64,000 bases of DNA from Trichococcus alkaliphilus (GTDB lineage Bacteria; Bacillota; Bacilli; Lactobacillales; Aerococcaceae). Both the position numbers and the translations under genes were made by a program. The stretch is taken from the NCBI RefSeq assembly GCF_003008695.1, contig NZ_PXZT01000011.1:1-64000 (forward strand), read 5' to 3'. Shown here one piece after another: positions 1 to 64,000 of the stretch. Numbering within the stretch: position 1 is the first letter of the stretch; each line of letters begins with the position of its first letter. The notes under the pieces were generated by a model. The model searched no databases. It was not told the DNA's origin and saw nothing but the letters and a program-made list of their open reading frames with translations.

Positions 1-50
1 CAAAATCCAGTGCCCGCAAGGGCGTGCCGGTTCGACCCCGGCCGCCGGTA
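1..50 (+). tRNA. tRNA-Leu(CAA), 3' part only
   Basis: The window opens inside the anticodon loop of a tRNA. Bases 1-5 fit positions 34-38 (anticodon CAA), 6-10 are the 3' anticodon strand, and 13-24 form a long variable arm (gcccgcaagggc). Bases 26-42 are a T arm with loop TTCGACC, 43-49 the 3' acceptor strand and A50 the discriminator. The long variable arm with anticodon CAA indicates leucine. The 5' half lies outside the window. CCA does not follow directly, so it would be added after transcription. Confidence 0.85.
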
Positions 51-58
51 TCCCACAA

Positions 59-107
59 AACAGGCTCCCAACGATGACAGCATCGTTGGGAGCCTGTTTT
101 TTTTTTT
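59..107 (+). terminator. Rho-independent terminator of the tRNA transcript
   Basis: A perfect long stem (61-76 with 81-96, loop acag) is followed by a run of more than ten T. It ends the tRNA transcript and separates it from the HxlR gene. Confidence 0.93.
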
Positions 108-138
108 GCATAGTTACACACGAAACTGAAAGGAATAT

Positions 139-167
139 TTGAAATTGTCTCATTTTAAGTATATAAT
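139..167 (+). promoter_or_regulatory. Sigma-A promoter of the HxlR gene
   Basis: TTGAAA (139-144), a 17-base spacer and TATAAT (162-167) make a near-consensus promoter. The start point would fall in or just before the putative operator at 175-196. Confidence 0.75.
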
Positions 168-174
168 TCGTTGT

Positions 175-196
175 AACTTACAAAAAGAAACTTACT
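175..196 (+). promoter_or_regulatory. Putative HxlR operator
   Basis: CTTACAAAAAG at 177-187 is followed by a second CTTAC at 191-195, between the -10 box and the start codon. The same CTTACAAAAAG core recurs at 719-729 upstream of the osmoprotectant operon. The position suggests autorepression. Binding is inferred. Confidence 0.45.
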
Positions 197-214
197 ATCT
201 ATGAGGTGAACAAG

Positions 215-553
215 ATGCTGACCAAAGAAGAATTGCCATTTTGTCCGGTTGCGACAACAGTCGATCTGATCGGAAATAAATGGAAACTGCTGATAATGCG
301 CGAACTTTTGACAGGAACCAAGCGTTTTAATGAGATGCACCGACTGGTTGATGGCATCAGCCAAAAAGTATTGACTGAAAATCTTCGGAAGATGGAGACT
401 GATGGGATCATCAGACGCGAAGTATTTCCAGAAGTTCCACCCCGAGTGGAATATTCATTAACCGATCTGGGTGACTCCCTAAGACCGATCATCAACAGCA
501 TGAGTGATTGGGGAACGGATTATATCAAAAATAATCTCTTGGAACAAAAATAA
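215..553 (+). CDS. HxlR-family winged-helix transcriptional regulator
   Basis: A 112-residue protein made almost entirely of the HxlR-type winged helix. Recognisable segments are the IGNKWKLLIMREL helix near the N terminus, the RFNEMHRLVDGISQKVLTENL recognition region and the wing before YSLTDLGDSL. A single Cys precedes the first helix (PFCPV), the position used for thiol or quinone sensing in YodB and related members, so redox or electrophile sensing is possible. I prefer ATG 215, which has GAGGTG about six bases upstream. The in-frame GTG at 206 overlaps that ribosome site. It has its own promoter and terminator. CTTAC-type repeats near its own promoter and before the next operon suggest that it controls both. 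The inducer is unknown. Confidence 0.85.
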   Translation: MLTKEELPFCPVATTVDLIGNKWKLLIMRELLTGTKRFNEMHRLVDGISQKVLTENLRKMETDGIIRREVFPEVPPRVEYSLTDLGDSLRPIINSMSDWGTDYIKNNLLEQK

Positions 554-638
554 GCCAGCATAGAAAGTAGGAAAGCGGGTTGCGAATCCGTTCTTTTCTA
601 TGATCCGATACGGGTGCCAAAAGTTGTATCATTTTCAT

Positions 639-683
639 ACTCCCTTTTGAAGCGTTATAATGCTTCAAAAGGGAGTTTTTTTT
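639..683 (+). terminator. Terminator after the HxlR gene
   Basis: A perfect stem (640-654 with 661-675), loop gttataat-like, is followed by eight T. Confidence 0.9.
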
Positions 684-718
684 ACAATCGTTTGTTGTAG
701 GTATCATTGTAGCTGTAG

Positions 719-765
719 CTTACAAAAAGGTAAGTACCTGATAAAAAAGTGCGTACTTTTGTAAG
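719..765 (+). promoter_or_regulatory. Pair of HxlR-like operators before the osmoprotectant operon
   Basis: CTTAC-N6-GTAAG at 719-734 is a perfect dyad containing the CTTACAAAAAG core found at 177. An inverted copy, GTACTTTTGTAAG, lies at 753-765. A weak -10 (TATAGT, 780-785) lies just downstream, so a protein bound at the second site would overlap the -35 region. The leader 786-943 holds no convincing gene. Confidence 0.45.
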
Positions 766-943
766 GGCATCTTTAAAGATATAGTAAGAGTATGGGAATC
801 CATCCATAAGTATGGAAAGGGAGAAACATCAGTGAGGTGTTAAGCAAGTCAGACACGCACGAAGGCCCATCATGATGATATTGCTTGTGCGAAGAAGCTG
901 GCTCAGCGAGAATTTTCGGTGCGCGTGTGTTGAAGGAGGCGGA

Positions 944-1243
944 ATGCAGGTCATGATAGATCCTTTATTGGTATTTACAACAATCTTTGATACTGACATT
1001 AAGATTGCCATTATGTACCTGTTCCTTTACTACCCGACCATGAGCTGCAATGATATCGTCCGCTTGACTGGCGAGAAAAAAGAAAATGTGGCCAGCAGTC
1101 TGTGGCGACTGCAAGTGGACACGATTGTGGTCAATCAGATGGAAGGGGACAGGCAGTGCTATTATTCCTTGACGAGCAGCGGCACCGCCAGCTTGAAGAT
1201 ATTTAGCGAGGCGGCAAACGTTTCGGATCAATGTTTGAAGTGA
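944..1243 (+). CDS. Small winged-helix protein, candidate regulator of the osmoprotectant operon
   Basis: A 99-residue protein with a predicted helix-turn-helix (MSCNDIVRLTGEKKENVASSLWRL) followed by a wing ending in QCYYSLTSSG, as in MarR/ArsR/GbsR-type domains. Start ATG 944 has AAGGAGG eight bases upstream. The in-frame ATG at 872 has no ribosome site and would add an unlikely N terminus. It lies 13 bases before the permease gene and is evidently cotranscribed. First-gene small wHTH proteins often control osmoprotectant (Opu) operons, for example the GbsR type. That role is inferred from position, and the sequence alone does not assign a ligand. Confidence 0.6.
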   Translation: MQVMIDPLLVFTTIFDTDIKIAIMYLFLYYPTMSCNDIVRLTGEKKENVASSLWRLQVDTIVVNQMEGDRQCYYSLTSSGTASLKIFSEAANVSDQCLK

Positions 1244-1256
1244 AAGGAGGGCCAAC

Positions 1257-1886
1257 ATGCTAATTGATGACATACTGCAATACTTTCAAGAGAATTTTAG
1301 TCAATATTTGATTTACGTTTATCAGCACCTTGGATTGAGTATCCAAGCGATCGGCATTTCATGTCTGATTGGCATTCCACTGGGATACATCAGCCACAAG
1401 CACCGGAAGCTCAGTCAGATGATCACCCTCAGTTCTCAAGCCTTGCGGATCATCCCCAGTTTGGCGGTCCTCTTTTTATTGATCTCCTTCATAGGCGTCG
1501 GAAGGGCTCCAGCGTTGATCGCATTGGTGTTGTTGGGAATTCCGCCGATTTTGGTCAATACAACGGTCGGATTCCTGGAAGTTTCTGCTGTGATGATCGA
1601 AACGGGAAAGGGTTTGGGGATGACCGATTGGGAGCTCTTGAAAAGGGTGAAGATTCCGCTGGCTTTTCCTTTTGTGATGACCGGTGTGAAGCTGGCGTTG
1701 GTGGAAATCATATCGAGTGCGACGTTGGCTACATACATCGGGGCTGGCGGTTTGGGAACATTGATTTTTACAGGATTGGGTTTGAACAGGATGGATCTGC
1801 TTCTCATTGGAGGGGTATCGGTAGCGATGATTGCCTTCACGACAAGCATCTTTCTTGATTACATAATTAAAAGGAGCGTAAATTAA
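1257..1886 (+). CDS. opuCB: Osmoprotectant ABC transporter permease (OpuCB-like)
   Basis: A 209-residue inner-membrane permease with about five or six hydrophobic segments. It carries the ABC permease EAA-type loop, seen here as ETGKGLGMTDWELLKRVKIPLAFPFVMTG, followed by TYIGAGGLG. This is the OpuCB/OpuBB/ProW-like family for uptake of glycine betaine, carnitine, choline or related compatible solutes. It is followed without a gap by the binding-protein gene, and a second permease lies at the end of the operon, so the transporter uses a heterodimeric membrane part. The ribosome site is AAAGGAGG. The substrate within the quaternary-amine group cannot be read from this protein. Confidence 0.88.
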   Translation: MLIDDILQYFQENFSQYLIYVYQHLGLSIQAIGISCLIGIPLGYISHKHRKLSQMITLSSQALRIIPSLAVLFLLISFIGVGRAPALIALVLLGIPPILVNTTVGFLEVSAVMIETGKGLGMTDWELLKRVKIPLAFPFVMTGVKLALVEIISSATLATYIGAGGLGTLIFTGLGLNRMDLLLIGGVSVAMIAFTTSIFLDYIIKRSVN

Positions 1887-2795
1887 ATGAAAAGAAAAAA
1901 TATCATCACTACGATTGCAATGTTGGCCGTAACACTTATAGTCTCAGGTTGTTCAGGCCTGACTGGCGGAAGCGATAGCAGCACGGAAGATACAGTCATC
2001 CGAGTGGGCTCCAAGGATTTCACTGAAAACTTGGTGGTTTCGGAAATTTATGCGTTGGCTCTGGAAGATGCCGGTTATGAAGTTGAAAGGATCCCGAATA
2101 TCGCCAGTTCGGTCGTCCACACATCGATCACCAATGATGAAATTGATCTTTATCCGGAGTACACAGGTACAGGTCTGTTGGTAATATTGGAAATGGAGAT
2201 GGAAACCGACCCTCAGAAAGTCTATGATACAATCAAAGCAGAATACGCAGAGCAGTTTGATCTGACTTGGTTGGATTATGCGGAAGCCAATGACAGCGCG
2301 GGGCTGGTCATCAAAACGAGCGTAGCCGAAAAATACGGCATTGAGACCGTTTCTGATCTGCAGGAGCATGCAACTGAGCTGCGTTTTGCTTCCCAAGGTG
2401 AATTCGATCAGCGGGAAGATGGCCTGCCTGGCTTGACAAAAGCTTACGGTGAATTCAACTGGAAGAGCTCGACAGTCTACGACAACAGTTTGAAATATGA
2501 AGTTTTGAAAAACGATGAAGCCGATGTCGCTCCGGCCTATACGACAGAAGGACAACTGACCAATAAAGAGGAATTCACTGTTTTGGTGGATGACAAGAAT
2601 TTCTGGCCACCGTACAACTTGGCTCCAGTAGTCCGGAATGAAGTGCTGGAAGAGAATCCTGAGATTGCAGAAATTTTGAATAACATCAGCAGCACGTTGG
2701 ATACGGAAACGGTGACCGGATTGAATGCCAAAGTGGATGTCGATGGAGACGAGTATGAAGCAGTAGCGAAAGAGTACTTTGATTCGATAAAATAA
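1887..2795 (+). CDS. opuCC: Osmoprotectant-binding lipoprotein (OpuCC-like)
   Basis: A 302-residue extracytoplasmic solute-binding protein. A basic N terminus and hydrophobic stretch lead to a lipobox with Cys22 (VSGC), so it is lipid-anchored to the outer face of the membrane. The mature part shows the OpuAC/OsmX family signature (VGSKDFTENLVVSEIYALALEDAGYEVER near the start, then LYPEYTGTGL) and ends with a C-terminal lobe containing LAPVVRNEVLEENPEI. It captures the compatible solute and delivers it to the two permeases. ATG 1887 follows the upstream stop codon directly with GGAG as ribosome site. The domain order is that of the stand-alone OpuCC type, not fused to a permease as in some lactic acid bacteria. 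Confidence 0.9.
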   Translation: MKRKNIITTIAMLAVTLIVSGCSGLTGGSDSSTEDTVIRVGSKDFTENLVVSEIYALALEDAGYEVERIPNIASSVVHTSITNDEIDLYPEYTGTGLLVILEMEMETDPQKVYDTIKAEYAEQFDLTWLDYAEANDSAGLVIKTSVAEKYGIETVSDLQEHATELRFASQGEFDQREDGLPGLTKAYGEFNWKSSTVYDNSLKYEVLKNDEADVAPAYTTEGQLTNKEEFTVLVDDKNFWPPYNLAPVVRNEVLEENPEIAEILNNISSTLDTETVTGLNAKVDVDGDEYEAVAKEYFDSIK

Positions 2796-2812
2796 GGAGG
2801 CGTTGAGGCCGC

Positions 2813-3586
2813 ATGGAGCAAACCGCGATAGAATTCAAAAATGTGACGAAGCTCTACGGGGAAGGGGGCACGAAGGCAGTCGATGATATCTCTTTTGAGA
2901 TTAAGGAAGGCGAGTTCATCACTGTCCTGGGCTCTTCAGGCTCCGGCAAAACGACGACTTTAAAAATGATTAACCGCTTGATCCGTGAAGATACAGGAAA
3001 CATAACCTTCTTCGGGGAGGACATCAGCGGAATGAACGAAGTGGATCTTAGGCGGAAAATCGGTTATGTCGTCCAACAAATCGGCCTGTTTCCGCATATG
3101 ACTGTTGCCCAAAATATCGCGACAGTACCGGAACTGCTGAAGTGGGACAAGAAGGAGATCCAAGCCCGCATCAAAGAATTGTTGGAGCTTGTTCAACTTG
3201 ATCCTGAAGTGTTTGCCGACAGAAAGCCGAAACAATTATCCGGCGGGCAGCAACAGCGCGTGGGCGTTGCGAGGGCCCTTGCTGCCAATCCGAAAGTGAT
3301 GCTGTTGGATGAACCGTTTGGAGCGGTCGATGCGATTACACGCCTGCAACTGCAGAATGAACTGCAAAAGATCCATAAAGAATTAGGCGACAAAACTTTT
3401 GTGCTAGTCACCCATGACATCAATGAGGCGTTCAAGCTGGGGACGAGAGTGCTGATAATGGACAAAGGCAAGATTTGTCAATTTGATACGCCGCGGGAAA
3501 TCATGCGAAATCCGAAAACGGAGTTTGTTGCGGATTTGATTGCCACCGTAAAGGAACAAGAGGCATTTTGGAGTGAGTTGAAATGA
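2813..3586 (+). CDS. opuCA: Osmoprotectant ABC transporter ATPase (OpuCA-like, no CBS domains)
   Basis: A 257-residue ATP-binding subunit with Walker A (GSSGSGKTTTLKM), Q-loop, signature LSGGQQQRVGVARA, Walker B (VMLLDEPFGAVD) and the switch His in VLVTHDINEA. OpuCA proteins usually continue into a pair of CBS domains that sense ionic strength and reach about 380-400 residues. This one stops after the ATPase domain, so that sensing would have to occur elsewhere. It overlaps the second permease gene by four bases, indicating translational coupling. AAGGAGG lies about ten bases before the start. Confidence 0.9.
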   Translation: MEQTAIEFKNVTKLYGEGGTKAVDDISFEIKEGEFITVLGSSGSGKTTTLKMINRLIREDTGNITFFGEDISGMNEVDLRRKIGYVVQQIGLFPHMTVAQNIATVPELLKWDKKEIQARIKELLELVQLDPEVFADRKPKQLSGGQQQRVGVARALAANPKVMLLDEPFGAVDAITRLQLQNELQKIHKELGDKTFVLVTHDINEAFKLGTRVLIMDKGKICQFDTPREIMRNPKTEFVADLIATVKEQEAFWSELK

Positions 3587-4206
3587 TTGCATACTGGAAT
3601 ACTTACCATGAAAAATTGCTTACCGCCACGATGCAGCACATCGAATTAGTGGGGACGACGCTGACGATTGCCATCCTCATCGCAAGTGGCATAATCTTGG
3701 CCTGCATGCATCAGGAACGCGTGATGAACGGTTTGATCTACTTGACCTCTTTGCTTTATTCAATCCCGAGTCTTGCTCTATTTGCTATCTTGATTCCGTT
3801 GACGGGACTGGGAAGGAACACGGCCATCATCGTTTTGGTGATTTATTGCCAATATGTCCTGTTGCGCAGTTTTTCTGCAGGAATCAGGGAAATCGATCCG
3901 ACAATCATCGAAGCCGCTGTCGGGATGGGCATGACGAGGAATCAAATGTTCAGGAAAATCCAGCTTCCGTTGGCAATGTCATCCATCATCGCAGGGATAC
4001 GAATCGCCGCGACCTCCACAATCGGCATCGCAACCATCGCCGCAACGATCAATGCCGGCGGGTTGGGAACCGTCCTTTTCGATGGCTTGCGGACATTCAG
4101 CGTCGTAAAACTTTTGTGGGGCACTGTGCTGTCGATGTTGTTGTGTCTGCTTGTCAATGTCGTCTTGTACTTTCTTGAGAATGCATTGCGGCGGAGATAC
4201 GCTTGA
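3583..4206 (+). CDS. opuCD: Second osmoprotectant ABC permease (OpuCD-like)
   Basis: A 207-residue membrane permease paralogous to the one at 1257. It carries the EAA-type loop as EAAVGMGMTRNQMFRKIQLPLAMSSIIAGIR and the following TINAGGLGTVLFDGL segment. It starts inside the stop codon of the ATPase gene (ATGA overlap) and completes the four-component transporter in the order permease, binding protein, ATPase, permease. No terminator lies between it and the DUF5131 gene 21 bases downstream, so that gene may be cotranscribed. Confidence 0.88.
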   Translation: MIAYWNTYHEKLLTATMQHIELVGTTLTIAILIASGIILACMHQERVMNGLIYLTSLLYSIPSLALFAILIPLTGLGRNTAIIVLVIYCQYVLLRSFSAGIREIDPTIIEAAVGMGMTRNQMFRKIQLPLAMSSIIAGIRIAATSTIGIATIAATINAGGLGTVLFDGLRTFSVVKLLWGTVLSMLLCLLVNVVLYFLENALRRRYA

Positions 4207-4227
4207 TTTTTTCAAAGGAGTGATCGC

Positions 4228-5103
4228 TTGAGTGATATCTGGAACCCATGGCACGGCTGCAAAAAGGTCAGCCCGGGATGCCAAAATTGTTATATGTTTC
4301 ATTTGGACAGTCAACGAGGGAAAGATGGCGCGCATATTTATAAAGTCCAAAGCAGCTTCGATCGGCCGCTGAAAAGGAACCGGCGCGGCGACTACGTCAT
4401 ACCGCCCGGTTCCACGATACGCGTCTGCATGACTTCGGACTTCTTTCTTGAGGAAGCGGACGAGTGGCGCGGCGAAGTCTGGAAGATGATCGAGAAGCGG
4501 TCGGACGTGCTGTTCTACTTGCTGACGAAACGGATCGAACGCGTGAAGGATTGTCTGCCTGGAAATTGGGGAGACGGTTGGGAAAACGTATGGATGAATG
4601 TCTCTGCCGAAAACCAAAAGATGGCCGACAGGCGGATTCCGGTACTTCTGGATCTGCCTTTCAAACACAGAGGCATCATGGCCGCACCGCTGATCGGTGA
4701 AATCGACTTGACGCAGCATTTGTCTTCCGGAAAAATCGAACGCGTCATCGTCGGCGGGGAAAACTATGATGGGGCAAGGGAATGCCATTTTGAATGGGTG
4801 CAGAGGATGCATCAAGACTGCGTGGAGCAGCATGTGAATTTCGAATTCATCGAAACCGGTAATCATTTCGTGAAGAACGGACGGAAGTATGAAATTTTGG
4901 ACAAAAGAAAGCAGCAAGAGCAAGCAAAGAAATCCGGACTGTTTTATGAAGGGCGTGCGGTTTCGGTTCACCTGACGGAAGTTGCCCAAGGCGAATCGGT
5001 GCCGCTTTTTCAAACCGATGCCGTGACTTTGTGCGATTCCTGTGCCTACAAGAAATTTTGCGGTACACAATCCGGTAGACCGAGCTGCATGCTGTCGTTG
5101 TGA
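4228..5103 (+). CDS. DUF5131 family protein (Gp37/Gp68-like, radical-SAM-type Cys motif)
   Basis: A 291-residue protein of the DUF5131 family, first noted in phages (Gp37/Gp68). It begins with WNPWHGCKKVSPGCQNCY, which puts C11, C18 and C21 in a CX6CX2C arrangement suited to an iron-sulfur cluster of radical-SAM type. The middle has conserved family segments (TSDFFLEEAD, FYLLTKR, NVWMNVSAEN, GGENYDGARECHFEWV). Four more Cys sit at the C terminus (C269, C272, C278, C287), enough for a second cluster or a zinc site. TTG 4228 has AAAGGAG seven bases upstream. The reaction is unknown. It follows the osmoprotectant operon closely, but a link is not shown. Confidence 0.8.
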   Translation: MSDIWNPWHGCKKVSPGCQNCYMFHLDSQRGKDGAHIYKVQSSFDRPLKRNRRGDYVIPPGSTIRVCMTSDFFLEEADEWRGEVWKMIEKRSDVLFYLLTKRIERVKDCLPGNWGDGWENVWMNVSAENQKMADRRIPVLLDLPFKHRGIMAAPLIGEIDLTQHLSSGKIERVIVGGENYDGARECHFEWVQRMHQDCVEQHVNFEFIETGNHFVKNGRKYEILDKRKQQEQAKKSGLFYEGRAVSVHLTEVAQGESVPLFQTDAVTLCDSCAYKKFCGTQSGRPSCMLSL

Positions 5104-5127
5104 AAAATTAAGACAGAGGGTGGAGAA

Positions 5128-6111
5128 ATGAAGGCAGTCGTAGTGCACGAAGCGGGTGGCCCGGAAAAACTGGTGCATCAGGAAGTTCCTCTTCCGGAAA
5201 TACGGGAAGGCTGGTCGCTCGTGAAGGTCATGGGATTCGGCATCAACCATTCGGAAATCTTTACGCGGGAGGGGAAATCCCCTTCGGTCACGTTTCCCCG
5301 CATTTTAGGGATTGAATGTGTAGGGATAGTGGAACGGACGAGCGACGAAGGAAAATTGCCGCTCGGTCAAAAAGTGGTGTCGATCATGGGTGAGATGGGG
5401 AGAGCCTTCGACGGGAGCTATGCGGAATATGCCCTGCTGCCGAATGCCCAAATCTACCCTGTCCATACCGATCTGCCATGGCTCCAACTGGCTACCATTC
5501 CGGAAACCTACTATACGGCTTTCGGTTCCATGAAGAATCTGCGGATCCAAACATCCGATCAAATTTTGGTTCGGGGGGCAACGAGCGGTGTGGGGGTTGC
5601 CTTTGCCAAGTTGGTCAGGGCACAATTCCCGGATATCAGGATTTACGGGAGCACGCGGAAAGCCGACAAAGGTCAGCGACTGAAGGAAGCCGGCTTCACC
5701 GACTACATCGAAGACCGCAACGGCGTGTTGGAAACGGAAGAGACTTTCGACAAGATTCTGGAATTGATCGGGCCTGTGACGCTCAAGAACAGCCTTTCCC
5801 ATATCCGAGAAGCCGGCATTGTCTGCAGCACCGGCCAACTGGGCGGGAAATGGTTCCTGGAGGATTTCGATCCCATTATGGAATTGAAGCACAATAGCTA
5901 TTTGACTACTTTCCATTCAAGTGACGTCTCCGGCGAAAAGCTGAATGAACTGCTGGCTTACATTGAGGGGAAAGGCGTTGCAGTGGAGCCCGAGAAAGTC
6001 TTCATGCTCGAACAGGTTGCCCAAGCCCATGCCTTTTTGCAGAGCCAGGACAGTTTCGGGAAAGTCATCGTGCTGGATCCGAGCGCTGCGGGAGAGCAAG
6101 CTTCAGAATAG
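5128..6111 (+). CDS. Zinc-independent MDR-family oxidoreductase (quinone-reductase-like)
   Basis: A 327-residue medium-chain dehydrogenase/reductase. An N-terminal GroES-like domain (PRILGIECVGIVE) leads to a Rossmann domain with the nucleotide loop RGATSGVGVAFAKL near residues 149-161. The zinc ligands of alcohol dehydrogenases are absent, so it belongs with the NADPH:quinone reductase/enoyl-reductase side of the family. It probably reduces a quinone or enone with NADPH. It starts 24 bases after the DUF5131 gene with GGGTGGAG as ribosome site. An HxlR regulator and a quinone reductase are a frequent pairing in Firmicutes, which gives weak support for an electrophile-response theme in 200-6100. 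Confidence 0.82.
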   Translation: MKAVVVHEAGGPEKLVHQEVPLPEIREGWSLVKVMGFGINHSEIFTREGKSPSVTFPRILGIECVGIVERTSDEGKLPLGQKVVSIMGEMGRAFDGSYAEYALLPNAQIYPVHTDLPWLQLATIPETYYTAFGSMKNLRIQTSDQILVRGATSGVGVAFAKLVRAQFPDIRIYGSTRKADKGQRLKEAGFTDYIEDRNGVLETEETFDKILELIGPVTLKNSLSHIREAGIVCSTGQLGGKWFLEDFDPIMELKHNSYLTTFHSSDVSGEKLNELLAYIEGKGVAVEPEKVFMLEQVAQAHAFLQSQDSFGKVIVLDPSAAGEQASE

Positions 6112-6150
6112 GGTTGCGTTTCCGCAGCTTATTGGTTAGAATTGAGTGAG

Positions 6151-6238
6151 AAACACTGGGGGTGCGCAACTGCGCTGAGACCGACACTGTCGGAACTCTT
6201 TGTACCTGATCTAGTTCATGCTAGCGTAGGGAATGTGG
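6151..6238 (+). ncRNA. TPP riboswitch, first of a tandem pair
   Basis: It carries the conserved thi-box elements in order: GGGGTGC, GCGCTGAGA, then ACCTGATCTAGTTCATGCTAGCGTAGGGAA in short blocks, with the helix between them and a closing helix near CAC/GTG. This is the thiamin-pyrophosphate aptamer. It is followed by its own terminator at 6266 and then by a second aptamer. Confidence 0.95.
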
Positions 6239-6265
6239 CGTTTGACTATTCGCATAAATAGACAT

Positions 6266-6318
6266 CAAAACGTTGTATTTTCTGATTTTCGCATCAGATT
6301 ATATAACGTTTTTTAATT
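6266..6318 (+). terminator. Terminator of the first TPP riboswitch
   Basis: Stem AACGTT...CTGAT pairs with ATCAG...AACGTT (about 6266-6285 with 6292-6311) and ends in a run of T. It lies directly after aptamer 1 and can act as its expression platform. Confidence 0.8.
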
Positions 6319-6404
6319 TCAGTAGGGGTGCGCGCGAGCGCTGAGACCGACACTGTCGGAACCCTTCAAACCTGATCCAGTTCGCACTGGCGGAGGGAAC
6401 TGAG
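6317..6404 (+). ncRNA. TPP riboswitch, second of a tandem pair
   Basis: A full second thi-box: AGGGGTGC, GCGCTGAGA, ACCTGATCCAGTT and GGAGGGAA, closed by TTCAG/CTGAG-type P1 pairing. The central stem loop, CCGACACTGTCGG, is identical to that of copy 1, which suggests duplication. Confidence 0.95.
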
Positions 6405-6431
6405 TTTGGTCTGGAGTCCGTACGTATATCC

Positions 6432-6461
6432 AAGACATCTCAGGGGAGGTGTCTTTTTATT
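6432..6461 (+). terminator. Terminator of the second TPP riboswitch
   Basis: A ten-pair stem (6432-6441 with 6446-6455, one G-U pair) is followed by T-rich sequence. It sits about 80 bases before the thiW start. Confidence 0.85.
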
Positions 6462-6544
6462 TTCATTCAATTCTGGAGGAGGGAAACGGTTCGGAAAGAT
6501 CAGGCTGCAAAAAGAACAAATCAAACTGAAAAGGGGAAAACATT

Positions 6545-7036
6545 ATGAACACAAAAAAATTAGTCACCACCGCCTTGATCATCGCCATGGGGGTGGTCAG
6601 CAACAGCATCTTCGTCATTCCAATCGGCATTGCAAAAGTAGCGCCGGTGCAGCATCTTTTGAACGTATTGACCGCTGTCTGGTTAGGACCGGGGTATGCC
6701 GTCCTGCAGGCCTTCAGCGTTTCTTTGCTGCGCAACCTGTTGGGAACAGGGACCGTCTTTGCCTTTCCGGGCAGCATGATCGGGGCAATTTGCGCAGGTC
6801 TGTTCTATGCCAGAACGCAAAAAATCGGTTTCGCGGCACTGGGTGAGTGGATAGGCACCGGAATCCTGGGATCGTTGGCGAGTACATTGCTGGCGCAGTT
6901 TTTTATGGGCATGGAAGCCGCATTGATGCTCTTCCTGCCGAGCTTCGCGATCAGTTCCGCCATCGGAGCGGGTATGGCTTATTTCATCATCCTGGAAATG
7001 GGAAAAAGAAACGTGTTGGACCGGAACAGAATCTGA
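6545..7036 (+). CDS. thiW: ThiW, ECF transporter S component for a thiamin precursor
   Basis: A 163-residue integral membrane protein with about five hydrophobic helices and the ThiW pattern (VSNSIFVIPIGIAKVAPVQH, then LLRNLLGTGTVFAFPGSMIGA). ThiW is the substrate-capture subunit of an energy-coupling-factor transporter, proposed to import the thiazole precursor of thiamin. It would use the shared EcfA/A'/T module encoded elsewhere. Two TPP riboswitches upstream give direct support for a thiamin-related role. It is a single-gene unit: thiM, thiD, thiE and tenA are not next to it. ATG 6545 follows GGGGAAAAC. A terminator follows at 7049. Confidence 0.92.
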   Translation: MNTKKLVTTALIIAMGVVSNSIFVIPIGIAKVAPVQHLLNVLTAVWLGPGYAVLQAFSVSLLRNLLGTGTVFAFPGSMIGAICAGLFYARTQKIGFAALGEWIGTGILGSLASTLLAQFFMGMEAALMLFLPSFAISSAIGAGMAYFIILEMGKRNVLDRNRI

Positions 7037-7048
7037 AGCATCTGCTCA

Positions 7049-7084
7049 TGAAGGAAGCCGCTCTCGGAAGAGGCGGCTTTTTGC
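7049..7084 (+). terminator. Terminator after thiW
   Basis: Stem AGCCGCTCT with AGAGGCGGCT, loop cgga, then TTTTTGCTG. Confidence 0.85.
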
Positions 7085-7116
7085 TGTCTAAAAGTGACTC
7101 CAATAGAAATAACAAA

Positions 7117-7170
7117 GAAAATAATTTTCATAAAATAGTAATTGAAAAAACTATTTTCATGTGTTATTCT
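7117..7170 (+). promoter_or_regulatory. Promoter and two RpiR-type operators before the nag operon
   Basis: TTGAAA (7142-7147), 17 bases and TATTCT (7165-7170) form a promoter. The imperfect dyad TGAAAAAACTATTTTCA (7143-7159) fills its spacer. A second dyad, GAAAATAATTTTC (7117-7129), lies just upstream. Such TGAAA/TTTCA dyads are typical of MurR/RpiR operators, so the first gene probably regulates its own operon. Confidence 0.65.
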
Positions 7171-7253
7171 ATCAGCGTAGAGGAAAAGGCGAAGTCAAGA
7201 AATGCAGAACGCGCTTTTGACGGTTGCGCAAAGCAGGAGGAGGCAACAAGCAA

Positions 7254-8066
7254 ATGACAATCATCAAAGAAATACAGAATCAGTATTCCGCTTTTTCCGC
7301 GAACGAGAAAAAAATCGCGGATTACATTCTGCAGAATAAAGCATCCATCAAAAATATGAACATCAAGGATTTGGCAGCGAAGGTGGATACCTCGACTTCC
7401 AGCATCACCCGTTTCTGTAAACGCATCAACATCGATGGGTTTGTGGACATGAAGATTGCGCTGCGCTCATTGGCGAGCGGTCATCCTTCGAAAGAAATGC
7501 CGACCGTCTATGACGATATTTATGGCTATTATACGCAAGTCATCGATGAAACCAATCAGATGATCGAGGATCAGGCAATCGAAACGGTTGTCGATTGGAT
7601 CAAAAACGCAAACAAAACAGTCATCTACGGCATCGGCAGTTCCGGGTTCACGGCCGCAGAATTGGCGCAACGCTTGATCCGGATGGGTCTGAATGCAACG
7701 GGGGTTACGGATTCCCATCTTATGATCATCAACAGCTCGATCATCAAAGAGGACGAATTGGTGATCGCCATTTCAAATTCGGGAGAGACACCAGAACTGA
7801 TTGCGTCTTTGGAAATCGCGAAGAAGAAAAAAGCGAAGATCATCGCCCTGACAAGCTTCAAAAATAGTTCGCTGACGAAACTGGCGGATGTCACGTGCTT
7901 TGGTTACCACTCGCGTTTCGTCAACAACACGGTATTCGTCAACACGCAGTTCGGGATGATGTACCTGATCGATGTGATTTCGACCTTCTTGGTGCAGGAC
8001 GAGAACTTCAAATACAACATGGATCTGACGAGAGCAAATGTGCAGGGTTACTCAAAAAAATCGTAA
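7254..8066 (+). CDS. MurR/RpiR-family regulator of amino-sugar use
   Basis: A 270-residue protein with an N-terminal RpiR-type helix-turn-helix (residues 1-75, with SANEKKIADYIL and DTSTSSITRFCKRI) and a C-terminal SIS domain (about 105-245). The SIS part contains the phosphosugar-binding loops IYGIGSSGFTA and AISNSGETPE. SIS domains bind sugar phosphates. With nagA and nagB downstream, the effector is probably GlcNAc-6-P or GlcN-6-P. Start ATG 7254 has AGGAGGAGG eight to ten bases upstream. It is transcribed with nagAB, with 74 bases between it and nagA and no terminator. Confidence 0.88.
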   Translation: MTIIKEIQNQYSAFSANEKKIADYILQNKASIKNMNIKDLAAKVDTSTSSITRFCKRINIDGFVDMKIALRSLASGHPSKEMPTVYDDIYGYYTQVIDETNQMIEDQAIETVVDWIKNANKTVIYGIGSSGFTAAELAQRLIRMGLNATGVTDSHLMIINSSIIKEDELVIAISNSGETPELIASLEIAKKKKAKIIALTSFKNSSLTKLADVTCFGYHSRFVNNTVFVNTQFGMMYLIDVISTFLVQDENFKYNMDLTRANVQGYSKKS

Positions 8067-8140
8067 TAACGGGATGTGCCGCCTGAATCATGTAAGTGCA
8101 CAATGAAAATAAAGGTCAGTAACAAAGAGGGGAAACGCAA

Positions 8141-9286
8141 ATGAAAAAAGTGATTATCCATGCGGAAGTGTATACGGGAGAAACCGTCATCGCCGACGGG
8201 TATGTCCGGTTCGGAAAAGAAATCAACGCGGTCGGGAACATGTCGGAGTACATTCCCGAACCGGACGAGGAAGTGATCAATGCGGCAGGAAGCAGACTGG
8301 TGCCTGGTTTCATTGATGTCCACAGCCATGGAGGCTACGGAGTGGACAATATGGACGGCGACGCGGATGGCATCAACCGGATGATTGCGGCGATGCACCG
8401 GGAAGGGATCACCAGTTATTTTCCGACGACGATGACGCAATCTTCCGGAAATATCGAAAAGGCGTTGATCGGCATCCGCAAGGCAGCGGAAAAAAATCCG
8501 GTCATCCAAGGCATCCACCTAGAAGGGCCGTTCATTTCCGCAGTATTTAAGGGAGCGCAACCAGAAGAGCACATCAAACTGCCGGATGCAGCCTTGATGC
8601 GCAGGTGGCAGGAGTTGAGCGGCGGCTTGATCCGCTTGGTCACCTTTGCTCCGGAGACGAGTGATGCGACTGCCTTCGAAAAGTATTGCCTAGATAGCCG
8701 CATCGTGCTTTCAATCGGACATTCGGACGCCCTTCGCAGCCAATTGCAACAATCCAAAGCAACGCACATCACCCATCTCTTCAATGCACAAAGGGGACTC
8801 CATCACCGTGAGCCGGGTGTGACCGGACATGCGTTCCTGGAGGAGAATATCTACGCGGAAATGATTGTCGATGGCCTGCATATCAATCCGGAAATGGTGA
8901 AGATCGCCTTCAAACAAAAAGGCGCAGACCGCATCGAATTGATTACCGATGCCATGCGTGCCAAAGGGATGGGCGATGGTATCAGTGAATTGGGCGGACA
9001 GAAAGTCATCGTCAAAGATGGACAAGCCCGTCTGGAAAGCGGAAATCTGGCAGGAAGCGTGCTGGGATTCCAGGAGGCCTTCAGAAACATCATCGCCTTT
9101 ACCGGCTGCAGCATCTTGGATGCGGTAAAGATGAGTTCGGTCAATCAGGCCCGCGAATTCGATCTGGTTCGAAAAGGGGGCATTGCTCCTGGAAAGGATG
9201 CCGATATGGTACAGCTTTCGGAGTCATTTGCGGTCGAGCGGACAATCAGTTATGGACAGACAGTATACAAAAATAACAGAAAGTAG
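8141..9286 (+). CDS. nagA: N-acetylglucosamine-6-phosphate deacetylase
   Basis: A 381-residue amidohydrolase of the NagA family. It converts GlcNAc-6-P to GlcN-6-P and acetate in the cytosol. Visible features are the metal motif DVHSHGGYG, HLEGPF with its metal-binding Glu, IGHSDA, THLFNAQRGLHHR, the catalytic Asp in LITDAM, and the C-terminal GKDADMV strand common to amidohydrolases. Length is normal. It lies between the RpiR regulator and nagB in one operon, and the ribosome site is GAGGGGAAA. GlcNAc released from peptidoglycan or chitin would enter glycolysis here. Confidence 0.95.
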   Translation: MKKVIIHAEVYTGETVIADGYVRFGKEINAVGNMSEYIPEPDEEVINAAGSRLVPGFIDVHSHGGYGVDNMDGDADGINRMIAAMHREGITSYFPTTMTQSSGNIEKALIGIRKAAEKNPVIQGIHLEGPFISAVFKGAQPEEHIKLPDAALMRRWQELSGGLIRLVTFAPETSDATAFEKYCLDSRIVLSIGHSDALRSQLQQSKATHITHLFNAQRGLHHREPGVTGHAFLEENIYAEMIVDGLHINPEMVKIAFKQKGADRIELITDAMRAKGMGDGISELGGQKVIVKDGQARLESGNLAGSVLGFQEAFRNIIAFTGCSILDAVKMSSVNQAREFDLVRKGGIAPGKDADMVQLSESFAVERTISYGQTVYKNNRK

Positions 9287-9296
9287 GTTACAGATC

Positions 9297-10004
9297 ATGG
9301 AAATAATCATTAAAGCGACTCCTGAAGAGGCAAGCCGTTGTGCATTCGAAAAAATCAGGAAGCAAATGGAAAACGGGGCGAAAGTGCTTGGGTTGGCAAC
9401 CGGTAGCACGCCGGTCAGACTGTACAAAATCATGCGGGAAAGCGATCTTGATTTCTCGGGGATGATATCGATCAATCTGGACGAATATATGGGGTTGTCC
9501 GAGGACAGTCCGCACAGCTACCATCATTTTATGCATGAGCACCTATTCGATGCAAAACCCTTCAAAAAAAATTATTTGCTGGACGGCTTGGCGGATGAGG
9601 AAGAAGAGTGCGCGCAATTCGAAGCCATCATCGCAGCGAATCCGATTGATGTACAGATCCTCGGCATCGGCACGAACGGGCATATCGGTTTCAACGAACC
9701 TGGCACATCCTTTGATTCCCGGACCCAGAAAGTGGCGCTATGGCAGTCCACTATCGATTCCAACAAACGTTACTTTGCGGATGAAAAAGATGTCCCACGT
9801 TTCGCCTATTCGATGGGAATCCAATCGATTCTCTCGTCAAGACAGATCATCCTGATGGCTTTCGGAAAAGAAAAAGCCGCTGCCGTCAAAGCCGCGTTGG
9901 AAGGGCCTGTTACGGAAGATTTGCCGGCGAGTGTTCTGCAGACCCACAAGCATGTGACTGTGATACTGGATGAAGAAGCGGCACAAATGCTTACGAAAAA
10001 ATAG
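9297..10004 (+). CDS. nagB: Glucosamine-6-phosphate deaminase
   Basis: A 235-residue NagB enzyme converting GlcN-6-P to fructose-6-P and ammonia. Family signatures are LGLATGSTPVRLY (phosphate loop), SINLDEYMGL (catalytic Asp62 region) and LGIGTNGHIGFNEPGTSF with the ring-opening His129. It is the short Gram-positive form without the allosteric extension of E. coli NagB. I chose ATG 9297 because it gives the usual N terminus. The upstream open frame from 9183 overlaps the end of nagA. The gap from nagA is ten bases. Confidence 0.95.
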   Translation: MEIIIKATPEEASRCAFEKIRKQMENGAKVLGLATGSTPVRLYKIMRESDLDFSGMISINLDEYMGLSEDSPHSYHHFMHEHLFDAKPFKKNYLLDGLADEEEECAQFEAIIAANPIDVQILGIGTNGHIGFNEPGTSFDSRTQKVALWQSTIDSNKRYFADEKDVPRFAYSMGIQSILSSRQIILMAFGKEKAAAVKAALEGPVTEDLPASVLQTHKHVTVILDEEAAQMLTKK

Positions 10005-10011
10005 TGAATCA

Positions 10012-10057
10012 GACAATCCACAGGCTACTCCCCATGAGTCTCCGGATTGTCGTTTTC
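10012..10057 (+). terminator. Possible terminator after nagB
   Basis: GACAATCC (10012-10019) pairs with GGATTGTC (10043-10051), followed by a short T-rich stretch. The loop is long and the tail weak, so termination may be partial. The hairpin overlaps the -35 of the dhaLM promoter. Confidence 0.45.
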
Positions 10058-10075
10058 GATTAAAACGTTTACAAT
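10047..10075 (+). promoter_or_regulatory. dhaLM promoter with overlapping cre site
   Basis: TTGTCG (10047-10052), 17 bases and TACAAT (10070-10075). TTAAAACGTTTACA at 10060-10073 matches the CcpA cre consensus TGWNANCGNTNWCA with one mismatch and covers the -10 region, which would repress transcription. Confidence 0.55.
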
Positions 10076-10125
10076 GGAAGCAGAGGTAGCATGGAAAGCA
10101 TGTGATCCAGGAATCCAAGGCGGTG

Positions 10126-10719
10126 ATGGAAATGTTGACTGTCGAGACGGCTAGAACATGGTTGAGCCTGTTCGTCGAAAAGTTGGAAACAAACGAGAAG
10201 TATCTGAATACGCTGGATGAAGCGATCGGTGACGGTGACCACGGGGCCAATATGCTTCGGGGCGCCAAAGACCTGAAGGCAAAATTAGCGGAGGGGGTTC
10301 AGGCAGGGTTGTCAGATCTGTTCAAAATGGCGGGGATGTCTTTCATCCAGAAAACGGGTGGGGCAGCCGGGCTCCTTTATGGGCAAGCCTTTCTGCATAT
10401 GTCGGAGGCTCTTCAAGAAGATAACGATCTGATGGCCAACCTGACAAGTGGACTTGAAGGAATCCAAACGTTCGGCCCTACGGAACTGAAGGAGAAGACC
10501 TTAGTGGATGTTTGGATTCCGGTCATGGAAGACATCCTGAATAAGCGCCTAACGTTGGGAAAAATCAATGAATATGTTATAAGTACGAAGGATTTTCACG
10601 CGAAAAAGGGACGCGCTGCTTATGTGTCGGAACAGCTGAATGGCCATATCGATCCAGGAGCTGCCTCATGCGGTTATTTCTTTGAGGCTATGTTGGAAGC
10701 GGGGGTGTATGATGAGTGA
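10126..10719 (+). CDS. dhaL: Dihydroxyacetone kinase subunit DhaL (ADP-binding)
   Basis: A 197-residue all-helical DhaL protein. The Mg-ADP site shows as LDEAIGDGDHGANM with its Asp residues, followed by GGAAGLLYGQAF and the C-terminal HIDPGAASCGYFFEAML. In the PTS-dependent dihydroxyacetone kinase, DhaL carries tightly bound ADP that is rephosphorylated by DhaM and passes phosphate to substrate on DhaK. ATG 10126 has AAGG upstream. GTG 10102 and ATG 10132 are alternatives. It overlaps dhaM by eight bases. No dhaK gene is adjacent, so the substrate subunit must be encoded elsewhere or be of another type. Confidence 0.88.
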   Translation: MEMLTVETARTWLSLFVEKLETNEKYLNTLDEAIGDGDHGANMLRGAKDLKAKLAEGVQAGLSDLFKMAGMSFIQKTGGAAGLLYGQAFLHMSEALQEDNDLMANLTSGLEGIQTFGPTELKEKTLVDVWIPVMEDILNKRLTLGKINEYVISTKDFHAKKGRAAYVSEQLNGHIDPGAASCGYFFEAMLEAGVYDE

Positions 10720-11086
10720 ACAGTACGGTATTTTATTGGTTTCGCATGTTGCGGAGCTCGCTGAAGGGCTAGCCAGATTGCTGAAACCTGTAGCGAAGGA
10801 CATTACCGTGAAAGCAGTCGGCGGAGTGGAAAACGGCGGAATCGGCACTAGTTTTGATAAAGTCACGGCAGCTCTCGATGAAATGTCAGAGCCTAATATA
10901 TTGGCCTTTTATGATCTGGGCAGCGCCAAGATGAATCTTGAGTTGGTAAGTGAATCGACCAAAAAAAATCTGATCATTTGCGATGCGGCATTTGTGGAGG
11001 GAGCTTATCTGACAGCAGCTTTGTTGCAGGCGGATACGCCCTATGAAAAAATCCGTGAACAGTTGCAGGAATTGTATGTAAAATGA
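10712..11086 (+). CDS. dhaM: PTS-dependent dihydroxyacetone kinase phosphotransferase DhaM (EIIA domain only)
   Basis: A 124-residue single-domain DhaM of the mannose-EIIA fold. It starts with ILLVSHVAELAEGL, in which His12 is the expected phosphorylation site, and has the family block GGVENGGIGTSFDKV. It takes phosphate from HPr and transfers it to ADP on DhaL. It lacks the HPr- and EI-like domains of E. coli DhaM, as is usual in Firmicutes. The start codon lies inside the end of dhaL (ATGAGTGA), so translation is coupled. A strong terminator follows. Confidence 0.88.
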   Translation: MSEQYGILLVSHVAELAEGLARLLKPVAKDITVKAVGGVENGGIGTSFDKVTAALDEMSEPNILAFYDLGSAKMNLELVSESTKKNLIICDAAFVEGAYLTAALLQADTPYEKIREQLQELYVK

Positions 11087-11105
11087 AATATTGAAGCCAA
11101 AAGAA

Positions 11106-11157
11106 ACCCATGAGGTTTTCCTTTTCAAAAGGAGAATCTCATGGGTTATTTTTTTTA
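11106..11157 (+). terminator. Terminator after dhaM
   Basis: ACCCATGAG...TTTTCCTTTT pairs with AAAAGGAGAAT...CTCATGGGT and is followed by a run of T. The 176 bases from here to the IclR gene hold no recognisable feature. Confidence 0.9.
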
Positions 11158-11333
11158 AAAGAGACTAGATCGCTCAGCAACAGATTTCTAGCTGGAATTC
11201 ACCATGTTCTTATTAGACGCGTTCTGAATCGCAGATACCACTACCGTTTTGTAATCGGCAGTCGTCCACAAAAGAGGTGAACGGCAATCAATTACTCCAA
11301 CCTATGGGGAGCAATCGATTTTTCTCACGCTCT

Positions 11334-12110
11334 TTATTTTGTATAGGCGAGTTTTTTTGAGATTTCTTTCGACATGCGCAGCATGTATTCTTTTATTTTC
11401 TCAACTTTTTCATCAGTCATACGGAATACGGGGCCGCTGATGCTGATGGCTGCCACGACTTTTCCGGTGTAATCGATAAGCGGTACCGAAATGCATTTAG
11501 CTCCAATCTCGCATTCCTCGTTATCCATCGCCACACCTGTTTCTTGGACAGTTTCCAACTCCTTAAAAAGAGCCTCAGGTGTTGTGAGGGTTTTGGCGGT
11601 CAATGCCGGCATTCCTTTTTCTTTCAGGATGTCCTCGATTTCCTTCTCCGTGTAGTTGTGAAGAATATTTTTTCCAACGCTGGTCGCATGTAACGGAGCT
11701 CTTTTTCCGATCCGTTGCATCGTCTTCAGCATGTTGTCCGGCCCGTTGATGACATCGATGTAAACCACTTCATGATCTTCTTCGATAGCCAAACAGGAAG
11801 ATTCCTGGAATTCCTTCGATAGCGCGACCAGATCGTCATGGACCAAGTTACGGATATCATATTGCCCGCTCACCAGGCTGCCCAGTTGGGCCAATTTCAA
11901 GGTAAGTGCATATTTGGATGAGTCGGCGTTTTGGTAAACATATCCGAAGGAACTTAGCGTGCTTAAATAACGCAATACGGTGCTGCTGGGTGAATTCACT
12001 TGATCAGCGATGTCCTGCAGCCGCATTTCACCGCCTTGAGATACTAGTAATTCGATGATCTGCAATACTTTTTCGACCGATTGATTTTTTTTGACTTTTT
12101 TTTCAATCAC
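11334..12110 (-). CDS. IclR-family regulator, likely controlling the glyoxylate operon
   Basis: A 258-residue IclR protein. The N-terminal winged helix (about residues 8-75: NQSVEKVLQIIELL, MRLQDIADQVNSPSSTVLRYLSTL) is followed by the IclR effector domain with its GKRAPLHATSVGKNIL, AMDNEECEIGAKCISVPLID and VAAISISGP segments. The family includes AllR, which binds glyoxylate or allantoin and represses allantoin genes in E. coli. GTG 12110 is preferred because GAGGGGG precedes it; a longer frame reaches ATG 12164 without a ribosome site. It is transcribed divergently from gcl, with a perfect dyad in the shared region. The effector is inferred. Confidence 0.85.
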   Translation of the reverse strand: MIEKKVKKNQSVEKVLQIIELLVSQGGEMRLQDIADQVNSPSSTVLRYLSTLSSFGYVYQNADSSKYALTLKLAQLGSLVSGQYDIRNLVHDDLVALSKEFQESSCLAIEEDHEVVYIDVINGPDNMLKTMQRIGKRAPLHATSVGKNILHNYTEKEIEDILKEKGMPALTAKTLTTPEALFKELETVQETGVAMDNEECEIGAKCISVPLIDYTGKVVAAISISGPVFRMTDEKVEKIKEYMLRMSKEISKKLAYTK

Positions 12111-12215
12111 TTTGTTTTCCCCCTCGTGAAAGGATTTCTCTTGATTGCAGTTTACCATATTCAACCGAATTTCTCAATTTTAATTTCACTAGGAGAAAAC
12201 AGATTTCAAAAGTTG

Positions 12216-12244
12216 TTGACAGCGGAAAAAACCTCTGCTAAACT
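12216..12244 (+). promoter_or_regulatory. gcl operon promoter
   Basis: TTGACA (12216-12221), a 17-base spacer and TAAACT (12239-12244): a consensus -35 and good -10 in the divergent IclR/gcl region. Confidence 0.8.
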
Positions 12245-12269
12245 GTGGTTACACAAAAACAAAAACCTA

Positions 12270-12284
12270 TTTCACAGAGTGAAA
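12270..12284 (+). promoter_or_regulatory. Putative IclR operator
   Basis: TTTCAC-AGA-GTGAAA is a perfect 6+3+6 dyad about 20 bases after the likely transcription start and just before the gcl ribosome site. A repressor bound here would block elongation. Assignment to the divergent IclR protein is inferred from position. Confidence 0.6.
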
Positions 12285-12302
12285 TTAGATGGAGGGAAAG
12301 AT

Positions 12303-13970
12303 ATGTTAGTAGCAGAAGCGATTGTACAAATTTTGGAAAAAGAAGGAATTGAAGACGTTTTCGGAATCCCAGGCGCTGGCATCAACCCAGTATACAAATA
12401 TTTGGAGAAATCCGATTCTATCAAACACATGGTCATGAGACACGAAGAAGCATGCACCCACGCAGCAGATGGATATTACCGTTCCAGCGGGAAAATGGCA
12501 ATGGCTACTTGTACAGCCGGTCCAGGTGCGACGAATTTTATTACTGGAATTTATACTGCGAACATCGATTCCATTCCATTTTTGGCATTGACGGGACAAT
12601 CCGTAAGATCGCAGTTGAACAAGGACGCTTTCCAGTCTGTCGACATCGTGTCGATCGCTAAACCGATCGCAAAAGGAGCCTGGTGCGTCATGGATCCGAA
12701 TGAGACCGTTAACATTTTCCGCGAAGGATTCCGGATCGCACGCGAAGGCAAACCAGGCCCGATCCTGATTGACTTGCCGCTGGATGTGCAGATGGCCGAA
12801 ATCGATTTTGACATCGAAAGCTACATCCCTTACGAAATCGAAAGACCGGCTCCCGAAACAGACAAAATCAAAGAGGCTCTACAATTGATTTCGGAAGCGA
12901 AAGCGCCTGTCATGATCATGGGCGGGGGTGTCATCCTTTCCGAAGCAACAAACGAATGCGTTGAGTTGGCTGAAATGCTGCAGTTGCCGGTCATCACAAC
13001 CTATATGGCGAAAGGCGGCATTCCTGTCAATCATCCATTGAACGCAGGCCATGCCGGTATTCAAGTCGGCGGCCCTCTTGGGAACAAAGTATTGAGCGAA
13101 GCGGATGTTGTTTTGGGAATCGGTTGCCGCTTCACGGACCGCCATACTGGGGATATCAAAGTGTATTCGGAAGGCCGTAAATTTATCCACATCGATATCG
13201 AACCGAGCCAAATCGGCAAAATCATCCCGGCTGAGATCGGTATCGTAGCCGATGCAAAAATGGCGATCGAAGCGTTAATGGCTGAAGCGAAACAAAGGGG
13301 AACATTCGGGGCGAAAGGGCTTGTGTCGGAATTGCCGCAATTGAGCATCGATCTGAAAAGGAAAACCGACTATGACAGCAGACCGATCAAACCACAGCGT
13401 GTATTCAAAGAGATGAATGAAGTGTTCGGTGATGAAGTCATGTACACGACCGGTTGCGGATTGACGCAAATCTGGTCAGGGCAACTGCAGGACATCAATC
13501 GTCCAAGAAAATACTTGCCATCAGGCGGTGCGGGTACTTTAGGTTTCGATATTCCTGGCGCAATCGGAGCTTCTGTTGGGGCACCGGGAATCAAAACCGT
13601 TACTGTTTTGGGTGATTTCGGATTCACATTCATGGTTGAAGAAATCGCTGTTGCGGCGGTCAACAACATTCCGTTGGTTGTTGTCATCGTCAACAATGCC
13701 TACTTGGGACTGATTCGCCAAAACCAAAATTATGGCTATGGTTTTGACTACGCTGTCCGCATGGCGGAAAACCAAGGCTTGATGGATTACGTTAAGGTAG
13801 CGGAAGGCTTCGGCTGCGAAGCGGAGCGCGTCTTCAATCCGGAGGACATCAAACCAGCCTTGGAACGTGCTTATGCATCGAACACACCTTACGTCATCGA
13901 TATCGTATGTGAAGAAGCGACAGATTGCTCAATGGGACCTAGCATCACAGCCGTAAGAGAATTCGTATAA
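12303..13970 (+). CDS. gcl: Glyoxylate carboligase (tartronate-semialdehyde synthase)
   Basis: A 555-residue TPP- and FAD-family carboligase that joins two glyoxylates into tartronate semialdehyde and CO2. Three domains are visible: the N-terminal pyrimidine-binding domain (FGIPGAGINPVY, ADGYYRSSGKMA), a central domain with GGGVILSEA, and the C-terminal TPP domain with GDFGFTFMVEEIAVAAVNNIP and VIVNNAYLGLIRQ. Segments such as VNNAYLGLIRQ, KPQRVFKEMNEVFG and EGRKFIHIDIEPSQIG match E. coli Gcl better than acetolactate synthases. At the position of Gcl Val51 it has Glu48 (MRHEEAC), the residue typical of acetolactate synthases. The operon context (hydroxypyruvate and glycerate enzymes) supports Gcl. 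ATG 12303 follows GGAGGGAAAG. Confidence 0.85.
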   Translation: MLVAEAIVQILEKEGIEDVFGIPGAGINPVYKYLEKSDSIKHMVMRHEEACTHAADGYYRSSGKMAMATCTAGPGATNFITGIYTANIDSIPFLALTGQSVRSQLNKDAFQSVDIVSIAKPIAKGAWCVMDPNETVNIFREGFRIAREGKPGPILIDLPLDVQMAEIDFDIESYIPYEIERPAPETDKIKEALQLISEAKAPVMIMGGGVILSEATNECVELAEMLQLPVITTYMAKGGIPVNHPLNAGHAGIQVGGPLGNKVLSEADVVLGIGCRFTDRHTGDIKVYSEGRKFIHIDIEPSQIGKIIPAEIGIVADAKMAIEALMAEAKQRGTFGAKGLVSELPQLSIDLKRKTDYDSRPIKPQRVFKEMNEVFGDEVMYTTGCGLTQIWSGQLQDINRPRKYLPSGGAGTLGFDIPGAIGASVGAPGIKTVTVLGDFGFTFMVEEIAVAAVNNIPLVVVIVNNAYLGLIRQNQNYGYGFDYAVRMAENQGLMDYVKVAEGFGCEAERVFNPEDIKPALERAYASNTPYVIDIVCEEATDCSMGPSITAVREFV

Positions 13971-14084
13971 ATATACACGGGGAAGGGGCAGCACGCTTGT
14001 TTGCGAAAAGTCGCAACCGAGAATGTGCTGCCGTCTTTACCGGCAAATAAGCAGTCAAACAAGACAGTAAAGGAAGGGAAAAAC

Positions 14085-14996
14085 ATGATAGAACCAATGC
14101 ATAAATATCTGCAGATCGGACTGATTCATTTTATGGCCTATCCACAGGCGATGAACTGGAAAGATCAAGGGAACGTCGTAGAAACCGTGAAAAAAATAGT
14201 TGTGGATGATTACTTTGATGCCATCGAGGTTTCGCATATCGAGAAGGATGAAGACCGCGCCGCAATCAAAAAAATGCTGGATTCCAGCCACATGAAAGTC
14301 TGCTACGGGGCGCAGCCGAGATTATTGACGGCTGGATTGAACCCGAATGCCATCGATGAGACGGAACGGCTGAAGGCGGAAGCCATTCTGATCGATTCGA
14401 TCGATGAAGCGGAATACCTCGGTGCAAAAGGGATCGCGTTCCTTTCCGGTAAATATGAGGAGGCTTCGAAGGAAGAAGCTTTCCGTCAATTGGTCAAGAC
14501 GACAAAAACTATCTGCGAATACGCGGCCAAGAAGGACATGACCATCACGTTGGAAGTCTTTGATTACGATCTCGATAAGAAATCACTAATCGGTCCGGCA
14601 CCTTATGCTGCAACATTTGCCGCCGAAATGCGCAGTCTGGTGGAAAATTTCGGGCTGATGATGGATCTGTCCCATATTCCGCAAACACACGAGACATCAA
14701 AATATGCTATCCAAGTCACTAAGCCTTATATCACACATCTGCATATGGGCAACGGCGTCGTGAAAGAGGGCGCAGAGGCATTCGGGGATACGCATCCACG
14801 CTTCGGGTTCCCGAACAGCGTAAATGATGTTCCGGAATTATTGGACTTTTTAAGGGTCCTGCAAGCAGAGGGATTCTTTGACAGTGTCAATCCGCCAGTG
14901 CTATCCTTCGAAGTGAAGCCATGGCAAGATGAAGATCCTGATATCGTCATCGCAAACGCCAAACGGACATTGAATCGTGCCTGGAGCCTGTTATGA
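14085..14996 (+). CDS. Xylose-isomerase-like TIM barrel, probable hydroxypyruvate isomerase
   Basis: A 303-residue protein of the AP-endonuclease-2/sugar isomerase TIM-barrel family. Likely metal ligands are Glu157 (ITLEVFDYD), Asp194 (MMDLSH), His220 (THLHMGN) and Glu276 (LSFEVKP), the usual Glu/Asp/His/Glu set. Between gcl and a hydroxyacid dehydrogenase, the obvious role is interconversion of tartronate semialdehyde and hydroxypyruvate (the Hyi reaction). Sequence resemblance to E. coli Hyi is only at fold level, so the substrate is inferred. ATG 14085 has AGGAAGGG upstream. The open frame back to 14001 is not needed. Confidence 0.7.
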   Translation: MIEPMHKYLQIGLIHFMAYPQAMNWKDQGNVVETVKKIVVDDYFDAIEVSHIEKDEDRAAIKKMLDSSHMKVCYGAQPRLLTAGLNPNAIDETERLKAEAILIDSIDEAEYLGAKGIAFLSGKYEEASKEEAFRQLVKTTKTICEYAAKKDMTITLEVFDYDLDKKSLIGPAPYAATFAAEMRSLVENFGLMMDLSHIPQTHETSKYAIQVTKPYITHLHMGNGVVKEGAEAFGDTHPRFGFPNSVNDVPELLDFLRVLQAEGFFDSVNPPVLSFEVKPWQDEDPDIVIANAKRTLNRAWSLL

Positions 14997-15013
14997 CACA
15001 AGGAGGAAATGAA

Positions 15014-15970
15014 ATGAAGATAGTTGTATTGGATGGCTATACGTTGAACCCGGGAGATCTCTCCTGGGAACGTCTGGAAAAATTAGGGGAATGCGCCATC
15101 TACGATCGCACTCCTAAAGATGAAGTCATCTCACGGATCGGGGATGCTTCGATCGTATTCACAAACAAAACACCTTTGACGGCTGAAATTTTCGCTGCTT
15201 GCCCGAATATCCGCTATGTCGGCGTTTTGGCGACGGGCTATAATGTCGTGGATACTGCAGCGGCCAAAGAGCTGGGCATCACCGTCACGAATATTCCGAC
15301 TTATGGGACTGCATCAGTTGCTCAATTCACTTTCGCCTTGCTGTTGGAAGTGTGCCACCATGTAGGCGAGCACGACAAAGCGGTCAAGCAAGGCCGTTGG
15401 CAGGAGTCAGGGGATTTTTGCTTCTGGGATTATCCGCTGATCGAATTGGCCGGCAAGAAGATGGGCATCATAGGCTTCGGCCGGATCGGCCAGGCTGTGG
15501 CAAAAATTGCGATCGCATTCGGGATGGACGTGCTGGCATACGACCGCTTTGCCGATAAGGGCTTGGAGAACGAGCATACAAAACTCGTCGAGTTGGACGA
15601 GCTATTGGAGAACGCCGATGTTGTTTCCTTGCATTGCCCGCTATTCCCGGAAACCGAGGGGATTATAAACGCTGCCGCATTGGCAAAAATGAAGCCAAGC
15701 GCCATTTTGATCAACACGTCCCGCGGTCCGTTGATCGTCGAAGCGGATTTGGCTGCTGCATTGAATGAAGGTAAGCTGCACGGTGCGGCAGTGGATGTCG
15801 TTTCGACAGAACCCGTAACGGAAGAAAACCCATTGTTCTCTGCGAAAAATTGCTTGATCACACCGCATATTGCATGGGCGCCGATTGAAGCCAGACAGCG
15901 CTTATTGGATATCGCAATCGATAATGCCGAAGCATTTTTGGAAGGGAAGCCAGTGAATAGCGTTTCTTGA
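15014..15970 (+). CDS. D-2-hydroxyacid dehydrogenase, probable hydroxypyruvate/glycerate dehydrogenase
   Basis: A 318-residue NAD(P)-dependent D-isomer 2-hydroxyacid dehydrogenase. The Rossmann motif is GFGRIG (154-159), and the catalytic triad is Arg237 (INTSRGPL), Glu266 (STEPV) and His285 (TPHIAWAP). GVLATGYNVVD and the overall length match glycerate dehydrogenases (HprA type). In this operon it should reduce hydroxypyruvate to D-glycerate, doing what GlxR does from tartronate semialdehyde in E. coli. Start ATG 15014 is set by AGGAGG; an in-frame ATG at 14993 overlaps the upstream stop codon. Confidence 0.83.
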   Translation: MKIVVLDGYTLNPGDLSWERLEKLGECAIYDRTPKDEVISRIGDASIVFTNKTPLTAEIFAACPNIRYVGVLATGYNVVDTAAAKELGITVTNIPTYGTASVAQFTFALLLEVCHHVGEHDKAVKQGRWQESGDFCFWDYPLIELAGKKMGIIGFGRIGQAVAKIAIAFGMDVLAYDRFADKGLENEHTKLVELDELLENADVVSLHCPLFPETEGIINAAALAKMKPSAILINTSRGPLIVEADLAAALNEGKLHGAAVDVVSTEPVTEENPLFSAKNCLITPHIAWAPIEARQRLLDIAIDNAEAFLEGKPVNSVS

Positions 15971-16007
15971 TGAATTGAATTTGCAATGATTGAAAAGGAG
16001 AACAGAC

Positions 16008-17264
16008 ATGAAACTGAGAGATGATGCAACATATATCATAAATCAATCGATTCAGGCGGTATTACCGGATAAGGCCGTCACAAATGCCTTGAGTAATATG
16101 GATATAGACAGCAACTGCCATATCATCGCGATCGGAAAAGCGGCTTGGCGCATGACAAAGGCGGCGGCGGATTGTCTGGGCGAACAATTCAAAGGCGGGG
16201 TGGCCTTGACAAAGTACGGCCATTCCCTCGGCGAAATCGAGCGGGTGACCATTTTTGAAGCCGGACATCCGATACCGGATCAGGCATCAATCGACGCAAC
16301 AACTGAGGTTCTGCGTTATGTATCCAGGATTCCGCAAGAAGACACGATACTGTTTTTGATTTCCGGAGGGGGGTCAGCACTGTTTGAAAAAACGCGTGAT
16401 CAGATCAGTTTGGCTGAATTGGAGGATATCAACAAGCAACTTTTGAACAGCGGCGCGAATATCGTCGAAATCAATACGATCCGTAAACATCTCTCGGAAG
16501 TAAAAGGGGGCCAATTCGCCCAGCTGTGTTCTCCTCGTCAAATCCAGGCCATCATCCTATCCGATGTTTTGGGCGACCGCTTGGATACGATCGCATCCGG
16601 TCCAGCTTACCCAGATTTTTCGACGAGCACAGAGGCGCAGAGGATTGTGGAGAAATACGCTTTGAAATTGTCGGAAAAGGCACGGGAAGCCTTGCAGAGG
16701 GAAACACCTAAGTCTTTGGATAACGTAAAGAATACGCTGATCGGGAGTGTGGATATTCTGTGCCGTGAGGCGGTATCCCATGCTCAAGCGTGCGGTTACC
16801 ATACCTGTCTGTTGTCGACCGCCATCGAAGAGGAAGCTTCTTCGGTAGGGGAACGTCTTGGGCAACTCGCCAGAAAAATTATCTCCGGGCAAGAAGATGC
16901 GCAGCTTCCGTGTGCGATTATCGCAGGTGGGGAGCCTGTCGTTACCATCAAAGGAGATGGCTTGGGCGGAAGGAACCAGGAATTAGCGCTGTCCGCGGCT
17001 TTTCAAATTTCCGGATTGCCGCAAGTGGTTTTGGCATCGGTCGGATCGGACGGAACGGATGGACCTACGGATGCGGCGGGAGGACTTGTTGATGGCGCCA
17101 GCTTAACGCGCATGCGACAAAGCTACGCTGATGTGGAAGGTTTGTTGGCGAATAATGATTCCAATAAAGCCCTTGAAAGCAGCGGGGATCTGATCGTTAC
17201 GGGTCCTACCGGCACGAATGTGAACGATCTGATTGTTTTGTTGATAGAGAAAGCACCAGCCTAA
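16008..17264 (+). CDS. Glycerate 2-kinase (MOFRL/DUF4147 type)
   Basis: A 418-residue kinase of the GckA/TtuD type (glycerate kinase type II). The N-terminal DUF4147 part has HIIAIGKAAWRM, GHPIPDQAS and LISGGGSALFE; the C-terminal MOFRL part has IIAGGEPVVTIKGDGLGGRNQELAL and SVGSDGTDGPTDAAG. It phosphorylates D-glycerate to 2-phosphoglycerate, which enters lower glycolysis. It is the last gene of the glyoxylate operon. AAAAGGAG precedes the start. The whole operon therefore leads from glyoxylate to 2-phosphoglycerate. A terminator follows. Confidence 0.9.
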   Translation: MKLRDDATYIINQSIQAVLPDKAVTNALSNMDIDSNCHIIAIGKAAWRMTKAAADCLGEQFKGGVALTKYGHSLGEIERVTIFEAGHPIPDQASIDATTEVLRYVSRIPQEDTILFLISGGGSALFEKTRDQISLAELEDINKQLLNSGANIVEINTIRKHLSEVKGGQFAQLCSPRQIQAIILSDVLGDRLDTIASGPAYPDFSTSTEAQRIVEKYALKLSEKAREALQRETPKSLDNVKNTLIGSVDILCREAVSHAQACGYHTCLLSTAIEEEASSVGERLGQLARKIISGQEDAQLPCAIIAGGEPVVTIKGDGLGGRNQELALSAAFQISGLPQVVLASVGSDGTDGPTDAAGGLVDGASLTRMRQSYADVEGLLANNDSNKALESSGDLIVTGPTGTNVNDLIVLLIEKAPA

Positions 17265-17278
17265 TGGAGTCTAGCATG

Positions 17279-17331
17279 AAACAGCTAAAGAAGGCTCGGG
17301 AAAAATTCCCGGGCCTTCTTTAGCTGTTTCA
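17279..17331 (+). terminator. Bidirectional terminator between glycerate kinase and esterase genes
   Basis: An almost perfect 20-pair stem (AGCTAAAGAAGGC... with ...GCCTTCTTTAGCT) has T on one side and A on the other, so it can stop transcription from both convergent genes. Confidence 0.92.
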
Positions 17332-18198
17332 TTTGTCGCACAAAGAATCCAACCAGGGGATCAATTGTTGATAGGTGCGCCGCCCGACAGGCTGTGCCAG
17401 ATCAGCATCAAAGTCATGCGGCATTCCCAGGACAGGATGTAGGGAAGAGCCGGCTATCAGTTGAGCGGCTTGTTGGGTGAACCGATAGGGAACATCCTGG
17501 TCTGCGGTGCTAGCCGTAAGAAAAGTAGGCGGAAGCGACTGCAGATCGGCGTCGGACAGATTGAAGGCCGCTATTTTTGATTTGTCCTCAAGGAACAGCG
17601 GAACCCATTTCCCGCTCTGACGGGCATGGAGGTATAACGGAAATCTTTCCGTAACTGCGCCCACTGCAAGCGGCTGCTTCTGGATCAATTTTTTCAGATA
17701 CGCCGCAGGTACCTTAGGAAATGTGTTGTAGTAGGTGCTGGGCTGATGGAAAGAGGGCTCATCCAGCGAATAGTAGCCATAAAAACTGGCAAGTCCTTTC
17801 AGATTGGGGTCCGTCGAGCGGGCTGCCAACAGAAAAGCCAGGTAGGCGCCGGCTGAGCGGCCGAAAAGCACATAATCCGCTGAAACCAAATTGAACAAAT
17901 CCTTTCCTTCCTCTTTGAACCAAACCAATGCCTGCTGCAGGCACAGCAGGATTTCGGGCAATTGGGCTTCCGGTGCCAAAGGGTAATCGATTGTCAGCAG
18001 CGAATATCCAGCATCCGACAGCATCTGCTTATACACATCGGGAAGGTCATCGCGGTCTCCGAATACCAGCCCGCCTCCGTGCAAGTAGAGGAGCGTCAAC
18101 GGTTTAGGCGAGGCTACAGCAGCAGGATAAAACGCCGCTTGCAGCGGCAAGCCTTCATACACGAAGTAAGTATTGGTTGAAACATCCATTTTTTTCAT
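17329..18198 (-). CDS. Alpha/beta-hydrolase (HSL-type esterase)
   Basis: A 289-residue alpha/beta-hydrolase. The oxyanion motif is HGGG (LYLHGGGLVFGDRDD) and the nucleophile elbow is GRSAG (VLFGRSAGAYLAFLLAAR). A C-terminal Asp (TADQDVPY) and His (GMPHDFDAD) complete the triad, as in the hormone-sensitive-lipase group. It probably hydrolyses a small ester or acyl compound. It sits on the opposite strand between two allantoin-related operons with no obvious functional link. The start is uncertain: ATG 18198 or 18189 follow a GAAAGGA site, while GTG 18225 has none. Confidence 0.75.
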   Translation of the reverse strand: MKKMDVSTNTYFVYEGLPLQAAFYPAAVASPKPLTLLYLHGGGLVFGDRDDLPDVYKQMLSDAGYSLLTIDYPLAPEAQLPEILLCLQQALVWFKEEGKDLFNLVSADYVLFGRSAGAYLAFLLAARSTDPNLKGLASFYGYYSLDEPSFHQPSTYYNTFPKVPAAYLKKLIQKQPLAVGAVTERFPLYLHARQSGKWVPLFLEDKSKIAAFNLSDADLQSLPPTFLTASTADQDVPYRFTQQAAQLIAGSSLHPVLGMPHDFDADLAQPVGRRTYQQLIPWLDSLCDK

Positions 18199-18369
18199 CA
18201 TTCCTTTCGCTGATTTCCCTTTCACTTTAGCATAATCGCCTGCATTTAAAATGGTACGATGTGTACATATGGCACAAAAATATATCCGATTTTGTGTATT
18301 ATGTTAATGATAAGCTATCAAGAAGCGCTTACAATATGAGTATGATATTTCGGAGGAGGAAACGGAAAC

Positions 18370-19596
18370 ATGGACTGGTTTAAGACAATTCAAGAAAATA
18401 TTGATTTATTATCGGGTATCGGCAGCGATCCAACGGGCGGTATGACGCGCTTGCTTTACTCCGATTCTTGGTTGGAAGCTCAGAATGCCGTAAAAAACAA
18501 ACTGGAAGAAATCGGAATGGAAACACATTTTGATGAAATCGGAAATCTTTTCGGAAGAATGGAAGGTTCGGAATACCCGGATGAAACAATCATGTCCGGT
18601 TCGCATATAGACACCGTCATCAATGGGGGCAATCTGGATGGCCAATTCGGTGTGATAGCGGCTTATGTCGCTATGGCTTACTTAAAAGAGACATATGGAC
18701 AGCCATTGCGATCAATGGAAGTCATCTCGATGGCCGAGGAAGAGGGCAGCCGCTTCCCGACCGTATTCTGGGGAAGCAAAAACTTTGTGAATGAAGCCAA
18801 AATCGAGGACGTCGAGGCGATCAGCGATTTTGAAGGCATCCGATTTGTGGATGCGATGCGTCAAGCCGGATTCGACTTTAAGAAGGGTGAACAGAAGCGA
18901 AGGGAAGATATCAAGGCTTTCGTGGAACTGCACATCGAACAAGGGAATGTCCTTGAAAACCAGGGGCTGCAAATTGGAGTCGTCAACAGCATTGCCGGTC
19001 AACGGCGTTACACCATCATTCTGAAAGGTCAAGCGAACCATGCCGGAACGACACCGATGGGTTACCGCCGCGATGCAGTTTATGCTTTCAGCCGGATTTG
19101 TGCTGAGTCGATCGAAAAGGCGAGAGGAATCGGTGATCCGTTGGTGTTGACCTTCGGAAAAGTGGAACCGAAACCGAATACGGTGAATGTGGTGCCGGGA
19201 GAAGTTCTGTTCACAATCGACTGCCGTCATACGGACAGCAATGTGCTGATTGATTTCACCCAAAAACTGGAGCAACGCATCAATGAAATTGCGAGTGAAA
19301 TGGATATCGAGGCAACCATCGACCTTTGGATGGACGAAGCACCCGTTCCGATGGATGCAAACATCGTCTCGATCCTCGAGGAAGCCGCTAAAAAAGCACA
19401 TATGAAATACCGCGTGATGCACAGTGGAGCCGGACACGATTCCCAAATCATCGCACCGCATTACCCGACTGCCATGATTTTTGTTCCAAGCATCGGGGGC
19501 ATCAGCCACAATCCGGCTGAAGCAACCAAGCTTGAAGATTTGGTGGAAGGCGTCAAGATGATGGCAAGCGCGCTTTACGAGTTAGCATACAAATAG
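18370..19596 (+). CDS. allC: Allantoate amidohydrolase (allantoate deiminase)
   Basis: A 408-residue M20-family amidohydrolase. It hydrolyses allantoate to ureidoglycine, ammonia and CO2. Metal ligands can be followed: His79 (SGSHIDTV), Asp90 ([10 protein letters not shown]), the Glu pair in MAEEEGSRF, His188 (VELHIEQG) and the late His in GGISHNPAE. The dimerisation lid segment [17 protein letters not shown] is typical of AllC and ureidopropionases. It is the first gene of a seven-gene operon (allC, E, D, F, G, H, K). GGAGGAGG lies ahead of the start. The leader contains a poor cre-like half (AAGCGCTTACA, 18323-18333). Confidence 0.93.
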
Positions 19597-19627
19597 AAAA
19601 TATCAAACGGATAGGGTGGATAGAAGG

Positions 19628-20413
19628 ATGGGCTATAAGAACAAGCAAACAGGTTATAGAGACGGACTCTTGGAATCAAGAGCCGTCATAAAAAGAGCAA
19701 ACTACGCTTTGATCCCACATGATGGATTGGTGAAAAATGTCGTTCCCGGATTTGAAAATTGCGAGGTCACGATTTTGGCTTCGCAAAAACTGGGAGCCAG
19801 CTTTGTGGATTACATCATTTCGATGCAGGCCGGCGGCAATAATGTGCAAGGCTTCGGAGCTGAGGGCGTAGAAACCTTTGTTTACGTCGTAGACGGAAAG
19901 TTGAGAGTAAGTGATGGAACGGAGAGCCATGAATTGGAGACTGGTGGTTACGCCTACTTGCCGGCTGGCGTGTTGATGCATCTGGAAAACAACCAGGAAG
20001 AGGCTACGGAAATCTTCCTTTACAAAAAACGCTATGAACCTTTGGAAGGCCATGAAGCGCGTAAAGTCGTGGGCAACATCAATGACTTAGTTCCTACCGA
20101 ATATGAAGGGATGAAAGATGTCTTGTTGTGGGATCTGTTGCCGACTGATATTGGTTTTGACATGAATTTCCATATCCTTTCGTTCGAACCGGGCGCTAGC
20201 CATGGCTATATCGAAACCCATGTACAGGAACACGGAGCGTACATCTTGTCTGGTCAAGGTATGTACAACTTGGATAATGACTGGATGTCTGTAGAGAAAG
20301 GCGATTATATCTTTATGGGCGCATATGTGCCGCAAGCCGCATACGCAGTCGGCAGAGGTGAGCCATTGCGTTACGTCTATTCTAAGGACTGTAACCGCGA
20401 TCCTAAAATTTGA
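19628..20413 (+). CDS. allE: (S)-ureidoglycine aminohydrolase
   Basis: A 261-residue bicupin. It releases ammonia from (S)-ureidoglycine to give (S)-ureidoglycolate. The N-terminal cupin has [18 protein letters not shown] and [12 protein letters not shown]; the catalytic C-terminal cupin has [25 protein letters not shown] with the Mn ligands His, His and Glu and a later Gln/His region ([10 protein letters not shown]). Its place after allC supports the call. ATG 19628 is preferred over GTG 19616 because GGGTGG is correctly spaced from it. Confidence 0.92.
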
Positions 20414-20431
20414 GGACAAGGAGCATAACAA

Positions 20432-21517
20432 ATGGAAGGCACAGGAATAGAAGTTGAGGCGAAATTAGTTACTGTAATGCCTGATGAACTTCATCGACTG
20501 ATCAAAAATAAATTAGAGGGAGCAGGACTGCATCCTGAGCAAGCAAATGAGGTCGCCAACCACTTGGTGTTTGCGGATTCTTCAGGAATCCATTCCCATG
20601 GTGCCGTACGCGTCGATTACTATGCTGAAAGGATTTCCAAGGGTGGAGTGACCCTTTCACCCGATGTTTCTTTCGAAAAGACAGGAGAAAGCACTGGGAT
20701 TTTTCATGGCGACAACGGAATCGGTCAGTATGTCGCGAACCTAGGCCTGAAGGAAGCTATTGCCATGGCGAAGGAAGCTGGTGTGGCGGTGGTGGGCATT
20801 TCCAGAATGAGCCACAGCGGCGCACTGTCCTATTATGTAAAGCAAGCGGCTGAGCAAGACCTGATTGCGATTGCCATGTGCCAATCCGATCCGATGGTTG
20901 TTCCTTTCGGAGGTTCGGAAATCTATTACGGAACAAATCCGATTGCCTTTTCGGCGCCAAGGAAAAATGGTCCGCCGATCGTCTTCGATATGGCAACGAC
21001 TGTACAGGCTTGGGGGAAAATCCTCGATGCCCGTTCAAAAAATAAAGCCATACCGGACACCTGGGCAGTGGATAAAGATGGGAAACCGACAACAAACCCA
21101 CATGACGTGCATGGATTGCTGCCTATTTCGGGTCCAAAAGGGTACGGACTGATGATGATGATTGATATTTTATCAGGCGTGCTGTTAGGGCTGCCTTTCG
21201 GGAAGCATGTTTCCTCTATGTATGACCAAATTTCTGAAGGACGCAACCTTGGGCAATTATATATCATCATCGATCCAAAAAAATTCACGGATATAGAGAG
21301 TTTCAAAGAAAAAATCGAGACGACGGTGGCGGAATTGCATGAAGTCAAACCGGCAGCCGGGTTCAGTCAAGTCTATTATCCAGGCGAAATCAACCAATTG
21401 AACTATGAAAAGTACCAGCAACAGGGTATCCCTGTCGAGGAGAGCATTTACGCTTATCTGAAAAGTGATCTGATTCATTTTGACCAATACGGCGGCAAGG
21501 GAGCTTTTGCGGAATAA
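20432..21517 (+). CDS. allD: Ureidoglycolate dehydrogenase
   Basis: A 361-residue enzyme of the malate/L-sulfolactate dehydrogenase (LDH2) family. It oxidises (S)-ureidoglycolate to oxalurate with NAD+. Family segments include SHGAVRVDYYAERI near the start, the catalytic His in RMSHSGALSYYV, YYGTNPIAFSAPR and GPKGYGLMMMIDILSGVLLG. AGGAGCATAAC precedes ATG 20432. In anaerobic allantoin users this step supplies oxalurate for ATP formation by the next four genes. The C-terminal codons overlap an open frame belonging to the next gene, whose real start lies 55 bases further on. Confidence 0.92.
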   Translation: MEGTGIEVEAKLVTVMPDELHRLIKNKLEGAGLHPEQANEVANHLVFADSSGIHSHGAVRVDYYAERISKGGVTLSPDVSFEKTGESTGIFHGDNGIGQYVANLGLKEAIAMAKEAGVAVVGISRMSHSGALSYYVKQAAEQDLIAIAMCQSDPMVVPFGGSEIYYGTNPIAFSAPRKNGPPIVFDMATTVQAWGKILDARSKNKAIPDTWAVDKDGKPTTNPHDVHGLLPISGPKGYGLMMMIDILSGVLLGLPFGKHVSSMYDQISEGRNLGQLYIIIDPKKFTDIESFKEKIETTVAELHEVKPAAGFSQVYYPGEINQLNYEKYQQQGIPVEESIYAYLKSDLIHFDQYGGKGAFAE

Positions 21518-21572
21518 GCATTTGATCGAAGCACACAAAAAGAAACGGGAAACCGGGGAAGAGAGGCAATCA

Positions 21573-23345
21573 ATGTTACACACAATCATCAAATCAAACA
21601 GCTACCAGGATTCCATCGTTTTGATGCTGTTGACGAATAAAATCAACACGGTCGCGGGAGTCACAAAAGTTTCCATCATGATGGGTACGCCCGCCAATAA
21701 AGATATCTTCAAAACAGGAGGGCTGTACACTCCGGAACTGGAGAAAGCATCGTCGAATGATATGGCTGTCGTCCTGGAAGTGGAAGATGAAGCAGTCATA
21801 GCTACAGTCATGGAGGAAATCGATCTTTTCCTGGAGGAACAGGCAAAAGGAAACAGCGGAGCATCAGTAGAAGAGACTGCCCGTACGTGGGACAAAGCCT
21901 TGGAAATGGCAAAAGATGCTCAAGTCGCGCTCTTTTCGATCCCTGGCACCCATGCAGCGCTTGAAATCGAGCGCGCGCTTGATGCCGGCAAACATGTCTT
22001 CTGTTTCAGCGATAATGTCTCGATCGAAGATGAAAAACGCCTAAAGATGAAGGCACATGAAAAAGGTCTGCTGCTGATGGGGCCGGATTGCGGAACAGGA
22101 ATCATCAATGGCATTCCATTGGCTTTCACAAATGTCATCAGACCAGGGAAAATAGGCATCGTCGGAGCTTCGGGAACAGGGATCCAAGAAGTTTCCACGC
22201 TTATCCATAAATTGGGAGGCGGCGTAACGAATGCAATCGGCACTGGCGGACGCGACCTGAAAGAGAACATCGGCGGTATCACGTTGATGGACGGTATCAT
22301 CACATTGGAGCAGGACCCGAACACGGAAGTGATCGTCGTCATCTCCAAACCACCGGCAGCCAGCGTCAGGGACAGGGTTCTGGCTTTACTGAGAAAAATT
22401 TCCAAACCGGCAGTAACAATCTTCCTGGGCGAAAAACCGACTTATCACGAACCTGATCTTTATCATGCCTATACGTTGGAGGAAGCGGCTGAACTGGCTG
22501 TCAAACTGGTGAACAAAGAAACGATCAGCTCCGAGGCTGATGCAGTCGCTGTGCCTGCCGTCAACTTCTCCGATGAGCAAAAATACATCAAAGGCTATTA
22601 CTCCGGCGGCACATTAGCCAATGAAGCGGCCATGCTGATCAAAGATGGCCTTAGTTTGACCACGGACGCTGAGAAAAAAGAAGGCTACATACTTAAAAAT
22701 GAAGGTTATGAAGTCCTTGATTTGGGGGACGACATTTATACGCAAGGCAAACCGCACCCGATGATCGATCCGGAAAAACGGATTGAAATGATCAGAAAAG
22801 CAGCGGATGATCCGAAGACAGCGGTCATTTTGTTGGATATTGTTTTGGGCTACGGCTCGCACATGGATATGGCCAGCGAATTGGTGCCGGCCATCAAGGA
22901 AGCGAAGTCGAAAGCCGCTGCTGAAGGCAGAGAGCTTGCGTTCGTTGCGACGATCGTAGGGACTGATGCTGATCCTCAAGACGGCCAAGCACAACAAAAA
23001 GTATTGGAAGATGCTGGAGTTATTATCCGGATGAGTAACAACCAAGCGGTCCGCACGGCTTTGGCGATGCTGGGAATCCATATCCAAGACAACAAAAAGG
23101 ACCTGAAAGAAATCGATGCCCCTGCATTCACAGAAGAACTAGCGCCTTCACAAGCTATGTTGGACCTTCTGCATGCGAAAGATTTTTTGAATATTGGTCT
23201 GCGCAGTTTCTCCGATACCATCCGTGAAAACGGTGGGAAAGCGACGCAATTCGATTGGCGTCCGGTTGCGGGTGGCAACGTCACCTTGCAGAAAGCATTG
23301 TATTACTTGAATAATTATAAAACTGAACAAACAGATAGCATATAA
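21573..23345 (+). CDS. allF: FdrA/AllF, subunit of the oxalurate (oxamate) carbamoyltransferase
   Basis: A 590-residue FdrA protein, distantly related to succinyl-CoA synthetase alpha/beta subunits. Visible segments are FSIPGTHAALEIERALDAGKHVF, MGPDCGTGIINGIPLAF, GIVGASGTGIQEVSTLIHKLGGG and LDIVLGYGSHMDM. In E. coli FdrA, YlbE and YlbF (AllF, AllG, AllH) have been assigned to the carbamoyltransferase that splits oxalurate with phosphate into oxamate and carbamoyl phosphate. ATG 21573 with GAGAGG is the real start; the open frame continues upstream into allD. allG and allH follow immediately, so the complex is complete here. Confidence 0.88.
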   Translation: MLHTIIKSNSYQDSIVLMLLTNKINTVAGVTKVSIMMGTPANKDIFKTGGLYTPELEKASSNDMAVVLEVEDEAVIATVMEEIDLFLEEQAKGNSGASVEETARTWDKALEMAKDAQVALFSIPGTHAALEIERALDAGKHVFCFSDNVSIEDEKRLKMKAHEKGLLLMGPDCGTGIINGIPLAFTNVIRPGKIGIVGASGTGIQEVSTLIHKLGGGVTNAIGTGGRDLKENIGGITLMDGIITLEQDPNTEVIVVISKPPAASVRDRVLALLRKISKPAVTIFLGEKPTYHEPDLYHAYTLEEAAELAVKLVNKETISSEADAVAVPAVNFSDEQKYIKGYYSGGTLANEAAMLIKDGLSLTTDAEKKEGYILKNEGYEVLDLGDDIYTQGKPHPMIDPEKRIEMIRKAADDPKTAVILLDIVLGYGSHMDMASELVPAIKEAKSKAAAEGRELAFVATIVGTDADPQDGQAQQKVLEDAGVIIRMSNNQAVRTALAMLGIHIQDNKKDLKEIDAPAFTEELAPSQAMLDLLHAKDFLNIGLRSFSDTIRENGGKATQFDWRPVAGGNVTLQKALYYLNNYKTEQTDSI

Positions 23346-23361
23346 GGGAGGAGAAACAAGG

Positions 23362-24627
23362 ATGCATTATCAAACGATTGATGAAGCTAATCAAGCAGTA
23401 GCTGCTAAAATTGTTGCTGGATCCCCTTTCTTAGTGGATGTTGTACCAGCAAAATCAGTGATCAAAGAATTTAACGAAGGGAAAGTCCTGCTGCATGCAG
23501 GACCACCCATCAAATATGAGCAAATGGTCGACCCGATCCAAGGTGCTTGTGTAGGTGCAGCGCTTTTTGAGGGCTGGGCGGAAAATGAAGCCGATGCCAG
23601 AAAATTATTGGAATCTGGAGAGGTTACCTTGATCCCTTGCCATCATGTCAATGCGGTCGGTCCAATGGGCGGGATCACTTCGGCAAATATGGCAGTTCTG
23701 ATCGTGGAAAACAGGACGGACGGGAACCGTGCCTTCTGTACGATGAATGAAGGGATTGGTGCAGTGCTGCGTTTCGGAGCTTATTCCGATGAAGTAATCA
23801 CTCGTTTGCGTTGGATGCGCGATGTCTTGGGCCCAACCCTAAGCAAAGCGCTGCAAACCAAACCAGGCGGATTGAACGTGAATGTATTGGTTGCTAAAGC
23901 AATCGCTATGGGGGATGAATTCCACCAAAGAAACATTGCCGCATCCTTGGTCTTTTTGAAAGAAATGTCGCCGATTGTCGTCGGATTGGATATGGATCAA
24001 AAAGAAAAAGAACAGGTCATGCAATTCTTGGCGGACACGGACCAATTCTTCCTGAACATCATGATGGCAGCCGCTAAAGCTGTCCTGGATGGCGCAAGGA
24101 CAATCCAAGAGGGAACGATCGTCACAGCAATGTGCCGCAATGGATATGAATTCGGTATCCGCATCGCAGGAATGGGAGATGAATGGTTCACAGGACCGGT
24201 CAACACTCCGCAAGGACTTTATTTCTCAGGATTCAGCGAAGACGATGCTGCTCCGGATATGGGGGACAGTGCCATAACTGAGACATTCGGTGTCGGTGGC
24301 ATGGCGATGATCGCAGCGCCTGCAGTTACGCGTTTTGTAGGCAGCGGTGGATTCCAGGATGCCCTACAGACAAGTAATGAAATGCGTGAAATCTGTATCG
24401 ACCAGAATCCGAACTTCTCAGTACCAACGTGGGATTTCCAAGGCATCTGCCTAGGCATCGACGCCCGTAAGGTCGTTGAAACCGGCATCACACCGGTCAT
24501 TAATACCGGCATCGCCAACAAGAAGGCTGGTTTGGGCCAAATCGGAGCCGGAACGGTGCATCCACCGATCGCATGTTTCGAAAAAGCCGTATTGGCTTAT
24601 GCCAAAAAATTAGGTTTCCAGGAATAA
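23362..24627 (+). CDS. allG: YlbE/AllG (DUF1116), subunit of the oxalurate carbamoyltransferase
   Basis: A 421-residue DUF1116 protein, the YlbE family. Characteristic segments are LLHAGPPIKYEQM, PIQGACVGAALFEGWA, CHHVNAVGPMGGITSANMAV, MNEGIGAVLRFGAYSDEV and MCRNGYEFGIRIAG. It is a subunit of the three-part carbamoyltransferase with FdrA and YlbF. It starts 16 bases after allF, with GGGAGGAG as ribosome site. The assignment rests on family and gene order; no active-site residues are established to me for this family. Confidence 0.88.
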   Translation: MHYQTIDEANQAVAAKIVAGSPFLVDVVPAKSVIKEFNEGKVLLHAGPPIKYEQMVDPIQGACVGAALFEGWAENEADARKLLESGEVTLIPCHHVNAVGPMGGITSANMAVLIVENRTDGNRAFCTMNEGIGAVLRFGAYSDEVITRLRWMRDVLGPTLSKALQTKPGGLNVNVLVAKAIAMGDEFHQRNIAASLVFLKEMSPIVVGLDMDQKEKEQVMQFLADTDQFFLNIMMAAAKAVLDGARTIQEGTIVTAMCRNGYEFGIRIAGMGDEWFTGPVNTPQGLYFSGFSEDDAAPDMGDSAITETFGVGGMAMIAAPAVTRFVGSGGFQDALQTSNEMREICIDQNPNFSVPTWDFQGICLGIDARKVVETGITPVINTGIANKKAGLGQIGAGTVHPPIACFEKAVLAYAKKLGFQE

Positions 24628-24636
24628 CAAAGGGGG

Positions 24637-25545
24637 ATGGTCGCAGTGTTCATAAAGGCAGCTTACCATGACGAACGCTTGACGGACACGCTGCAAAATA
24701 AGAGCACTTGGCGCGTCCATAGCCTATTCAATAAAAGTTTGAACATTCAAAGTGCTGATCAGGAAAATTTGATGCTGATAGCAGGTACAGCCTCACCGCG
24801 GTTGCCGAAAGCGTTGTATCTTCCGGATGACATGTTGGGGAAACTGGTCGGAACCGTTCAACCCGGCCAACCCGTTTCCATCTCGGACGGTAGGCTAATT
24901 TTCGAAGGATGCACTATTGTTGTTGATGGGACACCGCATTATCAGTCCCGCTATGCAACGGAACAAGGTTTGCATCAGGGAAGTTTGCGATATTACGTGG
25001 CATCGATGGCGAAAATCGAAAAGTTGAACGGTTTCGATTTCATAATGGCTGACTTGACGCGGGATTCATTTTTAGCGAATACCCCGGAAGGCAATCATTT
25101 CCTGCGGCTGTATTCGGGTGACGCGGGCAATAGAACCGAGGCGATAAGTTACTTCATCGGAAGAGGCAAGGGGTTGACGCCGTCCGGTGACGATCTTCTT
25201 GTGGGTGCTTTGGCAGCCGATCAGCTTCTGGGGATGCTTCCGGCGGATACGGAAGGCCTCATCAGGAAGCGCTTGTCGCAAACTCCGAAGCCGACTACAA
25301 CAGTAAGTGAACATTATCTGGCGTGCGCCCTGGATGGTCTTTACAACGAACCCATCCATCGTTTGCTGCATGTTTTGCGGCAGGAAAGTGAAGAAAAAGC
25401 CATAGAAGAATGCATCAAACATATAATGGCGATCGGACATACGTCCGGACTGGATATGTTGACAGGCCTTACGGGTGCCCTGTTAGTATGGAACAGATTT
25501 GAAGGAGGATACAATCAATGGCAAAAAGAGTTGTCATCGCTCTAG
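24637..25545 (+). CDS. allH: YlbF/AllH (DUF2877), subunit of the oxalurate carbamoyltransferase
   Basis: A 302-residue DUF2877 protein, the YlbF family. Its best signature is IGRGKGLTPSGDDLLVGALAA in the second half, a glycine-rich loop suggestive of phosphate or substrate binding, plus GHTSGLDMLTGLTGAL near the end. It belongs to the same complex as AllF and AllG. It begins ten bases after allG and overlaps the carbamate kinase gene by 28 bases, in a different frame, so the four genes are tightly coupled. GGGGGATGG precedes ATG 24637. Confidence 0.87.
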   Translation: MVAVFIKAAYHDERLTDTLQNKSTWRVHSLFNKSLNIQSADQENLMLIAGTASPRLPKALYLPDDMLGKLVGTVQPGQPVSISDGRLIFEGCTIVVDGTPHYQSRYATEQGLHQGSLRYYVASMAKIEKLNGFDFIMADLTRDSFLANTPEGNHFLRLYSGDAGNRTEAISYFIGRGKGLTPSGDDLLVGALAADQLLGMLPADTEGLIRKRLSQTPKPTTTVSEHYLACALDGLYNEPIHRLLHVLRQESEEKAIEECIKHIMAIGHTSGLDMLTGLTGALLVWNRFEGGYNQWQKELSSL

Positions 25546-26459
25546 GCGGGAACGCAATCCTGCGCCCGAACCAAGAAGCGACGTTCGATAACCAGATGCA
25601 CAACATCAAGATGAGTGCGGAGCTGATTGCAAAAATAGAAAAACTGGATTATGAAATCGTAGTGACGCACGGAAATGGTCCGCAAGTAGGGAATATCCTG
25701 CGCCAAAATGAGGAAGCGAAGGATATCGTTCCTCAGATGCCGTTGGATGTCTGCAGCGCGGAATCGCAAGGATTCATCGGGTATATGATGGAACAATCTC
25801 TGAAAAATGCTTTGAATGAGGAAGAATTGACGAGCGGCGTATTGACGTTATTGACGCAAACGGAGGTATCACCGGATGATCCTGCGTTCGATAATCCTAC
25901 AAAACCGATTGGAGTCTTCTATTCCGAAGAAGAGGCCGAGTTGTTGTCGGAAGAAAAAGGTTGGGTCATGATGGAAGATGCCGGAAGAGGCTACCGCCGG
26001 GTTGTCCCTTCCCCACAACCGCAGAAAATTCATGGCGTGGAGTCCATCCTGAAGTTATTAAAACAAAATACGATCGTAATCGCAGGTGGCGGCGGGGGGA
26101 TTCCGGTAGTCCGCAACAAAATCGGCCAAATATCAGGAATCGAAGCCGTGATCGATAAAGATCGCACCGGCAAAAAGTTGGCGGAACAATTGGATGCCGA
26201 TGTATTCATGATGCTGACGGACGTCAGCAATGTCTACATCAATTACGGTAAACCGAACCAAGAAAAACTTGAAGAAATTTCCGTTCTGAAAGCGAAACAA
26301 TATTTGGATGAAGGCCAGTTTGCGGACGGCAGCATGGGTCCAAAAATGGAGGCAGCCATCGACTTTGCTATGCAAGGTAAAAAAGCTATCATCTGTTCAT
26401 TGGACCAAGCGGCTGAAGCTTTATCCGGTTTTGCGGGTACGCGCATCGTCAACGGTTAA
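25518..26459 (+). CDS. allK: Carbamate kinase of the allantoin operon
   Basis: A 313-residue carbamate kinase (amino-acid kinase fold). It transfers phosphate from carbamoyl phosphate to ADP, giving ATP, CO2 and ammonia. Motifs are IALGGNAIL at the start, VVTHGNGPQVGNI, IAGGGGGIPVV and GSMGPKMEAAIDF. The ribosome site GAAGGAGG lies within allH. By position it uses the carbamoyl phosphate made from oxalurate, so this is the energy-yielding step of the pathway. An arginine-deiminase role (arcC) is less likely because no arcA or arcB is present. A terminator follows. Confidence 0.93.
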   Translation: MAKRVVIALGGNAILRPNQEATFDNQMHNIKMSAELIAKIEKLDYEIVVTHGNGPQVGNILRQNEEAKDIVPQMPLDVCSAESQGFIGYMMEQSLKNALNEEELTSGVLTLLTQTEVSPDDPAFDNPTKPIGVFYSEEEAELLSEEKGWVMMEDAGRGYRRVVPSPQPQKIHGVESILKLLKQNTIVIAGGGGGIPVVRNKIGQISGIEAVIDKDRTGKKLAEQLDADVFMMLTDVSNVYINYGKPNQEKLEEISVLKAKQYLDEGQFADGSMGPKMEAAIDFAMQGKKAIICSLDQAAEALSGFAGTRIVNG

Positions 26460-26473
26460 ATAAAGAAACAAAG

Positions 26474-26515
26474 AACAGGAGGTTGTCTCATTACGAGGCT
26501 ATCTCCTGTTTTTGT
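26474..26515 (+). terminator. Terminator after the carbamate kinase gene
   Basis: AACAGGAG (26474-26481) pairs with CTCCTGTT (26503-26510), followed by TTTGTTG. Confidence 0.7.
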
Positions 26516-26537
26516 TGTGCGACAAGCACGGCGAAAT

Positions 26538-26566
26538 AGCCCGCCAAAAAGCATTTTTGGCGGGCT
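26538..26566. repeat. Perfect hairpin between convergent genes
   Basis: AGCCCGCCAAAAA (26538-26550) is exactly repeated in inverse at 26554-26566 with a three-base loop. Neither side has a T run outside the stem, so it is not a classic terminator. It may help end the minus-strand pucR transcript. Confidence 0.6.
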
Positions 26567-26646
26567 GAAATACATTGAATTGCACAGAATAGCCTCCCGA
26601 AAATCATCACACTCTATTCAAACGTGTTCTGAATCCCATAAATACT

Positions 26647-28278
26647 CTATTCGTCGTTCTGGGAGAGTTCCAGGGCTAGTCTTAGGTTCAGACTGAAATT
26701 TGGATCATCGATTGGTGATCCGAGTATTTCTTCGCAATGGTTGATTCGGTACTTCACTGTGTTGCGGTGTATGAACATCGCTTTCGACGTGCGCGTGATT
26801 TCGCATTGGTAGTCAAGGTAGGTTTTCAGCGTCCGGCGCAATTCAACCATGGCGTCTTCTTCAGGATAGGCCAGTTCGTGCAGAACCGATTGGCAGAAAT
26901 ACTTGATTTCATCCGTCTGCATCCTTTCGAACAGGCTAAGCATGCCTTGCGGGCGATAGTAGCTGATGCGCGGCTGCGTGTCCTTGGCAAATCCCTCGTC
27001 GAAAGCTATCTTGGCTTCGATGTAGGAGTTGGCGATCATATCAATTTTTTCATAAGGATGGCCATAAGAGAAAGCCAAGGAAATCGGAAGGACCTTCTCA
27101 AGTTCCTCTGCAGTTGTCCGCAAGATGTCATCTATCGCCTCGTTTTTGGACTGCAGCAAAAGCAGTAGGTGGTTTGTGTTTTTCATCGGGAAAAGCAAGG
27201 CGTCATGGAAATGGAAGGCCAATGCATCCGTCAGCCACTGGTTGACCAATTGAATTTTTTCCCGGCTCAGCTTATCTTTGAAGATCGAACCCTTTTCATT
27301 CCGGCAATTGATGTAGATCACTTGATAATGATGGGAATTGACGATGCCGAAATTTTGGCCAAGGTCGAGCCAATTTTTTTGCTTGAGAGTCGGAGACTGC
27401 TGATTCTCTATCAATTGTTTGAAATAGTCGCTGCGGATATCCTGCTTAGATTCTTCCACTTTCAAGTTTTTGTAGATGACGAACGACAGAACCATGGAGG
27501 CTTGATCAACTGCGAATTCCGATACGGGATAAGGGATTTGTTCCGGCCTCAAAATGATCAGGTAGTAAGGGAAATAATTGTTCGCACGGATTGGGTAAAT
27601 GGAAACCTGCATTTCCTGGTTGTCCATATCGGTTATCAGAAAAGAGTCCGTTGCATCCTCGGAAAGATGCGGCTTTTTCTCATGCACTTGCCCCACATAA
27701 TAATCGGCAGGCTTGCTGGATTGGGAAAAGTGCTTGGAATGGGCGATAACTTGCCTGAAAGGATTCAGCAGGATGACCGGTGTTTTGATCATTTTGCCGA
27801 AATCGGAAATGAAGCGTGCAATGCTCGCATCGTTCATCAGCAGGTTCGAGAAGCGTTTCTGGATGTCCAAAGCATAGCTCATCTGTTCTGTTTTTTGGTT
27901 CCACAAGTAGTTCAGCATTTGATGGGAGAGTGTCCCCAGTGGTGTGGTGCTTGGAATCTGGATCAAAGGGAAACGCACCGAATTGGCATAATTGATGATG
28001 GCATTGTCGATTTCCGGAAGGAAGCGGCCGACTTTTATCCCCAGTCCAGCAGCATTCACACGCATCAAAGAATCGATCAAAGGGATCAAGCCTTGTTGGT
28101 CATTTTTATAGCTCATGGCAGTGGTCAGCAAAAAAACATCCTTTGGAATGTAAAAGGCAACGTCAGGCGTCTCGGATATTTCTATGCTTGTCACTGCATG
28201 AGACAGATCTGCTCCTGCATTGAGCACTTTGAGATCGGAGAAGCGGGGCAAATCCAACATTTCTTTCATTGTAGTCAT
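26647..28278 (-). CDS. pucR: PucR-family regulator of purine catabolism
   Basis: A 543-residue PucR protein. The N-terminal purine-catabolism domain (about 1-125) starts MLDLPRFSDLKVLNAG and includes VAFYIPKDVFLLTTAMSY. The middle part is GAF-like. The C-terminal PucR helix-turn-helix ends in EITRTSKAMFIHRNTVKYRINHCEEILG. In Bacillus subtilis PucR activates allantoin and purine-degradation genes in response to allantoin and related compounds. Here it is divergent from pucG, and direct repeats lie between the two. AGGAGG precedes ATG 28278; a second ATG lies two codons further in. Confidence 0.92.
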   Translation of the reverse strand: MTTMKEMLDLPRFSDLKVLNAGADLSHAVTSIEISETPDVAFYIPKDVFLLTTAMSYKNDQQGLIPLIDSLMRVNAAGLGIKVGRFLPEIDNAIINYANSVRFPLIQIPSTTPLGTLSHQMLNYLWNQKTEQMSYALDIQKRFSNLLMNDASIARFISDFGKMIKTPVILLNPFRQVIAHSKHFSQSSKPADYYVGQVHEKKPHLSEDATDSFLITDMDNQEMQVSIYPIRANNYFPYYLIILRPEQIPYPVSEFAVDQASMVLSFVIYKNLKVEESKQDIRSDYFKQLIENQQSPTLKQKNWLDLGQNFGIVNSHHYQVIYINCRNEKGSIFKDKLSREKIQLVNQWLTDALAFHFHDALLFPMKNTNHLLLLLQSKNEAIDDILRTTAEELEKVLPISLAFSYGHPYEKIDMIANSYIEAKIAFDEGFAKDTQPRISYYRPQGMLSLFERMQTDEIKYFCQSVLHELAYPEEDAMVELRRTLKTYLDYQCEITRTSKAMFIHRNTVKYRINHCEEILGSPIDDPNFSLNLRLALELSQNDE

Positions 28279-28343
28279 TAAAAACCCTCCTAGTGGCTTT
28301 AATTTTAATTGAAACCGCCATCATCATCAAGTGTTTATTTGGG

Positions 28344-28423
28344 CATAACCTACAAATTTCATATTATTTTGTTCATAACATACAATGACATTTTTGCTGA
28401 GAATGGTAGGATGTAAGTAAATT
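28344..28423 (+). promoter_or_regulatory. pucG promoter with two upstream direct repeats (putative PucR sites)
   Basis: CATAACCTACAA (28344-28355) and CATAACATACAA (28374-28385) differ at one base and start 30 bases apart, about three helical turns. A promoter-like TTGCTG (28394-28399), 18 bases and TAAATT (28418-28423) follow. Repeats ahead of a weak -35 suit an activator. The motif differs from the published B. subtilis PucR box as I remember it, so the link is inferred. Confidence 0.45.
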
Positions 28424-28455
28424 ATCAGACCAATAATCAATCTGGAGGAATAGTT

Positions 28456-29667
28456 ATGTTCAAAGAAATCATCACACCCATCCGCACCATTATGACACCT
28501 GGTCCTGTAGAAGCTCATCCGAATGTACTTCGTGTCATGAGCACGCCTATTTTGGGACAGTTCGATCCAGCATTCTTAGCCATCATGGATGAAGTGCAAG
28601 AAATGATCAAAATTCCGTTTGGAACAAAAAATGAGCAGGCTTTTGCCATCGATGGCACATCGCGTTCAGGGCTGGAAGCTGCGTTTATCGGGCTGATTGA
28701 GCCCGGAGACAAAGTGCTGATTCCTGCATACGGGCGCTTCGCGTATTTGTTGGGCGAAATCTGCGAACGCGCGAAAGCGCAAGTGACTTACTTGGAAAAA
28801 GACTGGGACAGTGTCTTTGAAGAAGATGCGATCATCGCAGAAATCAAAAGGGTCAATCCTAAAATAGTCGCACTCGTTCATGGGGAAACAGCGAACGGCC
28901 AGATGCAACCGCTGGAAAAAATCGGTAAATTTTGCCAAGAGAACGACGTGTTTTTTGTGGTCGATACAGTCGCCACTTATGGTGGAGCACCCGTGAAGGT
29001 GGATGAATGGGGCATAGATATCGCCATCGCAGGCACCCAGAAATGTGTGAGCGTGCCATCCGGGTTGTCTTTGATCACCTATAACGACCGTGTGGAGAAG
29101 GTTTTGACAGCGCGCTACCAGAAGGAACTTGGTCTGAGCAAAGATTTCCGCAATGACCGCCACATCAGCAGCAATTACTTGGACTTGAGCCAACTGCAAC
29201 GCTACTGGAACAAAGAACGCATCAACCACCATACCGAAGCAACCAGCATGATCTACGCACTGCACGAAGGCCTGCGGATGATGATCCAGGAAGGCATCGA
29301 GAACGGTTATGAACGGCATAGCCAAAATGACCGCGCCATTCAGGCTGGTATTGAAGCGATGGGCTTGGAAATCTTCGGTGACCGCAAAACGAAAATGCCG
29401 ACGGTTACGCCTATCCTGATTCCTGAAGGTGTCGACGGTGATGCGGTACGCAATACATTGTTGCATGATTTCGGTGTCGAAATCGCTTCTTCATTCGGTC
29501 CATTGCAAGGGAAAGTCTGGAGAATCGGCAATATGGGCTTCAGCAGCCGCAAGGAGAATGTATTGCACGTGCTGGCTGCTTTCGAAGCGGCACTCCTGTT
29601 CCACAGGGCAGACATCAACCGCGGGGAAGCCGTCTTGGCGGCTCTGCGTGAGTATAACCAAAAATAG
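28456..29667 (+). CDS. pucG: (S)-ureidoglycine-glyoxylate aminotransferase (PucG-like)
   Basis: A 403-residue class V PLP aminotransferase. The PLP lysine is Lys196 in IAGTQKCVSVPSGLS, with the Asp of VVDTVATYGG pairing with the ring nitrogen. The N-terminal TPGPVEAHPNVLRVMSTPILGQFDPAF matches PucG and alanine-glyoxylate aminotransferases. In purine catabolism this enzyme transfers the amino group of ureidoglycine to glyoxylate, giving oxalurate and glycine. The divergent pucR gene and neighbouring allantoin genes favour PucG over a serine- or alanine-glyoxylate aminotransferase. GGAGG precedes the start. Confidence 0.88.
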   Translation: MFKEIITPIRTIMTPGPVEAHPNVLRVMSTPILGQFDPAFLAIMDEVQEMIKIPFGTKNEQAFAIDGTSRSGLEAAFIGLIEPGDKVLIPAYGRFAYLLGEICERAKAQVTYLEKDWDSVFEEDAIIAEIKRVNPKIVALVHGETANGQMQPLEKIGKFCQENDVFFVVDTVATYGGAPVKVDEWGIDIAIAGTQKCVSVPSGLSLITYNDRVEKVLTARYQKELGLSKDFRNDRHISSNYLDLSQLQRYWNKERINHHTEATSMIYALHEGLRMMIQEGIENGYERHSQNDRAIQAGIEAMGLEIFGDRKTKMPTVTPILIPEGVDGDAVRNTLLHDFGVEIASSFGPLQGKVWRIGNMGFSSRKENVLHVLAAFEAALLFHRADINRGEAVLAALREYNQK

Positions 29668-29688
29668 ACAGATCCCAGTACTATAATG

Positions 29689-29729
29689 AAGGAACGACCA
29701 GGGTGGGGAATCCGCCCGGGCCGTTCCTT
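29689..29729 (+). terminator. Possible terminator after pucG
   Basis: AAGGAACG pairs with CGTTCCTT around a GC-rich loop; the T tail is short. Confidence 0.5.
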
Positions 29730-29825
29730 GCATTGTTTGAAGAACATCAGTAGCCATCAGATAACTTGAAAAGATGGTTGTCTGTTGTGCACAAGCGAAA
29801 AAATCACTTTGTACATCTCTTCCGA

Positions 29826-29882
29826 TGTAAACGTTTTTAAGCCCGGTTACAATAAGCTTATCAATGATTGATAGCGATTACA
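29826..29882 (+). promoter_or_regulatory. Two cre sites before the allantoin permease gene
   Basis: TGTAAACGTTTTTA (29826-29839, one mismatch) and TGATAGCGATTACA (29869-29882, full match to TGWNANCGNTNWCA) flank a TACAAT box (29848-29853). This is the pattern expected for CcpA repression of allP and allB when sugar is available. Confidence 0.65.
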
Positions 29883-29901
29883 AAGTTAGGGAGGTTATTA
29901 C

Positions 29902-31386
29902 ATGCAAGCAAGCAATGAGGAAGTGAAAATGCAAGAAACTGATCTTTTTGTCAGTGATGCACAAGTCGAAGAATTAAAGAAACGCGGTTATAATGAAGAC
30001 GTCGTTCCAAAAACGGCGGAAAAAAGGAATATGAACGCAAAGAACTATTTCACACTTTGGATGGGATCGGTTCATAATATTCCGAATTATACGGCTGTTG
30101 GGGGATTCCTGTTCCTGGGTCTGTCGCCAATCAATGTTATGTTAGCTCTTATCGTCAGTTCTTTGGCAGTCAGTGCCTTTATGGTCTTCAACGGCAGAGC
30201 AGGATCGAAATACGGGATACCGTTTGCGATGCATTTGCGTTCAACCTATGGGGATCTGGGAGCCAAACTTCCTGGATTCTTGCGTGGCGGGGTAGCAGCC
30301 ATCGCATGGTTCGGACTTCAGAATTATGCGGGGTCGTTGGCTTTGCTGATTTTGATAAGCAAGTTCTGGCCGGGATTTTTGAATATCGGTGGAGATTTCA
30401 ATTTCTTCGGAATTGATCTTCCAGGCTTGATCACCTTCACCATTTTCTGGGCAATCAACGTTCTGATCGGTCTTGGCGGAGGAGGCGTGCTGAACAAATT
30501 CACTGCCATCCTGAATCCGCTGATCTACATCGTGTTCGGCGGCATGGCCATCTGGGCGATCAGAGTTGGCGGCGGCATGGGCAACATTTTGGCCTATACG
30601 CCATCCGGTGACAGTGTTCAAGGATATGCGCCTTTACTGGCCTATTTCATCATCATCAATTCCGTCATTTCCGTTTGGGCAGCTCCGGGGGCAAGCGTAT
30701 CCGACTTTACGCAGAACGCCACTTCGACGCGCGACCAGTCGATTGGACAAACCGCTAGCCTTTTGGTTGCGTACTTGATTTTCGCATTATCCAGCGTCGC
30801 CATTCTGATCGGCGGATCCATCCACTTTGGAGTACAGGAATGGAACGTGCTGAACATCGTGAACAAGTGGGAAAGCGTCCCTGCAGCGGCATTAGCTGTA
30901 GTCGTGTTCCTGATGACTACCGTCTCAACGAATGCAACCGGTAACATTATTCCGGCCGCATATCAACTGTCGGCTTTGTTCCCTAAGTCTGTTGACTATA
31001 AGAAGGGCGTTCTGATCGCTTCCGTCATTAGCTACGTCATCATGCCATGGAAATTGATGGAAAATTCCGCGAGCATTTTCGCTTTCCTGAACATCATCGG
31101 CGCTGTTTTGGGTCCTGTAGCGGGTGTCATGTTGGCCCACTATTATTTCGTCAAGAAACAGAAAATCGATATAGACGCTTTGTATATGGATTTCAGCAAA
31201 GATAATTCGCAAAATCCGTATAAGGGCATAAATATAGAAGCCTACATCGCCACAATCGCAGCTTTGTTGATTTCCGTGAGCGGACAGTTTATTCCTGCTC
31301 TGCAGATGATCTCCAATCTGTCTTGGTTGATCGGAGCAGCTTTGGCCTTCGGTATCTATCTGATGCTGAAGAGGGGAAAAAAATAG
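29902..31386 (+). CDS. allP: Allantoin permease (NCS1 family)
   Basis: A 494-residue NCS1-family transporter with about twelve membrane helices. Conserved pieces are the cytosolic N terminus with KRNMNAKNYFTLWMGSVHNIPNYTAVGG, RSTYGDLGAKLPGFLRGGVAAIAWFGLQ and SDFTQNATSTRDQSIGQ. It belongs with PucI/AllP/hydantoin carriers and should import allantoin by symport. It is followed 63 bases later by the allantoinase gene, which fixes the substrate well. GGGAGG precedes ATG 29902; an internal in-frame ATG nine codons on is less likely. Confidence 0.92.
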   Translation: MQASNEEVKMQETDLFVSDAQVEELKKRGYNEDVVPKTAEKRNMNAKNYFTLWMGSVHNIPNYTAVGGFLFLGLSPINVMLALIVSSLAVSAFMVFNGRAGSKYGIPFAMHLRSTYGDLGAKLPGFLRGGVAAIAWFGLQNYAGSLALLILISKFWPGFLNIGGDFNFFGIDLPGLITFTIFWAINVLIGLGGGGVLNKFTAILNPLIYIVFGGMAIWAIRVGGGMGNILAYTPSGDSVQGYAPLLAYFIIINSVISVWAAPGASVSDFTQNATSTRDQSIGQTASLLVAYLIFALSSVAILIGGSIHFGVQEWNVLNIVNKWESVPAAALAVVVFLMTTVSTNATGNIIPAAYQLSALFPKSVDYKKGVLIASVISYVIMPWKLMENSASIFAFLNIIGAVLGPVAGVMLAHYYFVKKQKIDIDALYMDFSKDNSQNPYKGINIEAYIATIAALLISVSGQFIPALQMISNLSWLIGAALAFGIYLMLKRGKK

Positions 31387-31449
31387 TTTCATCCAACTTT
31401 TGGTTTTAAAATTATTGATATAAATCATTTATTATTAGGAGGAAAAAGT

Positions 31450-32874
31450 ATGAGTTACGATTTACTGATCAAAAATGGTTTGGTTATCCTGGATAATGGT
31501 GAAATTGAAACAGATGTAGCCATCCAAGATGGTAAAATAGCAGCTATTGGCAGCGATTTGGGTGACGCAACCGAAGTCATCGATGCTAAAGGTCTTGTTG
31601 TCAGCCCTGGTATGGTGGATGCGCATGTGCATATCACAGATCCAGGCGGCAGCTATCGTGACGACTGGGAAGGCTACCTGACAGGAACAAAAGCTTGTGC
31701 CAAAGGCGGCGTAACGTCCTTCATGGAAATGCCTTTGAACCAAGTTCCAGCCACAGTGGATGCCAGAACATTGCAGATCAAAGTGGATGCTGGCCAAAAT
31801 AAACTCACAGCAGACGTAGCATCTTTCGGTGGATTGGTTCCTTTCAACATCGAAGGCGGAATCCAAGAGTTGGATGAAGGCGGCGTTGCAGCCTATAAAT
31901 GCTTCATGGCTACTTGTGGCGATCGTTCGATTGAAGGCGACTTCATGAACGCGGACGATTACACGCTGTATGAAGGCATGAGACAGATTGCCAAAACCGG
32001 CAAAGTGTTGGCGATCCATGCTGAAAATGCGACAATCACAGACAGATTGGGAGAGATTGCTTACAAAAACGGCGAAACGACGCTGAAAGCTTATGTAGCA
32101 AGCCGCCCTGTCTTCACTGAAGTGGAACCGATCAGACGCGCCATCTTGTTCGCAAAAGAAACAGGCTGCCGTATCCACATTTGCCATGTAGCTTGTCCGG
32201 AAGGCGTTGAAGAAGTTACGAGAGCCCGCAATGAAGGCGTTGATGTGACTTGCGAAACATGCACTCACTATCTGTACTTCGATACTTCTGAATTGGATGA
32301 AATCGGGCCGATCGTCAAGTGCTCGCCTCCAATCCGTGACAAAGAAAACCAAAACGGCATGTGGGAAAAATTATTGGCTGGCGAAATTGCCTTCGTTACT
32401 TCCGATCACTCTCCATGTACCCCTGATCTGAAGGACAAAGAGAATGCCTTTGAAGCTTGGGGCGGTATCGCAGGCGTTCAGAACAACGTCGATGTGTTGT
32501 TTGATGAAGGCGTTCAGAAACGCGGCATGTCCTTGAGATTATTTGCCGACATCATCGCTGCAAATCCGGCAGAACGTTTCAACTTGAGTTCAAAAGGCCA
32601 CATCGCAATCGGCAAGGATGCTGACATCGTTCTGATCAAACCGAATGCGCCTTACACATTAAAAACAGAAGATTTAGAGTACAAGAACAAAATCAGCCCA
32701 TACGTCGGACGCGAAATCGGGGCGCAAGTAGCAAGAACGATTCTGCGCGGCGAAACGGTCTACAGTCTGGAAGATGGCGTTTCGGATACTCGTTCGGGAG
32801 AATTCGTCTTCGTCAACGGCGAGACGGCCTTCAGCTCGGATACCCGTTCAGAGGAATTCGTTTCCGTCAAATAA
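31450..32874 (+). CDS. allB: Allantoinase
   Basis: A 474-residue amidohydrolase that opens the allantoin ring to allantoate. The binuclear metal site is complete: His59 and His61 (VDAHVHITDPG), the carboxylated Lys150 (AAYKCFMA), His190 (AIHAEN), His246 (HICHVA) and Asp319 (TSDHSPC). AllB proteins are usually about 450 residues. This one has an extra tail made of two near-identical pieces (SDTRSGEFVFV and SDTRSEEFVSV), arising from a duplicated 54-base unit. AGGAGG precedes the start. It shares an operon with allP. Confidence 0.95.
   Translation: MSYDLLIKNGLVILDNGEIETDVAIQDGKIAAIGSDLGDATEVIDAKGLVVSPGMVDAHVHITDPGGSYRDDWEGYLTGTKACAKGGVTSFMEMPLNQVPATVDARTLQIKVDAGQNKLTADVASFGGLVPFNIEGGIQELDEGGVAAYKCFMATCGDRSIEGDFMNADDYTLYEGMRQIAKTGKVLAIHAENATITDRLGEIAYKNGETTLKAYVASRPVFTEVEPIRRAILFAKETGCRIHICHVACPEGVEEVTRARNEGVDVTCETCTHYLYFDTSELDEIGPIVKCSPPIRDKENQNGMWEKLLAGEIAFVTSDHSPCTPDLKDKENAFEAWGGIAGVQNNVDVLFDEGVQKRGMSLRLFADIIAANPAERFNLSSKGHIAIGKDADIVLIKPNAPYTLKTEDLEYKNKISPYVGREIGAQVARTILRGETVYSLEDGVSDTRSGEFVFVNGETAFSSDTRSEEFVSVK
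32782..32870 (+). repeat. Duplicated segment at the 3' end of allB
   Basis: A 35-base piece at 32782-32816 recurs at 32836-32870 with five base differences and a 54-base period, keeping the reading frame. It adds about 18 codons to allantoinase. The substitutions between copies show that the duplication is not brand new. Confidence 0.8.
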
Positions 32875-32877
32875 GGC

Positions 32878-32915
32878 AAAAAAAGGATCCAGGGTTGGCG
32901 CCCGGATCCTTTTTT
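32878..32915 (+). terminator. Terminator after allB
   Basis: AAAAAAGGATCC...GGATCCTTTTTT with loop agggttggcgccc-like. The region 32916-33133 holds only a doubtful 29-codon frame besides the next ribosome site. Confidence 0.9.
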
Positions 32916-33133
32916 GCGTTGTCAATGGATTCCTGATGCGCCATCTGCTTGGTCACTCTAAACAAATTAGCGCATATTATTGTATGGAATGTACAGGGTT
33001 AGTGCGGCCGTAAATGCTTATAATGGAAACAGTCAGAGAAGAAATGGAAGGGCTTACCGTCATGCTTGGGGAGTATCTTGGAAGTCATGGCCATAATCAT
33101 GAGATGCAATAATAAGTGATGGAGGAGAATCAT

Positions 33134-34393
33134 ATGAGTGAGACTGAAGCAACAAAAGAAGTAGAAGTAGTATCAAAAAAACGAGTGGAATACTGGAAAC
33201 AAATCATTTATGTCATGACAGCCGGCTGGATAGCTATCTGGGTTTATCGCACAGCATTAGCGCCTATTTATCCTGAAATCAGTACTTATTTTGGGGGAGC
33301 AACGGATTCACAACTGGGTTCCATCTCAAGTTTTTATTTCCTGGGTTACGTTTTGATGCAGATCCCTTCCGGTCTGTTGGTGGATCGTTTCGGGAAGAAG
33401 ACCATCCTGATTCCAGGTTTCCTATTGTTCGGATTGGGGACTATGGTTGTGGGCATGGCGGATACCTTGTTGGTCGTATATATCGGAAGTGTGTTGGCTG
33501 GAATCGGGTGCGGTACCTACTACGGCGTGGCCTATTCCTTGACAGCAGAACATGTGCCTAGTTCCAGAAAAAGCTTAGCAACCGCCATCGTAAACAGTGG
33601 CACGGCAGTCGGCAGTGGAATCGGTATGATCTCATCCAGTTACTTTGTCGCACAAATGGGCTTGCCTTGGCAATACATGATGTTCTTTACGTTCATCCTG
33701 ATCATCACGATGGTTTTCATCTTCTGGAAATTCATCAAAGGCAATAAAGAGAGCGAAGCACTCATTTCGCAAACGAAAATGATCACGGAAACTCCGCAAG
33801 AAAAAACGTCATTCAAGGCTTTGATGCGTCCTCAGATGTTGGGCGCGTATTGTCTTTACTTTGCCACTTGTTACGCTTACTATCTTACAGATACATGGCT
33901 GCCTAACTTCTTGTCGACCGAAAGAGGGTTTGAGGGAGCAACAATCGGCTTGGCTTCATCGATGGTATTTTTCGCGGCTATCCCGGGTGCCTTGTTCTTC
34001 AGTCGGATCGCGGATAAATTCAGTCATAAAAAAATCAGTTTGATCATCTTTTTGGAAATAGTCGCAGCAATCATGCTGTTCTTGGCAGTTCAGGCACCGA
34101 ACCAATTTCTATTGATGGTTGGCCTGATTTCCTATGGATTTTTCGGCAAGCTTGCCGTTGAGCCGATCATCATTTCGTGGTTGGGCGAGCATGCACCAAA
34201 ACGGGGCATCGCTACGACGCTAGGATTCTTTAATTTCTTTGGGATGAGTTCTTCAGTTATCGTTCCCTCGCTGACAGGGGCGATTTCAGATGCGACCGGC
34301 TCAAAGGTTTATGCCTTTTACTTATCCGTGATCATCATCCTTGTCGGGACGACTATCTTCTACTTGGTGAACGGAAGGACAAAGAAAATCTAA
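33134..34393 (+). CDS. MFS transporter, possibly exporting or importing a pathway intermediate
   Basis: A 419-residue major-facilitator protein with twelve predicted membrane helices. The MFS loop-2 motif appears as GLLVDRFGKKTILIPG after helix 2, and YYGVAYSLTAEHVPSSRKSLATAIVNSGTAVGSGIG covers helices 4-5. It resembles anion:cation symporter-type carriers of organic acids. Between allantoinase and a cupin gene, it may carry oxamate out or take up allantoate or ureidoglycolate. Sequence alone does not decide. GGAGGAG before ATG 34134-type spacing applies to ATG 33134; the frame begins slightly earlier without a ribosome site. A strong terminator follows. Confidence 0.75.
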   Translation: MSETEATKEVEVVSKKRVEYWKQIIYVMTAGWIAIWVYRTALAPIYPEISTYFGGATDSQLGSISSFYFLGYVLMQIPSGLLVDRFGKKTILIPGFLLFGLGTMVVGMADTLLVVYIGSVLAGIGCGTYYGVAYSLTAEHVPSSRKSLATAIVNSGTAVGSGIGMISSSYFVAQMGLPWQYMMFFTFILIITMVFIFWKFIKGNKESEALISQTKMITETPQEKTSFKALMRPQMLGAYCLYFATCYAYYLTDTWLPNFLSTERGFEGATIGLASSMVFFAAIPGALFFSRIADKFSHKKISLIIFLEIVAAIMLFLAVQAPNQFLLMVGLISYGFFGKLAVEPIIISWLGEHAPKRGIATTLGFFNFFGMSSSVIVPSLTGAISDATGSKVYAFYLSVIIILVGTTIFYLVNGRTKKI

Positions 34394-34400
34394 AATGATA

Positions 34401-34454
34401 AAAGAAAGGTCTGTAGTATGAGCGAGCGTGCTCATACTACAGACCTTTCTTTTA
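34401..34454 (+). terminator. Bidirectional terminator after the MFS gene
   Basis: A long perfect stem (AAAGGTCTGTAGTATGAGC with GCTCATACTACAGACCTTT), loop gagcgt-like, then TTTT. Confidence 0.93.
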
Positions 34455-34515
34455 TATGCTTGAATTTGACGAATAGAAATGCAGTAAAAGGAAGACTGGG
34501 ATAGGTATCCAAATT

Positions 34516-34546
34516 CAGGGGCCGCCCCAATATGGGACAGCCCCTG
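34516..34546 (-). terminator. Possible terminator of the cupin gene
   Basis: CAGGGGC and GCCCCTG enclose a further partial stem, nine bases after the minus-strand stop codon. The T tail on that strand is short. Confidence 0.5.
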
Positions 34547-34554
34547 ATCAAACA

Positions 34555-34971
34555 TTATTCTTCATGCGAAATGAAATCCATCGGCATAGGTCCTGCAACA
34601 CCTATAAAAACAAACCGTTCATTGCCGGTGTTGACCATTCCGTGTTGTTGTCCCCGCTCGGAGAAAATGATGTCACCCTTCGTGATTTCTACAGCTTCTC
34701 CAAATCCTGGATAAAAAGTGCCTGTACCTTGTATGCAAATCCAGATGTCATCAGAAGTAGAGTGCGAATGATTTACTACTTTTTGACCGGGTTCCAAGCA
34801 CCAGACAGCCCCAGCCATGAAATCTGTTTCATAAAAGATGGTCTTTTTACCAGCATCAGGATCGAATTGAACGACCTCATCCAATCTGAACAACCGCTCC
34901 TTGATCTTTGATTGATTCGATTGCTTTATCTCAATCGCTTCCATTTCAGAAATGCTTCCTTTTGTTTCCAT
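34555..34971 (-). CDS. Small cupin-domain protein near the allantoin cluster
   Basis: A 138-residue single-domain cupin. Motif 1 is NHSHSTSDDIWICIQGTG (two His, with Asp where Glu is usual), and motif 2 is GDIIFSERGQQHGMVNTG with a metal-binding His. The N-terminal 35 residues are hydrophilic, so it is cytosolic. No family name can be given safely. Small cupins near allantoin genes can act on ureido compounds, and the cluster lacks an obvious ureidoglycolate lyase, but this protein does not show AllA signatures. AAGGAG precedes ATG 34971. It has its own promoter with an overlapping cre-like site. Confidence 0.7.
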   Translation of the reverse strand: METKGSISEMEAIEIKQSNQSKIKERLFRLDEVVQFDPDAGKKTIFYETDFMAGAVWCLEPGQKVVNHSHSTSDDIWICIQGTGTFYPGFGEAVEITKGDIIFSERGQQHGMVNTGNERFVFIGVAGPMPMDFISHEE

Positions 34972-35057
34972 ATCAACCGCTCCTTGTCTGTAATGTATAT
35001 TGAAATAACCGATTCAATTCCACTGTGTTCAGATAATCACAAATGAAATATGACCTT

Positions 35058-35086
35058 AGTATAGCAAGGGGATAAAGCGCTAACAA
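35058..35086 (-). promoter_or_regulatory. Promoter of the cupin gene with cre-like site
   Basis: Read on the minus strand: TTGTTA (35086-35081), 17 bases and TATACT (35063-35058). ATAAAGCGCTAACA at 35072-35085 (plus strand) fits the cre consensus with two mismatches and overlaps the -35. Confidence 0.6.
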
Positions 35087-35301
35087 TGCAGTGTTTTCAT
35101 AAAAAATAAAATTACTTAGCCATTTTGCACAAGAGAATCCCAAATGGATTGTTGGTTGTTCATAAGATGTGCCGGGATTCGGCATATGTGGACAAAAAAA
35201 CCCAAAGTACCTTTGCTCAAGCTGGATTGACTCTCTGTTATTACTACTAATTTTTATCTACAGATTGAATTATTGGTCAATTTAGTGTAAGCTAGTCTTA
35301 T

Positions 35302-35315
35302 GGAAAACGCTTACA
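35302..35315 (+). promoter_or_regulatory. cre site before the oxaloacetate decarboxylase operon
   Basis: GGAAAACGCTTACA matches the cre consensus TGWNANCGNTNWCA except at the first base. It lies about 90 bases before oadA, at or just after the likely transcription start. Confidence 0.55.
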
Positions 35316-35404
35316 AAGTCCGGGGGGTTTCAGAAATTCCTGATGATCGAGGAGGGATTTCAAAAGATTCGGATTGATAAAAAAATCACGAAAAACACGT
35401 TGCA

Positions 35405-36883
35405 ATGCTGGCACCAAAGAAAAGAATGGATGTGATCGGATTGGAAAAAGGAAAGAAAGTGCTTTTTACTGAGACCGTTCTGCGCGATGCGCATCAGAGT
35501 TTGATGGCGACACGCATGTCTACGGCCGACATGCTCCCTATCGTGGAGAAAATGGATGAAGCCGGGTATTACGCGCTCGAGTGCTGGGGCGGCGCCACCT
35601 ATGATGCGGCCATCCGTTTTCTGCATGAAGATCCGTGGGAAAGACTGCGGCAAATCCGAAAGCGCGCTCCCCATGCGAAACTGCAGATGCTGCTTCGGGG
35701 ACAGAATCTGATCGGATACCGCCACTATGCGGATGATATCGTGGATCGTTTTGTCGGCAAAGCCGTCGAGAACGGCATCGATATTTTTCGGATTTTTGAT
35801 GCCTTGAATGACACGCGAAACTTGAAAGCATCATTGGAAGCTGTCAAAAAATATGGCGCCCATGCACAACTGACAATCTGTTATACCATCAGCGATGTCC
35901 ACACCATCCCATTTTACACCGATTTGGCCAAGGAATTGACCGAAATGGGTGCGGACTCGATCTGCATCAAGGATATGGCCGGCATATTGACGCCGAAAGT
36001 AGCCAAAGAGCTTATTCCGGCCATCAAAGCTGTGATCGATGTGCCTTTGAACATCCATACGCATGCCACCAGCGGCGTTTCGCAGATGACCTATATGGCC
36101 GCAATTGAAGCGGGTGCGGACATCATCGACTGCGCCATTTCCCCTTTTGCGGAAGGGACGAGTCAACCACCAACAGAATCGATGGCGCTGGTGTTGGAGG
36201 AGCTGGGGTACAGTACGGGCTTGGACATCGCCAAATTGGAAAAAATCGCGGATTATTTCAAACCGATCCGCGATAAGTACATCGCTTCGGGTGTGCTTGA
36301 TCCGAAAATGCTGTCGGTCGATCCCAAAGCACTGATCTATCAAGTGCCGGGTGGGATGCTGTCGAATTTGAATTCGCAACTTAAGCAGGCAAAAGCCAGT
36401 GATAAGTACGAGGCCGTGTTGCGGGAAGTGCCCCGTGTCAGAGCGGACTTAGGCTTTCCGCCATTGGTCACACCGATGAGCCAGATGGTCGGCACTCAGG
36501 CTGTTTTCAATGTCCTGACGGGAGAACGCTACAAGATGGTACCGAATGAAGTGAAGGATTATCTGCACGGAAAATACGGTAAGACACCGGTACCGGTGAA
36601 CGATAATTTCAGGCGCAGTATCATCGGGGATGATGCCGTCATCACGGATCGCCCGGCGGATCATCTGGAGCCGGAGTTCGCAAGATTGAAGGCGGAGTTG
36701 GGTGACTTGGCGCGGACGGATGAGGACGTGTTGACTTATGCATTATTCCCTCAAGTCGGTAAAGCGTATCTGCAGGAAGTCTACTATCCAACTATCCCTG
36801 AGGAAAAAGCCGACAAAAAGGCACCATCTTCAGTCGAAACGCCGGAAGCAGTTATTCGGATCCAGGCCCGGTATCGCAGTTAA
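35405..36883 (+). CDS. oadA: Oxaloacetate decarboxylase alpha subunit (carboxyltransferase)
   Basis: A protein of up to 492 residues with the carboxyltransferase domain of OadA and pyruvate carboxylase. Signatures are TETVLRDAHQSLMATRM, YALECWGGATYDAAIRFLHEDPWERLR, RGQNLIGYRHYADD, the metal-ligand regions ICIKDMAGIL and IHTHATSG, and PPLVTPMSQMVGTQAVFNVL. It moves the carboxyl group of oxaloacetate to biotin, releasing pyruvate. The usual C-terminal biotin domain is absent; a separate biotin protein follows two genes later. The start is uncertain: ATG 35405 and ATG 35429 lack good ribosome sites, while GTG 35465 has AAAGGA. Confidence 0.9.
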   Translation: MLAPKKRMDVIGLEKGKKVLFTETVLRDAHQSLMATRMSTADMLPIVEKMDEAGYYALECWGGATYDAAIRFLHEDPWERLRQIRKRAPHAKLQMLLRGQNLIGYRHYADDIVDRFVGKAVENGIDIFRIFDALNDTRNLKASLEAVKKYGAHAQLTICYTISDVHTIPFYTDLAKELTEMGADSICIKDMAGILTPKVAKELIPAIKAVIDVPLNIHTHATSGVSQMTYMAAIEAGADIIDCAISPFAEGTSQPPTESMALVLEELGYSTGLDIAKLEKIADYFKPIRDKYIASGVLDPKMLSVDPKALIYQVPGGMLSNLNSQLKQAKASDKYEAVLREVPRVRADLGFPPLVTPMSQMVGTQAVFNVLTGERYKMVPNEVKDYLHGKYGKTPVPVNDNFRRSIIGDDAVITDRPADHLEPEFARLKAELGDLARTDEDVLTYALFPQVGKAYLQEVYYPTIPEEKADKKAPSSVETPEAVIRIQARYRS

Positions 36884-36901
36884 AAGGAAGAGGTGAAGGA
36901 A

Positions 36902-37198
36902 ATGGAAACATTCAATTTAGGAGATGGTCTGATTGTCACCATTGTTGCGATGATCGTTGTGTTTGCCGTATTGGCAACTCTTTGGTTCTTGGTCGAACTG
37001 GTCCATAAGCTAGTCGGGGAACCTGCACAGGCAGCTATAGCACCGATTCACCACGAAGATGATTTACAGCCCGTTCTGCAGGAGCCGGGTGTGGATGAAC
37101 AACGCGCCAAAGTTGCGGCGATAATGGCATTGGTCGCGGCATATGAGGCACATCCGGCCAAAAAATTTGAAATTATTGATGTAACGCGTATTAAATAA
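36902..37198 (+). CDS. Oxaloacetate decarboxylase gamma-type subunit
   Basis: A 98-residue protein with one N-terminal membrane helix (about residues 7-33: [31 protein letters not shown]) and a hydrophilic tail. This is the OadG pattern. The small subunit anchors the complex and stabilises alpha-beta contact. The tail contains two adjacent His (HHED) but not the long Pro/Ala linker of the Klebsiella protein. It starts 18 bases after oadA. ATG 36902 is preferred to GTG 36893 because AGGAAGAGG is better spaced from it. Confidence 0.8.
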
Positions 37199-37232
37199 AT
37201 GCCATCTGCTGATTGTAAAGGGAGGATTTATT

Positions 37233-37580
37233 ATGAAGAAGTATGAAATCGAAATCGACGGGCAAGTGTATCATGTCAAGGTGAGGGAGTTGCCGGATGA
37301 TGCAGTCATGACAGAGCAACCTAAGACGGACAGCGGCAGAAGCACTGCTGATGCTGTATCCGAAACGGAAGGAAAAACAATGTTGGCGCCGCTGGCCGGA
37401 ACCATATTGCGCATCCTCGTCAAAGAGGGTCAAAAAGTCAAAAAAGGTGAAAATCTCATCATCCTCGAAGCCATGAAAATGGAGAATGAAATCGTTGCGG
37501 ATGAGGATGGCGTCATCAGAAGCATTCTGGTGAAAGCGAATGAAAGCGTCGAATCCGACCAACCGTTGTTGATTCTCTAG
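37233..37580 (+). CDS. Biotin carboxyl carrier protein of the decarboxylase
   Basis: A 115-residue protein with a short N-terminal beta segment ([19 protein letters not shown]), a Ser/Thr-rich linker (about 25-48) and a C-terminal biotinyl domain. The biotin lysine is Lys82 in EAMKMEN. It carries CO2 from the alpha subunit to the beta subunit. In many bacteria this domain is fused to OadA; here it is free-standing. AGGGAGG precedes the start, and oadB follows after 16 bases. Confidence 0.93.
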
Positions 37581-37596
37581 AAGAGGAGGGATTCCT

Positions 37597-38727
37597 ATGA
37601 TTCAAGCTTTGACGGATCTGATCCGGATGTCCGGATTGGTTAATCTTACGTATAAAGAAATCATTATGATCATCATTGCCTGCATTTTCCTCTATTTGGC
37701 CATCAAGAAGGGGTATGAGCCTTACTTGCTGCTTCCGATTGCGTTTGGCATCCTGTTGGTGAATCTGCCGTTGGCCGGATTGATGACGCCGCCTACCGAA
37801 AGCGAACCGGGAGGGCTGATTTATTATCTCTACCAAGGGACGAATTTGGGCATCTATCCGCCGCTGATTTTTCTCTGCTTAGGGGCAGCGACTGATTTTG
37901 GGCCGCTCATCGCCAATCCAAAAACGCTGTTGTTGGGCGGGGCGGCGCAGTTCGGCATCTTTGCGGCATTCTTCGGGGCCTTGGCCTTGGGGATGACGCC
38001 CCAGGAAGCGGCATCCGTCGGCATCATCGGTGGAGCGGACGGGCCGACTGCCATCTATTTGACGACAAAATTGGCCAACCATCTCTTGTCGGTCATCGCC
38101 CTGGCGGCCTATTCCTATATGGCCTTGGTTCCCCTCATCCAGCCGCCGATCATGCGCCTGTTGACGACCGAAAAAGAGCGGCAGACTGTCATGAAGCAGA
38201 TGCGCGTAGTGTCCAAAAACGAACGCATCCTGTTCCCGATCGTCACCACGATTTTCGTCAGCTTGGTCGTCCCGTCAGCCACTGCGCTTGTGGGGATGCT
38301 GATGCTGGGTAATCTGATCCGGGAAAGCGGTCAGGTTCCGAAACTGACGGAAACGCTGCAGAATGCCATGATGTACACCATCACCGTCATCCTGGGCGTA
38401 ACCGTTGGAGCCAAGGCGAACGGCGAGCTCTTCCTTTCACTAATCACGATAAAAATAATCATTCTGGGGCTGTTCGCCTTTGCTGTAGGTACTGCAGGCG
38501 GCGTACTGATGGGGAAATTGATGTACAAACTGACGAACGGCAAAGTTAACCCGTTGATCGGGGCAGCCGGCGTTTCGGCCGTTCCTATGGCTGCGCGGGT
38601 CGTGCAGAAAGAAGGCATCAAATACAACCCTTCCAATTACTTGCTGATGCATGCGATGGGGCCTAATGTGGCAGGTGTCATCGGTTCGGCTGTCGCGGCC
38701 GGGGTCCTGCTGGCTTTCTTCGGCTGA
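37597..38727 (+). CDS. oadB: Oxaloacetate decarboxylase beta subunit (Na+ pump)
   Basis: A 376-residue integral membrane protein of the OadB/MmdB/GcdB family with about ten membrane helices. Diagnostic regions are GIIGGADGPTAIY, with the Asp used for Na+ and carboxybiotin chemistry, and SAVPMAARVVQKEG near the end. It decarboxylates carboxybiotin and exports Na+. The alpha subunit shows that the substrate is oxaloacetate, not methylmalonyl-CoA. The operon would allow pyruvate formation from oxaloacetate (citrate or malate metabolism) with energy conservation. AGAGGAGGG precedes ATG 37597. Confidence 0.93.
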   Translation: MIQALTDLIRMSGLVNLTYKEIIMIIIACIFLYLAIKKGYEPYLLLPIAFGILLVNLPLAGLMTPPTESEPGGLIYYLYQGTNLGIYPPLIFLCLGAATDFGPLIANPKTLLLGGAAQFGIFAAFFGALALGMTPQEAASVGIIGGADGPTAIYLTTKLANHLLSVIALAAYSYMALVPLIQPPIMRLLTTEKERQTVMKQMRVVSKNERILFPIVTTIFVSLVVPSATALVGMLMLGNLIRESGQVPKLTETLQNAMMYTITVILGVTVGAKANGELFLSLITIKIIILGLFAFAVGTAGGVLMGKLMYKLTNGKVNPLIGAAGVSAVPMAARVVQKEGIKYNPSNYLLMHAMGPNVAGVIGSAVAAGVLLAFFG

Positions 38728-38738
38728 AAATGAATCAT

Positions 38739-38780
38739 TAAAAAAATCTCCTTCTGATTCCATGTCAGAGGGATTTTTTT
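38739..38780 (+). terminator. Terminator after oadB
   Basis: AAAAAATC..CTTCTGA pairs with TCAGAGG.GATTTTTT around loop ttccatg. Confidence 0.85.
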
Positions 38781-38879
38781 ATTGTTTCATGGCTGTTCGA
38801 TTGCTAAATCCATCTATTCTACACATGGAGGATGTATAATGAAGGCAACAAAAGGGTCAGAAATGGAGGGCGAATTATA

Positions 38880-40394
38880 ATGAGTAAAAGAACATCATTG
38901 ATTGTCGCTTTGGTCGTTTCATTAACTTTATTGCTGTTTGTATCAGCCAATCTTTTTTTGACGTTTTTTAATAGTGGGGAAAGCCGGACGTCTGTGACGA
39001 CTATTGATACAGATTCGAGAAGCACAGGGAATTTCATAGGGATGGGACAAATGATGGGAGGAGACCAGTCTATCGTACTGGATGAAAGCGGGCAGAAAAT
39101 GACCGCACTGCGGTTGCCGGAACTGTTGGAGCCGGATTCCGAATCCGCTAGTGAAATCACCTATACGGTTACAGCGCAAGCGGGGGAAACTGCCTTCTTG
39201 GATGGGGAAACGACGCAAACGCTCGGCTATAATGGTTCCTATCTTGGCCCGGTTCTGGTCGTGCATGAAGGCCAAGAGGTGCATATCAAGACCGAGAACC
39301 AGTTGTCCGAAGCAACCTCTTTCCATTGGCATGGAGTGAAGCTCCCTTCGGATATGGATGGTGGGCCGCATCACCCTGTCGGACCGAATGAAACGATGCA
39401 AGTGGATTTCACGGTCAAACAAGAGGCAGCGACTTTGTGGTTCCACCCACATGCTTTGGGGACGACAGCTGAACAAGTGTATGCCGGTTTGGCCGGTTTG
39501 ATTTTTGTCGAGGACGACAACTCCGATCAGCTTGATTTGCCGAAGGACTATGGGGTGAATGACTTCCCTTTGATTGTTCAGGATCGGACCTTCGATGCGG
39601 ACAACCAATTCGATTACGAAGGGACTTACAATCCCGATGGCACCTACGGAGACACGTTATTGGTGAATGGGACCATCAATCCCTATGTGGAAGTCAAAAA
39701 TGAGCAGATTCGCCTGCGTTTGGTGAATGGCTCGAATGTCCGCAACTACACGTTCGGATTGGAAAATGCAGCGGTGTTCCATCAGATTGCCAGCGACGGT
39801 GGTTTTCTTGAGCAGCCGGTTGCCTTGACATCTGTGACATTGACACCCGGAGAACGGGCGGAAATCATCGTGGACCTGAGCGAATACGCTGAAGGGGATA
39901 CCTTGAAATTGATGGATGGAAACGTAACGGTCCTTTCCTTGAATGTCACGGAGGAGACGGACGCACAGACGGCCCTCCCGCAAACTTTGAATGAGATTAC
40001 TGAATTGACGACGGATGGTGCGGCTGTCCAACGGTTCACGTTGAGCGGCATGTCCTTCATGGTCAACATCAACGGCAACCAGTTCGACATGGATCGGATC
40101 GACGTCGAACAACGCTTGAATGAAACAGTCATCTGGGAAGTCCGCAATGCGCAGGATATGATGGGCAGCATGGTCCATCCTTTCCACATCCATGGAGTCC
40201 AATTCCAGGTGCTCTCGCGTGACGGAGTGGAGCCGCCGCAGAACGAGCAAGGTTGGAAGGACACTGTCGCCGTTTATCCCGGAGAGACGGTCCGTCTGGC
40301 GGTGACTTTTTCTGAGAAGGGGATCTTCATGTATCATTGCCATATTTTGGAACATGAGGACAATGGCATGATGGGTCAGGTCAGTGTACAATAA
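38880..40394 (+). CDS. Membrane-anchored multicopper oxidase
   Basis: A 504-residue multicopper oxidase (CueO/SpoCotA/SufI type). An N-terminal membrane anchor (about residues 7-30) exposes the protein outside. The copper motifs are all present: HWHGVKLP (149-152 onward), WFHPHALG, HPFHIHGVQF and HCHILEHEDNGMM, giving the type 1 and trinuclear sites. A Met-rich patch (MGQMMGG, 55-61) lies just after the anchor and may bind Cu(I). Likely role: oxidation of Cu(I) outside the membrane. ATG 38880 follows GGAGGG. The two-component system follows 32 bases downstream. Confidence 0.92.
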   Translation: MSKRTSLIVALVVSLTLLLFVSANLFLTFFNSGESRTSVTTIDTDSRSTGNFIGMGQMMGGDQSIVLDESGQKMTALRLPELLEPDSESASEITYTVTAQAGETAFLDGETTQTLGYNGSYLGPVLVVHEGQEVHIKTENQLSEATSFHWHGVKLPSDMDGGPHHPVGPNETMQVDFTVKQEAATLWFHPHALGTTAEQVYAGLAGLIFVEDDNSDQLDLPKDYGVNDFPLIVQDRTFDADNQFDYEGTYNPDGTYGDTLLVNGTINPYVEVKNEQIRLRLVNGSNVRNYTFGLENAAVFHQIASDGGFLEQPVALTSVTLTPGERAEIIVDLSEYAEGDTLKLMDGNVTVLSLNVTEETDAQTALPQTLNEITELTTDGAAVQRFTLSGMSFMVNINGNQFDMDRIDVEQRLNETVIWEVRNAQDMMGSMVHPFHIHGVQFQVLSRDGVEPPQNEQGWKDTVAVYPGETVRLAVTFSEKGIFMYHCHILEHEDNGMMGQVSVQ

Positions 40395-40426
40395 AAATCA
40401 GGAAAACAAGATGGAGATGGAGGTGG

Positions 40427-41116
40427 ATGCCCATGAAGGTTTTGATTGTCGATGATGAACCAAATATTTTGGATATCGTGGAGGCCTATCTGGCTGCCAA
40501 AAAATATCAAGTGTACCGTGCTGAGACCGGGGCGGAGGCATTGGAAAAATTTCATGCTTTCCATCCGGATCTGATTGTGTTGGATCTGATGCTGCCGGAT
40601 ATGGCAGGCGGAGATATTTGTGCCATAATCCGCGAAGAATCCAACGTTCCCATCATCATGCTGACGGCAAGGTCATCCGAAAAGGATATCTTGAGCGGCT
40701 TGCAGATCGGTGCGGATGATTACATGGTCAAACCATTCAGCCCCAAGGAACTGGTAGCGCGGGTCGAGACGGTGCTGAGGCGCGCTGCCCCAGCCGATGC
40801 TGAAGAAAAATGGAGCTTCGATGGCGGCGAACTGGTCATTCATCCCAAAACGAAGCAAGTTTTCGTGCAGCAGCAGGAAGTCGCATTGACGGCTACCGAA
40901 TATGAACTGTTGACGCTATTGGCCAAGAATCCGAGCCGTCTCTTCACGAGGGAAGAATTGCTGGAGAGCGTAAAAGGGATGGATTTTGAAGGTTTGGATA
41001 GGGTCATCGATACGCATATCAAGAACATCAGACAAAAGATAGAGCCGGAACCGAAACAGCCTATCTATATTCTGACTGTCCGGGGAAGCGGCTATCGGTT
41101 TGGAGGTAAACGATGA
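40427..41116 (+). CDS. OmpR-family response regulator of the copper module
   Basis: A 229-residue response regulator. The receiver domain has the acidic pair in IVDDEPN, phospho-acceptor Asp53 (IVLDLMLPD), the Thr of IMLTARSSE and Lys in MVKPFSPKELVAR. The C-terminal OmpR winged helix (about 130-228) ends VRGSGYRFGG. It overlaps the kinase gene by four bases. The operon suggests that it controls the multicopper oxidase and perhaps the CopB gene. GGAGGTGG precedes the ATG; an in-frame ATG two codons on is possible. Confidence 0.93.
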   Translation: MPMKVLIVDDEPNILDIVEAYLAAKKYQVYRAETGAEALEKFHAFHPDLIVLDLMLPDMAGGDICAIIREESNVPIIMLTARSSEKDILSGLQIGADDYMVKPFSPKELVARVETVLRRAAPADAEEKWSFDGGELVIHPKTKQVFVQQQEVALTATEYELLTLLAKNPSRLFTREELLESVKGMDFEGLDRVIDTHIKNIRQKIEPEPKQPIYILTVRGSGYRFGGKR

Positions 41117-42513
41117 GGCGGACAATCAGTTGGCACCTGATCCTTTCCTTCCTGCTTTTTTCAATCGTCATTATCGGTTTGTTCGGCTGGTTCAGCATGC
41201 AGTTGGTGAACAGTCACTTCTCGGAATATGTCAGCGAACGGCGTACGGAAGAAATAACCGGCTACACAGATGAAATTGAGGCAGTTTTTGCTCAAACGGG
41301 AAGCTGGGACGAGGATGCGATAGCGGTCATTGGCAGGCAGGCGTTGCAGGACGACATCATCCTGAAAGTCTACGATAATCAGGGACAGCTGATTTGGAGC
41401 CCCAGCCTGATGGAGGAACAAGAAAACCGCCAGATGATGTCCAGCCATATGTCGCAGATGAGCGAGATGATGGGTGGAACAGAAAGCGAATATTCGGTTA
41501 CCACTGTTGAACTTGATGAGGGCTCCCGGACAATCGGCAGTCTGGAAATCGGTACAATGGGGACGTATTTCTATACAGAACACGATGTATCATTCGTGAG
41601 CGACATCCGGAATAACCTGATTATTGTGGCGCTGTTTGCTTTCGCCTTATCGCTGTTTTTCGCTGTTTGGATCGCCAGAAAGTTAAGCGTGCCGGTCTTT
41701 GCGGTGAGCCGGTTTACTGGAGAAATCGCCAAAGGCAACTACACGGAGCAGGCGCCGAAGGAAACGAACATCGTCGAGATAGATGCGCTGATCCGTTCTG
41801 TGGACAGTCTTTCCCGTCAGCTGGACAGCCAACAGGAAATCCGGAACCGCCTTTCTTCCGATATTGCGCATGAAATCCGGACCCCGCTTACGACCTTGAA
41901 GGGCAATCTGGAAGCGATGCTTGACGGCATCTGGGAGCCGAGTAACGAGCGTTTGAAGATCTGTTATGATGAAGTGAACCGGATTTCCCGCCTGATCGGG
42001 AATATCGACAAAATCAACGAAATGGAAAGCAATCACGAGAAATTGGAATTCAGCCGTTTCGACCTGCAAGCTTTGAGCAAGAAAGTTGCGACGAACTTTA
42101 CGGCTGCAGCCGCCAAAAAGAATATCATTTTGGCGGTTACTGGGGAGCCAGTGATGATAACGGCGGATCAGGACAAAATCAGTCAAGTGTTGACGAACCT
42201 TTTGGCGAATGCAATCAAATTCACTCCGAATCAAGGCCGTATCCATATCGAAATTTATCAGGAGGGTAACCAAGCGGTACTGAAAGTGTCCGATGACGGC
42301 ATCGGCATCGATCCGGAAGACCAGAAAAAGATTTTTGAGCGCTTCTATATGACGGAGCCGTCGCGCAACAGCCGATCCGGAGGGCAAGGGCTCGGTCTGG
42401 CCATCGTCAAAAGCATCATCAAGAAGCACAACGGGACTGTGCGGGTTGCCAGCGATATCGGCAAGGGAGCCACGTTCACGGTTACCATTCCGTTGGATCA
42501 GCACAGATCATGA
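41113..42513 (+). CDS. Sensor histidine kinase with Met-rich extracellular domain
   Basis: A 466-residue membrane kinase. Two membrane helices (about 8-31 and 166-187) flank an extracytoplasmic sensor of some 130 residues. The sensor carries a Met/His-rich stretch between residues 100 and 120 (M100, M108, M109, H112, M113, M116, M119, M120), suited to Cu(I) or Ag(I). A HAMP linker (about 188-242), the H-box with His253 (SSDIAHEIRTPLT), the N-box (LTNLLANAIKFTPN) and G-boxes (DDGIGIDPED, GLGLAIVK) follow. The neighbouring multicopper oxidase and CopB support copper as signal. A terminator follows. Confidence 0.92.
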   Translation: MRRTISWHLILSFLLFSIVIIGLFGWFSMQLVNSHFSEYVSERRTEEITGYTDEIEAVFAQTGSWDEDAIAVIGRQALQDDIILKVYDNQGQLIWSPSLMEEQENRQMMSSHMSQMSEMMGGTESEYSVTTVELDEGSRTIGSLEIGTMGTYFYTEHDVSFVSDIRNNLIIVALFAFALSLFFAVWIARKLSVPVFAVSRFTGEIAKGNYTEQAPKETNIVEIDALIRSVDSLSRQLDSQQEIRNRLSSDIAHEIRTPLTTLKGNLEAMLDGIWEPSNERLKICYDEVNRISRLIGNIDKINEMESNHEKLEFSRFDLQALSKKVATNFTAAAAKKNIILAVTGEPVMITADQDKISQVLTNLLANAIKFTPNQGRIHIEIYQEGNQAVLKVSDDGIGIDPEDQKKIFERFYMTEPSRNSRSGGQGLGLAIVKSIIKKHNGTVRVASDIGKGATFTVTIPLDQHRS

Positions 42514-42556
42514 ACGAAAGAGATTCGAACTTTAACTATCAGATGAATGACAAATA

Positions 42557-42597
42557 AAACGAGGGACAGCCACAAATGTGACTGTCCCTCGTTTTGT
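42557..42597 (+). terminator. Terminator after the kinase gene
   Basis: AAACGAGGGACAG pairs with CTGTCCCTCGTTT around a loop that itself pairs (CACA/TGTG). The stem suits both strands, and the convergent SHOCT gene ends 13 bases away. Confidence 0.9.
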
Positions 42598-42609
42598 ATT
42601 CATGCTGGG

Positions 42610-42843
42610 TTACAAAAGTTTCTTCTTGCGATCGAACTCTTCCTCGGTGATGTTCCCTTTAGCCAATTCCTTCTTCAGGATGTCCAAAGCGGATGCGTCC
42701 GTTGAAACTTTGCTTGATCTATCATTCAAAAGCCTGGTTGCCAAGTAAATGACGAGTATGATCAAAGCGACCCAGAAAATCCACATAAACATCATGCCGC
42801 CCATACCAAAACCTCCAAAATATTGTAGGCATCTGCCAAACAT
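42610..42843 (-). CDS. Small membrane protein with SHOCT domain
   Basis: A 77-residue protein. A Gly/Met-rich start (FGGFGMGGMMFMW) leads into one membrane helix (about 15-38), and the C terminus is a SHOCT domain (ALDILKKELAKGNITEEEFDRKKKLL). Such proteins are common in Gram-positive copper gene groups, but their function is not known. ATG 42843 is chosen because GGGGG stands six to eight bases upstream; a longer frame would begin with an unlikely basic segment. It lies between copB and the two-component genes. Confidence 0.8.
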   Translation of the reverse strand: MFGRCLQYFGGFGMGGMMFMWIFWVALIILVIYLATRLLNDRSSKVSTDASALDILKKELAKGNITEEEFDRKKKLL

Positions 42844-42946
42844 GCAAATTCCCCCATTTCTTTTCTTATGCAACCATTGTAACGCTGGACTGTGTAGATT
42901 GGATGTAGTTTTGCTGTCTGTTGCGGTGATTATTTGAAATGCATGC

Positions 42947-45154
42947 TCAGTCTATCTTCAAGAGCCTCGCGTTGACCGCGCAGATGATCGTGCTGATCGA
43001 CATGACGGCTGCCCCGATGGCAGGCGTGATAAGGAAGCCTTGATTGGCCAATAAACCTGCAGCCAGTGGGATGGCGATCACGTTATAGCCGACAGCCCAA
43101 ATCAGATTTTCGACCATTTTCCGGTAAGTGGCTTTCGAAAGGGTGATGATGGTCAATACGTCTTTCGGATTGCTGTCCACCAAAATGACGTCGGCTGTTT
43201 CGATTGCGACATCCGTTCCGGCGCCGATGGCAATGCCAAGATCAGCTTCAGCCAGAGCGGGCGCATCATTGACGCCATCCCCGACCATCGCGACTTTTTT
43301 ATTTCCGGCTTTCAGTGCGGCGATGTGTTTCGATTTCTCGGCAGGCAGAACTTCCGCAAATACTTGAGCCAGCCCTAACTGATCGCCCACGTATTGCGCT
43401 GCGCGGCTATTGTCGCCTGTCAGCATGATGGCTTCAATGCCTTGCTCCTTCAGGGCAGTCACGACTTCGTGAGAGGACGAACGGATGATATCAGAGTTGG
43501 CGATCATACCCTGCAGGATGCCTTCCTTCAGGACGAAGACAACGGTTTTGCCTTGCTGGGCCAAGCTGGCGAATGTCTCCTTGTCGTATGCGATGCCGCG
43601 CTCATCCATGGTGCCGGGGCTGACGACAGCAATCTGCATGCCGTCCACAGTGACCTGCAGACCTTGACCGGTAAGGTTTTGATAATCAGTTACCGGCAAA
43701 AGGGTGAGGGCTGCTGCTGCCCCTTTGCGTACGATCCCTTTTGCAATCGGGTGTTCAGATTGACTTTCGGCAGAATAGGCCAACGTCAGCAATTCCTTCT
43801 CGGAGACCCCAGCTGCGGGAAGGATGTCGGTTACGCCGAAGTTGCCTTCTGTCAAGGTCCCGGTCTTGTCGAAGACGATCCGATCCACTTTGCGCGCCTC
43901 CTCGAATTGCGTCCGGTTGCGGATCAGTAAGCCGTTTCGGGCTGCAATCGAAGTGGACACCGCATTCACCAAAGGGACAGCCAGCCCGAGTGCATGGGGA
44001 CAAGCGATGACGAGTACCGTCACCATCCGCTCCAAAGCGAAGGCCAAGTCGGCTGCAAAAATCCAATAAAGGAAAGTCAGTGCGCCGGCGATGACAGCTA
44101 TATAGAATAGCCAACCGGCCGCTTTGTCTGCCAAACCCTGCGACTTGGATTTTTGTTTCTGGGCGGTCTGGACCAGGTTGATCACTTGGGCCAAGTAGGT
44201 TTCATTCCCGACCTTTTCCACGGTCAGCTTCAGAACGCCTGACCCATTGATGGAGCCTCCGATGGCCTGCATGCCCGGTTGTTTTTCAACGGGCACAGAT
44301 TCGCCCGTCAACATCGATTCGTCAACCGTTGATAGGCCTTCGTAGATTTTTCCGTCCAAAGGGATCTTTTCGCCGGGTTTGATGAGGATGCGTTCACCCG
44401 GAACGAGGGCTTCGATCGACACTTCTTCGACATTGCCGGTCGCATTCAACCGATGGGCTTCCTTTGGCATCAATTTTATGAGTTCTTCCAGCGCTTTGGA
44501 GGCCCCCATCTGGGATTTCATCTCGATCCAATGGCCGAGCAGCATGATCAGGATCAAGGTTGCCAGTTCGAAATAAAAGTCCGAGCCTTCTATGAAGAAG
44601 GCGGTGAACGTGCTGTAGATATAGGCGGAAACGATCGCCAATGAGATCAGCATCATCATGCCGAGCGACCGGTTCTTCCATTCCTCCCAAGCGCCCTCCA
44701 GAAACGGTTTGCCGCCGTAGAAGAAGATGACGGTGGATAAACCAAAGACGACAAAATTTGCTCCCGGAAAGTCGAAATGGTAACCGAAGAGCATCATGAT
44801 CATTGGGGACAGCAGGGTGACGGGAATCGTCAGCAGCAAGACGATCCAAAAACGTTTCCTGAAATCGGCAACCATCTGTTCGTGGTGGCCGGTATGCCCA
44901 ACGGTGGTATGTCCTGTATGATCGTGCTCCATGTGCTGCTCGTGAATCTGGGAAGCAGCCTTTTGAGGTTCATGCGCCTGCGCTCCAGCATGAACATGTT
45001 CTGCGTGTTTTTCTGGTTGGGGCTCGGCAGCAGCCTGCTGTGGCGGGGGCATATGATGACCTGAATGGTCGTGCCCGGCGTGCGGATCGATTGCCTTTGG
45101 GGCTTCTGGAGTGTGGTCTGTGTGCGCATGTTCCGTATGTTTATGTTCATCCAT
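42947..45154 (-). CDS. copB: Copper-exporting P1B ATPase CopB
   Basis: A 735-residue P-type ATPase. The first 91 residues contain about 22 His in HxH and HxxH patterns and replace the CxxC metal-binding domains. The catalytic parts are TGES (283-286), the transmembrane metal motif CPH (385-387), the phosphorylation site Asp429 (DKTGTLTEG), the HP motif (SQSEHPIAKG) and GDGVNDAPAL. The CPH motif and His-rich tail place it in the CopB subgroup (Cu+/Ag+ or Cu2+ export). GAGGAG precedes ATG 45154. Convergent with the copper two-component operon. Confidence 0.95.
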   Translation of the reverse strand: MDEHKHTEHAHTDHTPEAPKAIDPHAGHDHSGHHMPPPQQAAAEPQPEKHAEHVHAGAQAHEPQKAASQIHEQHMEHDHTGHTTVGHTGHHEQMVADFRKRFWIVLLLTIPVTLLSPMIMMLFGYHFDFPGANFVVFGLSTVIFFYGGKPFLEGAWEEWKNRSLGMMMLISLAIVSAYIYSTFTAFFIEGSDFYFELATLILIMLLGHWIEMKSQMGASKALEELIKLMPKEAHRLNATGNVEEVSIEALVPGERILIKPGEKIPLDGKIYEGLSTVDESMLTGESVPVEKQPGMQAIGGSINGSGVLKLTVEKVGNETYLAQVINLVQTAQKQKSKSQGLADKAAGWLFYIAVIAGALTFLYWIFAADLAFALERMVTVLVIACPHALGLAVPLVNAVSTSIAARNGLLIRNRTQFEEARKVDRIVFDKTGTLTEGNFGVTDILPAAGVSEKELLTLAYSAESQSEHPIAKGIVRKGAAAALTLLPVTDYQNLTGQGLQVTVDGMQIAVVSPGTMDERGIAYDKETFASLAQQGKTVVFVLKEGILQGMIANSDIIRSSSHEVVTALKEQGIEAIMLTGDNSRAAQYVGDQLGLAQVFAEVLPAEKSKHIAALKAGNKKVAMVGDGVNDAPALAEADLGIAIGAGTDVAIETADVILVDSNPKDVLTIITLSKATYRKMVENLIWAVGYNVIAIPLAAGLLANQGFLITPAIGAAVMSISTIICAVNARLLKID

Positions 45155-45259
45155 TTCGATTCCTCCTTTGTTTCAAAACGCCCAAACAATAAGGTATATA
45201 AAAATGACTGCAGTTTCTCATGCTTATCATAGCAGAATTCGACGCTTGGATGGTAACAG

Positions 45260-45308
45260 TTTCATTTCTGCAGACGTTCAGGTAAAATAGAGGTTGTAAA
45301 CGTTATCA
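45260..45308 (+). promoter_or_regulatory. bgl promoter and perfect cre site
   Basis: TTTCAT (45260-45265), 17 bases and TAAAAT (45283-45288) form a promoter. TGTAAACGTTATCA at 45295-45308 is a full match to the cre consensus and covers the transcription start, so CcpA would repress it. Confidence 0.7.
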
Positions 45309-45320
45309 CGAAAGGGATGA

Positions 45321-46748
<1,428 letters not shown>

Positions 46749-46789
46749 CAGCGAACTAAAGATTGACTTGACACACTTATCATCAATTG

Positions 46790-46836
46790 CAAGACCGGGA
46801 TGCACTGAAAAGCGCAACTGGTCTTGTATTTTTTTC
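46790..46836 (+). terminator. Terminator after the first GH1 gene
   Basis: AAGACCGG pairs with CTGGTCTT, followed by gtatttttttc. Confidence 0.75.
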
Positions 46837-46875
46837 TGCTTTGGGTAAAATGGTAGGGATAGGAAAACCATTCAA

Positions 46876-46975
46876 AGACACTTGGAGTTTGGAAGTTTGG
46901 TGAAAATCCAACGCGGTCCCGCCACTGTGATGACGTCCCGGAACGTCTAAGTCAGGTCTTCATTCCAAGGTGCTA
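46876..46975 (+). ncRNA. Cobalamin riboswitch
   Basis: It has the core elements in order: GGAAGTTTGGTGAAAATCCAAC, GCGGTCCCGCCACTGTGA (in short blocks) and AAGTCAGG. The closing helix is CACTTGGA with TCCAAGGTG. This is the B12-box family that senses adenosylcobalamin. A terminator follows at 47021 and two cobalamin-uptake-like genes lie downstream. Confidence 0.95.
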
Positions 46976-47020
46976 TTTTTTGCAAGCGTGCCGTTTCGAG
47001 GTAAAACGGTCCCGTTACTT

Positions 47021-47049
47021 GTCTATGCGATGGCGCATGGGCTTTTTTT
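47021..47049 (+). terminator. Expression-platform terminator of the cobalamin riboswitch
   Basis: GTCTATGCG (47021-47029) pairs with CGCATGGGC (47034-47042), followed by seven T. A second hairpin (CCGTTT/AAACGG, 46991-47009) lies between aptamer and terminator. Confidence 0.85.
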
Positions 47050-47107
47050 GCATGATCACGGCCGTTGGCGATGCAACCCCTGTCGAATACAGATTAGGAG
47101 TGGTAAA

Positions 47108-47530
47108 ATGAAAAAATTGTTGTTGGCCTTATCGTTGAGTTTGGTATTATTCGGGTGCGCCCCGACGGAAGAAGCGGAAACAAGCTCCGTCCTGCAGGAG
47201 TCGACTGTTGCGGTCAGCTCAGAAGCAGCGGAGACAGTCAGTGTAACGATCTCTTTGACGAATGGCGGCACAGTCATTGCAGGTTCTGAAAAAACGGTGG
47301 AGGTTGAAGCGGGCACGAGCTTATTTGATGTCATGAAAGAAAACTATACCATCGAAGAAGAGGGCGGCTTCATCACAGCCATCGATGGGTTGGCACAAGT
47401 GGAAGAGTCAGCCGAAACGAAAGCCAAATATTGGTTGTTTGATGTAAACGGCGAGCCTTCGATGGTCGGAGCCGCTGATGTGGCGCTCCAAGAAGGAGAC
47501 GTAATCGTGTGGAACCTGACAGAAATGTAA
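47108..47530 (+). CDS. DUF4430 lipoprotein, probable cobalamin-binding accessory protein
   Basis: A 140-residue lipoprotein. The signal peptide ends in a lipobox with Cys17 (LFGC); a Ser/Glu-rich linker follows, then a DUF4430 domain (VEVEAGTSLFDVMKENYTIEEEGGFITAIDGL, then KYWLFDVNGEPSMVGAADVALQEGDVIVWNL). DUF4430 resembles the C-terminal part of transcobalamin and intrinsic factor. It lies directly behind a B12 riboswitch and is joined to an ECF S component, so it probably captures cobalamin at the cell surface. TAGGAG precedes ATG 47108. Confidence 0.85.
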   Translation: MKKLLLALSLSLVLFGCAPTEEAETSSVLQESTVAVSSEAAETVSVTISLTNGGTVIAGSEKTVEVEAGTSLFDVMKENYTIEEEGGFITAIDGLAQVEESAETKAKYWLFDVNGEPSMVGAADVALQEGDVIVWNLTEM

Positions 47531-47538
47531 GGAAGACT

Positions 47539-48060
47539 GTGGGCTTCGGGGTGAGGCGACTGGCGTTGCTGTCAATCTTGACGGCTCTGTGCTATGTCGG
47601 CAGAATGATATTCCAATTCATCCCGAATGTCCAACCGGTGACAGCCGTGCTGATCATCCTCACGCTGACATTGGGCATGACGGATGGATTCATCGTAGCC
47701 ATCCTGTCGATTGTTTTGACCAATTTCCTGCTGGGGATGGGGCCGTGGACAATCGCGCAGATCGCCAGTTTCGGCGTTCTGATCGTGGTCACGGGTCTGT
47801 TCGTGAAGCCATTCTACAGCACAAGCCAAAAGAGGAGCCGCAGAATCCTTTTTGCGTTGTTCGCCTTTTTCGGGGGACTGCTTTATGGATTCGTCATCTC
47901 CGTCATTTCCGTGAAATTGATGGGCATCAACAGTTTTTGGGCCTATTACATCGCCGGGATCCCTTTCGATCTCCTGCACGGCCTGGGGAATGCCGGGTTC
48001 TATCTGATACTGGAGCCGATTTTGGCGCCCCTGTTGCTGGCGCAGCAGAAAAAAGGGTGA
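47539..48060 (+). CDS. ECF transporter S component, probably for cobalamin (CbrT-like)
   Basis: A membrane protein of about 173 residues with five or six helices and the ECF-S pattern (LALLSILTALCYVGRMIF, then NFLLGMGPWTIAQIASFG and AYYIAGIPFDLLHGLGNAGFYLIL). S components of this group (CbrT) import vitamin B12 with the shared EcfAA'T module. The B12 riboswitch upstream supports this. The start is uncertain. GTG 47539 has AAGGAAG closely upstream. GTG 47509 would overlap the lipoprotein gene by 22 bases. A very strong terminator follows. Confidence 0.85.
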   Translation: MGFGVRRLALLSILTALCYVGRMIFQFIPNVQPVTAVLIILTLTLGMTDGFIVAILSIVLTNFLLGMGPWTIAQIASFGVLIVVTGLFVKPFYSTSQKRSRRILFALFAFFGGLLYGFVISVISVKLMGINSFWAYYIAGIPFDLLHGLGNAGFYLILEPILAPLLLAQQKKG

Positions 48061-48065
48061 AGAAA

Positions 48066-48120
48066 AGCCAGATGGAATGCTCTTATTGAAGAGCGTATTC
48101 CATCTGGCTTATTTTTTTTT
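48066..48120 (+). terminator. Terminator after the ECF S component gene
   Basis: AGCCAGATGGAAT.CTCTT pairs with AAGAG..ATTCCATCTGGCT, followed by ten T. Confidence 0.95.
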
Positions 48121-48277
48121 AGATTCCGGAACGCGGGTCTGCTAATGGAAATAGCTAGTGCACTCCAGTATAATGGTGTTGCATAGATACGATTCGTTAT
48201 GCTTGCCGATTGGTGAATTCCCTGGGGAAGAAGGTTAGAGGGATGGTTCTATCCAAAATATATGTGGGGCTGTGGCT

Positions 48278-49159
48278 ATGAAAAACATAAAAAATATATT
48301 CCTCATTCTTTTTCTGGTACTTCCCGTGGTTGGTTTTTTTGTGGGCGGTTTCCAAGGGCTGATTGTAACGGTAATGGTACTGTTTTTTGCAGTAGGTTCC
48401 TATTTGGCGTTTCTTATGTCCTCAAAGATGTCAGGTTCTGAAGATGATTATTTCAGCTTTGACAGGATGCGTTCGTTTTTGGAGCATTCGTGGGAAGGCC
48501 ATCAGCGCGCAGAGCTCAGCGAAGCGATGCCTGCTGTTTTGATAAATGACTTTATCCGGGTAGACTACAGTTTATTTGCAGCTTTCCGTAAATACTTCGA
48601 TCCCGGATCGAATGCTGTTCAAAAAGAGGACAGGCTGCTCACCAACTACGGTACTTCGATCGTTTATGTGGACGGCGCCATACGAGGATTCAGCTTTAAG
48701 TTTGAACATGAAGAAAACGAAGGAGAAAAAAGCGAAATAGAGCGTTGCTATGCAGTGCATAAAGATTATATCCAAGAAACACTCTTGCGGTATTACTTGG
48801 AAAAATATCGGAATGCATTCTTTCTTTTGCAAAAGAACGCTCTGGGGTCAAGATATTTGCAACCGAATATGCTTGCTTGGAAAAAAGTATCCAAGGAAAA
48901 CCGAGAAATAGCTGTTGGCCTTGACGCACGTGCCGAAAGTTGGGCGAAAGAACAGTATCAAAATTATTTGACGACAGGGGACAGGACTCAATTGCCGCTG
49001 GACTTCGAAAGCTTGGATGCGGCATTCAGGAAAGAGCTATATGCATTCGTCAAACGTTACAGGTTGATGATCGATAAAGATGAAGTCGAGAAAAAATTAG
49101 CCAAAGAAATATCTCAAAGCCGAGAAGATTTAAAAAAATGTTTGCGCTATTTGGCTTAA
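48278..49159 (+). CDS. Unknown membrane-anchored protein
   Basis: I do not recognise this 293-residue protein. Two adjacent membrane helices fill the N terminus (about residues 7-48: IFLILFLVLPVVGFFVGGF and LIVTVMVLFFAVGSYLAFLM). The rest is a soluble, charged domain, probably facing the cytosol, rich in aromatic residues and helix-forming Glu/Lys. A likely coiled or helical end closes it (DEVEKKLAKEISQSREDLKKCLRYL). The middle SIVYVDGAIRGFSFKFEHEEN looks like a beta segment. It stands alone between strong terminators. ATG 48278 is likely; GTG 48272 is an alternative. Confidence 0.75.
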   Translation: MKNIKNIFLILFLVLPVVGFFVGGFQGLIVTVMVLFFAVGSYLAFLMSSKMSGSEDDYFSFDRMRSFLEHSWEGHQRAELSEAMPAVLINDFIRVDYSLFAAFRKYFDPGSNAVQKEDRLLTNYGTSIVYVDGAIRGFSFKFEHEENEGEKSEIERCYAVHKDYIQETLLRYYLEKYRNAFFLLQKNALGSRYLQPNMLAWKKVSKENREIAVGLDARAESWAKEQYQNYLTTGDRTQLPLDFESLDAAFRKELYAFVKRYRLMIDKDEVEKKLAKEISQSREDLKKCLRYLA

Positions 49160-49163
49160 CTCC

Positions 49164-49212
49164 GCAAGAAACCCCTTCAGATTCAACTCGCGAATCTGAA
49201 GGGGTTTCTTGC
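49164..49212 (+). terminator. Terminator after the unknown protein gene
   Basis: GCAAGAAACCCCTTCAGATTC pairs perfectly with its inverse copy, loop aactcgc. The stem suits both strands. Confidence 0.85.
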
Positions 49213-49312
49213 ATTCGATCGGGACTCGCTACTAGTTTTCAGAACTGCCGAGGACTATAATAGGACAATACAGGATCCTTTTCGATCTATAAGGACAACG
49301 GGGGATAGGCCT

Positions 49313-50032
49313 ATGCATGCAATCGAGGTTCAACACGTTTCAAAAAAATTCAAACAACAGAGTGTTCTGGAAGATATTCATTTTACGATCGAGACAGGTG
49401 AAATCGTTGGAATCATCGGGCCTTCCGGGACAGGAAAGACTACTTTGATCAAGCTGATGCTGGGGATGGAAAGCCTGGATACGGGGCAAGCGAAAATTTA
49501 CGATCATCTGATGCCCAATTTTTCTGTATTGGGAAAAGTGGGCTATATGGCACAATCCGATGCGTTATACGAAGAATTGACGGGTAAAGAGAACCTGACT
49601 TTTTTCGGTACATTGTATGGTTTGAAGCAAGACGCTCTTCAGCAAAGGCTGGATTATGTTGCTCAAGTGACGAATTTGACGAAAGATTTATCCAAACGCG
49701 TATCGAGCTATTCTGGAGGGATGAAGCGGCGTTTGTCTTTGGCGATAGCCTTGCTGCACAATCCGGATATACTTATTTTGGATGAACCGACTGTCGGAGT
49801 CGATCCGATTTTGCGGCAAGGCATCTGGCATGAGCTGAATGAGATCCGGGACCAAGGGAAAACGATTGTGGTTACAACCCATGCCATGGACGAAGCACTA
49901 CGCTGCGACAAGCTAGTTCTGTTGAACCATGGCCGAGTGATCGCTTTGGGAACCGCTGAAGAAATGACCGGGAAATTCAACGTGGATACGATTGAAGAAG
50001 TCTTCTTGGTGGCGGGAGGTGAGGAAGAATGA
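49313..50032 (+). CDS. ABC-2 type exporter ATPase
   Basis: A 239-residue ATP-binding subunit. It has Walker A (GPSGTGKTTLIKL), Q-loop (YMAQSDALYEELTGKENL), signature (SSYSGGMKRRLSLA), Walker B (ILILDEPTVGVDP) and the switch His in TTHAMDEA. It belongs to the DrrA/CcmA-like group that drives ABC-2 permeases exporting drugs, lipids or polymers. It overlaps the permease gene by four bases. A TATAAT box lies near 49257. The substrate is unknown. Confidence 0.9.
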   Translation: MHAIEVQHVSKKFKQQSVLEDIHFTIETGEIVGIIGPSGTGKTTLIKLMLGMESLDTGQAKIYDHLMPNFSVLGKVGYMAQSDALYEELTGKENLTFFGTLYGLKQDALQQRLDYVAQVTNLTKDLSKRVSSYSGGMKRRLSLAIALLHNPDILILDEPTVGVDPILRQGIWHELNEIRDQGKTIVVTTHAMDEALRCDKLVLLNHGRVIALGTAEEMTGKFNVDTIEEVFLVAGGEEE

Positions 50033-51126
50033 TTGCATTTGCCATCGCCAAACGGATTTTTATTCAAATGTTTCGGGATAAGCGGACGTTGGCCTTAATG
50101 TGGATTGCACCCTTATTGCTGTTTACGTTGATGTATTTTTTATTCGCTTCCTCGGGAACGGATGCAACCTACAAAGTGGGCGTCTACAACCTGAATCCGG
50201 AAATAGTCAAAAATCTGGAAGCGAATCACATCAAGGCCACCATCTTTTCGAGCGACGAGCACGTGGAGGAAAGCATCAAAAATAATCAATTGGTGGCTTT
50301 TATCGCCCAAAAGGATGCCACTCATCTTGAAATTACTTATGAGAACAGTGCGCCTACCAAGAGTGCGGTCGTCAGAGCAAAACTTCAAGGAGCCGTGATC
50401 AAACTGCAAATGGGCGCACTGATGACGCTTGGGCAGGAAGCGGTCGCGGCAAACCCGAACCTTGCTCAAGCTGTTCCACAACAGCCGACAATCGATGAGC
50501 AGTATCTTTACGGTGAAGCCGATTCAGATTATTTCGCGACCATCAGCCCAGTATTGCTCGGTTTTTTTGTCTTTTTCTTGGTCTTCTTGATTTCGGGGAT
50601 GGCCCTTTTGCGGGAACGGACAACCGGGACGCTGGATAAGATATTGGCTACGCCGGTCCTGCGATGGGAAATCATTGCCGGCTACCTTTTGGGGTATGGT
50701 TTTTTTGCGTTTATCCAAACCATGTTGCTTGTGGAGTTTGTCGTCCATGTTCTGCATGTTACCGTAGCCGGAAGCCTCGCGTTGGTGATGATGATCACCT
50801 TCCTATCGGCGCTGTTGGCTTTGTCTTTTGGGGTGTTATTATCGACTTTCGCTGCATCGGAATTTCAAATGGTGCAATTCATTCCAGTTGTGATCATTCC
50901 GCAAATTTTCTTTTCAGGAATTATCGAGGTAGGCAGCTTGGCGGATTGGCTACAATTTTTGGCCAGATTCATGCCGCTTTATTACATCGGGAATGCTTTG
51001 CAAAGTGTCATGATCAAAGGGGCAACGTTGGTTGACATCGGGAATGACTTGGCAGCTATCGTGCTGTTTATCGGCATTTTTATCATTTTTAACATTCTGG
51101 GCTTGAAGCGCTACCGCAAAATATAG
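50029..51126 (+). CDS. ABC-2 type exporter permease
   Basis: A 365-residue permease of the YhgE/YhaP-like ABC-2 group. One N-terminal membrane helix is followed by an extracytoplasmic domain of about 130 residues. Five further helices come after LLGFFVFFLVFLISGMALLRERTTGTLDKILATPVLRWEIIAGYLLGYG. The RERTTGTLDKILATP segment is the typical coupling loop. The start ATG lies in the stop codon of the ATPase gene. A strong terminator follows, so the two genes form a complete exporter with no dedicated regulator beside it. Confidence 0.9.
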   Translation: MIAFAIAKRIFIQMFRDKRTLALMWIAPLLLFTLMYFLFASSGTDATYKVGVYNLNPEIVKNLEANHIKATIFSSDEHVEESIKNNQLVAFIAQKDATHLEITYENSAPTKSAVVRAKLQGAVIKLQMGALMTLGQEAVAANPNLAQAVPQQPTIDEQYLYGEADSDYFATISPVLLGFFVFFLVFLISGMALLRERTTGTLDKILATPVLRWEIIAGYLLGYGFFAFIQTMLLVEFVVHVLHVTVAGSLALVMMITFLSALLALSFGVLLSTFAASEFQMVQFIPVVIIPQIFFSGIIEVGSLADWLQFLARFMPLYYIGNALQSVMIKGATLVDIGNDLAAIVLFIGIFIIFNILGLKRYRKI

Positions 51127-51180
51127 GCTGGATAGTTGAAGTTTCGGAAGGCACCGATCAAGTCTGGAATTTTGGAAAAT

Positions 51181-51228
51181 AAACCACAGCGCAACCAACG
51201 GAAATCTCCGGATGCGCTGTGGTTTTTT
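51181..51228 (+). terminator. Terminator after the ABC exporter
   Basis: AACCACAGCGCA pairs with TGCGCTGTGGTT, followed by TTTT. Confidence 0.9.
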
Positions 51229-51331
51229 GGACAGGAGCACCAGGTTGAGAACAAAAAGATGGCGTTAGCATAAAAATTCTGTGATATAGTAAGATTGACG
51301 AATCAAGAAATAAGGAAGTAGGAAATAGAGT

Positions 51332-53527
51332 ATGGGAAAGAGTCTAGTATTAGCTGAAAAACCTTCGGTGGCGCGCGATATTGCCCGCGTGCTGCAGTGC
51401 GAGAAACAGGGTCAAGGGTACCTGGAAGGGAAAGAATACATCGTAACCTGGGCCTTGGGGCATCTTGTGACGCTTGCCGATCCGGAAGCCTATGATGTGA
51501 AATACAAAAACTGGAACCTGGCTGATCTGCCGATGCTTCCGCAAGACCTGAAGCTGACTGTCATCAAGCAGTCCGGCAAGCAGTTTAATGCCGTCAAGTC
51601 CCAGATGGTGCGGAATGACGTTTCCGACATCATCATCGCGACGGATGCCGGGCGCGAAGGTGAACTGGTCGCCCGCTGGATCATCGAAAAAGCGAAAGTC
51701 AATAAACCCGTCAAACGCCTGTGGATTTCATCCGTGACGGACAAGGCCATCAAAGACGGCTTCCAGAACCTGAAGCCGGGCAAGGACTATGAAAACCTGT
51801 ATCAATCGGCTGTGGCCCGTTCGGAAGCGGATTGGTACATCGGCCTGAATGCAACCCGAGCGCTGACGACGAAATTCAACGCCCAGTTGAACTGTGGCCG
51901 CGTCCAGACCCCGGTTGTCGCCATCATCGCCAGACGCGAAGAGGAAATCAAAAAATTCCAGCCGAAGACGTATTACGGTATCGAAGCCCAGACAGATACG
52001 AAGCTGAAGCTGATTTGGCAGGACGAGAAAACGAACGATACGAAGAGTTTCGAGCGCGATAAAGTTACGGCCATCGTCAAAAAATTGGATAAGCAGCAGG
52101 CGACGGTTGTGGCCGTCGACCGCAAACCAAAAAAAACCTATGCACCAGGCCTTTATGACCTGACCGAACTGCAACGCGACGCCAACAAGCTTTTCGGTTA
52201 TTCCGCCAAAGAAACGCTGAACATCATGCAGAAACTATATGAGCAGCATAAATTGTTGACTTATCCGCGTACGGATTCTCGCTACCTGTCGAACGACATC
52301 GTCGCGACGCTGCCGGACCGGCTGAAGGCATGCGCCATCAAGGAATACCGTCAGCTCGTGAACAAAGTATTGGCAAAACCGATCAAGGCGAATAAGTCGT
52401 TCGTCGACGACAGCAAAGTTTCCGATCACCATGCCATCATCCCGACGGAACAAGTCGTCCAAATCGGGAAATTGTCGGCTCAGGAACTCAAAATCTATGA
52501 CTTGGTCGTGAAACGCTTCTTGGCTGTTCTTTTTCCGGCTTACGAATATGAGCAGCTGACTTTGCGTGCGGACATCGGCGGCGAGCGCTTCGTTGCCCGC
52601 GGCAAGACGGTCACAGTTGCCGGCTGGAAAGAAGTCTACAGCAATCGCACGGAGGATGAGGAGTCGGAAGACGGTCTCAAGGAGCAACTGTTGCCGAAAA
52701 TCGAGGCAGGCGACGTGCTGGCTGTCCGTTACATAAGCGAGACATCCGGCCAGACGAAACCGCCTGCCTACTTCAATGAAGCAACGCTGTTGACGGCGAT
52801 GGAAAATCCGGCAAAATATATGGAGACGACGGACAAGGCTTTGGCGCAGACGCTGAAGGAAACGGGCGGACTGGGAACCGTCGCTACGCGTGCCGACATC
52901 ATCGAGAAGCTGTTCAATTCCTTCCTGATCGAAAGACGCGGTCAGGAAATCCATATCACTTCTAAAGGCAAGCAACTGCTGGAGCTGGTTCCGGAAGAAC
53001 TGAAATCCCCGGCCCTGACAGCGGATTGGGAGCGGAAGCTCGAACAGATCGCTGCCGGCAAGCTGAAGAAGGACACATTCATCAACGAAATGAAGACCTA
53101 TACGCAAGAAATCGTTTCGGAAATCAAGATGAGCGACGGCAAGTTCAAGCACGAAAACATCTCCACCAAGACCTGTCCGGAATGCGGCAAACCGATGTTG
53201 GAAGTGAACGGTAAAAAAGGCAAGATGCTTGTGTGCCAGGACCGCGATTGCGGGTACCGCAAGAATGTGGCGCGTGTCACCAACGCCCGTTGTCCGCAGT
53301 GCATGAAGAAAATGGAGCTGCATGGCGAGGGCGACGGGCAGATCTTCACCTGCAAGTGCGGCTATCGCGAAAAACTCTCGGCCTTCAACGAACGACGCAA
53401 AAAAGGCTCCGGCGGAAAAGCCGCGAAGCACGACGTTCAAAAATATCTGAAGAAACAGAATCAAGAGGAAGAGCCGGTGAATTCCGCCTTGTTCGAGGCG
53501 CTGAAGAAGCTCAAGCTGGACGATTAA
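51332..53527 (+). CDS. topB: DNA topoisomerase III (first of two)
   Basis: A 731-residue type IA topoisomerase. The Toprim domain opens it (LVLAEKPSVARDIARVL, then IIATDAGREGELVARWI). The catalytic Tyr311 sits in TYPRTDSRYLS, and HHAIIPTE and GTVATRADIIEKL are further core motifs. The C terminus has two zinc ribbons (CPECGKPMLEVNGKKGKML.. and CPQCMKKMEL..CKCGY) and a basic tail. It relaxes and decatenates single-strand-containing DNA. It has its own terminator. A divergent second copy follows 154 bases later. Confidence 0.95.
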   Translation: MGKSLVLAEKPSVARDIARVLQCEKQGQGYLEGKEYIVTWALGHLVTLADPEAYDVKYKNWNLADLPMLPQDLKLTVIKQSGKQFNAVKSQMVRNDVSDIIIATDAGREGELVARWIIEKAKVNKPVKRLWISSVTDKAIKDGFQNLKPGKDYENLYQSAVARSEADWYIGLNATRALTTKFNAQLNCGRVQTPVVAIIARREEEIKKFQPKTYYGIEAQTDTKLKLIWQDEKTNDTKSFERDKVTAIVKKLDKQQATVVAVDRKPKKTYAPGLYDLTELQRDANKLFGYSAKETLNIMQKLYEQHKLLTYPRTDSRYLSNDIVATLPDRLKACAIKEYRQLVNKVLAKPIKANKSFVDDSKVSDHHAIIPTEQVVQIGKLSAQELKIYDLVVKRFLAVLFPAYEYEQLTLRADIGGERFVARGKTVTVAGWKEVYSNRTEDEESEDGLKEQLLPKIEAGDVLAVRYISETSGQTKPPAYFNEATLLTAMENPAKYMETTDKALAQTLKETGGLGTVATRADIIEKLFNSFLIERRGQEIHITSKGKQLLELVPEELKSPALTADWERKLEQIAAGKLKKDTFINEMKTYTQEIVSEIKMSDGKFKHENISTKTCPECGKPMLEVNGKKGKMLVCQDRDCGYRKNVARVTNARCPQCMKKMELHGEGDGQIFTCKCGYREKLSAFNERRKKGSGGKAAKHDVQKYLKKQNQEEEPVNSALFEALKKLKLDD

Positions 53528-53540
53528 AAACAATTTACCG

Positions 53541-53585
53541 AAAAGGACTGCAACGGCACTTTTTGTGCCTGTCGTAGTCCTTTTT
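53541..53585 (+). terminator. Terminator after the first topoisomerase gene
   Basis: AAAAGGACT.C.ACGGCAC pairs with GTGCCTGT.G.AGTCCTTTTT. Confidence 0.85.
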
Positions 53586-53681
53586 CGATCAGGTTCCGGG
53601 AATGCGCGTATGTTATAATTGTAGGGTATCGATTGCCTTAAAAGTCTCAGACGGCAATCCTGTCAGGGAGGGAATTTCAGA

Positions 53682-55856
53682 ATGAAAACAGTCATTTTAG
53701 CCGAAAAATCATCGCAGGCAGCTGCCTACGCGAGCTCTTTCCAAAAGAAGGCGACGGTTGCCGGGAACTACATAATCCAGGACAGCCTGTTCGATGGCGA
53801 AACGGTCATCGTGCATGCATCCGGCCATCTGTTGGGCTTGTTGCAGCCTGAAGAATATGATCCGAAATGGAAAAAATGGAGCCTGGACCACTTGCCGATT
53901 TTCCCGGAAAACTATAAATACAAGATCCAATACGGAAAAGGCAAGCAGATGGCGAACATCAAACAGCAGCTCAAGGAAGCGGACCGCATCATCATCGCCA
54001 CCGACTCAGACCGCGAAGGGGAAAATATCGCCCGCTCGATCATCCGGCACGCCGGCGCAGAAAAGAAGGAAATGAAGCGCCTCTGGATCAACAGCCTGGA
54101 ATCCAATGAAATCCGCCGCGGGTTCAGCGAATTGCTGGACGGGAAGGATACGTACCCATCCTACATCGAGGCCCAAAGCCGGGAAATCGCCGACTGGCTA
54201 GTTGGGATGAATCTGAGCCGGCTGTACACCATTGCGCTCCAGAAAGCCGGCATCAAAGAAGGTGCATTTTCGGTCGGGCGCGTGCAGACACCGACGCTCT
54301 TCATGATCTATAAGCGCATGAAGGAAATCGCAGCCTTCAAGGAAGAGACGCATTATGAGTGTTTGGCCCGGATCACGGTCAAGAATGGGACATTCGAAGC
54401 GAAGTATCAGCATGAATTTGAGTCCAAACAGGAAATGAAAACCTTCATCTCGGCGCACGGACTGGCGGCTGAGATGCCTGCCATCATCAAGCGCTTCGAA
54501 GCCAACGAGAACAAACGCGAGTTGGCGCCGCGCCTGTATTCGCTCAGCGATCTGCAGCGGGCAGCCAATGCCAAATTCAAGATGGGTGCGAAAGACACAT
54601 TGGCAACCGTGCAGTCTTTGTATGAAGCAAAGCTGCTTTCTTATCCGCGGACGGACGCGACCGTCATCACCAAAAATGAATTTGCCTATTTGAAGGACAA
54701 CCTTTCCGGCTATTTGGGTATCCTGGGCCATACCATTGACAAGCCGAATCTGACTCCGCGCAAAAAATACGTCGATGATGCCAAAGTGCAGGAGCATTAT
54801 GCCATCATTCCGACGAAAAAAGTGCCGGATCAGGCGCGGATCGCGAAATTGAATGCGAACCAACAGAAAATCTATGATCTCGTCCTGCGCCGGACCTTGG
54901 CGATGTTCGAAGAGGACTTCATTTACGATGAACCGACCATCATTACCGATATAGGCGGACTGGACTTCGTGGCTTCCGGTAAGATCATCAAGAATCTCGG
55001 ATGGAAGAAGCTGGAAGGCAACACAAGGAAAAAAGGCGAACCGGAGGACAAAATCCTGCCGATGGTTACGGTAGGGGAAACCGGAACAGCCGTTTTGGCC
55101 ACGAAGGAGAAGAAGACAACTCCACCGAAACCTTACACAGAAGGCACGCTGATCGCAGCCATGAAGAACGCCGGAAAAGAAGTGGATGATGCCGAAGACA
55201 AGGCGATCCTGAAGGAAACGCACGGCATCGGAACGGAAGCGACCCGCGCCGGTGTCATCGAAAACTTGAAGGACAGGGGCTACATCACGGCTTCGAAGAA
55301 TCAGCTGGCGATCACCGAAAAGGGAACTCTGCTTTGTGAGGCCGTGGCCGGCAACAAGATGAGCGATGTCGCCTTCACTGCCGAATGGGAAAAGTATTTG
55401 GCAAAAATCCATAAAGGCGAGGGTGACCAGGACTATTTCCTGGATAACATCAAACACTTCGTCATGGAAATCCTCGGCACGAAGAACGAGATGCTGCAGT
55501 CCGAAGGGATCGCGGAGCGTATCGATGCTGCCGGAGACGGTGCGGTCGTAGGCGTTTGCCCGGTCTGCGGGAAAGAAGCGATCATCAAGGGCAGTTACCT
55601 CCAATGCCAAGACTACGGCGAAGCCTGTTCGTTCCGTATTTCCCGCTATATCGCCCGACGCTATCTGTCCCTGGAGGAAGCTAAAGAGCTTTTGGCCCGA
55701 AAAGAAACGAAGCGTTTGTCCGGTTTCAAGAAAAAAGACGGCAAAAGTTTTTCGACGGCTTTGCTGCTGGGGAAAGACGAAACAGGCAATTATGCCGTTT
55801 CCTTCAAACCGTTCGCTCCGAGCAAGAAAAAGCCGGTTCGCAAAAAAACGCAATGA
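53682..55856 (+). CDS. DNA topoisomerase III paralog (second of two)
   Basis: A 724-residue type IA topoisomerase, clearly homologous to its neighbour but well diverged. Toprim motifs are VILAEKSSQAAAYASSF and IIATDSDREGENIARSI. The catalytic Tyr321 is in SYPRTDATVIT, with HYAIIPTKK and GTEATRAGVIENL following. Its C terminus has one Cys-rich unit (CPVCGKEAIIKGSYLQCQDYG..C) and then a topoisomerase C-terminal repeat (LSGFKKKDGKSFSTALLLGKD). This type resembles the extra TopB copies of Firmicutes and their plasmids. No mobile-element genes flank it. GGGAGGG precedes ATG 53682. Confidence 0.92.
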   Translation: MKTVILAEKSSQAAAYASSFQKKATVAGNYIIQDSLFDGETVIVHASGHLLGLLQPEEYDPKWKKWSLDHLPIFPENYKYKIQYGKGKQMANIKQQLKEADRIIIATDSDREGENIARSIIRHAGAEKKEMKRLWINSLESNEIRRGFSELLDGKDTYPSYIEAQSREIADWLVGMNLSRLYTIALQKAGIKEGAFSVGRVQTPTLFMIYKRMKEIAAFKEETHYECLARITVKNGTFEAKYQHEFESKQEMKTFISAHGLAAEMPAIIKRFEANENKRELAPRLYSLSDLQRAANAKFKMGAKDTLATVQSLYEAKLLSYPRTDATVITKNEFAYLKDNLSGYLGILGHTIDKPNLTPRKKYVDDAKVQEHYAIIPTKKVPDQARIAKLNANQQKIYDLVLRRTLAMFEEDFIYDEPTIITDIGGLDFVASGKIIKNLGWKKLEGNTRKKGEPEDKILPMVTVGETGTAVLATKEKKTTPPKPYTEGTLIAAMKNAGKEVDDAEDKAILKETHGIGTEATRAGVIENLKDRGYITASKNQLAITEKGTLLCEAVAGNKMSDVAFTAEWEKYLAKIHKGEGDQDYFLDNIKHFVMEILGTKNEMLQSEGIAERIDAAGDGAVVGVCPVCGKEAIIKGSYLQCQDYGEACSFRISRYIARRYLSLEEAKELLARKETKRLSGFKKKDGKSFSTALLLGKDETGNYAVSFKPFAPSKKKPVRKKTQ

Positions 55857-55862
55857 ACAGAG

Positions 55863-55897
55863 AAAAGGTATCCGGAAATTTTCCCGGATACCTTTTT
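55863..55897 (+). terminator. Terminator after the second topoisomerase gene
   Basis: AAAAGGTATCCGG pairs with CCGGATACCTTTTT, loop aaattttc-like. Confidence 0.9.
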
Positions 55898-56032
55898 AAA
55901 CATATAGGAATTAATAAATTATTCAAGCCTAAAAGTGCATCCACCAATAGCTGTGCTCCCATGATGGCTACGCATTAATTGAAGCGCTTGGCGCTTGAAA
56001 TCGGTTATACCACGTGTAAACCAGTCTATATT

Positions 56033-56062
56033 TTGGGTGATTCCTGACTTCTAGTGTATGAT
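56033..56062 (+). promoter_or_regulatory. Promoter of the DUF697 gene
   Basis: TTGGGT (56033-56038), 18 bases and TATGAT (56057-56062). The region 55898-56032 shows nothing beyond a small GAAGCGCTTGGCGCTTG dyad at 55981. Confidence 0.5.
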
Positions 56063-56139
56063 TATGGTGAAGAGTAAGTAATAATCTATTCGCAAGCTTT
56101 ACATGCCCTCTAGTGCCTAACTATAAAGGTGGGATTATC

Positions 56140-56871
56140 ATGAAAAAAGTGTCCAAGGAAAAAACGATCACCGGAAAAATGCGAAATCTGCAAAAAGAGG
56201 AGATAGCAGAAAGTCAGATCGAAAGAAGATTTCCGGATAGTGATCTGAAGCAAGACGAAAAAGAATTTGAATCATTCTTCTCCGAAGTGTTAAAAAAAAT
56301 ACCGCAAAGAACATCCACCATTATACTTAATGCTTATGATAAATCAAAAGAGCGGGCTGAAAAGATCATGGCCAAAAGTAAAAAAAAATTTGACACTATC
56401 TTCGACGAGTTTTTGGAAGGTGTTGATGAAGAAACCCGCAAAAAATGTCATAAGATCGTTCATGCCGCATCTTTAACTGCAGCCATTATCGGCTTTTCAC
56501 CCATCCCTTTTTCCGATGCTTTCTTGCTGGTTCCAGTCCAATTAACAATGATGGCTCGGTTGCACAAGATATTTGGTAAATCATGGTCTGAAAGTCTTGG
56601 GAAAAGCCTATCTAAAGAATTGGTCGTTGTTGGTTTAGGGAGAAGTGCAGTCGGCAATATTGTGAAGTTGATTCCGGGTGCAGGGACCGTCGCAGGTGCA
56701 GCAATTAACGCGACAGTTGCCAGTACAATCACAGAATCTTTAGGTTGGATAACCGTAAAAATGTTAAATGATGGCGAAGATATTTTCGAACAAGTCACGT
56801 CAGTTAAAGGACAGCTACGGACTCTATCTAAAAAGCTTCAAAATTCTAGTAAATCGTCGAATAAAAAGTGA
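56140..56871 (+). CDS. DUF697 (YcjF-like) protein
   Basis: A 243-residue protein. The N-terminal 110 residues are highly charged and helical (KKVSKEKTITGKMRN through DEFLEGVDEETRKKCHKIVH). The C-terminal DUF697 part has two hydrophobic hairpins: HAASLTAAIIGFSPIPFSDAFLLVPVQLTMMARLHKIFG and VKLIPGAGTVAGAAINATVAS. DUF697 proteins occur with dynamin-like or Era-type GTPases and in stress responses, but no GTPase gene is adjacent. It probably associates with the membrane. ATG 56140 has AAAGGTGGG upstream. Its lower GC and AAA/TTT-rich codons differ from its neighbours, which may indicate separate acquisition. Confidence 0.75.
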   Translation: MKKVSKEKTITGKMRNLQKEEIAESQIERRFPDSDLKQDEKEFESFFSEVLKKIPQRTSTIILNAYDKSKERAEKIMAKSKKKFDTIFDEFLEGVDEETRKKCHKIVHAASLTAAIIGFSPIPFSDAFLLVPVQLTMMARLHKIFGKSWSESLGKSLSKELVVVGLGRSAVGNIVKLIPGAGTVAGAAINATVASTITESLGWITVKMLNDGEDIFEQVTSVKGQLRTLSKKLQNSSKSSNKK

Positions 56872-56879
56872 ATTTCCTA

Positions 56880-57044
56880 TTAGATATTTCTCCAGGAGAC
56901 AAAGTTGCATCCGCTTTGTCTCTTCCTGATGCTGTTTTGATTGTTTAAATTGGTTCTGAAGGGTACCGCTGGATGGGTGACGGGATGACTTTCGTATTCG
57001 GGATGTAATCGAACAGGGGCAATGATGGATTTTTGTTGTGGCAT
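56880..57044 (-). CDS. Possible 54-residue protein, no known family
   Basis: A short frame starts at ATG 57044 with AGGAGGTG ten bases upstream. The product begins MPQQKSIIAPVRLHPEYES and is rich in Pro, His, Asn and Arg, without a membrane segment. The same ribosome-site bases form part of the terminator hairpin of the upstream ybjQ-like gene, so the good site may be a coincidence. A GGAGACAAAG/CTTTGTCTC hairpin (56896-56929) lies inside the frame and may be the DUF697 terminator. Weak call. Confidence 0.25.
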   Translation of the reverse strand: MPQQKSIIAPVRLHPEYESHPVTHPAVPFRTNLNNQNSIRKRQSGCNFVSWRNI

Positions 57045-57046
57045 AT

Positions 57047-57087
57047 GAAAAGCACCTCCTGATACGTTTATCGTACCAGGAGGTGCT
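57047..57087 (-). terminator. Terminator of the YbjQ-family gene
   Basis: Minus-strand AGCACCTCCTG pairs with CAGGAGGTGCT and is followed by four T, just after the stop codon at 57096. Confidence 0.75.
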
Positions 57088-57095
57088 GCTCATTT

Positions 57096-57449
57096 TTAGC
57101 CTAAATATTCTGATTCATCCATCAATTTCACGGCAGTTCCGCTGCAGGTGACCATCAGCATGCCGTTATCGGCTCCCAGCACTTCATAATCCATTTTCAT
57201 GCCGACGATGGCGTTTGCGCCTTTTGCTGATGCGCGGCTTTCCATTTCTGACAAGGCGTTTTCGCGTGCCACAGTCAATTCATCCTCGTAACTCTTTGAA
57301 CGTCCTCCAACGATATTGCGGATGCCGGCTCCGAAATCCTTGAACACGTTGATGCCTGTGATGACTTCTCCGAAAACGATGCCTTGATAGGCAGTGATTT
57401 TTTTGCCCTCGATATGGGCTGTTGTTGTAATAATCATGTGACTTACCAT
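57096..57449 (-). CDS. YbjQ/UPF0145 family protein
   Basis: A 117-residue protein of the YbjQ (UPF0145) family. Typical segments are [26 protein letters not shown], then [42 protein letters not shown] and a final strand [13 protein letters not shown]. The family forms pentameric rings; its function is unknown despite the label heavy-metal-binding. ATG 57449 (MVSH..) has AGGAG five bases upstream. ATG 57437 is an alternative giving the more usual N terminus. It is a single gene. Confidence 0.9.
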
Positions 57450-57657
57450 CCTTTCTCCTAACGGTGAAACAATCAGTTCAACAAATCGATTATAACTTTC
57501 TGGTGATGCCTTCATTATATCAAAAGTCCGGCTTGAAAAGATACAGAAACCTATCATCTTGGTGGCCGTTGGGCAGAAAAATATTGCAGGCAAGAGTGTG
57601 CAGATTGTTCCTTAGTGGTAAAATTATGGAAGACTCGAAACAGAAGGGAATGTTACC

Positions 57658-58038
57658 ATGAAATTTGAAAAAATTCACCATGTCGCGATCATCGCCTCCG
57701 ATTATGAGGCTTCCAAAGCCTTCTATACAGAGGTGCTGGAATTGCCGATCATACGCGAAAACTACCGGGCGGATAGGGATTCCTACAAACTCGATCTCAA
57801 GCTGGGGGAGAGCGAAATCGAACTTTTTTCTTTTCCGAATCCGCCTGAGCGCCCAAGCGGTCCGGAATCAGTCGGGCTCCGTCATCTTTGCTTCTACGTT
57901 GAGGATGTCGAGGCCACTGTGGCTGAACTGAACCGCAAGGGCGTGGAGACTGAGCCAATCCGGCTGGATGACTACACGAACAAGAAATTCACTTTTTTCA
58001 AGGATCCGGACGGCTTGCCGCTGGAGTTGCATGAATAA
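57658..58038 (+). CDS. VOC-fold protein (glyoxalase I-like)
   Basis: A 126-residue protein with the paired beta-alpha-beta-beta-beta modules of the vicinal-oxygen-chelate fold. Likely metal ligands are the His of KIHHVAII, Glu in ESEIELFSF, His in LRHLCFYV and Glu in GLPLELHE. It belongs to the small GloA2/SMU1112c-like group in Firmicutes. It may isomerise an aldehyde adduct, but substrate specificity cannot be read. GAAGGGAATGTTACC precedes ATG 57658. It is a single gene with a terminator. Confidence 0.85.
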   Translation: MKFEKIHHVAIIASDYEASKAFYTEVLELPIIRENYRADRDSYKLDLKLGESEIELFSFPNPPERPSGPESVGLRHLCFYVEDVEATVAELNRKGVETEPIRLDDYTNKKFTFFKDPDGLPLELHE

Positions 58039-58050
58039 AGCATAGCTAGA

Positions 58051-58088
58051 ACGGGGAGTGTCTCATTTGAGATGCTCCCCGTTTTTTT
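58051..58088 (+). terminator. Terminator after the VOC gene
   Basis: ACGGGGAG.GTCTC pairs with GAGAT.CTCCCCGT, followed by TTTTTT. Confidence 0.92.
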
Positions 58089-58154
58089 CGGCCTGTGTTC
58101 ACCGGGGTTCAGAGCCGAAGCCGCAGTTCGAGGCGACACATTCATCTGTTTAAA

Positions 58155-58183
58155 TTGATAATTTGTAAACACAAATATAAAAT
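58155..58183 (+). promoter_or_regulatory. Promoter of the beta-glucoside operon with GntR operator in the spacer
   Basis: TTGATA (58155-58160), 17 bases and TAAAAT (58178-58183). ATTTGTAAACACAAAT (58161-58176) occupies the spacer and is nearly identical to the dyad at 61136 before the gntR gene. A further half site, TTTACAA, lies at 58189-58195. Repressor binding would exclude RNA polymerase. Confidence 0.75.
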
Positions 58184-58217
58184 AGGTATTTACAACGAAA
58201 AGGAAAGGGGTTACAAT

Positions 58218-58316
58218 ATGAAAAAGAGAGTTGGAGGAGGCAACTCAATCATCAATCAGAACAAGCAGAGCAAAAAGTTTAGGAGGAAAAAGAATGGAAA
58301 ATGCGAAGTGGATTGA
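58218..58316 (+). CDS. Possible 32-residue leader peptide overlapping the EIIC start
   Basis: A short frame from ATG 58218 has AAAGGGG at good spacing. It encodes a very basic product (starts MKKRVGGGNSIINQNK) and ends at 58316, 22 bases inside the EIIC gene in another frame. It could couple translation of EIIC to the upstream ribosome site. No homologue is known to me, and it may be a by-product of purine-rich leader sequence. Confidence 0.35.
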   Translation: MKKRVGGGNSIINQNKQSKKFRRKKNGKCEVD

Positions 58317-59631
58317 ACGTTTGAATATGATCGCCTATAAGATCAATGATTTGAAGTATATTATCGCAATCAAAAATGCCTTTTCAATGTTGTTGCCGGT
58401 CATCATCACGGGTGCTTTTGCCACATTGTTTTCGAACATGGTGTTCGATTCAACGAATGGATTGGCCCAGTTCGAGGCTTTACGCTTCTTGGAACAAATG
58501 AAACCGATTACGCAGGCGATCAACTACGCCACCATGAACCTGATGACGATCGGTGCGGTCTTTTTGATCGGGATTGAAGTCGCTAAACTGAACAAAGTAT
58601 CCGATCATTTCGCTGGTCTTTTGGCGGTCATCAGTTATATCGCGACCATCCCGACAGCGATTGAAGTTCTGTTTGAAGAGACGCCGGTTCCGGTGACAAA
58701 TGTCCTTTCCAGCAATTATACAGGGTCGCGCGGTTTATTCCTTGGGATGTTCATCGCCATCTTATCCGTTGAACTTTACACTTGGTTGAGCAAACAGGAT
58801 AAACTGAAGATCACCATGCCTGATACTGTACCTACGAATGTTGCCCGCGGTTTCTCTGCTTTGATCCCGACTATTTTGACGGTTTCACTGATTGCGGCAG
58901 GTGCCCATCTGATTTTCATGATTACGGGATTGACTTTGTATGACATCATTTATACGACCATCCAAGCGCCGCTTGCGAAAGTCGTTCAAGGCTTGCCGGG
59001 CATCCTCTTGCTGATGTTCGTATCGCAGATTTTTTGGGTAATTGGGATCCATGGTAACCAAATGATCAAACCGATTCGCGAGCCGATTTTGTTGGCTGCT
59101 ATCGCTGAAAATACAGCCGCTTTCGAAGCCGGCAAGGAAGCTCCGAACATCATCAACATGCCTTTCTGGGATATGTACATGAGTATGGGCGGTTCCGGCG
59201 TAACGATCGGTCTGCTGATCGCCGTCTTCATGGTTTCGAAACGTGCCGATTTCAAGGAAATCGGCAAACTGTCTGTAGGCCCTGGCCTCTTCAACATCAA
59301 TGAACCGCTTATTTTCGGGATGCCGATCATGCTGAATCCGATCATGGCGATCCCGTTCATCTTGACCCCTTTGATCACGGGCACAATTGGTTACTTCGCG
59401 ACGGCAATCGGATTTGCCGGCAAGGCGGTCGTGATGGTTCCTTGGACAACGCCACCATTGATCAGCGGCTATCTTGCGACAGCCGGCAGCCTGGGTGCAG
59501 TCGCTACGCAACTGATTTGTATCGCTGTTTCCGTGCTGATCTATCTGCCGTTCGTGAAGGCCAGCAATCGTGCGCTTGCAGTGGAACCAGAAACCGAAAA
59601 GGAAGCAAAAGTGGCGGCAGCCACAGAATAA
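58294..59631 (+). CDS. PTS EIIC component, lactose/cellobiose family (CelB-like)
   Basis: A 445-residue membrane transporter of the PTS lactose-N,N'-diacetylchitobiose-beta-glucoside family. About ten helices are present; conserved parts are AFSMLLPVIITGAFATLF, FWVIGIHGNQMIKPIREP, NMPFWDMYMSMGGSGVTIGLL and FNINEPLIFGMPIMLNP. It takes up a beta-glucoside with phosphorylation. EIIA and EIIB are not encoded nearby and must come from another locus. AGGAGG precedes ATG 58294. The next gene hydrolyses the imported sugar phosphate. Confidence 0.93.
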   Translation: MENAKWIERLNMIAYKINDLKYIIAIKNAFSMLLPVIITGAFATLFSNMVFDSTNGLAQFEALRFLEQMKPITQAINYATMNLMTIGAVFLIGIEVAKLNKVSDHFAGLLAVISYIATIPTAIEVLFEETPVPVTNVLSSNYTGSRGLFLGMFIAILSVELYTWLSKQDKLKITMPDTVPTNVARGFSALIPTILTVSLIAAGAHLIFMITGLTLYDIIYTTIQAPLAKVVQGLPGILLLMFVSQIFWVIGIHGNQMIKPIREPILLAAIAENTAAFEAGKEAPNIINMPFWDMYMSMGGSGVTIGLLIAVFMVSKRADFKEIGKLSVGPGLFNINEPLIFGMPIMLNPIMAIPFILTPLITGTIGYFATAIGFAGKAVVMVPWTTPPLISGYLATAGSLGAVATQLICIAVSVLIYLPFVKASNRALAVEPETEKEAKVAAATE

Positions 59632-59661
59632 TGGAAGATTTGAACAGAAAGGGGCATGAGG

Positions 59662-61077
59662 ATGATTAAAAATATACCAGAAGGATTCATCTTGGGCGCA
59701 TCTTCTTCTGCTTGGCAGACGGAAGGCTGGAAAGGCAAAAAAGAAGGGCAGGATTCCTACCTGGACATGTGGTACAAAGAGGAGCCTTTCGTATGGCATG
59801 AAGGTTATGGACCGGCTGGAGCGACCTCATTCTATGACCGCTACCACGAAGATGTTGCCTTGATGAAAGAAATCGGTCTGACGCATTACCGTACGTCGAT
59901 CAACTGGGCGCGCTTCTTTACGGATTATGAAAATGCAGTAGTCGATGAAGACTATGCCCAGCACATCAACGATGTCGTGGACGCACTGCTTGGGGCCGGA
60001 GTCGAACCGATGCTCTGCCTAGAGCATTACGAGGTCCCTGCCTATTTGATGGAAAAATACGATGGCTGGAGCTCAAAACATGTCGTCGAACTCTATGCGA
60101 AATATGCCGAAATAGCCTTCGAACGCTATGCCGACCGCGTCAAAAATTGGTTCACTTTCAACGAACCGGTTGTCATCCAGACGCGCATCTACCTCGATGC
60201 CATCCGTTATCCGCATGAGCAGGATACGTCGAAATGGATGCAATGGAATTTCAACAAGGTGATCGCCACGGCACGGGCAGTCCAAATTTTCCATGAAAAA
60301 GGCTACAGCGGCCAGATCGGAGCCATCCTGAATCCGGAGGTGACCTACGCGCGTTCCTCATCACCGGCTGACCAAAAAGCCGCCCGGATGTACGATCTGT
60401 TGTATAACCGCATCTTTCTGGATCCATTGGTGAAGGGGGAGTATCCCAATGAGTTGTTCGATGTGCTCGCAAAGCACGCTATCCCGTTTGAATACTCCGA
60501 AGAGGAACTGCTCATCATCAAAGAAAATACGGTGGACTATCTCGGGATCAATCTGTATTTCCCGAAACGGGTCCGTTCGCCTCGTTATGAGTGGAACAAG
60601 GAGACACCGTTCCATCCGGAATACTATTATGAAGAGTTTTCCTTGCCCGGCAGAAGGATGAACACATCGCGCGGTTGGGAAATCTTCCCGCAGATCATGT
60701 ATGATATGGCCATGCGCCTGAAATCCGAATACGGAAATATCCCGTGGTTCGTTGCGGAAAGCGGGATGGGCATCGAGCAAGAGGAGCGTTTTGCTGACAG
60801 CAAGGGCACCATCCAGGACGATTACCGTATTTCATATATCACTGAACACTTGAGTTCCTTGTTGGATGCTGTCCATGACGGGGCGAACTGCAAGGGCTAC
60901 ATGCTGTGGGCCTTCACCGATTGTGTCTCGCCGATGAATGCCTTCAAGAACCGTTACGGACTCGTGCGGATCGACTTGGAGGACGACAAGAAGCGTTCCC
61001 TGAAGCAATCGGCCTATTGGTATCGGGATCTTATCCAAAGCAAACGACTGGAAGTGGCGGAGCACACATATAAGTGA
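59662..61077 (+). CDS. 6-phospho-beta-glucosidase-like GH1 enzyme
   Basis: A 471-residue GH1 enzyme. It begins IPEGFILGASSSAWQTEG. The acid/base is Glu168 (WFTFNEPV) and the nucleophile Glu366. The nucleophile motif reads VAESGMG where GH1 usually has ENG; the Asn-to-Ser change next to the nucleophile is uncommon. Pairing with the CelB-like EIIC implies a 6-phospho-beta-glycoside substrate. ATG 59662 has AAAGGGG seven bases upstream; ATG 59656 is too close. It is followed by the gntR gene. Confidence 0.9.
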   Translation: MIKNIPEGFILGASSSAWQTEGWKGKKEGQDSYLDMWYKEEPFVWHEGYGPAGATSFYDRYHEDVALMKEIGLTHYRTSINWARFFTDYENAVVDEDYAQHINDVVDALLGAGVEPMLCLEHYEVPAYLMEKYDGWSSKHVVELYAKYAEIAFERYADRVKNWFTFNEPVVIQTRIYLDAIRYPHEQDTSKWMQWNFNKVIATARAVQIFHEKGYSGQIGAILNPEVTYARSSSPADQKAARMYDLLYNRIFLDPLVKGEYPNELFDVLAKHAIPFEYSEEELLIIKENTVDYLGINLYFPKRVRSPRYEWNKETPFHPEYYYEEFSLPGRRMNTSRGWEIFPQIMYDMAMRLKSEYGNIPWFVAESGMGIEQEERFADSKGTIQDDYRISYITEHLSSLLDAVHDGANCKGYMLWAFTDCVSPMNAFKNRYGLVRIDLEDDKKRSLKQSAYWYRDLIQSKRLEVAEHTYK

Positions 61078-61117
61078 CAGCTGTATTTCCTCTTGTCTGT
61101 TGGCCAGTTGTCTATGT

Positions 61118-61151
61118 TATAATCAACAAGGAGAGATTTGTAAATACAAAT
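61118..61151 (+). promoter_or_regulatory. gntR -10 box and operator
   Basis: TATAAT (61118-61123) is followed by the perfect dyad ATTTGTA-AA-TACAAAT (61136-61151). The dyad matches the site in the EIIC promoter, which points to one repressor for both units. Confidence 0.75.
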
Positions 61152-61182
61152 TTTCGTATCACGTAGATAAGTGGTGAAGGAC

Positions 61183-61914
61183 ATGGCAAAATACAAAGAA
61201 GTCGCAAATGAAATCAGAAAAAGAATCAAAAGCGGAATCTATCATTCCGAAGAAAAAATTCCCGATCAAGAATCCTTGGCGAAGGAGTTCGGCACCAGCC
61301 GCGTGACGGTTAAGAAGGCGCTCGATATGCTGAGCGTCGCCGGGTTGGTGTACACGATCCAAGGTTCGGGGACCTATGTGAAGAAAAACGCGGTCAATCT
61401 GGCCGAGCGGAGCATCCAAATCGGCCAGAACGTCGGCTTGACAGCTGCGGCCGGAGAACGATTGGAACTGAAAACGGAAGTGCTGGACTTCAACGTCCGT
61501 TTCCCGGATGAGGAAGAATGCAACCAATTGAGCATCACAAAGGAAGAACCTATCTATGACATCAAACGATTGCGGATCCTGGATGAAAAACCGTATTCCT
61601 TGGAACATACGATCATCCCGATCGCACTGGCACCAAACATTACGAAGGACATCCTGAACCGCTCACTCTATGATTATCTCCAAGGGGACTTGGGCATCGT
61701 CTTTGGCGACAACCGACAGACAGTCCGGGCGGTGAAGCCGGATGATAATGACAAGAAATATCTGCAATGTTCCAATGAGGATCCGGTCCTTGAAGTGAGC
61801 AAAGTCATGTTCCTGGAAAGAGGGACGCCATTGGAATATTCAATCGTGCATCACCGCTATGATATGGTGGAGATGTCTTTCATCAACGTCAGCAGAGACG
61901 GACTGTTGGGATAG
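61183..61914 (+). CDS. GntR/HutC-family repressor of the beta-glucoside operon
   Basis: A 243-residue regulator. The N-terminal GntR winged helix (about 1-70) shows YKEVANEIRKRIKSGIYHSEEKIPDQESLAKEFGTSRVTVKKALDML in consecutive blocks, then YTIQGSGTYV. The C-terminal UTRA domain (about 80-240) includes EPIYDIKRLRILDEKPYSLEHTIIP and the final EVSKVMFLERGTPLEYSIVHHRYD. UTRA domains bind small ligands, here likely a phosphorylated beta-glucoside. The same operator precedes this gene and the EIIC gene. ATG 61183 is likely; GTG 61171 is possible. Confidence 0.9.
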   Translation: MAKYKEVANEIRKRIKSGIYHSEEKIPDQESLAKEFGTSRVTVKKALDMLSVAGLVYTIQGSGTYVKKNAVNLAERSIQIGQNVGLTAAAGERLELKTEVLDFNVRFPDEEECNQLSITKEEPIYDIKRLRILDEKPYSLEHTIIPIALAPNITKDILNRSLYDYLQGDLGIVFGDNRQTVRAVKPDDNDKKYLQCSNEDPVLEVSKVMFLERGTPLEYSIVHHRYDMVEMSFINVSRDGLLG

Positions 61915-61917
61915 CTT

Positions 61918-61968
61918 TTACGGACAACGAGGTTGCGCGGCAACTTTCGTTGTCCGTTTTCCGTAAAA
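61918..61968 (+). terminator. Terminator after gntR
   Basis: GGACAACGA.GTTGC pairs with GCAAC..CGTTGTCC around gcg, followed by GTTTTC. An outer TTTTACGGA/TCCGTAAAA pairing surrounds it. Confidence 0.75.
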
Positions 61969-62028
61969 GCTTTGCGTTACAACAATGAAAACGCTATACT
62001 AGATATATTAACTTGTTGAGGTGATGAC

Positions 62029-63018
62029 ATGTATCAACCGGCACAAAACAGATATGACAAAATGATCTATAACCGCGTAGGCAACAGCGGTCTGAAACTG
62101 CCTGCCATTTCCCTAGGGCTTTGGCATAACTTCGGCGAGGTGGATCTGTTCGATAATTCGCGCAAAATGGTCCAACGCGCCTTCGATCTGGGGATCACCC
62201 ATTTCGATCTGGCAAACAACTACGGTCCGCCTCCGGGCAGCGCCGAAGAAACATTCGGCAAGATTTTGAAGAAAGACTTCCAGGCTTACCGGGATGAAAT
62301 GATCATTTCCAGCAAGGCCGGCTATGATATGTGGCCAGGTCCGTATGGGGAATGGGGTTCCAAAAAATATTTGACGGCGAGCCTTGATCAAAGTCTGACA
62401 AGGATGGGGCTTGATTATGTGGATATTTTTTATTCACATCGTCCGGATCCTGAAACACCGTTCGAAGAAACTGCGCAAGCATTGGATTTGATGGTCCGCC
62501 AAGGGAAAGCCCTTTATATCGGCATTTCCAGCTATTCTGCGGAGCAGACTACTGAAATTACAGCCATCTTCAAAGACTTGAAGACGCCGTTCATCATCCA
62601 CCAACCTGCCTACAACATGTACAACCGTTGGATCGAGGATGGCCTGCAGGATGTTCTGACGGCCAACAAATTGGGCACCATCGCCTTCAGCCCGTTGGCG
62701 CAAGGCATGCTGACCGATCGCTATTTGAATGGCATTCCGGAAGACTCACGTGCGGGCAGAGCTTCTTCACCGTTCCTGAATGCGGAAGGGGTGCAGCAAA
62801 CCATCGAAAAATCACGCGCTTTGAACGAAATCGCGCAAAGACGCGGCCAGACATTGGCTGAGATGGCAGTGGCTTGGATTCTCCGCGATGGGAAAGTCAC
62901 GAGCGTACTGATCGGCGCCAGCAGAGTGAGCCAAATCGACGACAACGTGAAGGCGTTGGAAAACCTGGACTTCAGCAATGAAGAACTGGATGAAATCGAA
63001 GCGGTATTGGCAAAATAA
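62029..63018 (+). CDS. Aldo/keto reductase (YghZ/Gpr-like)
   Basis: A 329-residue NADPH-dependent aldo/keto reductase with the full tetrad: Asp60 (HFDLANNYG), Tyr65, Lys96 (ISSKAGYD) and His137 (YSHRPD). GPPPGSAEETFG and the overall layout match E. coli YghZ (L-glyceraldehyde-3-phosphate reductase, also active on methylglyoxal). It probably detoxifies reactive aldehydes. It is a single gene with a TATACT box at 61994 and GAGGTG ahead of the start. Confidence 0.92.
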   Translation: MYQPAQNRYDKMIYNRVGNSGLKLPAISLGLWHNFGEVDLFDNSRKMVQRAFDLGITHFDLANNYGPPPGSAEETFGKILKKDFQAYRDEMIISSKAGYDMWPGPYGEWGSKKYLTASLDQSLTRMGLDYVDIFYSHRPDPETPFEETAQALDLMVRQGKALYIGISSYSAEQTTEITAIFKDLKTPFIIHQPAYNMYNRWIEDGLQDVLTANKLGTIAFSPLAQGMLTDRYLNGIPEDSRAGRASSPFLNAEGVQQTIEKSRALNEIAQRRGQTLAEMAVAWILRDGKVTSVLIGASRVSQIDDNVKALENLDFSNEELDEIEAVLAK

Positions 63019-63029
63019 AAAATAGGAAC

Positions 63030-63073
63030 AGCTTCCCGAAGCGGTGCAAAGCATCATTTCGGGAAGCTTTTTT
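63030..63073 (+). terminator. Terminator after the aldo/keto reductase gene
   Basis: AGCTTCCCGAA pairs with TTCGGGAAGCT, followed by six T. The 184 bases to the next gene show only that gene's ribosome site. Confidence 0.92.
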
Positions 63074-63257
63074 GTTGTTCGGATGATGCAGCTTCATCAG
63101 TGCGCAGGAGCCATGAACAGAAAACAGTATTATTATTTTGCATAAATCTGCTTGCAGACAATCAGAATGTTGGGTAAAGTGGATAAGTACGCCCGGATTG
63201 TACATCGGCAACAATACAAGCGGGCAAGCATCTTTATTTACTGAAAGGGGAAGCGAT

Positions 63258-64000
63258 ATGACAGACAGAAGAAAGGGACAGATCGGACTTATTTTTGTGA
63301 CGATGATATGGGGTTCGGGATTCGTCGTGAGCGCCATATCATTGGAGTATTTTTCCCCATACCAAATATTGACCATGCGTTTTTTGTTGGCATTCATACT
63401 GATGGGTGCAATTTTTTTCGGCCAGCTGAAGCATGCGACCAAAAAGACTTATCTAAAAGGCATAGGTCTCGGAACCATCCTTTACTTGGCTTTCTTGTTT
63501 CAGACGGTGGGGCTGGTCTACACGACCCCTTCGAAGAACGCGTTCCTTACAGCTTTCAATGTCGTGTTGGTGCCGTTCATCGGCGCACTGTTTTTCAGGA
63601 GGAAAGTGACGGCCCCTGCCATCGTGGGCGCGCTGTTGTCGATTGGCGGCATCGCCGTCATTTCCCTGACCGACTTCCACAGCGTAAATTTCGGGGATAT
63701 GTTGACGCTGGTTTGCGCTCTGTTGTTCGCCTTGCAGATCATCTTCACAAATCGGTTCGTGCTGGGTGAAAACATTTATGCATTGACCACCATTCAGATG
63801 GGCACCGCCGCTCTCTTGGGGGTGCTCGTATCGCTCGCAAGGGGAGAATTTTTGTTTCCGGCAGCCGCGGAAGGCTACTTTTCCATCATTTATTTGGGAA
63901 CGGTCAGCACGATGCTGGGCTTTCTGATCCAAACGGCCTCGCAGCAGTTCACCAAAGAAACGGAAACAGCCATCATCCTTTCGCTGGAGGCCGTGTTCGG
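63258..64000 (+). CDS. EamA-family (DMT) transporter, cut by the window end
   Basis: The first 247 codons of a drug/metabolite transporter; the gene continues beyond the window. The first EamA repeat begins GLIFVTMIWGSGFVVSAISLEYF and includes YTTPSKNAFLTAFNVVLVPFIGALFF; the second repeat starts near GDMLTLVCALLFALQIIFTNRFV. Eight or more membrane helices are visible out of the expected ten. It probably exports or imports a small metabolite; the substrate cannot be inferred. AAAGGGG precedes ATG 63258. Confidence 0.9.
   Translation, partial: MTDRRKGQIGLIFVTMIWGSGFVVSAISLEYFSPYQILTMRFLLAFILMGAIFFGQLKHATKKTYLKGIGLGTILYLAFLFQTVGLVYTTPSKNAFLTAFNVVLVPFIGALFFRRKVTAPAIVGALLSIGGIAVISLTDFHSVNFGDMLTLVCALLFALQIIFTNRFVLGENIYALTTIQMGTAALLGVLVSLARGEFLFPAAAEGYFSIIYLGTVSTMLGFLIQTASQQFTKETETAIILSLEAVF

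Follow-up and report, generated by a model that had tools for sequence, protein, structure and literature searches.

Within a 64,000-nt stretch of the Trichococcus alkaliphilus genome (the window), four intact frames follow one another on the + strand, encoding a 555-aa Gcl-like ThDP enzyme (12303..13970), a 303-aa xylose-isomerase-like TIM barrel protein (14085..14996), a 318-aa D-2-hydroxyacid dehydrogenase (15014..15970) and a MOFRL-type glycerate kinase (16008..17264). Profile matches assigned each product to its family, bearing out the gene set and order proposed in a sequence-only reading of this DNA. Each gene begins with ATG (12303, 14085, 15014 and 16008), with a GGAGG- or AAGGA-like sequence ahead of it; the gcl start lies 33 bases inside the coordinate given earlier. 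Divergent from gcl on the − strand is an IclR-family regulator (11334..12164; PF01614 and PF09339), which matches the NCBIfam KdgR (173.9 bits) and BhcR (173.0 bits) models below their cut-offs, and many other gcl loci likewise have an IclR-like gene close by. A promoter-like site, TTGACA-17-TAAACT, precedes gcl (12216..12244, + strand; 10/12 consensus matches), a site weak by itself in a scanned region holding 12 such sites against a shuffle mean of 7.5. A terminator-like stem of 20 pairs (17281..17327, + strand; 19 standard pairs and one G-T) closes the unit and is the longest of 14 such sites in the scanned region, where shuffles averaged 6.9. An Rfam scan of 9000-35000 returned nothing at gathering score. 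The quartet looks like a single transcription unit inside an allantoin cluster.

That cluster (18370..32874, + strand) comprises allC, allE, allD, fdrA (allF), ylbE (allG), ylbF (allH), genes for a carbamate kinase, an aminotransferase and a permease, and allB, with a PucR regulator on the − strand (26647-28278). AllC (717.7 bits), AllE (354), AllD (601.2), AllB (782.2), FdrA (710.1) and ArcC (419.6) score above their NCBIfam cut-offs, the aminotransferase falls below every such cut-off, and ylbE and ylbF have no NCBIfam match at 1e-10; the names of ylbE, ylbF, the aminotransferase, the permease and PucR are presumptive, assigned from position. AllA (PF04115) was found in none of the 10 genomes searched, which makes allantoin a putative source of the glyoxylate and counts against the salvage reading. 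In a canonical Deinococcus cluster, allE, allB and allC adjoin gcl-hyi-glxR-kinase, and the quartet fills the matching slots. The E. coli locus (NC_000913.3; gcl-hyi-glxR ... glxK) likewise runs carboligase, isomerase, reductase, with a glycerate kinase and allantoin genes nearby. In Trichococcus, however, the Hyi slot holds another PF01261 family with no detectable pairwise similarity to Hyi, the GlxR slot a D-2-hydroxyacid dehydrogenase, and the GlxK slot a MOFRL kinase. Judged by gene order, the TIM barrel protein and the dehydrogenase occupy the places that Hyi and GlxR hold elsewhere, the dehydrogenase belonging to a different family from GlxR.

The same quartet recurs in a Bacillus (L011) and in every other TIM-carrying Trichococcus genome, six in all. 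L059, a genome of the same order as Trichococcus, and an Enterococcus gilvus plasmid (L088) carry the quartet with a Gly_kinase (PF02595), the family of E. coli GlxK, instead of the MOFRL kinase; because one glycerate kinase family has been swapped for another, the product upstream of the kinase is most likely glycerate. Given its recurrence in Trichococcus, Bacillus, L059 and E. gilvus, the quartet is not a chance grouping. Across all 13 Trichococcus genomes, gcl and the TIM gene never occur one without the other: 7 have both and 6 have neither, two of these 6 being just 51% and 63% complete. Among 391 clostridial genomes, apparently the identical sample in both searches, a TIM match occurred in 6/7 genomes with gcl versus 18/384 without it (Fisher p = 1.9e-7, kinship ignored), and in 5/6 gcl genomes when the centre genome was left out (p = 2.6e-6); in two of the six genomes with both (G493 and G746) the TIM protein is only 50-54% identical.

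On the route proposed for the quartet, the Gcl-like enzyme would join a pair of glyoxylate molecules into tartronate semialdehyde (TSA) with release of CO2, a metal-dependent TIM barrel would isomerize TSA to hydroxypyruvate via an enediolate, the dehydrogenase would reduce hydroxypyruvate with NADH to D-glycerate, and the MOFRL kinase would yield 2-phosphoglycerate.

The isomerase step hinges on the TIM barrel protein, which matches PF01261 at 66.8 bits (cut-off 31.1; E. coli Hyi scores 162.2 with the same model) but has no match to the Hyi model TIGR03234 (curated cut-off 353.45). BLASTP against E. coli Hyi gave an E of 0.15, hhalign gave a probability of 0.8%, and the sole TIGR03234 match across the genome, at 20.2 bits, lies at a different locus (C24). 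Membership of the Hyi family is thus ruled out by TIGR03234, BLASTP and hhalign, and the two proteins are, by profile, distant relatives in one Pfam superfamily. The AlphaFold model of the TIM protein (pLDDT 92.6) matches ketose 3-epimerase and xylose isomerase folds in structure comparison, with Z 29.0 and rmsd 2.2 over 256 residues against 3wqo; the fold is shared with 3wqo, 5h1w and 8z1i at only 15-18% identity. E157, D194, H220 and E276, invariant across 33 aligned TIM sequences, sit at or near strand ends in the model, and we take them to be putative metal ligands on the E-D-H-E pattern of the 3-epimerases. The earlier description of an isomerase-like TIM barrel stands for superfamily and fold, with the protein outside the Hyi family; we predict a TSA/hydroxypyruvate isomerase. 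None of 50 VIA-align rows carries a hydroxypyruvate isomerase description, which excludes nothing.

If the TIM protein instead acted on some other sugar acid as an epimerase or isomerase and merely travelled with the operon, the dehydrogenase alone could carry the flux on hydroxypyruvate formed non-enzymatically from TSA. This account, which we consider unlikely although it survives best among the alternatives, draws on the ready tautomerization of TSA at neutral pH noted in an excerpt of PMC12694930, and on the resemblance of the TIM protein to ketose 3-epimerases, its only NCBIfam matches, neither of them close to cut-off, being IolO (35.8 bits) and psicose epimerase (31 bits). It also draws on the distribution of the TIM–dehydrogenase pair, which many Clostridia carry, for the most part away from gcl and often beside a split transketolase or glycerate genes; the substrate of the pair is accordingly inferred rather than fixed by its company. 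Homologue sets were collected by tblastn (at least 85% query cover, stop-free), giving 16 Gcl-like sequences, one of them E. coli's own, and 46 TIM sequences. At 38 of 41 loci the TIM protein was at least 45% identical, several of these loci being short or near-copies (L037-L039); gcl fell inside the fetched stretch in 8 of the 38. In 34 the TIM gene has the dehydrogenase gene after it at no more than 300 bp, and 26 of these 34 stretches lack gcl. Transketolase was present at 13 of the TIM loci, 11 of which fall in group TK of the TIM tree.

Against this account stands the joint presence or absence of the TIM gene and gcl throughout Trichococcus, together with the TIM tree (built without L006-L008, L038, L039 and L044-L046), on which 7 changes of the gcl label are required and no fewer than 6 of those are forced, so that linkage to gcl was gained or lost repeatedly; the label is somewhat clustered, with 16 of 500 shuffles equally low. 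Viewed from gcl, and with the window left aside, 22 loci were compared, and at 8 of them the full pair was not seen next to the gene, which counts against the hydroxypyruvate route (L068, L069, L071, L078, L080, L081, L082 and L084, the 22 being L006-L012, L036 (= L073), L053, L059, L068-L072, L078, L080-L084 and L088). The remaining 14/22 is biased upward because L006-L012, L036 and L053 were reached through the TIM gene, and L053 (3,909 bp), L078 (3,990) and L083 (5,260) are short. Among clusters listed via gcl searches (the window, G177, G374, G423, G457, G493, G579, G701, G746 and E. gilvus), 5/10 hold TIM and dehydrogenase, or 3/8 without the starting points (the window and G374). G374 has gcl in opposite orientation with a regulator between, and G746 has the TIM1-type paralogue. 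Wherever a close dehydrogenase adjoins gcl, the TIM gene is there as well, the one exception being L069, whose dehydrogenase is truncated.

The dehydrogenase belongs to the D-2-hydroxyacid dehydrogenases by its PF02826 (213 bits) and PF00389 (88.4 bits) domains and its R237/E266/H285 residues; it also carries GFGRIG at 154 and AYDRF at 175, and for all of these we assume the roles usual in such enzymes. It exceeds no NCBIfam cut-off (best, PRK06487, 343 < 448), and its nearest PDB chain, 5tx7, is named merely as a family protein. We predict an NADH-dependent hydroxypyruvate reductase. Downstream, the kinase contains DUF4147 (256.4 bits) and MOFRL (126 bits) and so belongs to the glycerate kinases named class II in PMC2063504; it scores below both matching NCBIfam glycerate 2-kinase cut-offs (262.4 < 550 and 229.4 < 670) and is predicted to be a D-glycerate 2-kinase. 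The MOFRL gene was rejected as a candidate hydroxypyruvate reductase on a statement, in an excerpt of the same source, that no family member is known as one.

In a second alternative, less probable than the first, the dehydrogenase would act as a glyoxylate reductase, disposing of electrons by turning glyoxylate into glycolate, while TSA would be reduced by GarR or a housekeeping beta-hydroxyacid dehydrogenase. Glyoxylate reductases are indeed among the PDB relatives of the dehydrogenase, and candidate TSA reductases exist. The absence of GlxR/GarR within the set, remarked on in the sequence-only reading, held at the quartet locus, where neither TIGR01505 nor NF008592 matched. The genome search for glxR that it had suggested went the other way, finding a GarR-type TSA reductase at C6 above both cut-offs (451.9 and 385.7 bits), with matches below cut-off at C7 and C11. 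A claim of no glxR in the genome is thus wrong for T. alkaliphilus and holds, at the curated cut-off, for its six quartet-bearing congeners, none of which has a TSA reductase above the TIGR01505 cut-off. The lone TIGR01505 match in these six, a paralogue scoring 233-243 bits, turns up in congeners without the quartet as well; this beta-hydroxyacid dehydrogenase occurs at 233-246 bits in all 13 Trichococcus genomes, including the 6 without gcl, and in T. alkaliphilus it is surrounded by seemingly unrelated genes. GarR, for its part, exceeds the cut-off in only 1 of the 13, where it sits in a glucarate-type operon. These distributions argue against the alternative, as does the close succession of TIM and dehydrogenase genes at loci without gcl. 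Among 20 genomes checked, 10, none of them Trichococcus, have a TSA reductase above cut-off, and T. alkaliphilus has one as well. Reportedly, Valentine et al. in 1964 found TSA reductase activity in Streptococcus allantoicus, which, like these reductases, counts against the hydroxypyruvate route.

The first step depends on the Gcl-like protein, which is 44% identical to E. coli Gcl over 571 columns, full length, and scores higher with the Gcl model (652.7 bits) than with the acetolactate synthase model (505.1 bits). The gene is not an acetolactate synthase gene: the genome has a separate one (766.8 bits), and the sequence clusters with Gcl. The protein nonetheless falls below both curated Gcl cut-offs (652.7 < 791 for NF008431; 556.8 < 711.2 for TIGR01504) and, like 23/23 Bacillota rows of the Gcl tree, has Glu where E. 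coli Gcl has Val51, a position held by Val in 6/7 canonical-side rows. It thereby fails what an excerpt of PMC3534367 describes as the mark of the entire Gcl family, Val51 in place of the catalytic Glu. In that tree (long branches flagged; L036 and L073 are one sequence), the Gcl-like proteins form their own sister clade beside canonical Gcl. The earlier name gcl is thus upheld by similarity to E. coli Gcl over acetolactate synthase and qualified by the cut-offs and the glutamate. A Nonomuraea protein, carried under the canonical label despite its Glu, is encoded directly beside Hyi-like and GarR-like genes, so a Glu-type enzyme probably makes TSA, and we predict that the Trichococcus enzyme makes TSA from two glyoxylates. 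That it is instead some other ThDP carboligase, marked by its active-site glutamate, in a quartet degrading another compound would account for the low scores and the uniform Glu, yet it is highly improbable beside the allantoin setting, the Nonomuraea neighborhood, the conserved NNAYLGLIRQ-type stretch and the genome's own acetolactate synthase.

Among the readings weighed, the hydroxypyruvate route is the best supported by these comparisons: the quartet is probably a glyoxylate-salvage operon of the allantoin pathway running through hydroxypyruvate, with all catalytic steps and directions inferred. The route proposed earlier gains from the congeners without TSA reductase, the slots of the canonical allantoin cluster and the swapped glycerate kinase, and loses from the non-Hyi TIM family, the genome's own GarR, the failed Val51 mark and a pair mostly found away from gcl. 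More tentatively, and with somewhat less than even confidence, we suggest that the TIM protein and dehydrogenase are a portable TSA-to-hydroxypyruvate-to-D-glycerate module, distinct from Hyi and GlxR, placed behind different Bacillota TSA makers, either the Glu-keeping Gcl-like enzyme or a split transketolase releasing TSA from 4-keto-pentonate.

Known systems offer partial parallels. In P. aeruginosa, PA1498-1502 is likewise an allantoin-stimulated cluster leading from glyoxylate through glycerate to pyruvate, with a glycerate kinase unlike GlxK and the purpose of its TSA/hydroxypyruvate isomerase similarly in question; there, according to PMC12694930, TSA is the substrate of the reductase GlxR, and Hyi may convert hydroxypyruvate back into TSA, so the presence of an isomerase does not fix direction. 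In contrast, the Trichococcus set has no GlxR, and its hydroxypyruvate-reductase-like enzyme would pull the opposite way. Gcl combined with the isomerase and no added TSA reductase gene was also tried as a photorespiration bypass in tobacco peroxisomes (PMC3252329), although that system was synthetic, used E. coli genes and yielded no detected Hyi protein. In strain RM, an anaerobe that degrades dichloroacetate, Gcl, Hyi, Ghr and Gck were jointly more abundant, but so was GlxR, and the likeness to the quartet is one of protein names (PMC8092247, in excerpt).

The setting bears on anaerobic allantoin breakdown, for which another member of the Lactobacillales, Streptococcus (Carnococcus) allantoicus, was an early subject, its oxamic transcarbamylase having been measured in the 1960s (PMC11326118, in excerpt). 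If the hydroxypyruvate route is correct, it would assign sequences to a hydroxypyruvate branch by which fermenting Bacillota assimilate glyoxylate, and give functions to two families annotated in E. gilvus merely as "TIM barrel protein" and "D-2-hydroxyacid dehydrogenase". It would also provide a natural test of why the glutamate is missing from canonical Gcl; should the portable-module reading hold, glyoxylate carboligation would not depend on losing the ThDP glutamate, contrary to the view of that loss as the mark of Gcl.

The four genes that the sequence-only reading had joined into one set, encoding a Gcl-like protein (12303-13970), a TIM barrel (14085-14996), a D-2-hydroxyacid dehydrogenase (15014-15970) and a MOFRL-type kinase (16008-17264), are confirmed as such: all are intact and closely spaced on the forward strand, with a ribosome-binding-like site ahead of every ATG. 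Pattern matching places a promoter-like TTGACA-17-TAAACT at 12216-12244 and a terminator-like stem of 20 pairs (19 standard, one G-T) at 17281-17327, and an IclR-type regulator gene (11334-12164) diverges from the quartet. By eye, 8141-11086 seems to hold nagA- and nagB-like genes and, after them, genes resembling DhaL and DhaM, between which a DhaK-like frame was not noticed. The host genome is a 2.96-Mb Trichococcus assembly of 25 contigs, and the T. collinsii TIM barrel is 98% identical to its own.

An allantoin cluster lies 3′ of the quartet (18370-32874), and since its AllC, AllE, AllD, FdrA (AllF), carbamate kinase and AllB exceed curated cut-offs, the quartet would form the glycerate arm next to an oxamate branch, by analogy with E. 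coli, for which PMC12535856 and PMC11326118 describe the latter. The canonical Deinococcus allantoin cluster, gcl-hyi-glxR-kinase, is arranged alike, with other genes in the two middle positions. A search for PF04115, the family of AllA-type ureidoglycolate lyases, found it in none of ten genomes, the window's and nine others. Since the cluster comes without AllA, its glyoxylate may stem from spontaneous ureidoglycolate decay, as stated in PMC3793230, or from some unknown lyase.

The predicted route, from two glyoxylate through tartronate semialdehyde (TSA) and hydroxypyruvate to D-glycerate and 2-phosphoglycerate, stands as plausible and best supported, with corrections concerning the first enzyme, the family of the TIM barrel and a TSA reductase in the same genome. 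The Gcl-like protein shares 44% identity with E. coli Gcl and scores better with Gcl models than with acetolactate synthase models, yet below both Gcl cut-offs; the genome encodes a separate acetolactate synthase (766.8 bits). At the position of E. coli Val51, glutamate occupies 23 of 23 Bacillota rows (22 distinct sequences), which a branch (94/99) separates from the canonical Gcl side; of the rows on that side, six have Val and a seventh, from Nonomuraea, has Glu. Because a 2012 family survey gives Val51 as characteristic of the whole Gcl family (PMC3534367), we do not assign the window protein to that family; it most likely works like Gcl. In Nonomuraea (L090:4374-7686) the gene of the Glu-type protein adjoins Hyi-like (34%) and GarR-like (42%) genes, an argument that TSA can be made by an enzyme with this glutamate, and Nonomuraea offers a third lineage for testing the residue's role.

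The TIM barrel and E. coli hydroxypyruvate isomerase (Hyi) both match PF01261 (66.8 and 162.2 bits), and therefore share a superfamily; the former has no match to the Hyi family model and no significant similarity to E. coli Hyi by BLASTP or hhalign. Its AlphaFold model (pLDDT 92.6, pTM 0.90) lies nearest to ketose 3-epimerase-like proteins and xylose isomerases (3wqo, Z 29.0, rmsd 2.2 over 256 residues), and E157, D194, H197, H220 and E276 are invariant in 33 aligned sequences. The modelled fold and residue pattern would suit an enediolate 1,2-shift, as TSA to hydroxypyruvate requires, and from genomic context we infer TSA/hydroxypyruvate as substrate. Thermus megaplasmids carry a 37% identical relative (L089:9004-9906), with no gcl or dehydrogenase within the fetched stretch.

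The dehydrogenase carries both Pfam domains of its family (PF00389, PF02826) and R/E/H residues, which we take to have their usual roles; D177 after the second strand presumably indicates NADH. Its nearest solved relative, 5tx7, is titled merely as a family protein. E. coli GlxR, in contrast, has NAD_binding_2 and NAD_binding_11 domains, and E. coli GlxK (PF02595) has no significant similarity to the MOFRL kinase.

Of 13 Trichococcus genomes, 7 carry both the TIM barrel and gcl and 6 carry neither (two of these 6 are just 51% and 63% complete); at E 1e-20, none of the family's 63 other genomes has the TIM barrel. Among 299 sampled Bacilli genomes, gcl was found only in the window's and in G177, where a PF02595 kinase and then allC come after gcl-TIM-dehydrogenase; an Enterococcus gilvus plasmid has the same order through that kinase, beside an allantoin permease and allB. 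The kinase slot is thus filled by a glycerate kinase from a second Pfam family, which points to glycerate as the product ahead of this step. In E. gilvus a small cupin gene (L088:12070-12432; no NCBIfam match at 1e-10) follows the kinase. Across 391 clostridial genomes, apparently one sample for both counts, gcl occurs in 7, the TIM barrel in 24 and both in 6, counts uncorrected for kinship; the TIM matches of G493 and G746 are just 50-54% identical. A contig labelled Sedimentibacter sp. SX930 holds a complete Trichococcus-like cluster (TIM barrel 97% identical) and includes DNA of a genome given as Trichococcus (L054, G067); it is probably misnamed or mixed.

Some results count against the hydroxypyruvate route. 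No full TIM-dehydrogenase pair adjoins gcl at 8 of 22 gcl loci other than the window. For four of these eight (G457, G493, G579 and G701) a TIM match lies elsewhere in the genome, and likewise for L068, L069 and L071 (TIM loci L020, L025 and L041); none was reported in G423. The [Clostridium] citroniae genome has two gcl genes: beside one of them the dehydrogenase is truncated in the first half (L069:8347-9027), and the second copy (L070) has full-length neighbours. Across the 22 stretches around gcl, which include short ones, no GlxR match was listed. A TSA reductase exceeds its cut-off in 10 of 20 genomes tested.

The glxR search that the sequence-only reading had proposed as a check found one in the window's own genome (451.9 and 385.7 bits; cut-offs 397 and 340.75), within what by eye is a glucarate/galactarate-type operon (L047:4086-14620: transporter, UxaA-like, two glucarate-dehydratase-like, sugar-diacid regulator, GarR, DapA-like and GlxK-type kinase genes). 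The six other quartet-bearing Trichococcus genomes (98-100% complete) have nothing above the cut-off, so that in six of seven carriers the pathway must use some other reductase, or one beyond the reach of the models. A single paralogue of 233-243 bits occurs in each of the six and also in the six quartet-less congeners; its neighbours in the window's genome look unrelated.

Also against the route, the pair often occurs independently of gcl. In 34 of 38 TIM loci the dehydrogenase comes no more than 300 bp after the TIM barrel (in L013 it lies between two TIM barrels), and the 38 loci also hold gcl (8), split transketolase (13: L013, L015, L019, L022-L025, L030, L031, L037-L039 and L042, all clostridial), GlxR (5) or glycerate kinase (13). 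Representatives of the transketolase loci include Asp/Glu-racemase-like, PrpR-like sigma-54 regulator, TctA and IolO-like genes; the last, which encode a TIM barrel, occur in 7 of the 13. In the tree of TIM sequences, rows linked to gcl fall at several points between those linked to transketolase or GlxR; the gcl label requires 7 changes, at least 6 of them forced, although it is clustered beyond most shuffles (only 16 of 500 gave as few changes). The simplest account would be one substrate common to the three settings, and TSA/hydroxypyruvate/glycerate fits all: the Gcl-like enzyme would make TSA, GlxR would act on TSA and glycerate kinases on glycerate, and transketolase acting on a 4-keto-pentonate would, as paper chemistry, leave TSA.

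According to PMC12694930, TSA is the preferred substrate of P. aeruginosa GlxR, and Hyi may convert hydroxypyruvate back to TSA; Gcl and Hyi were tried in tobacco without adding a TSA reductase (PMC3252329). Our literature search, mostly at title and abstract level with most subscription journals outside its reach, returned no paper that describes this operon or gives these families such a role. The operon plausibly represents a novel form of the glycerate pathway.
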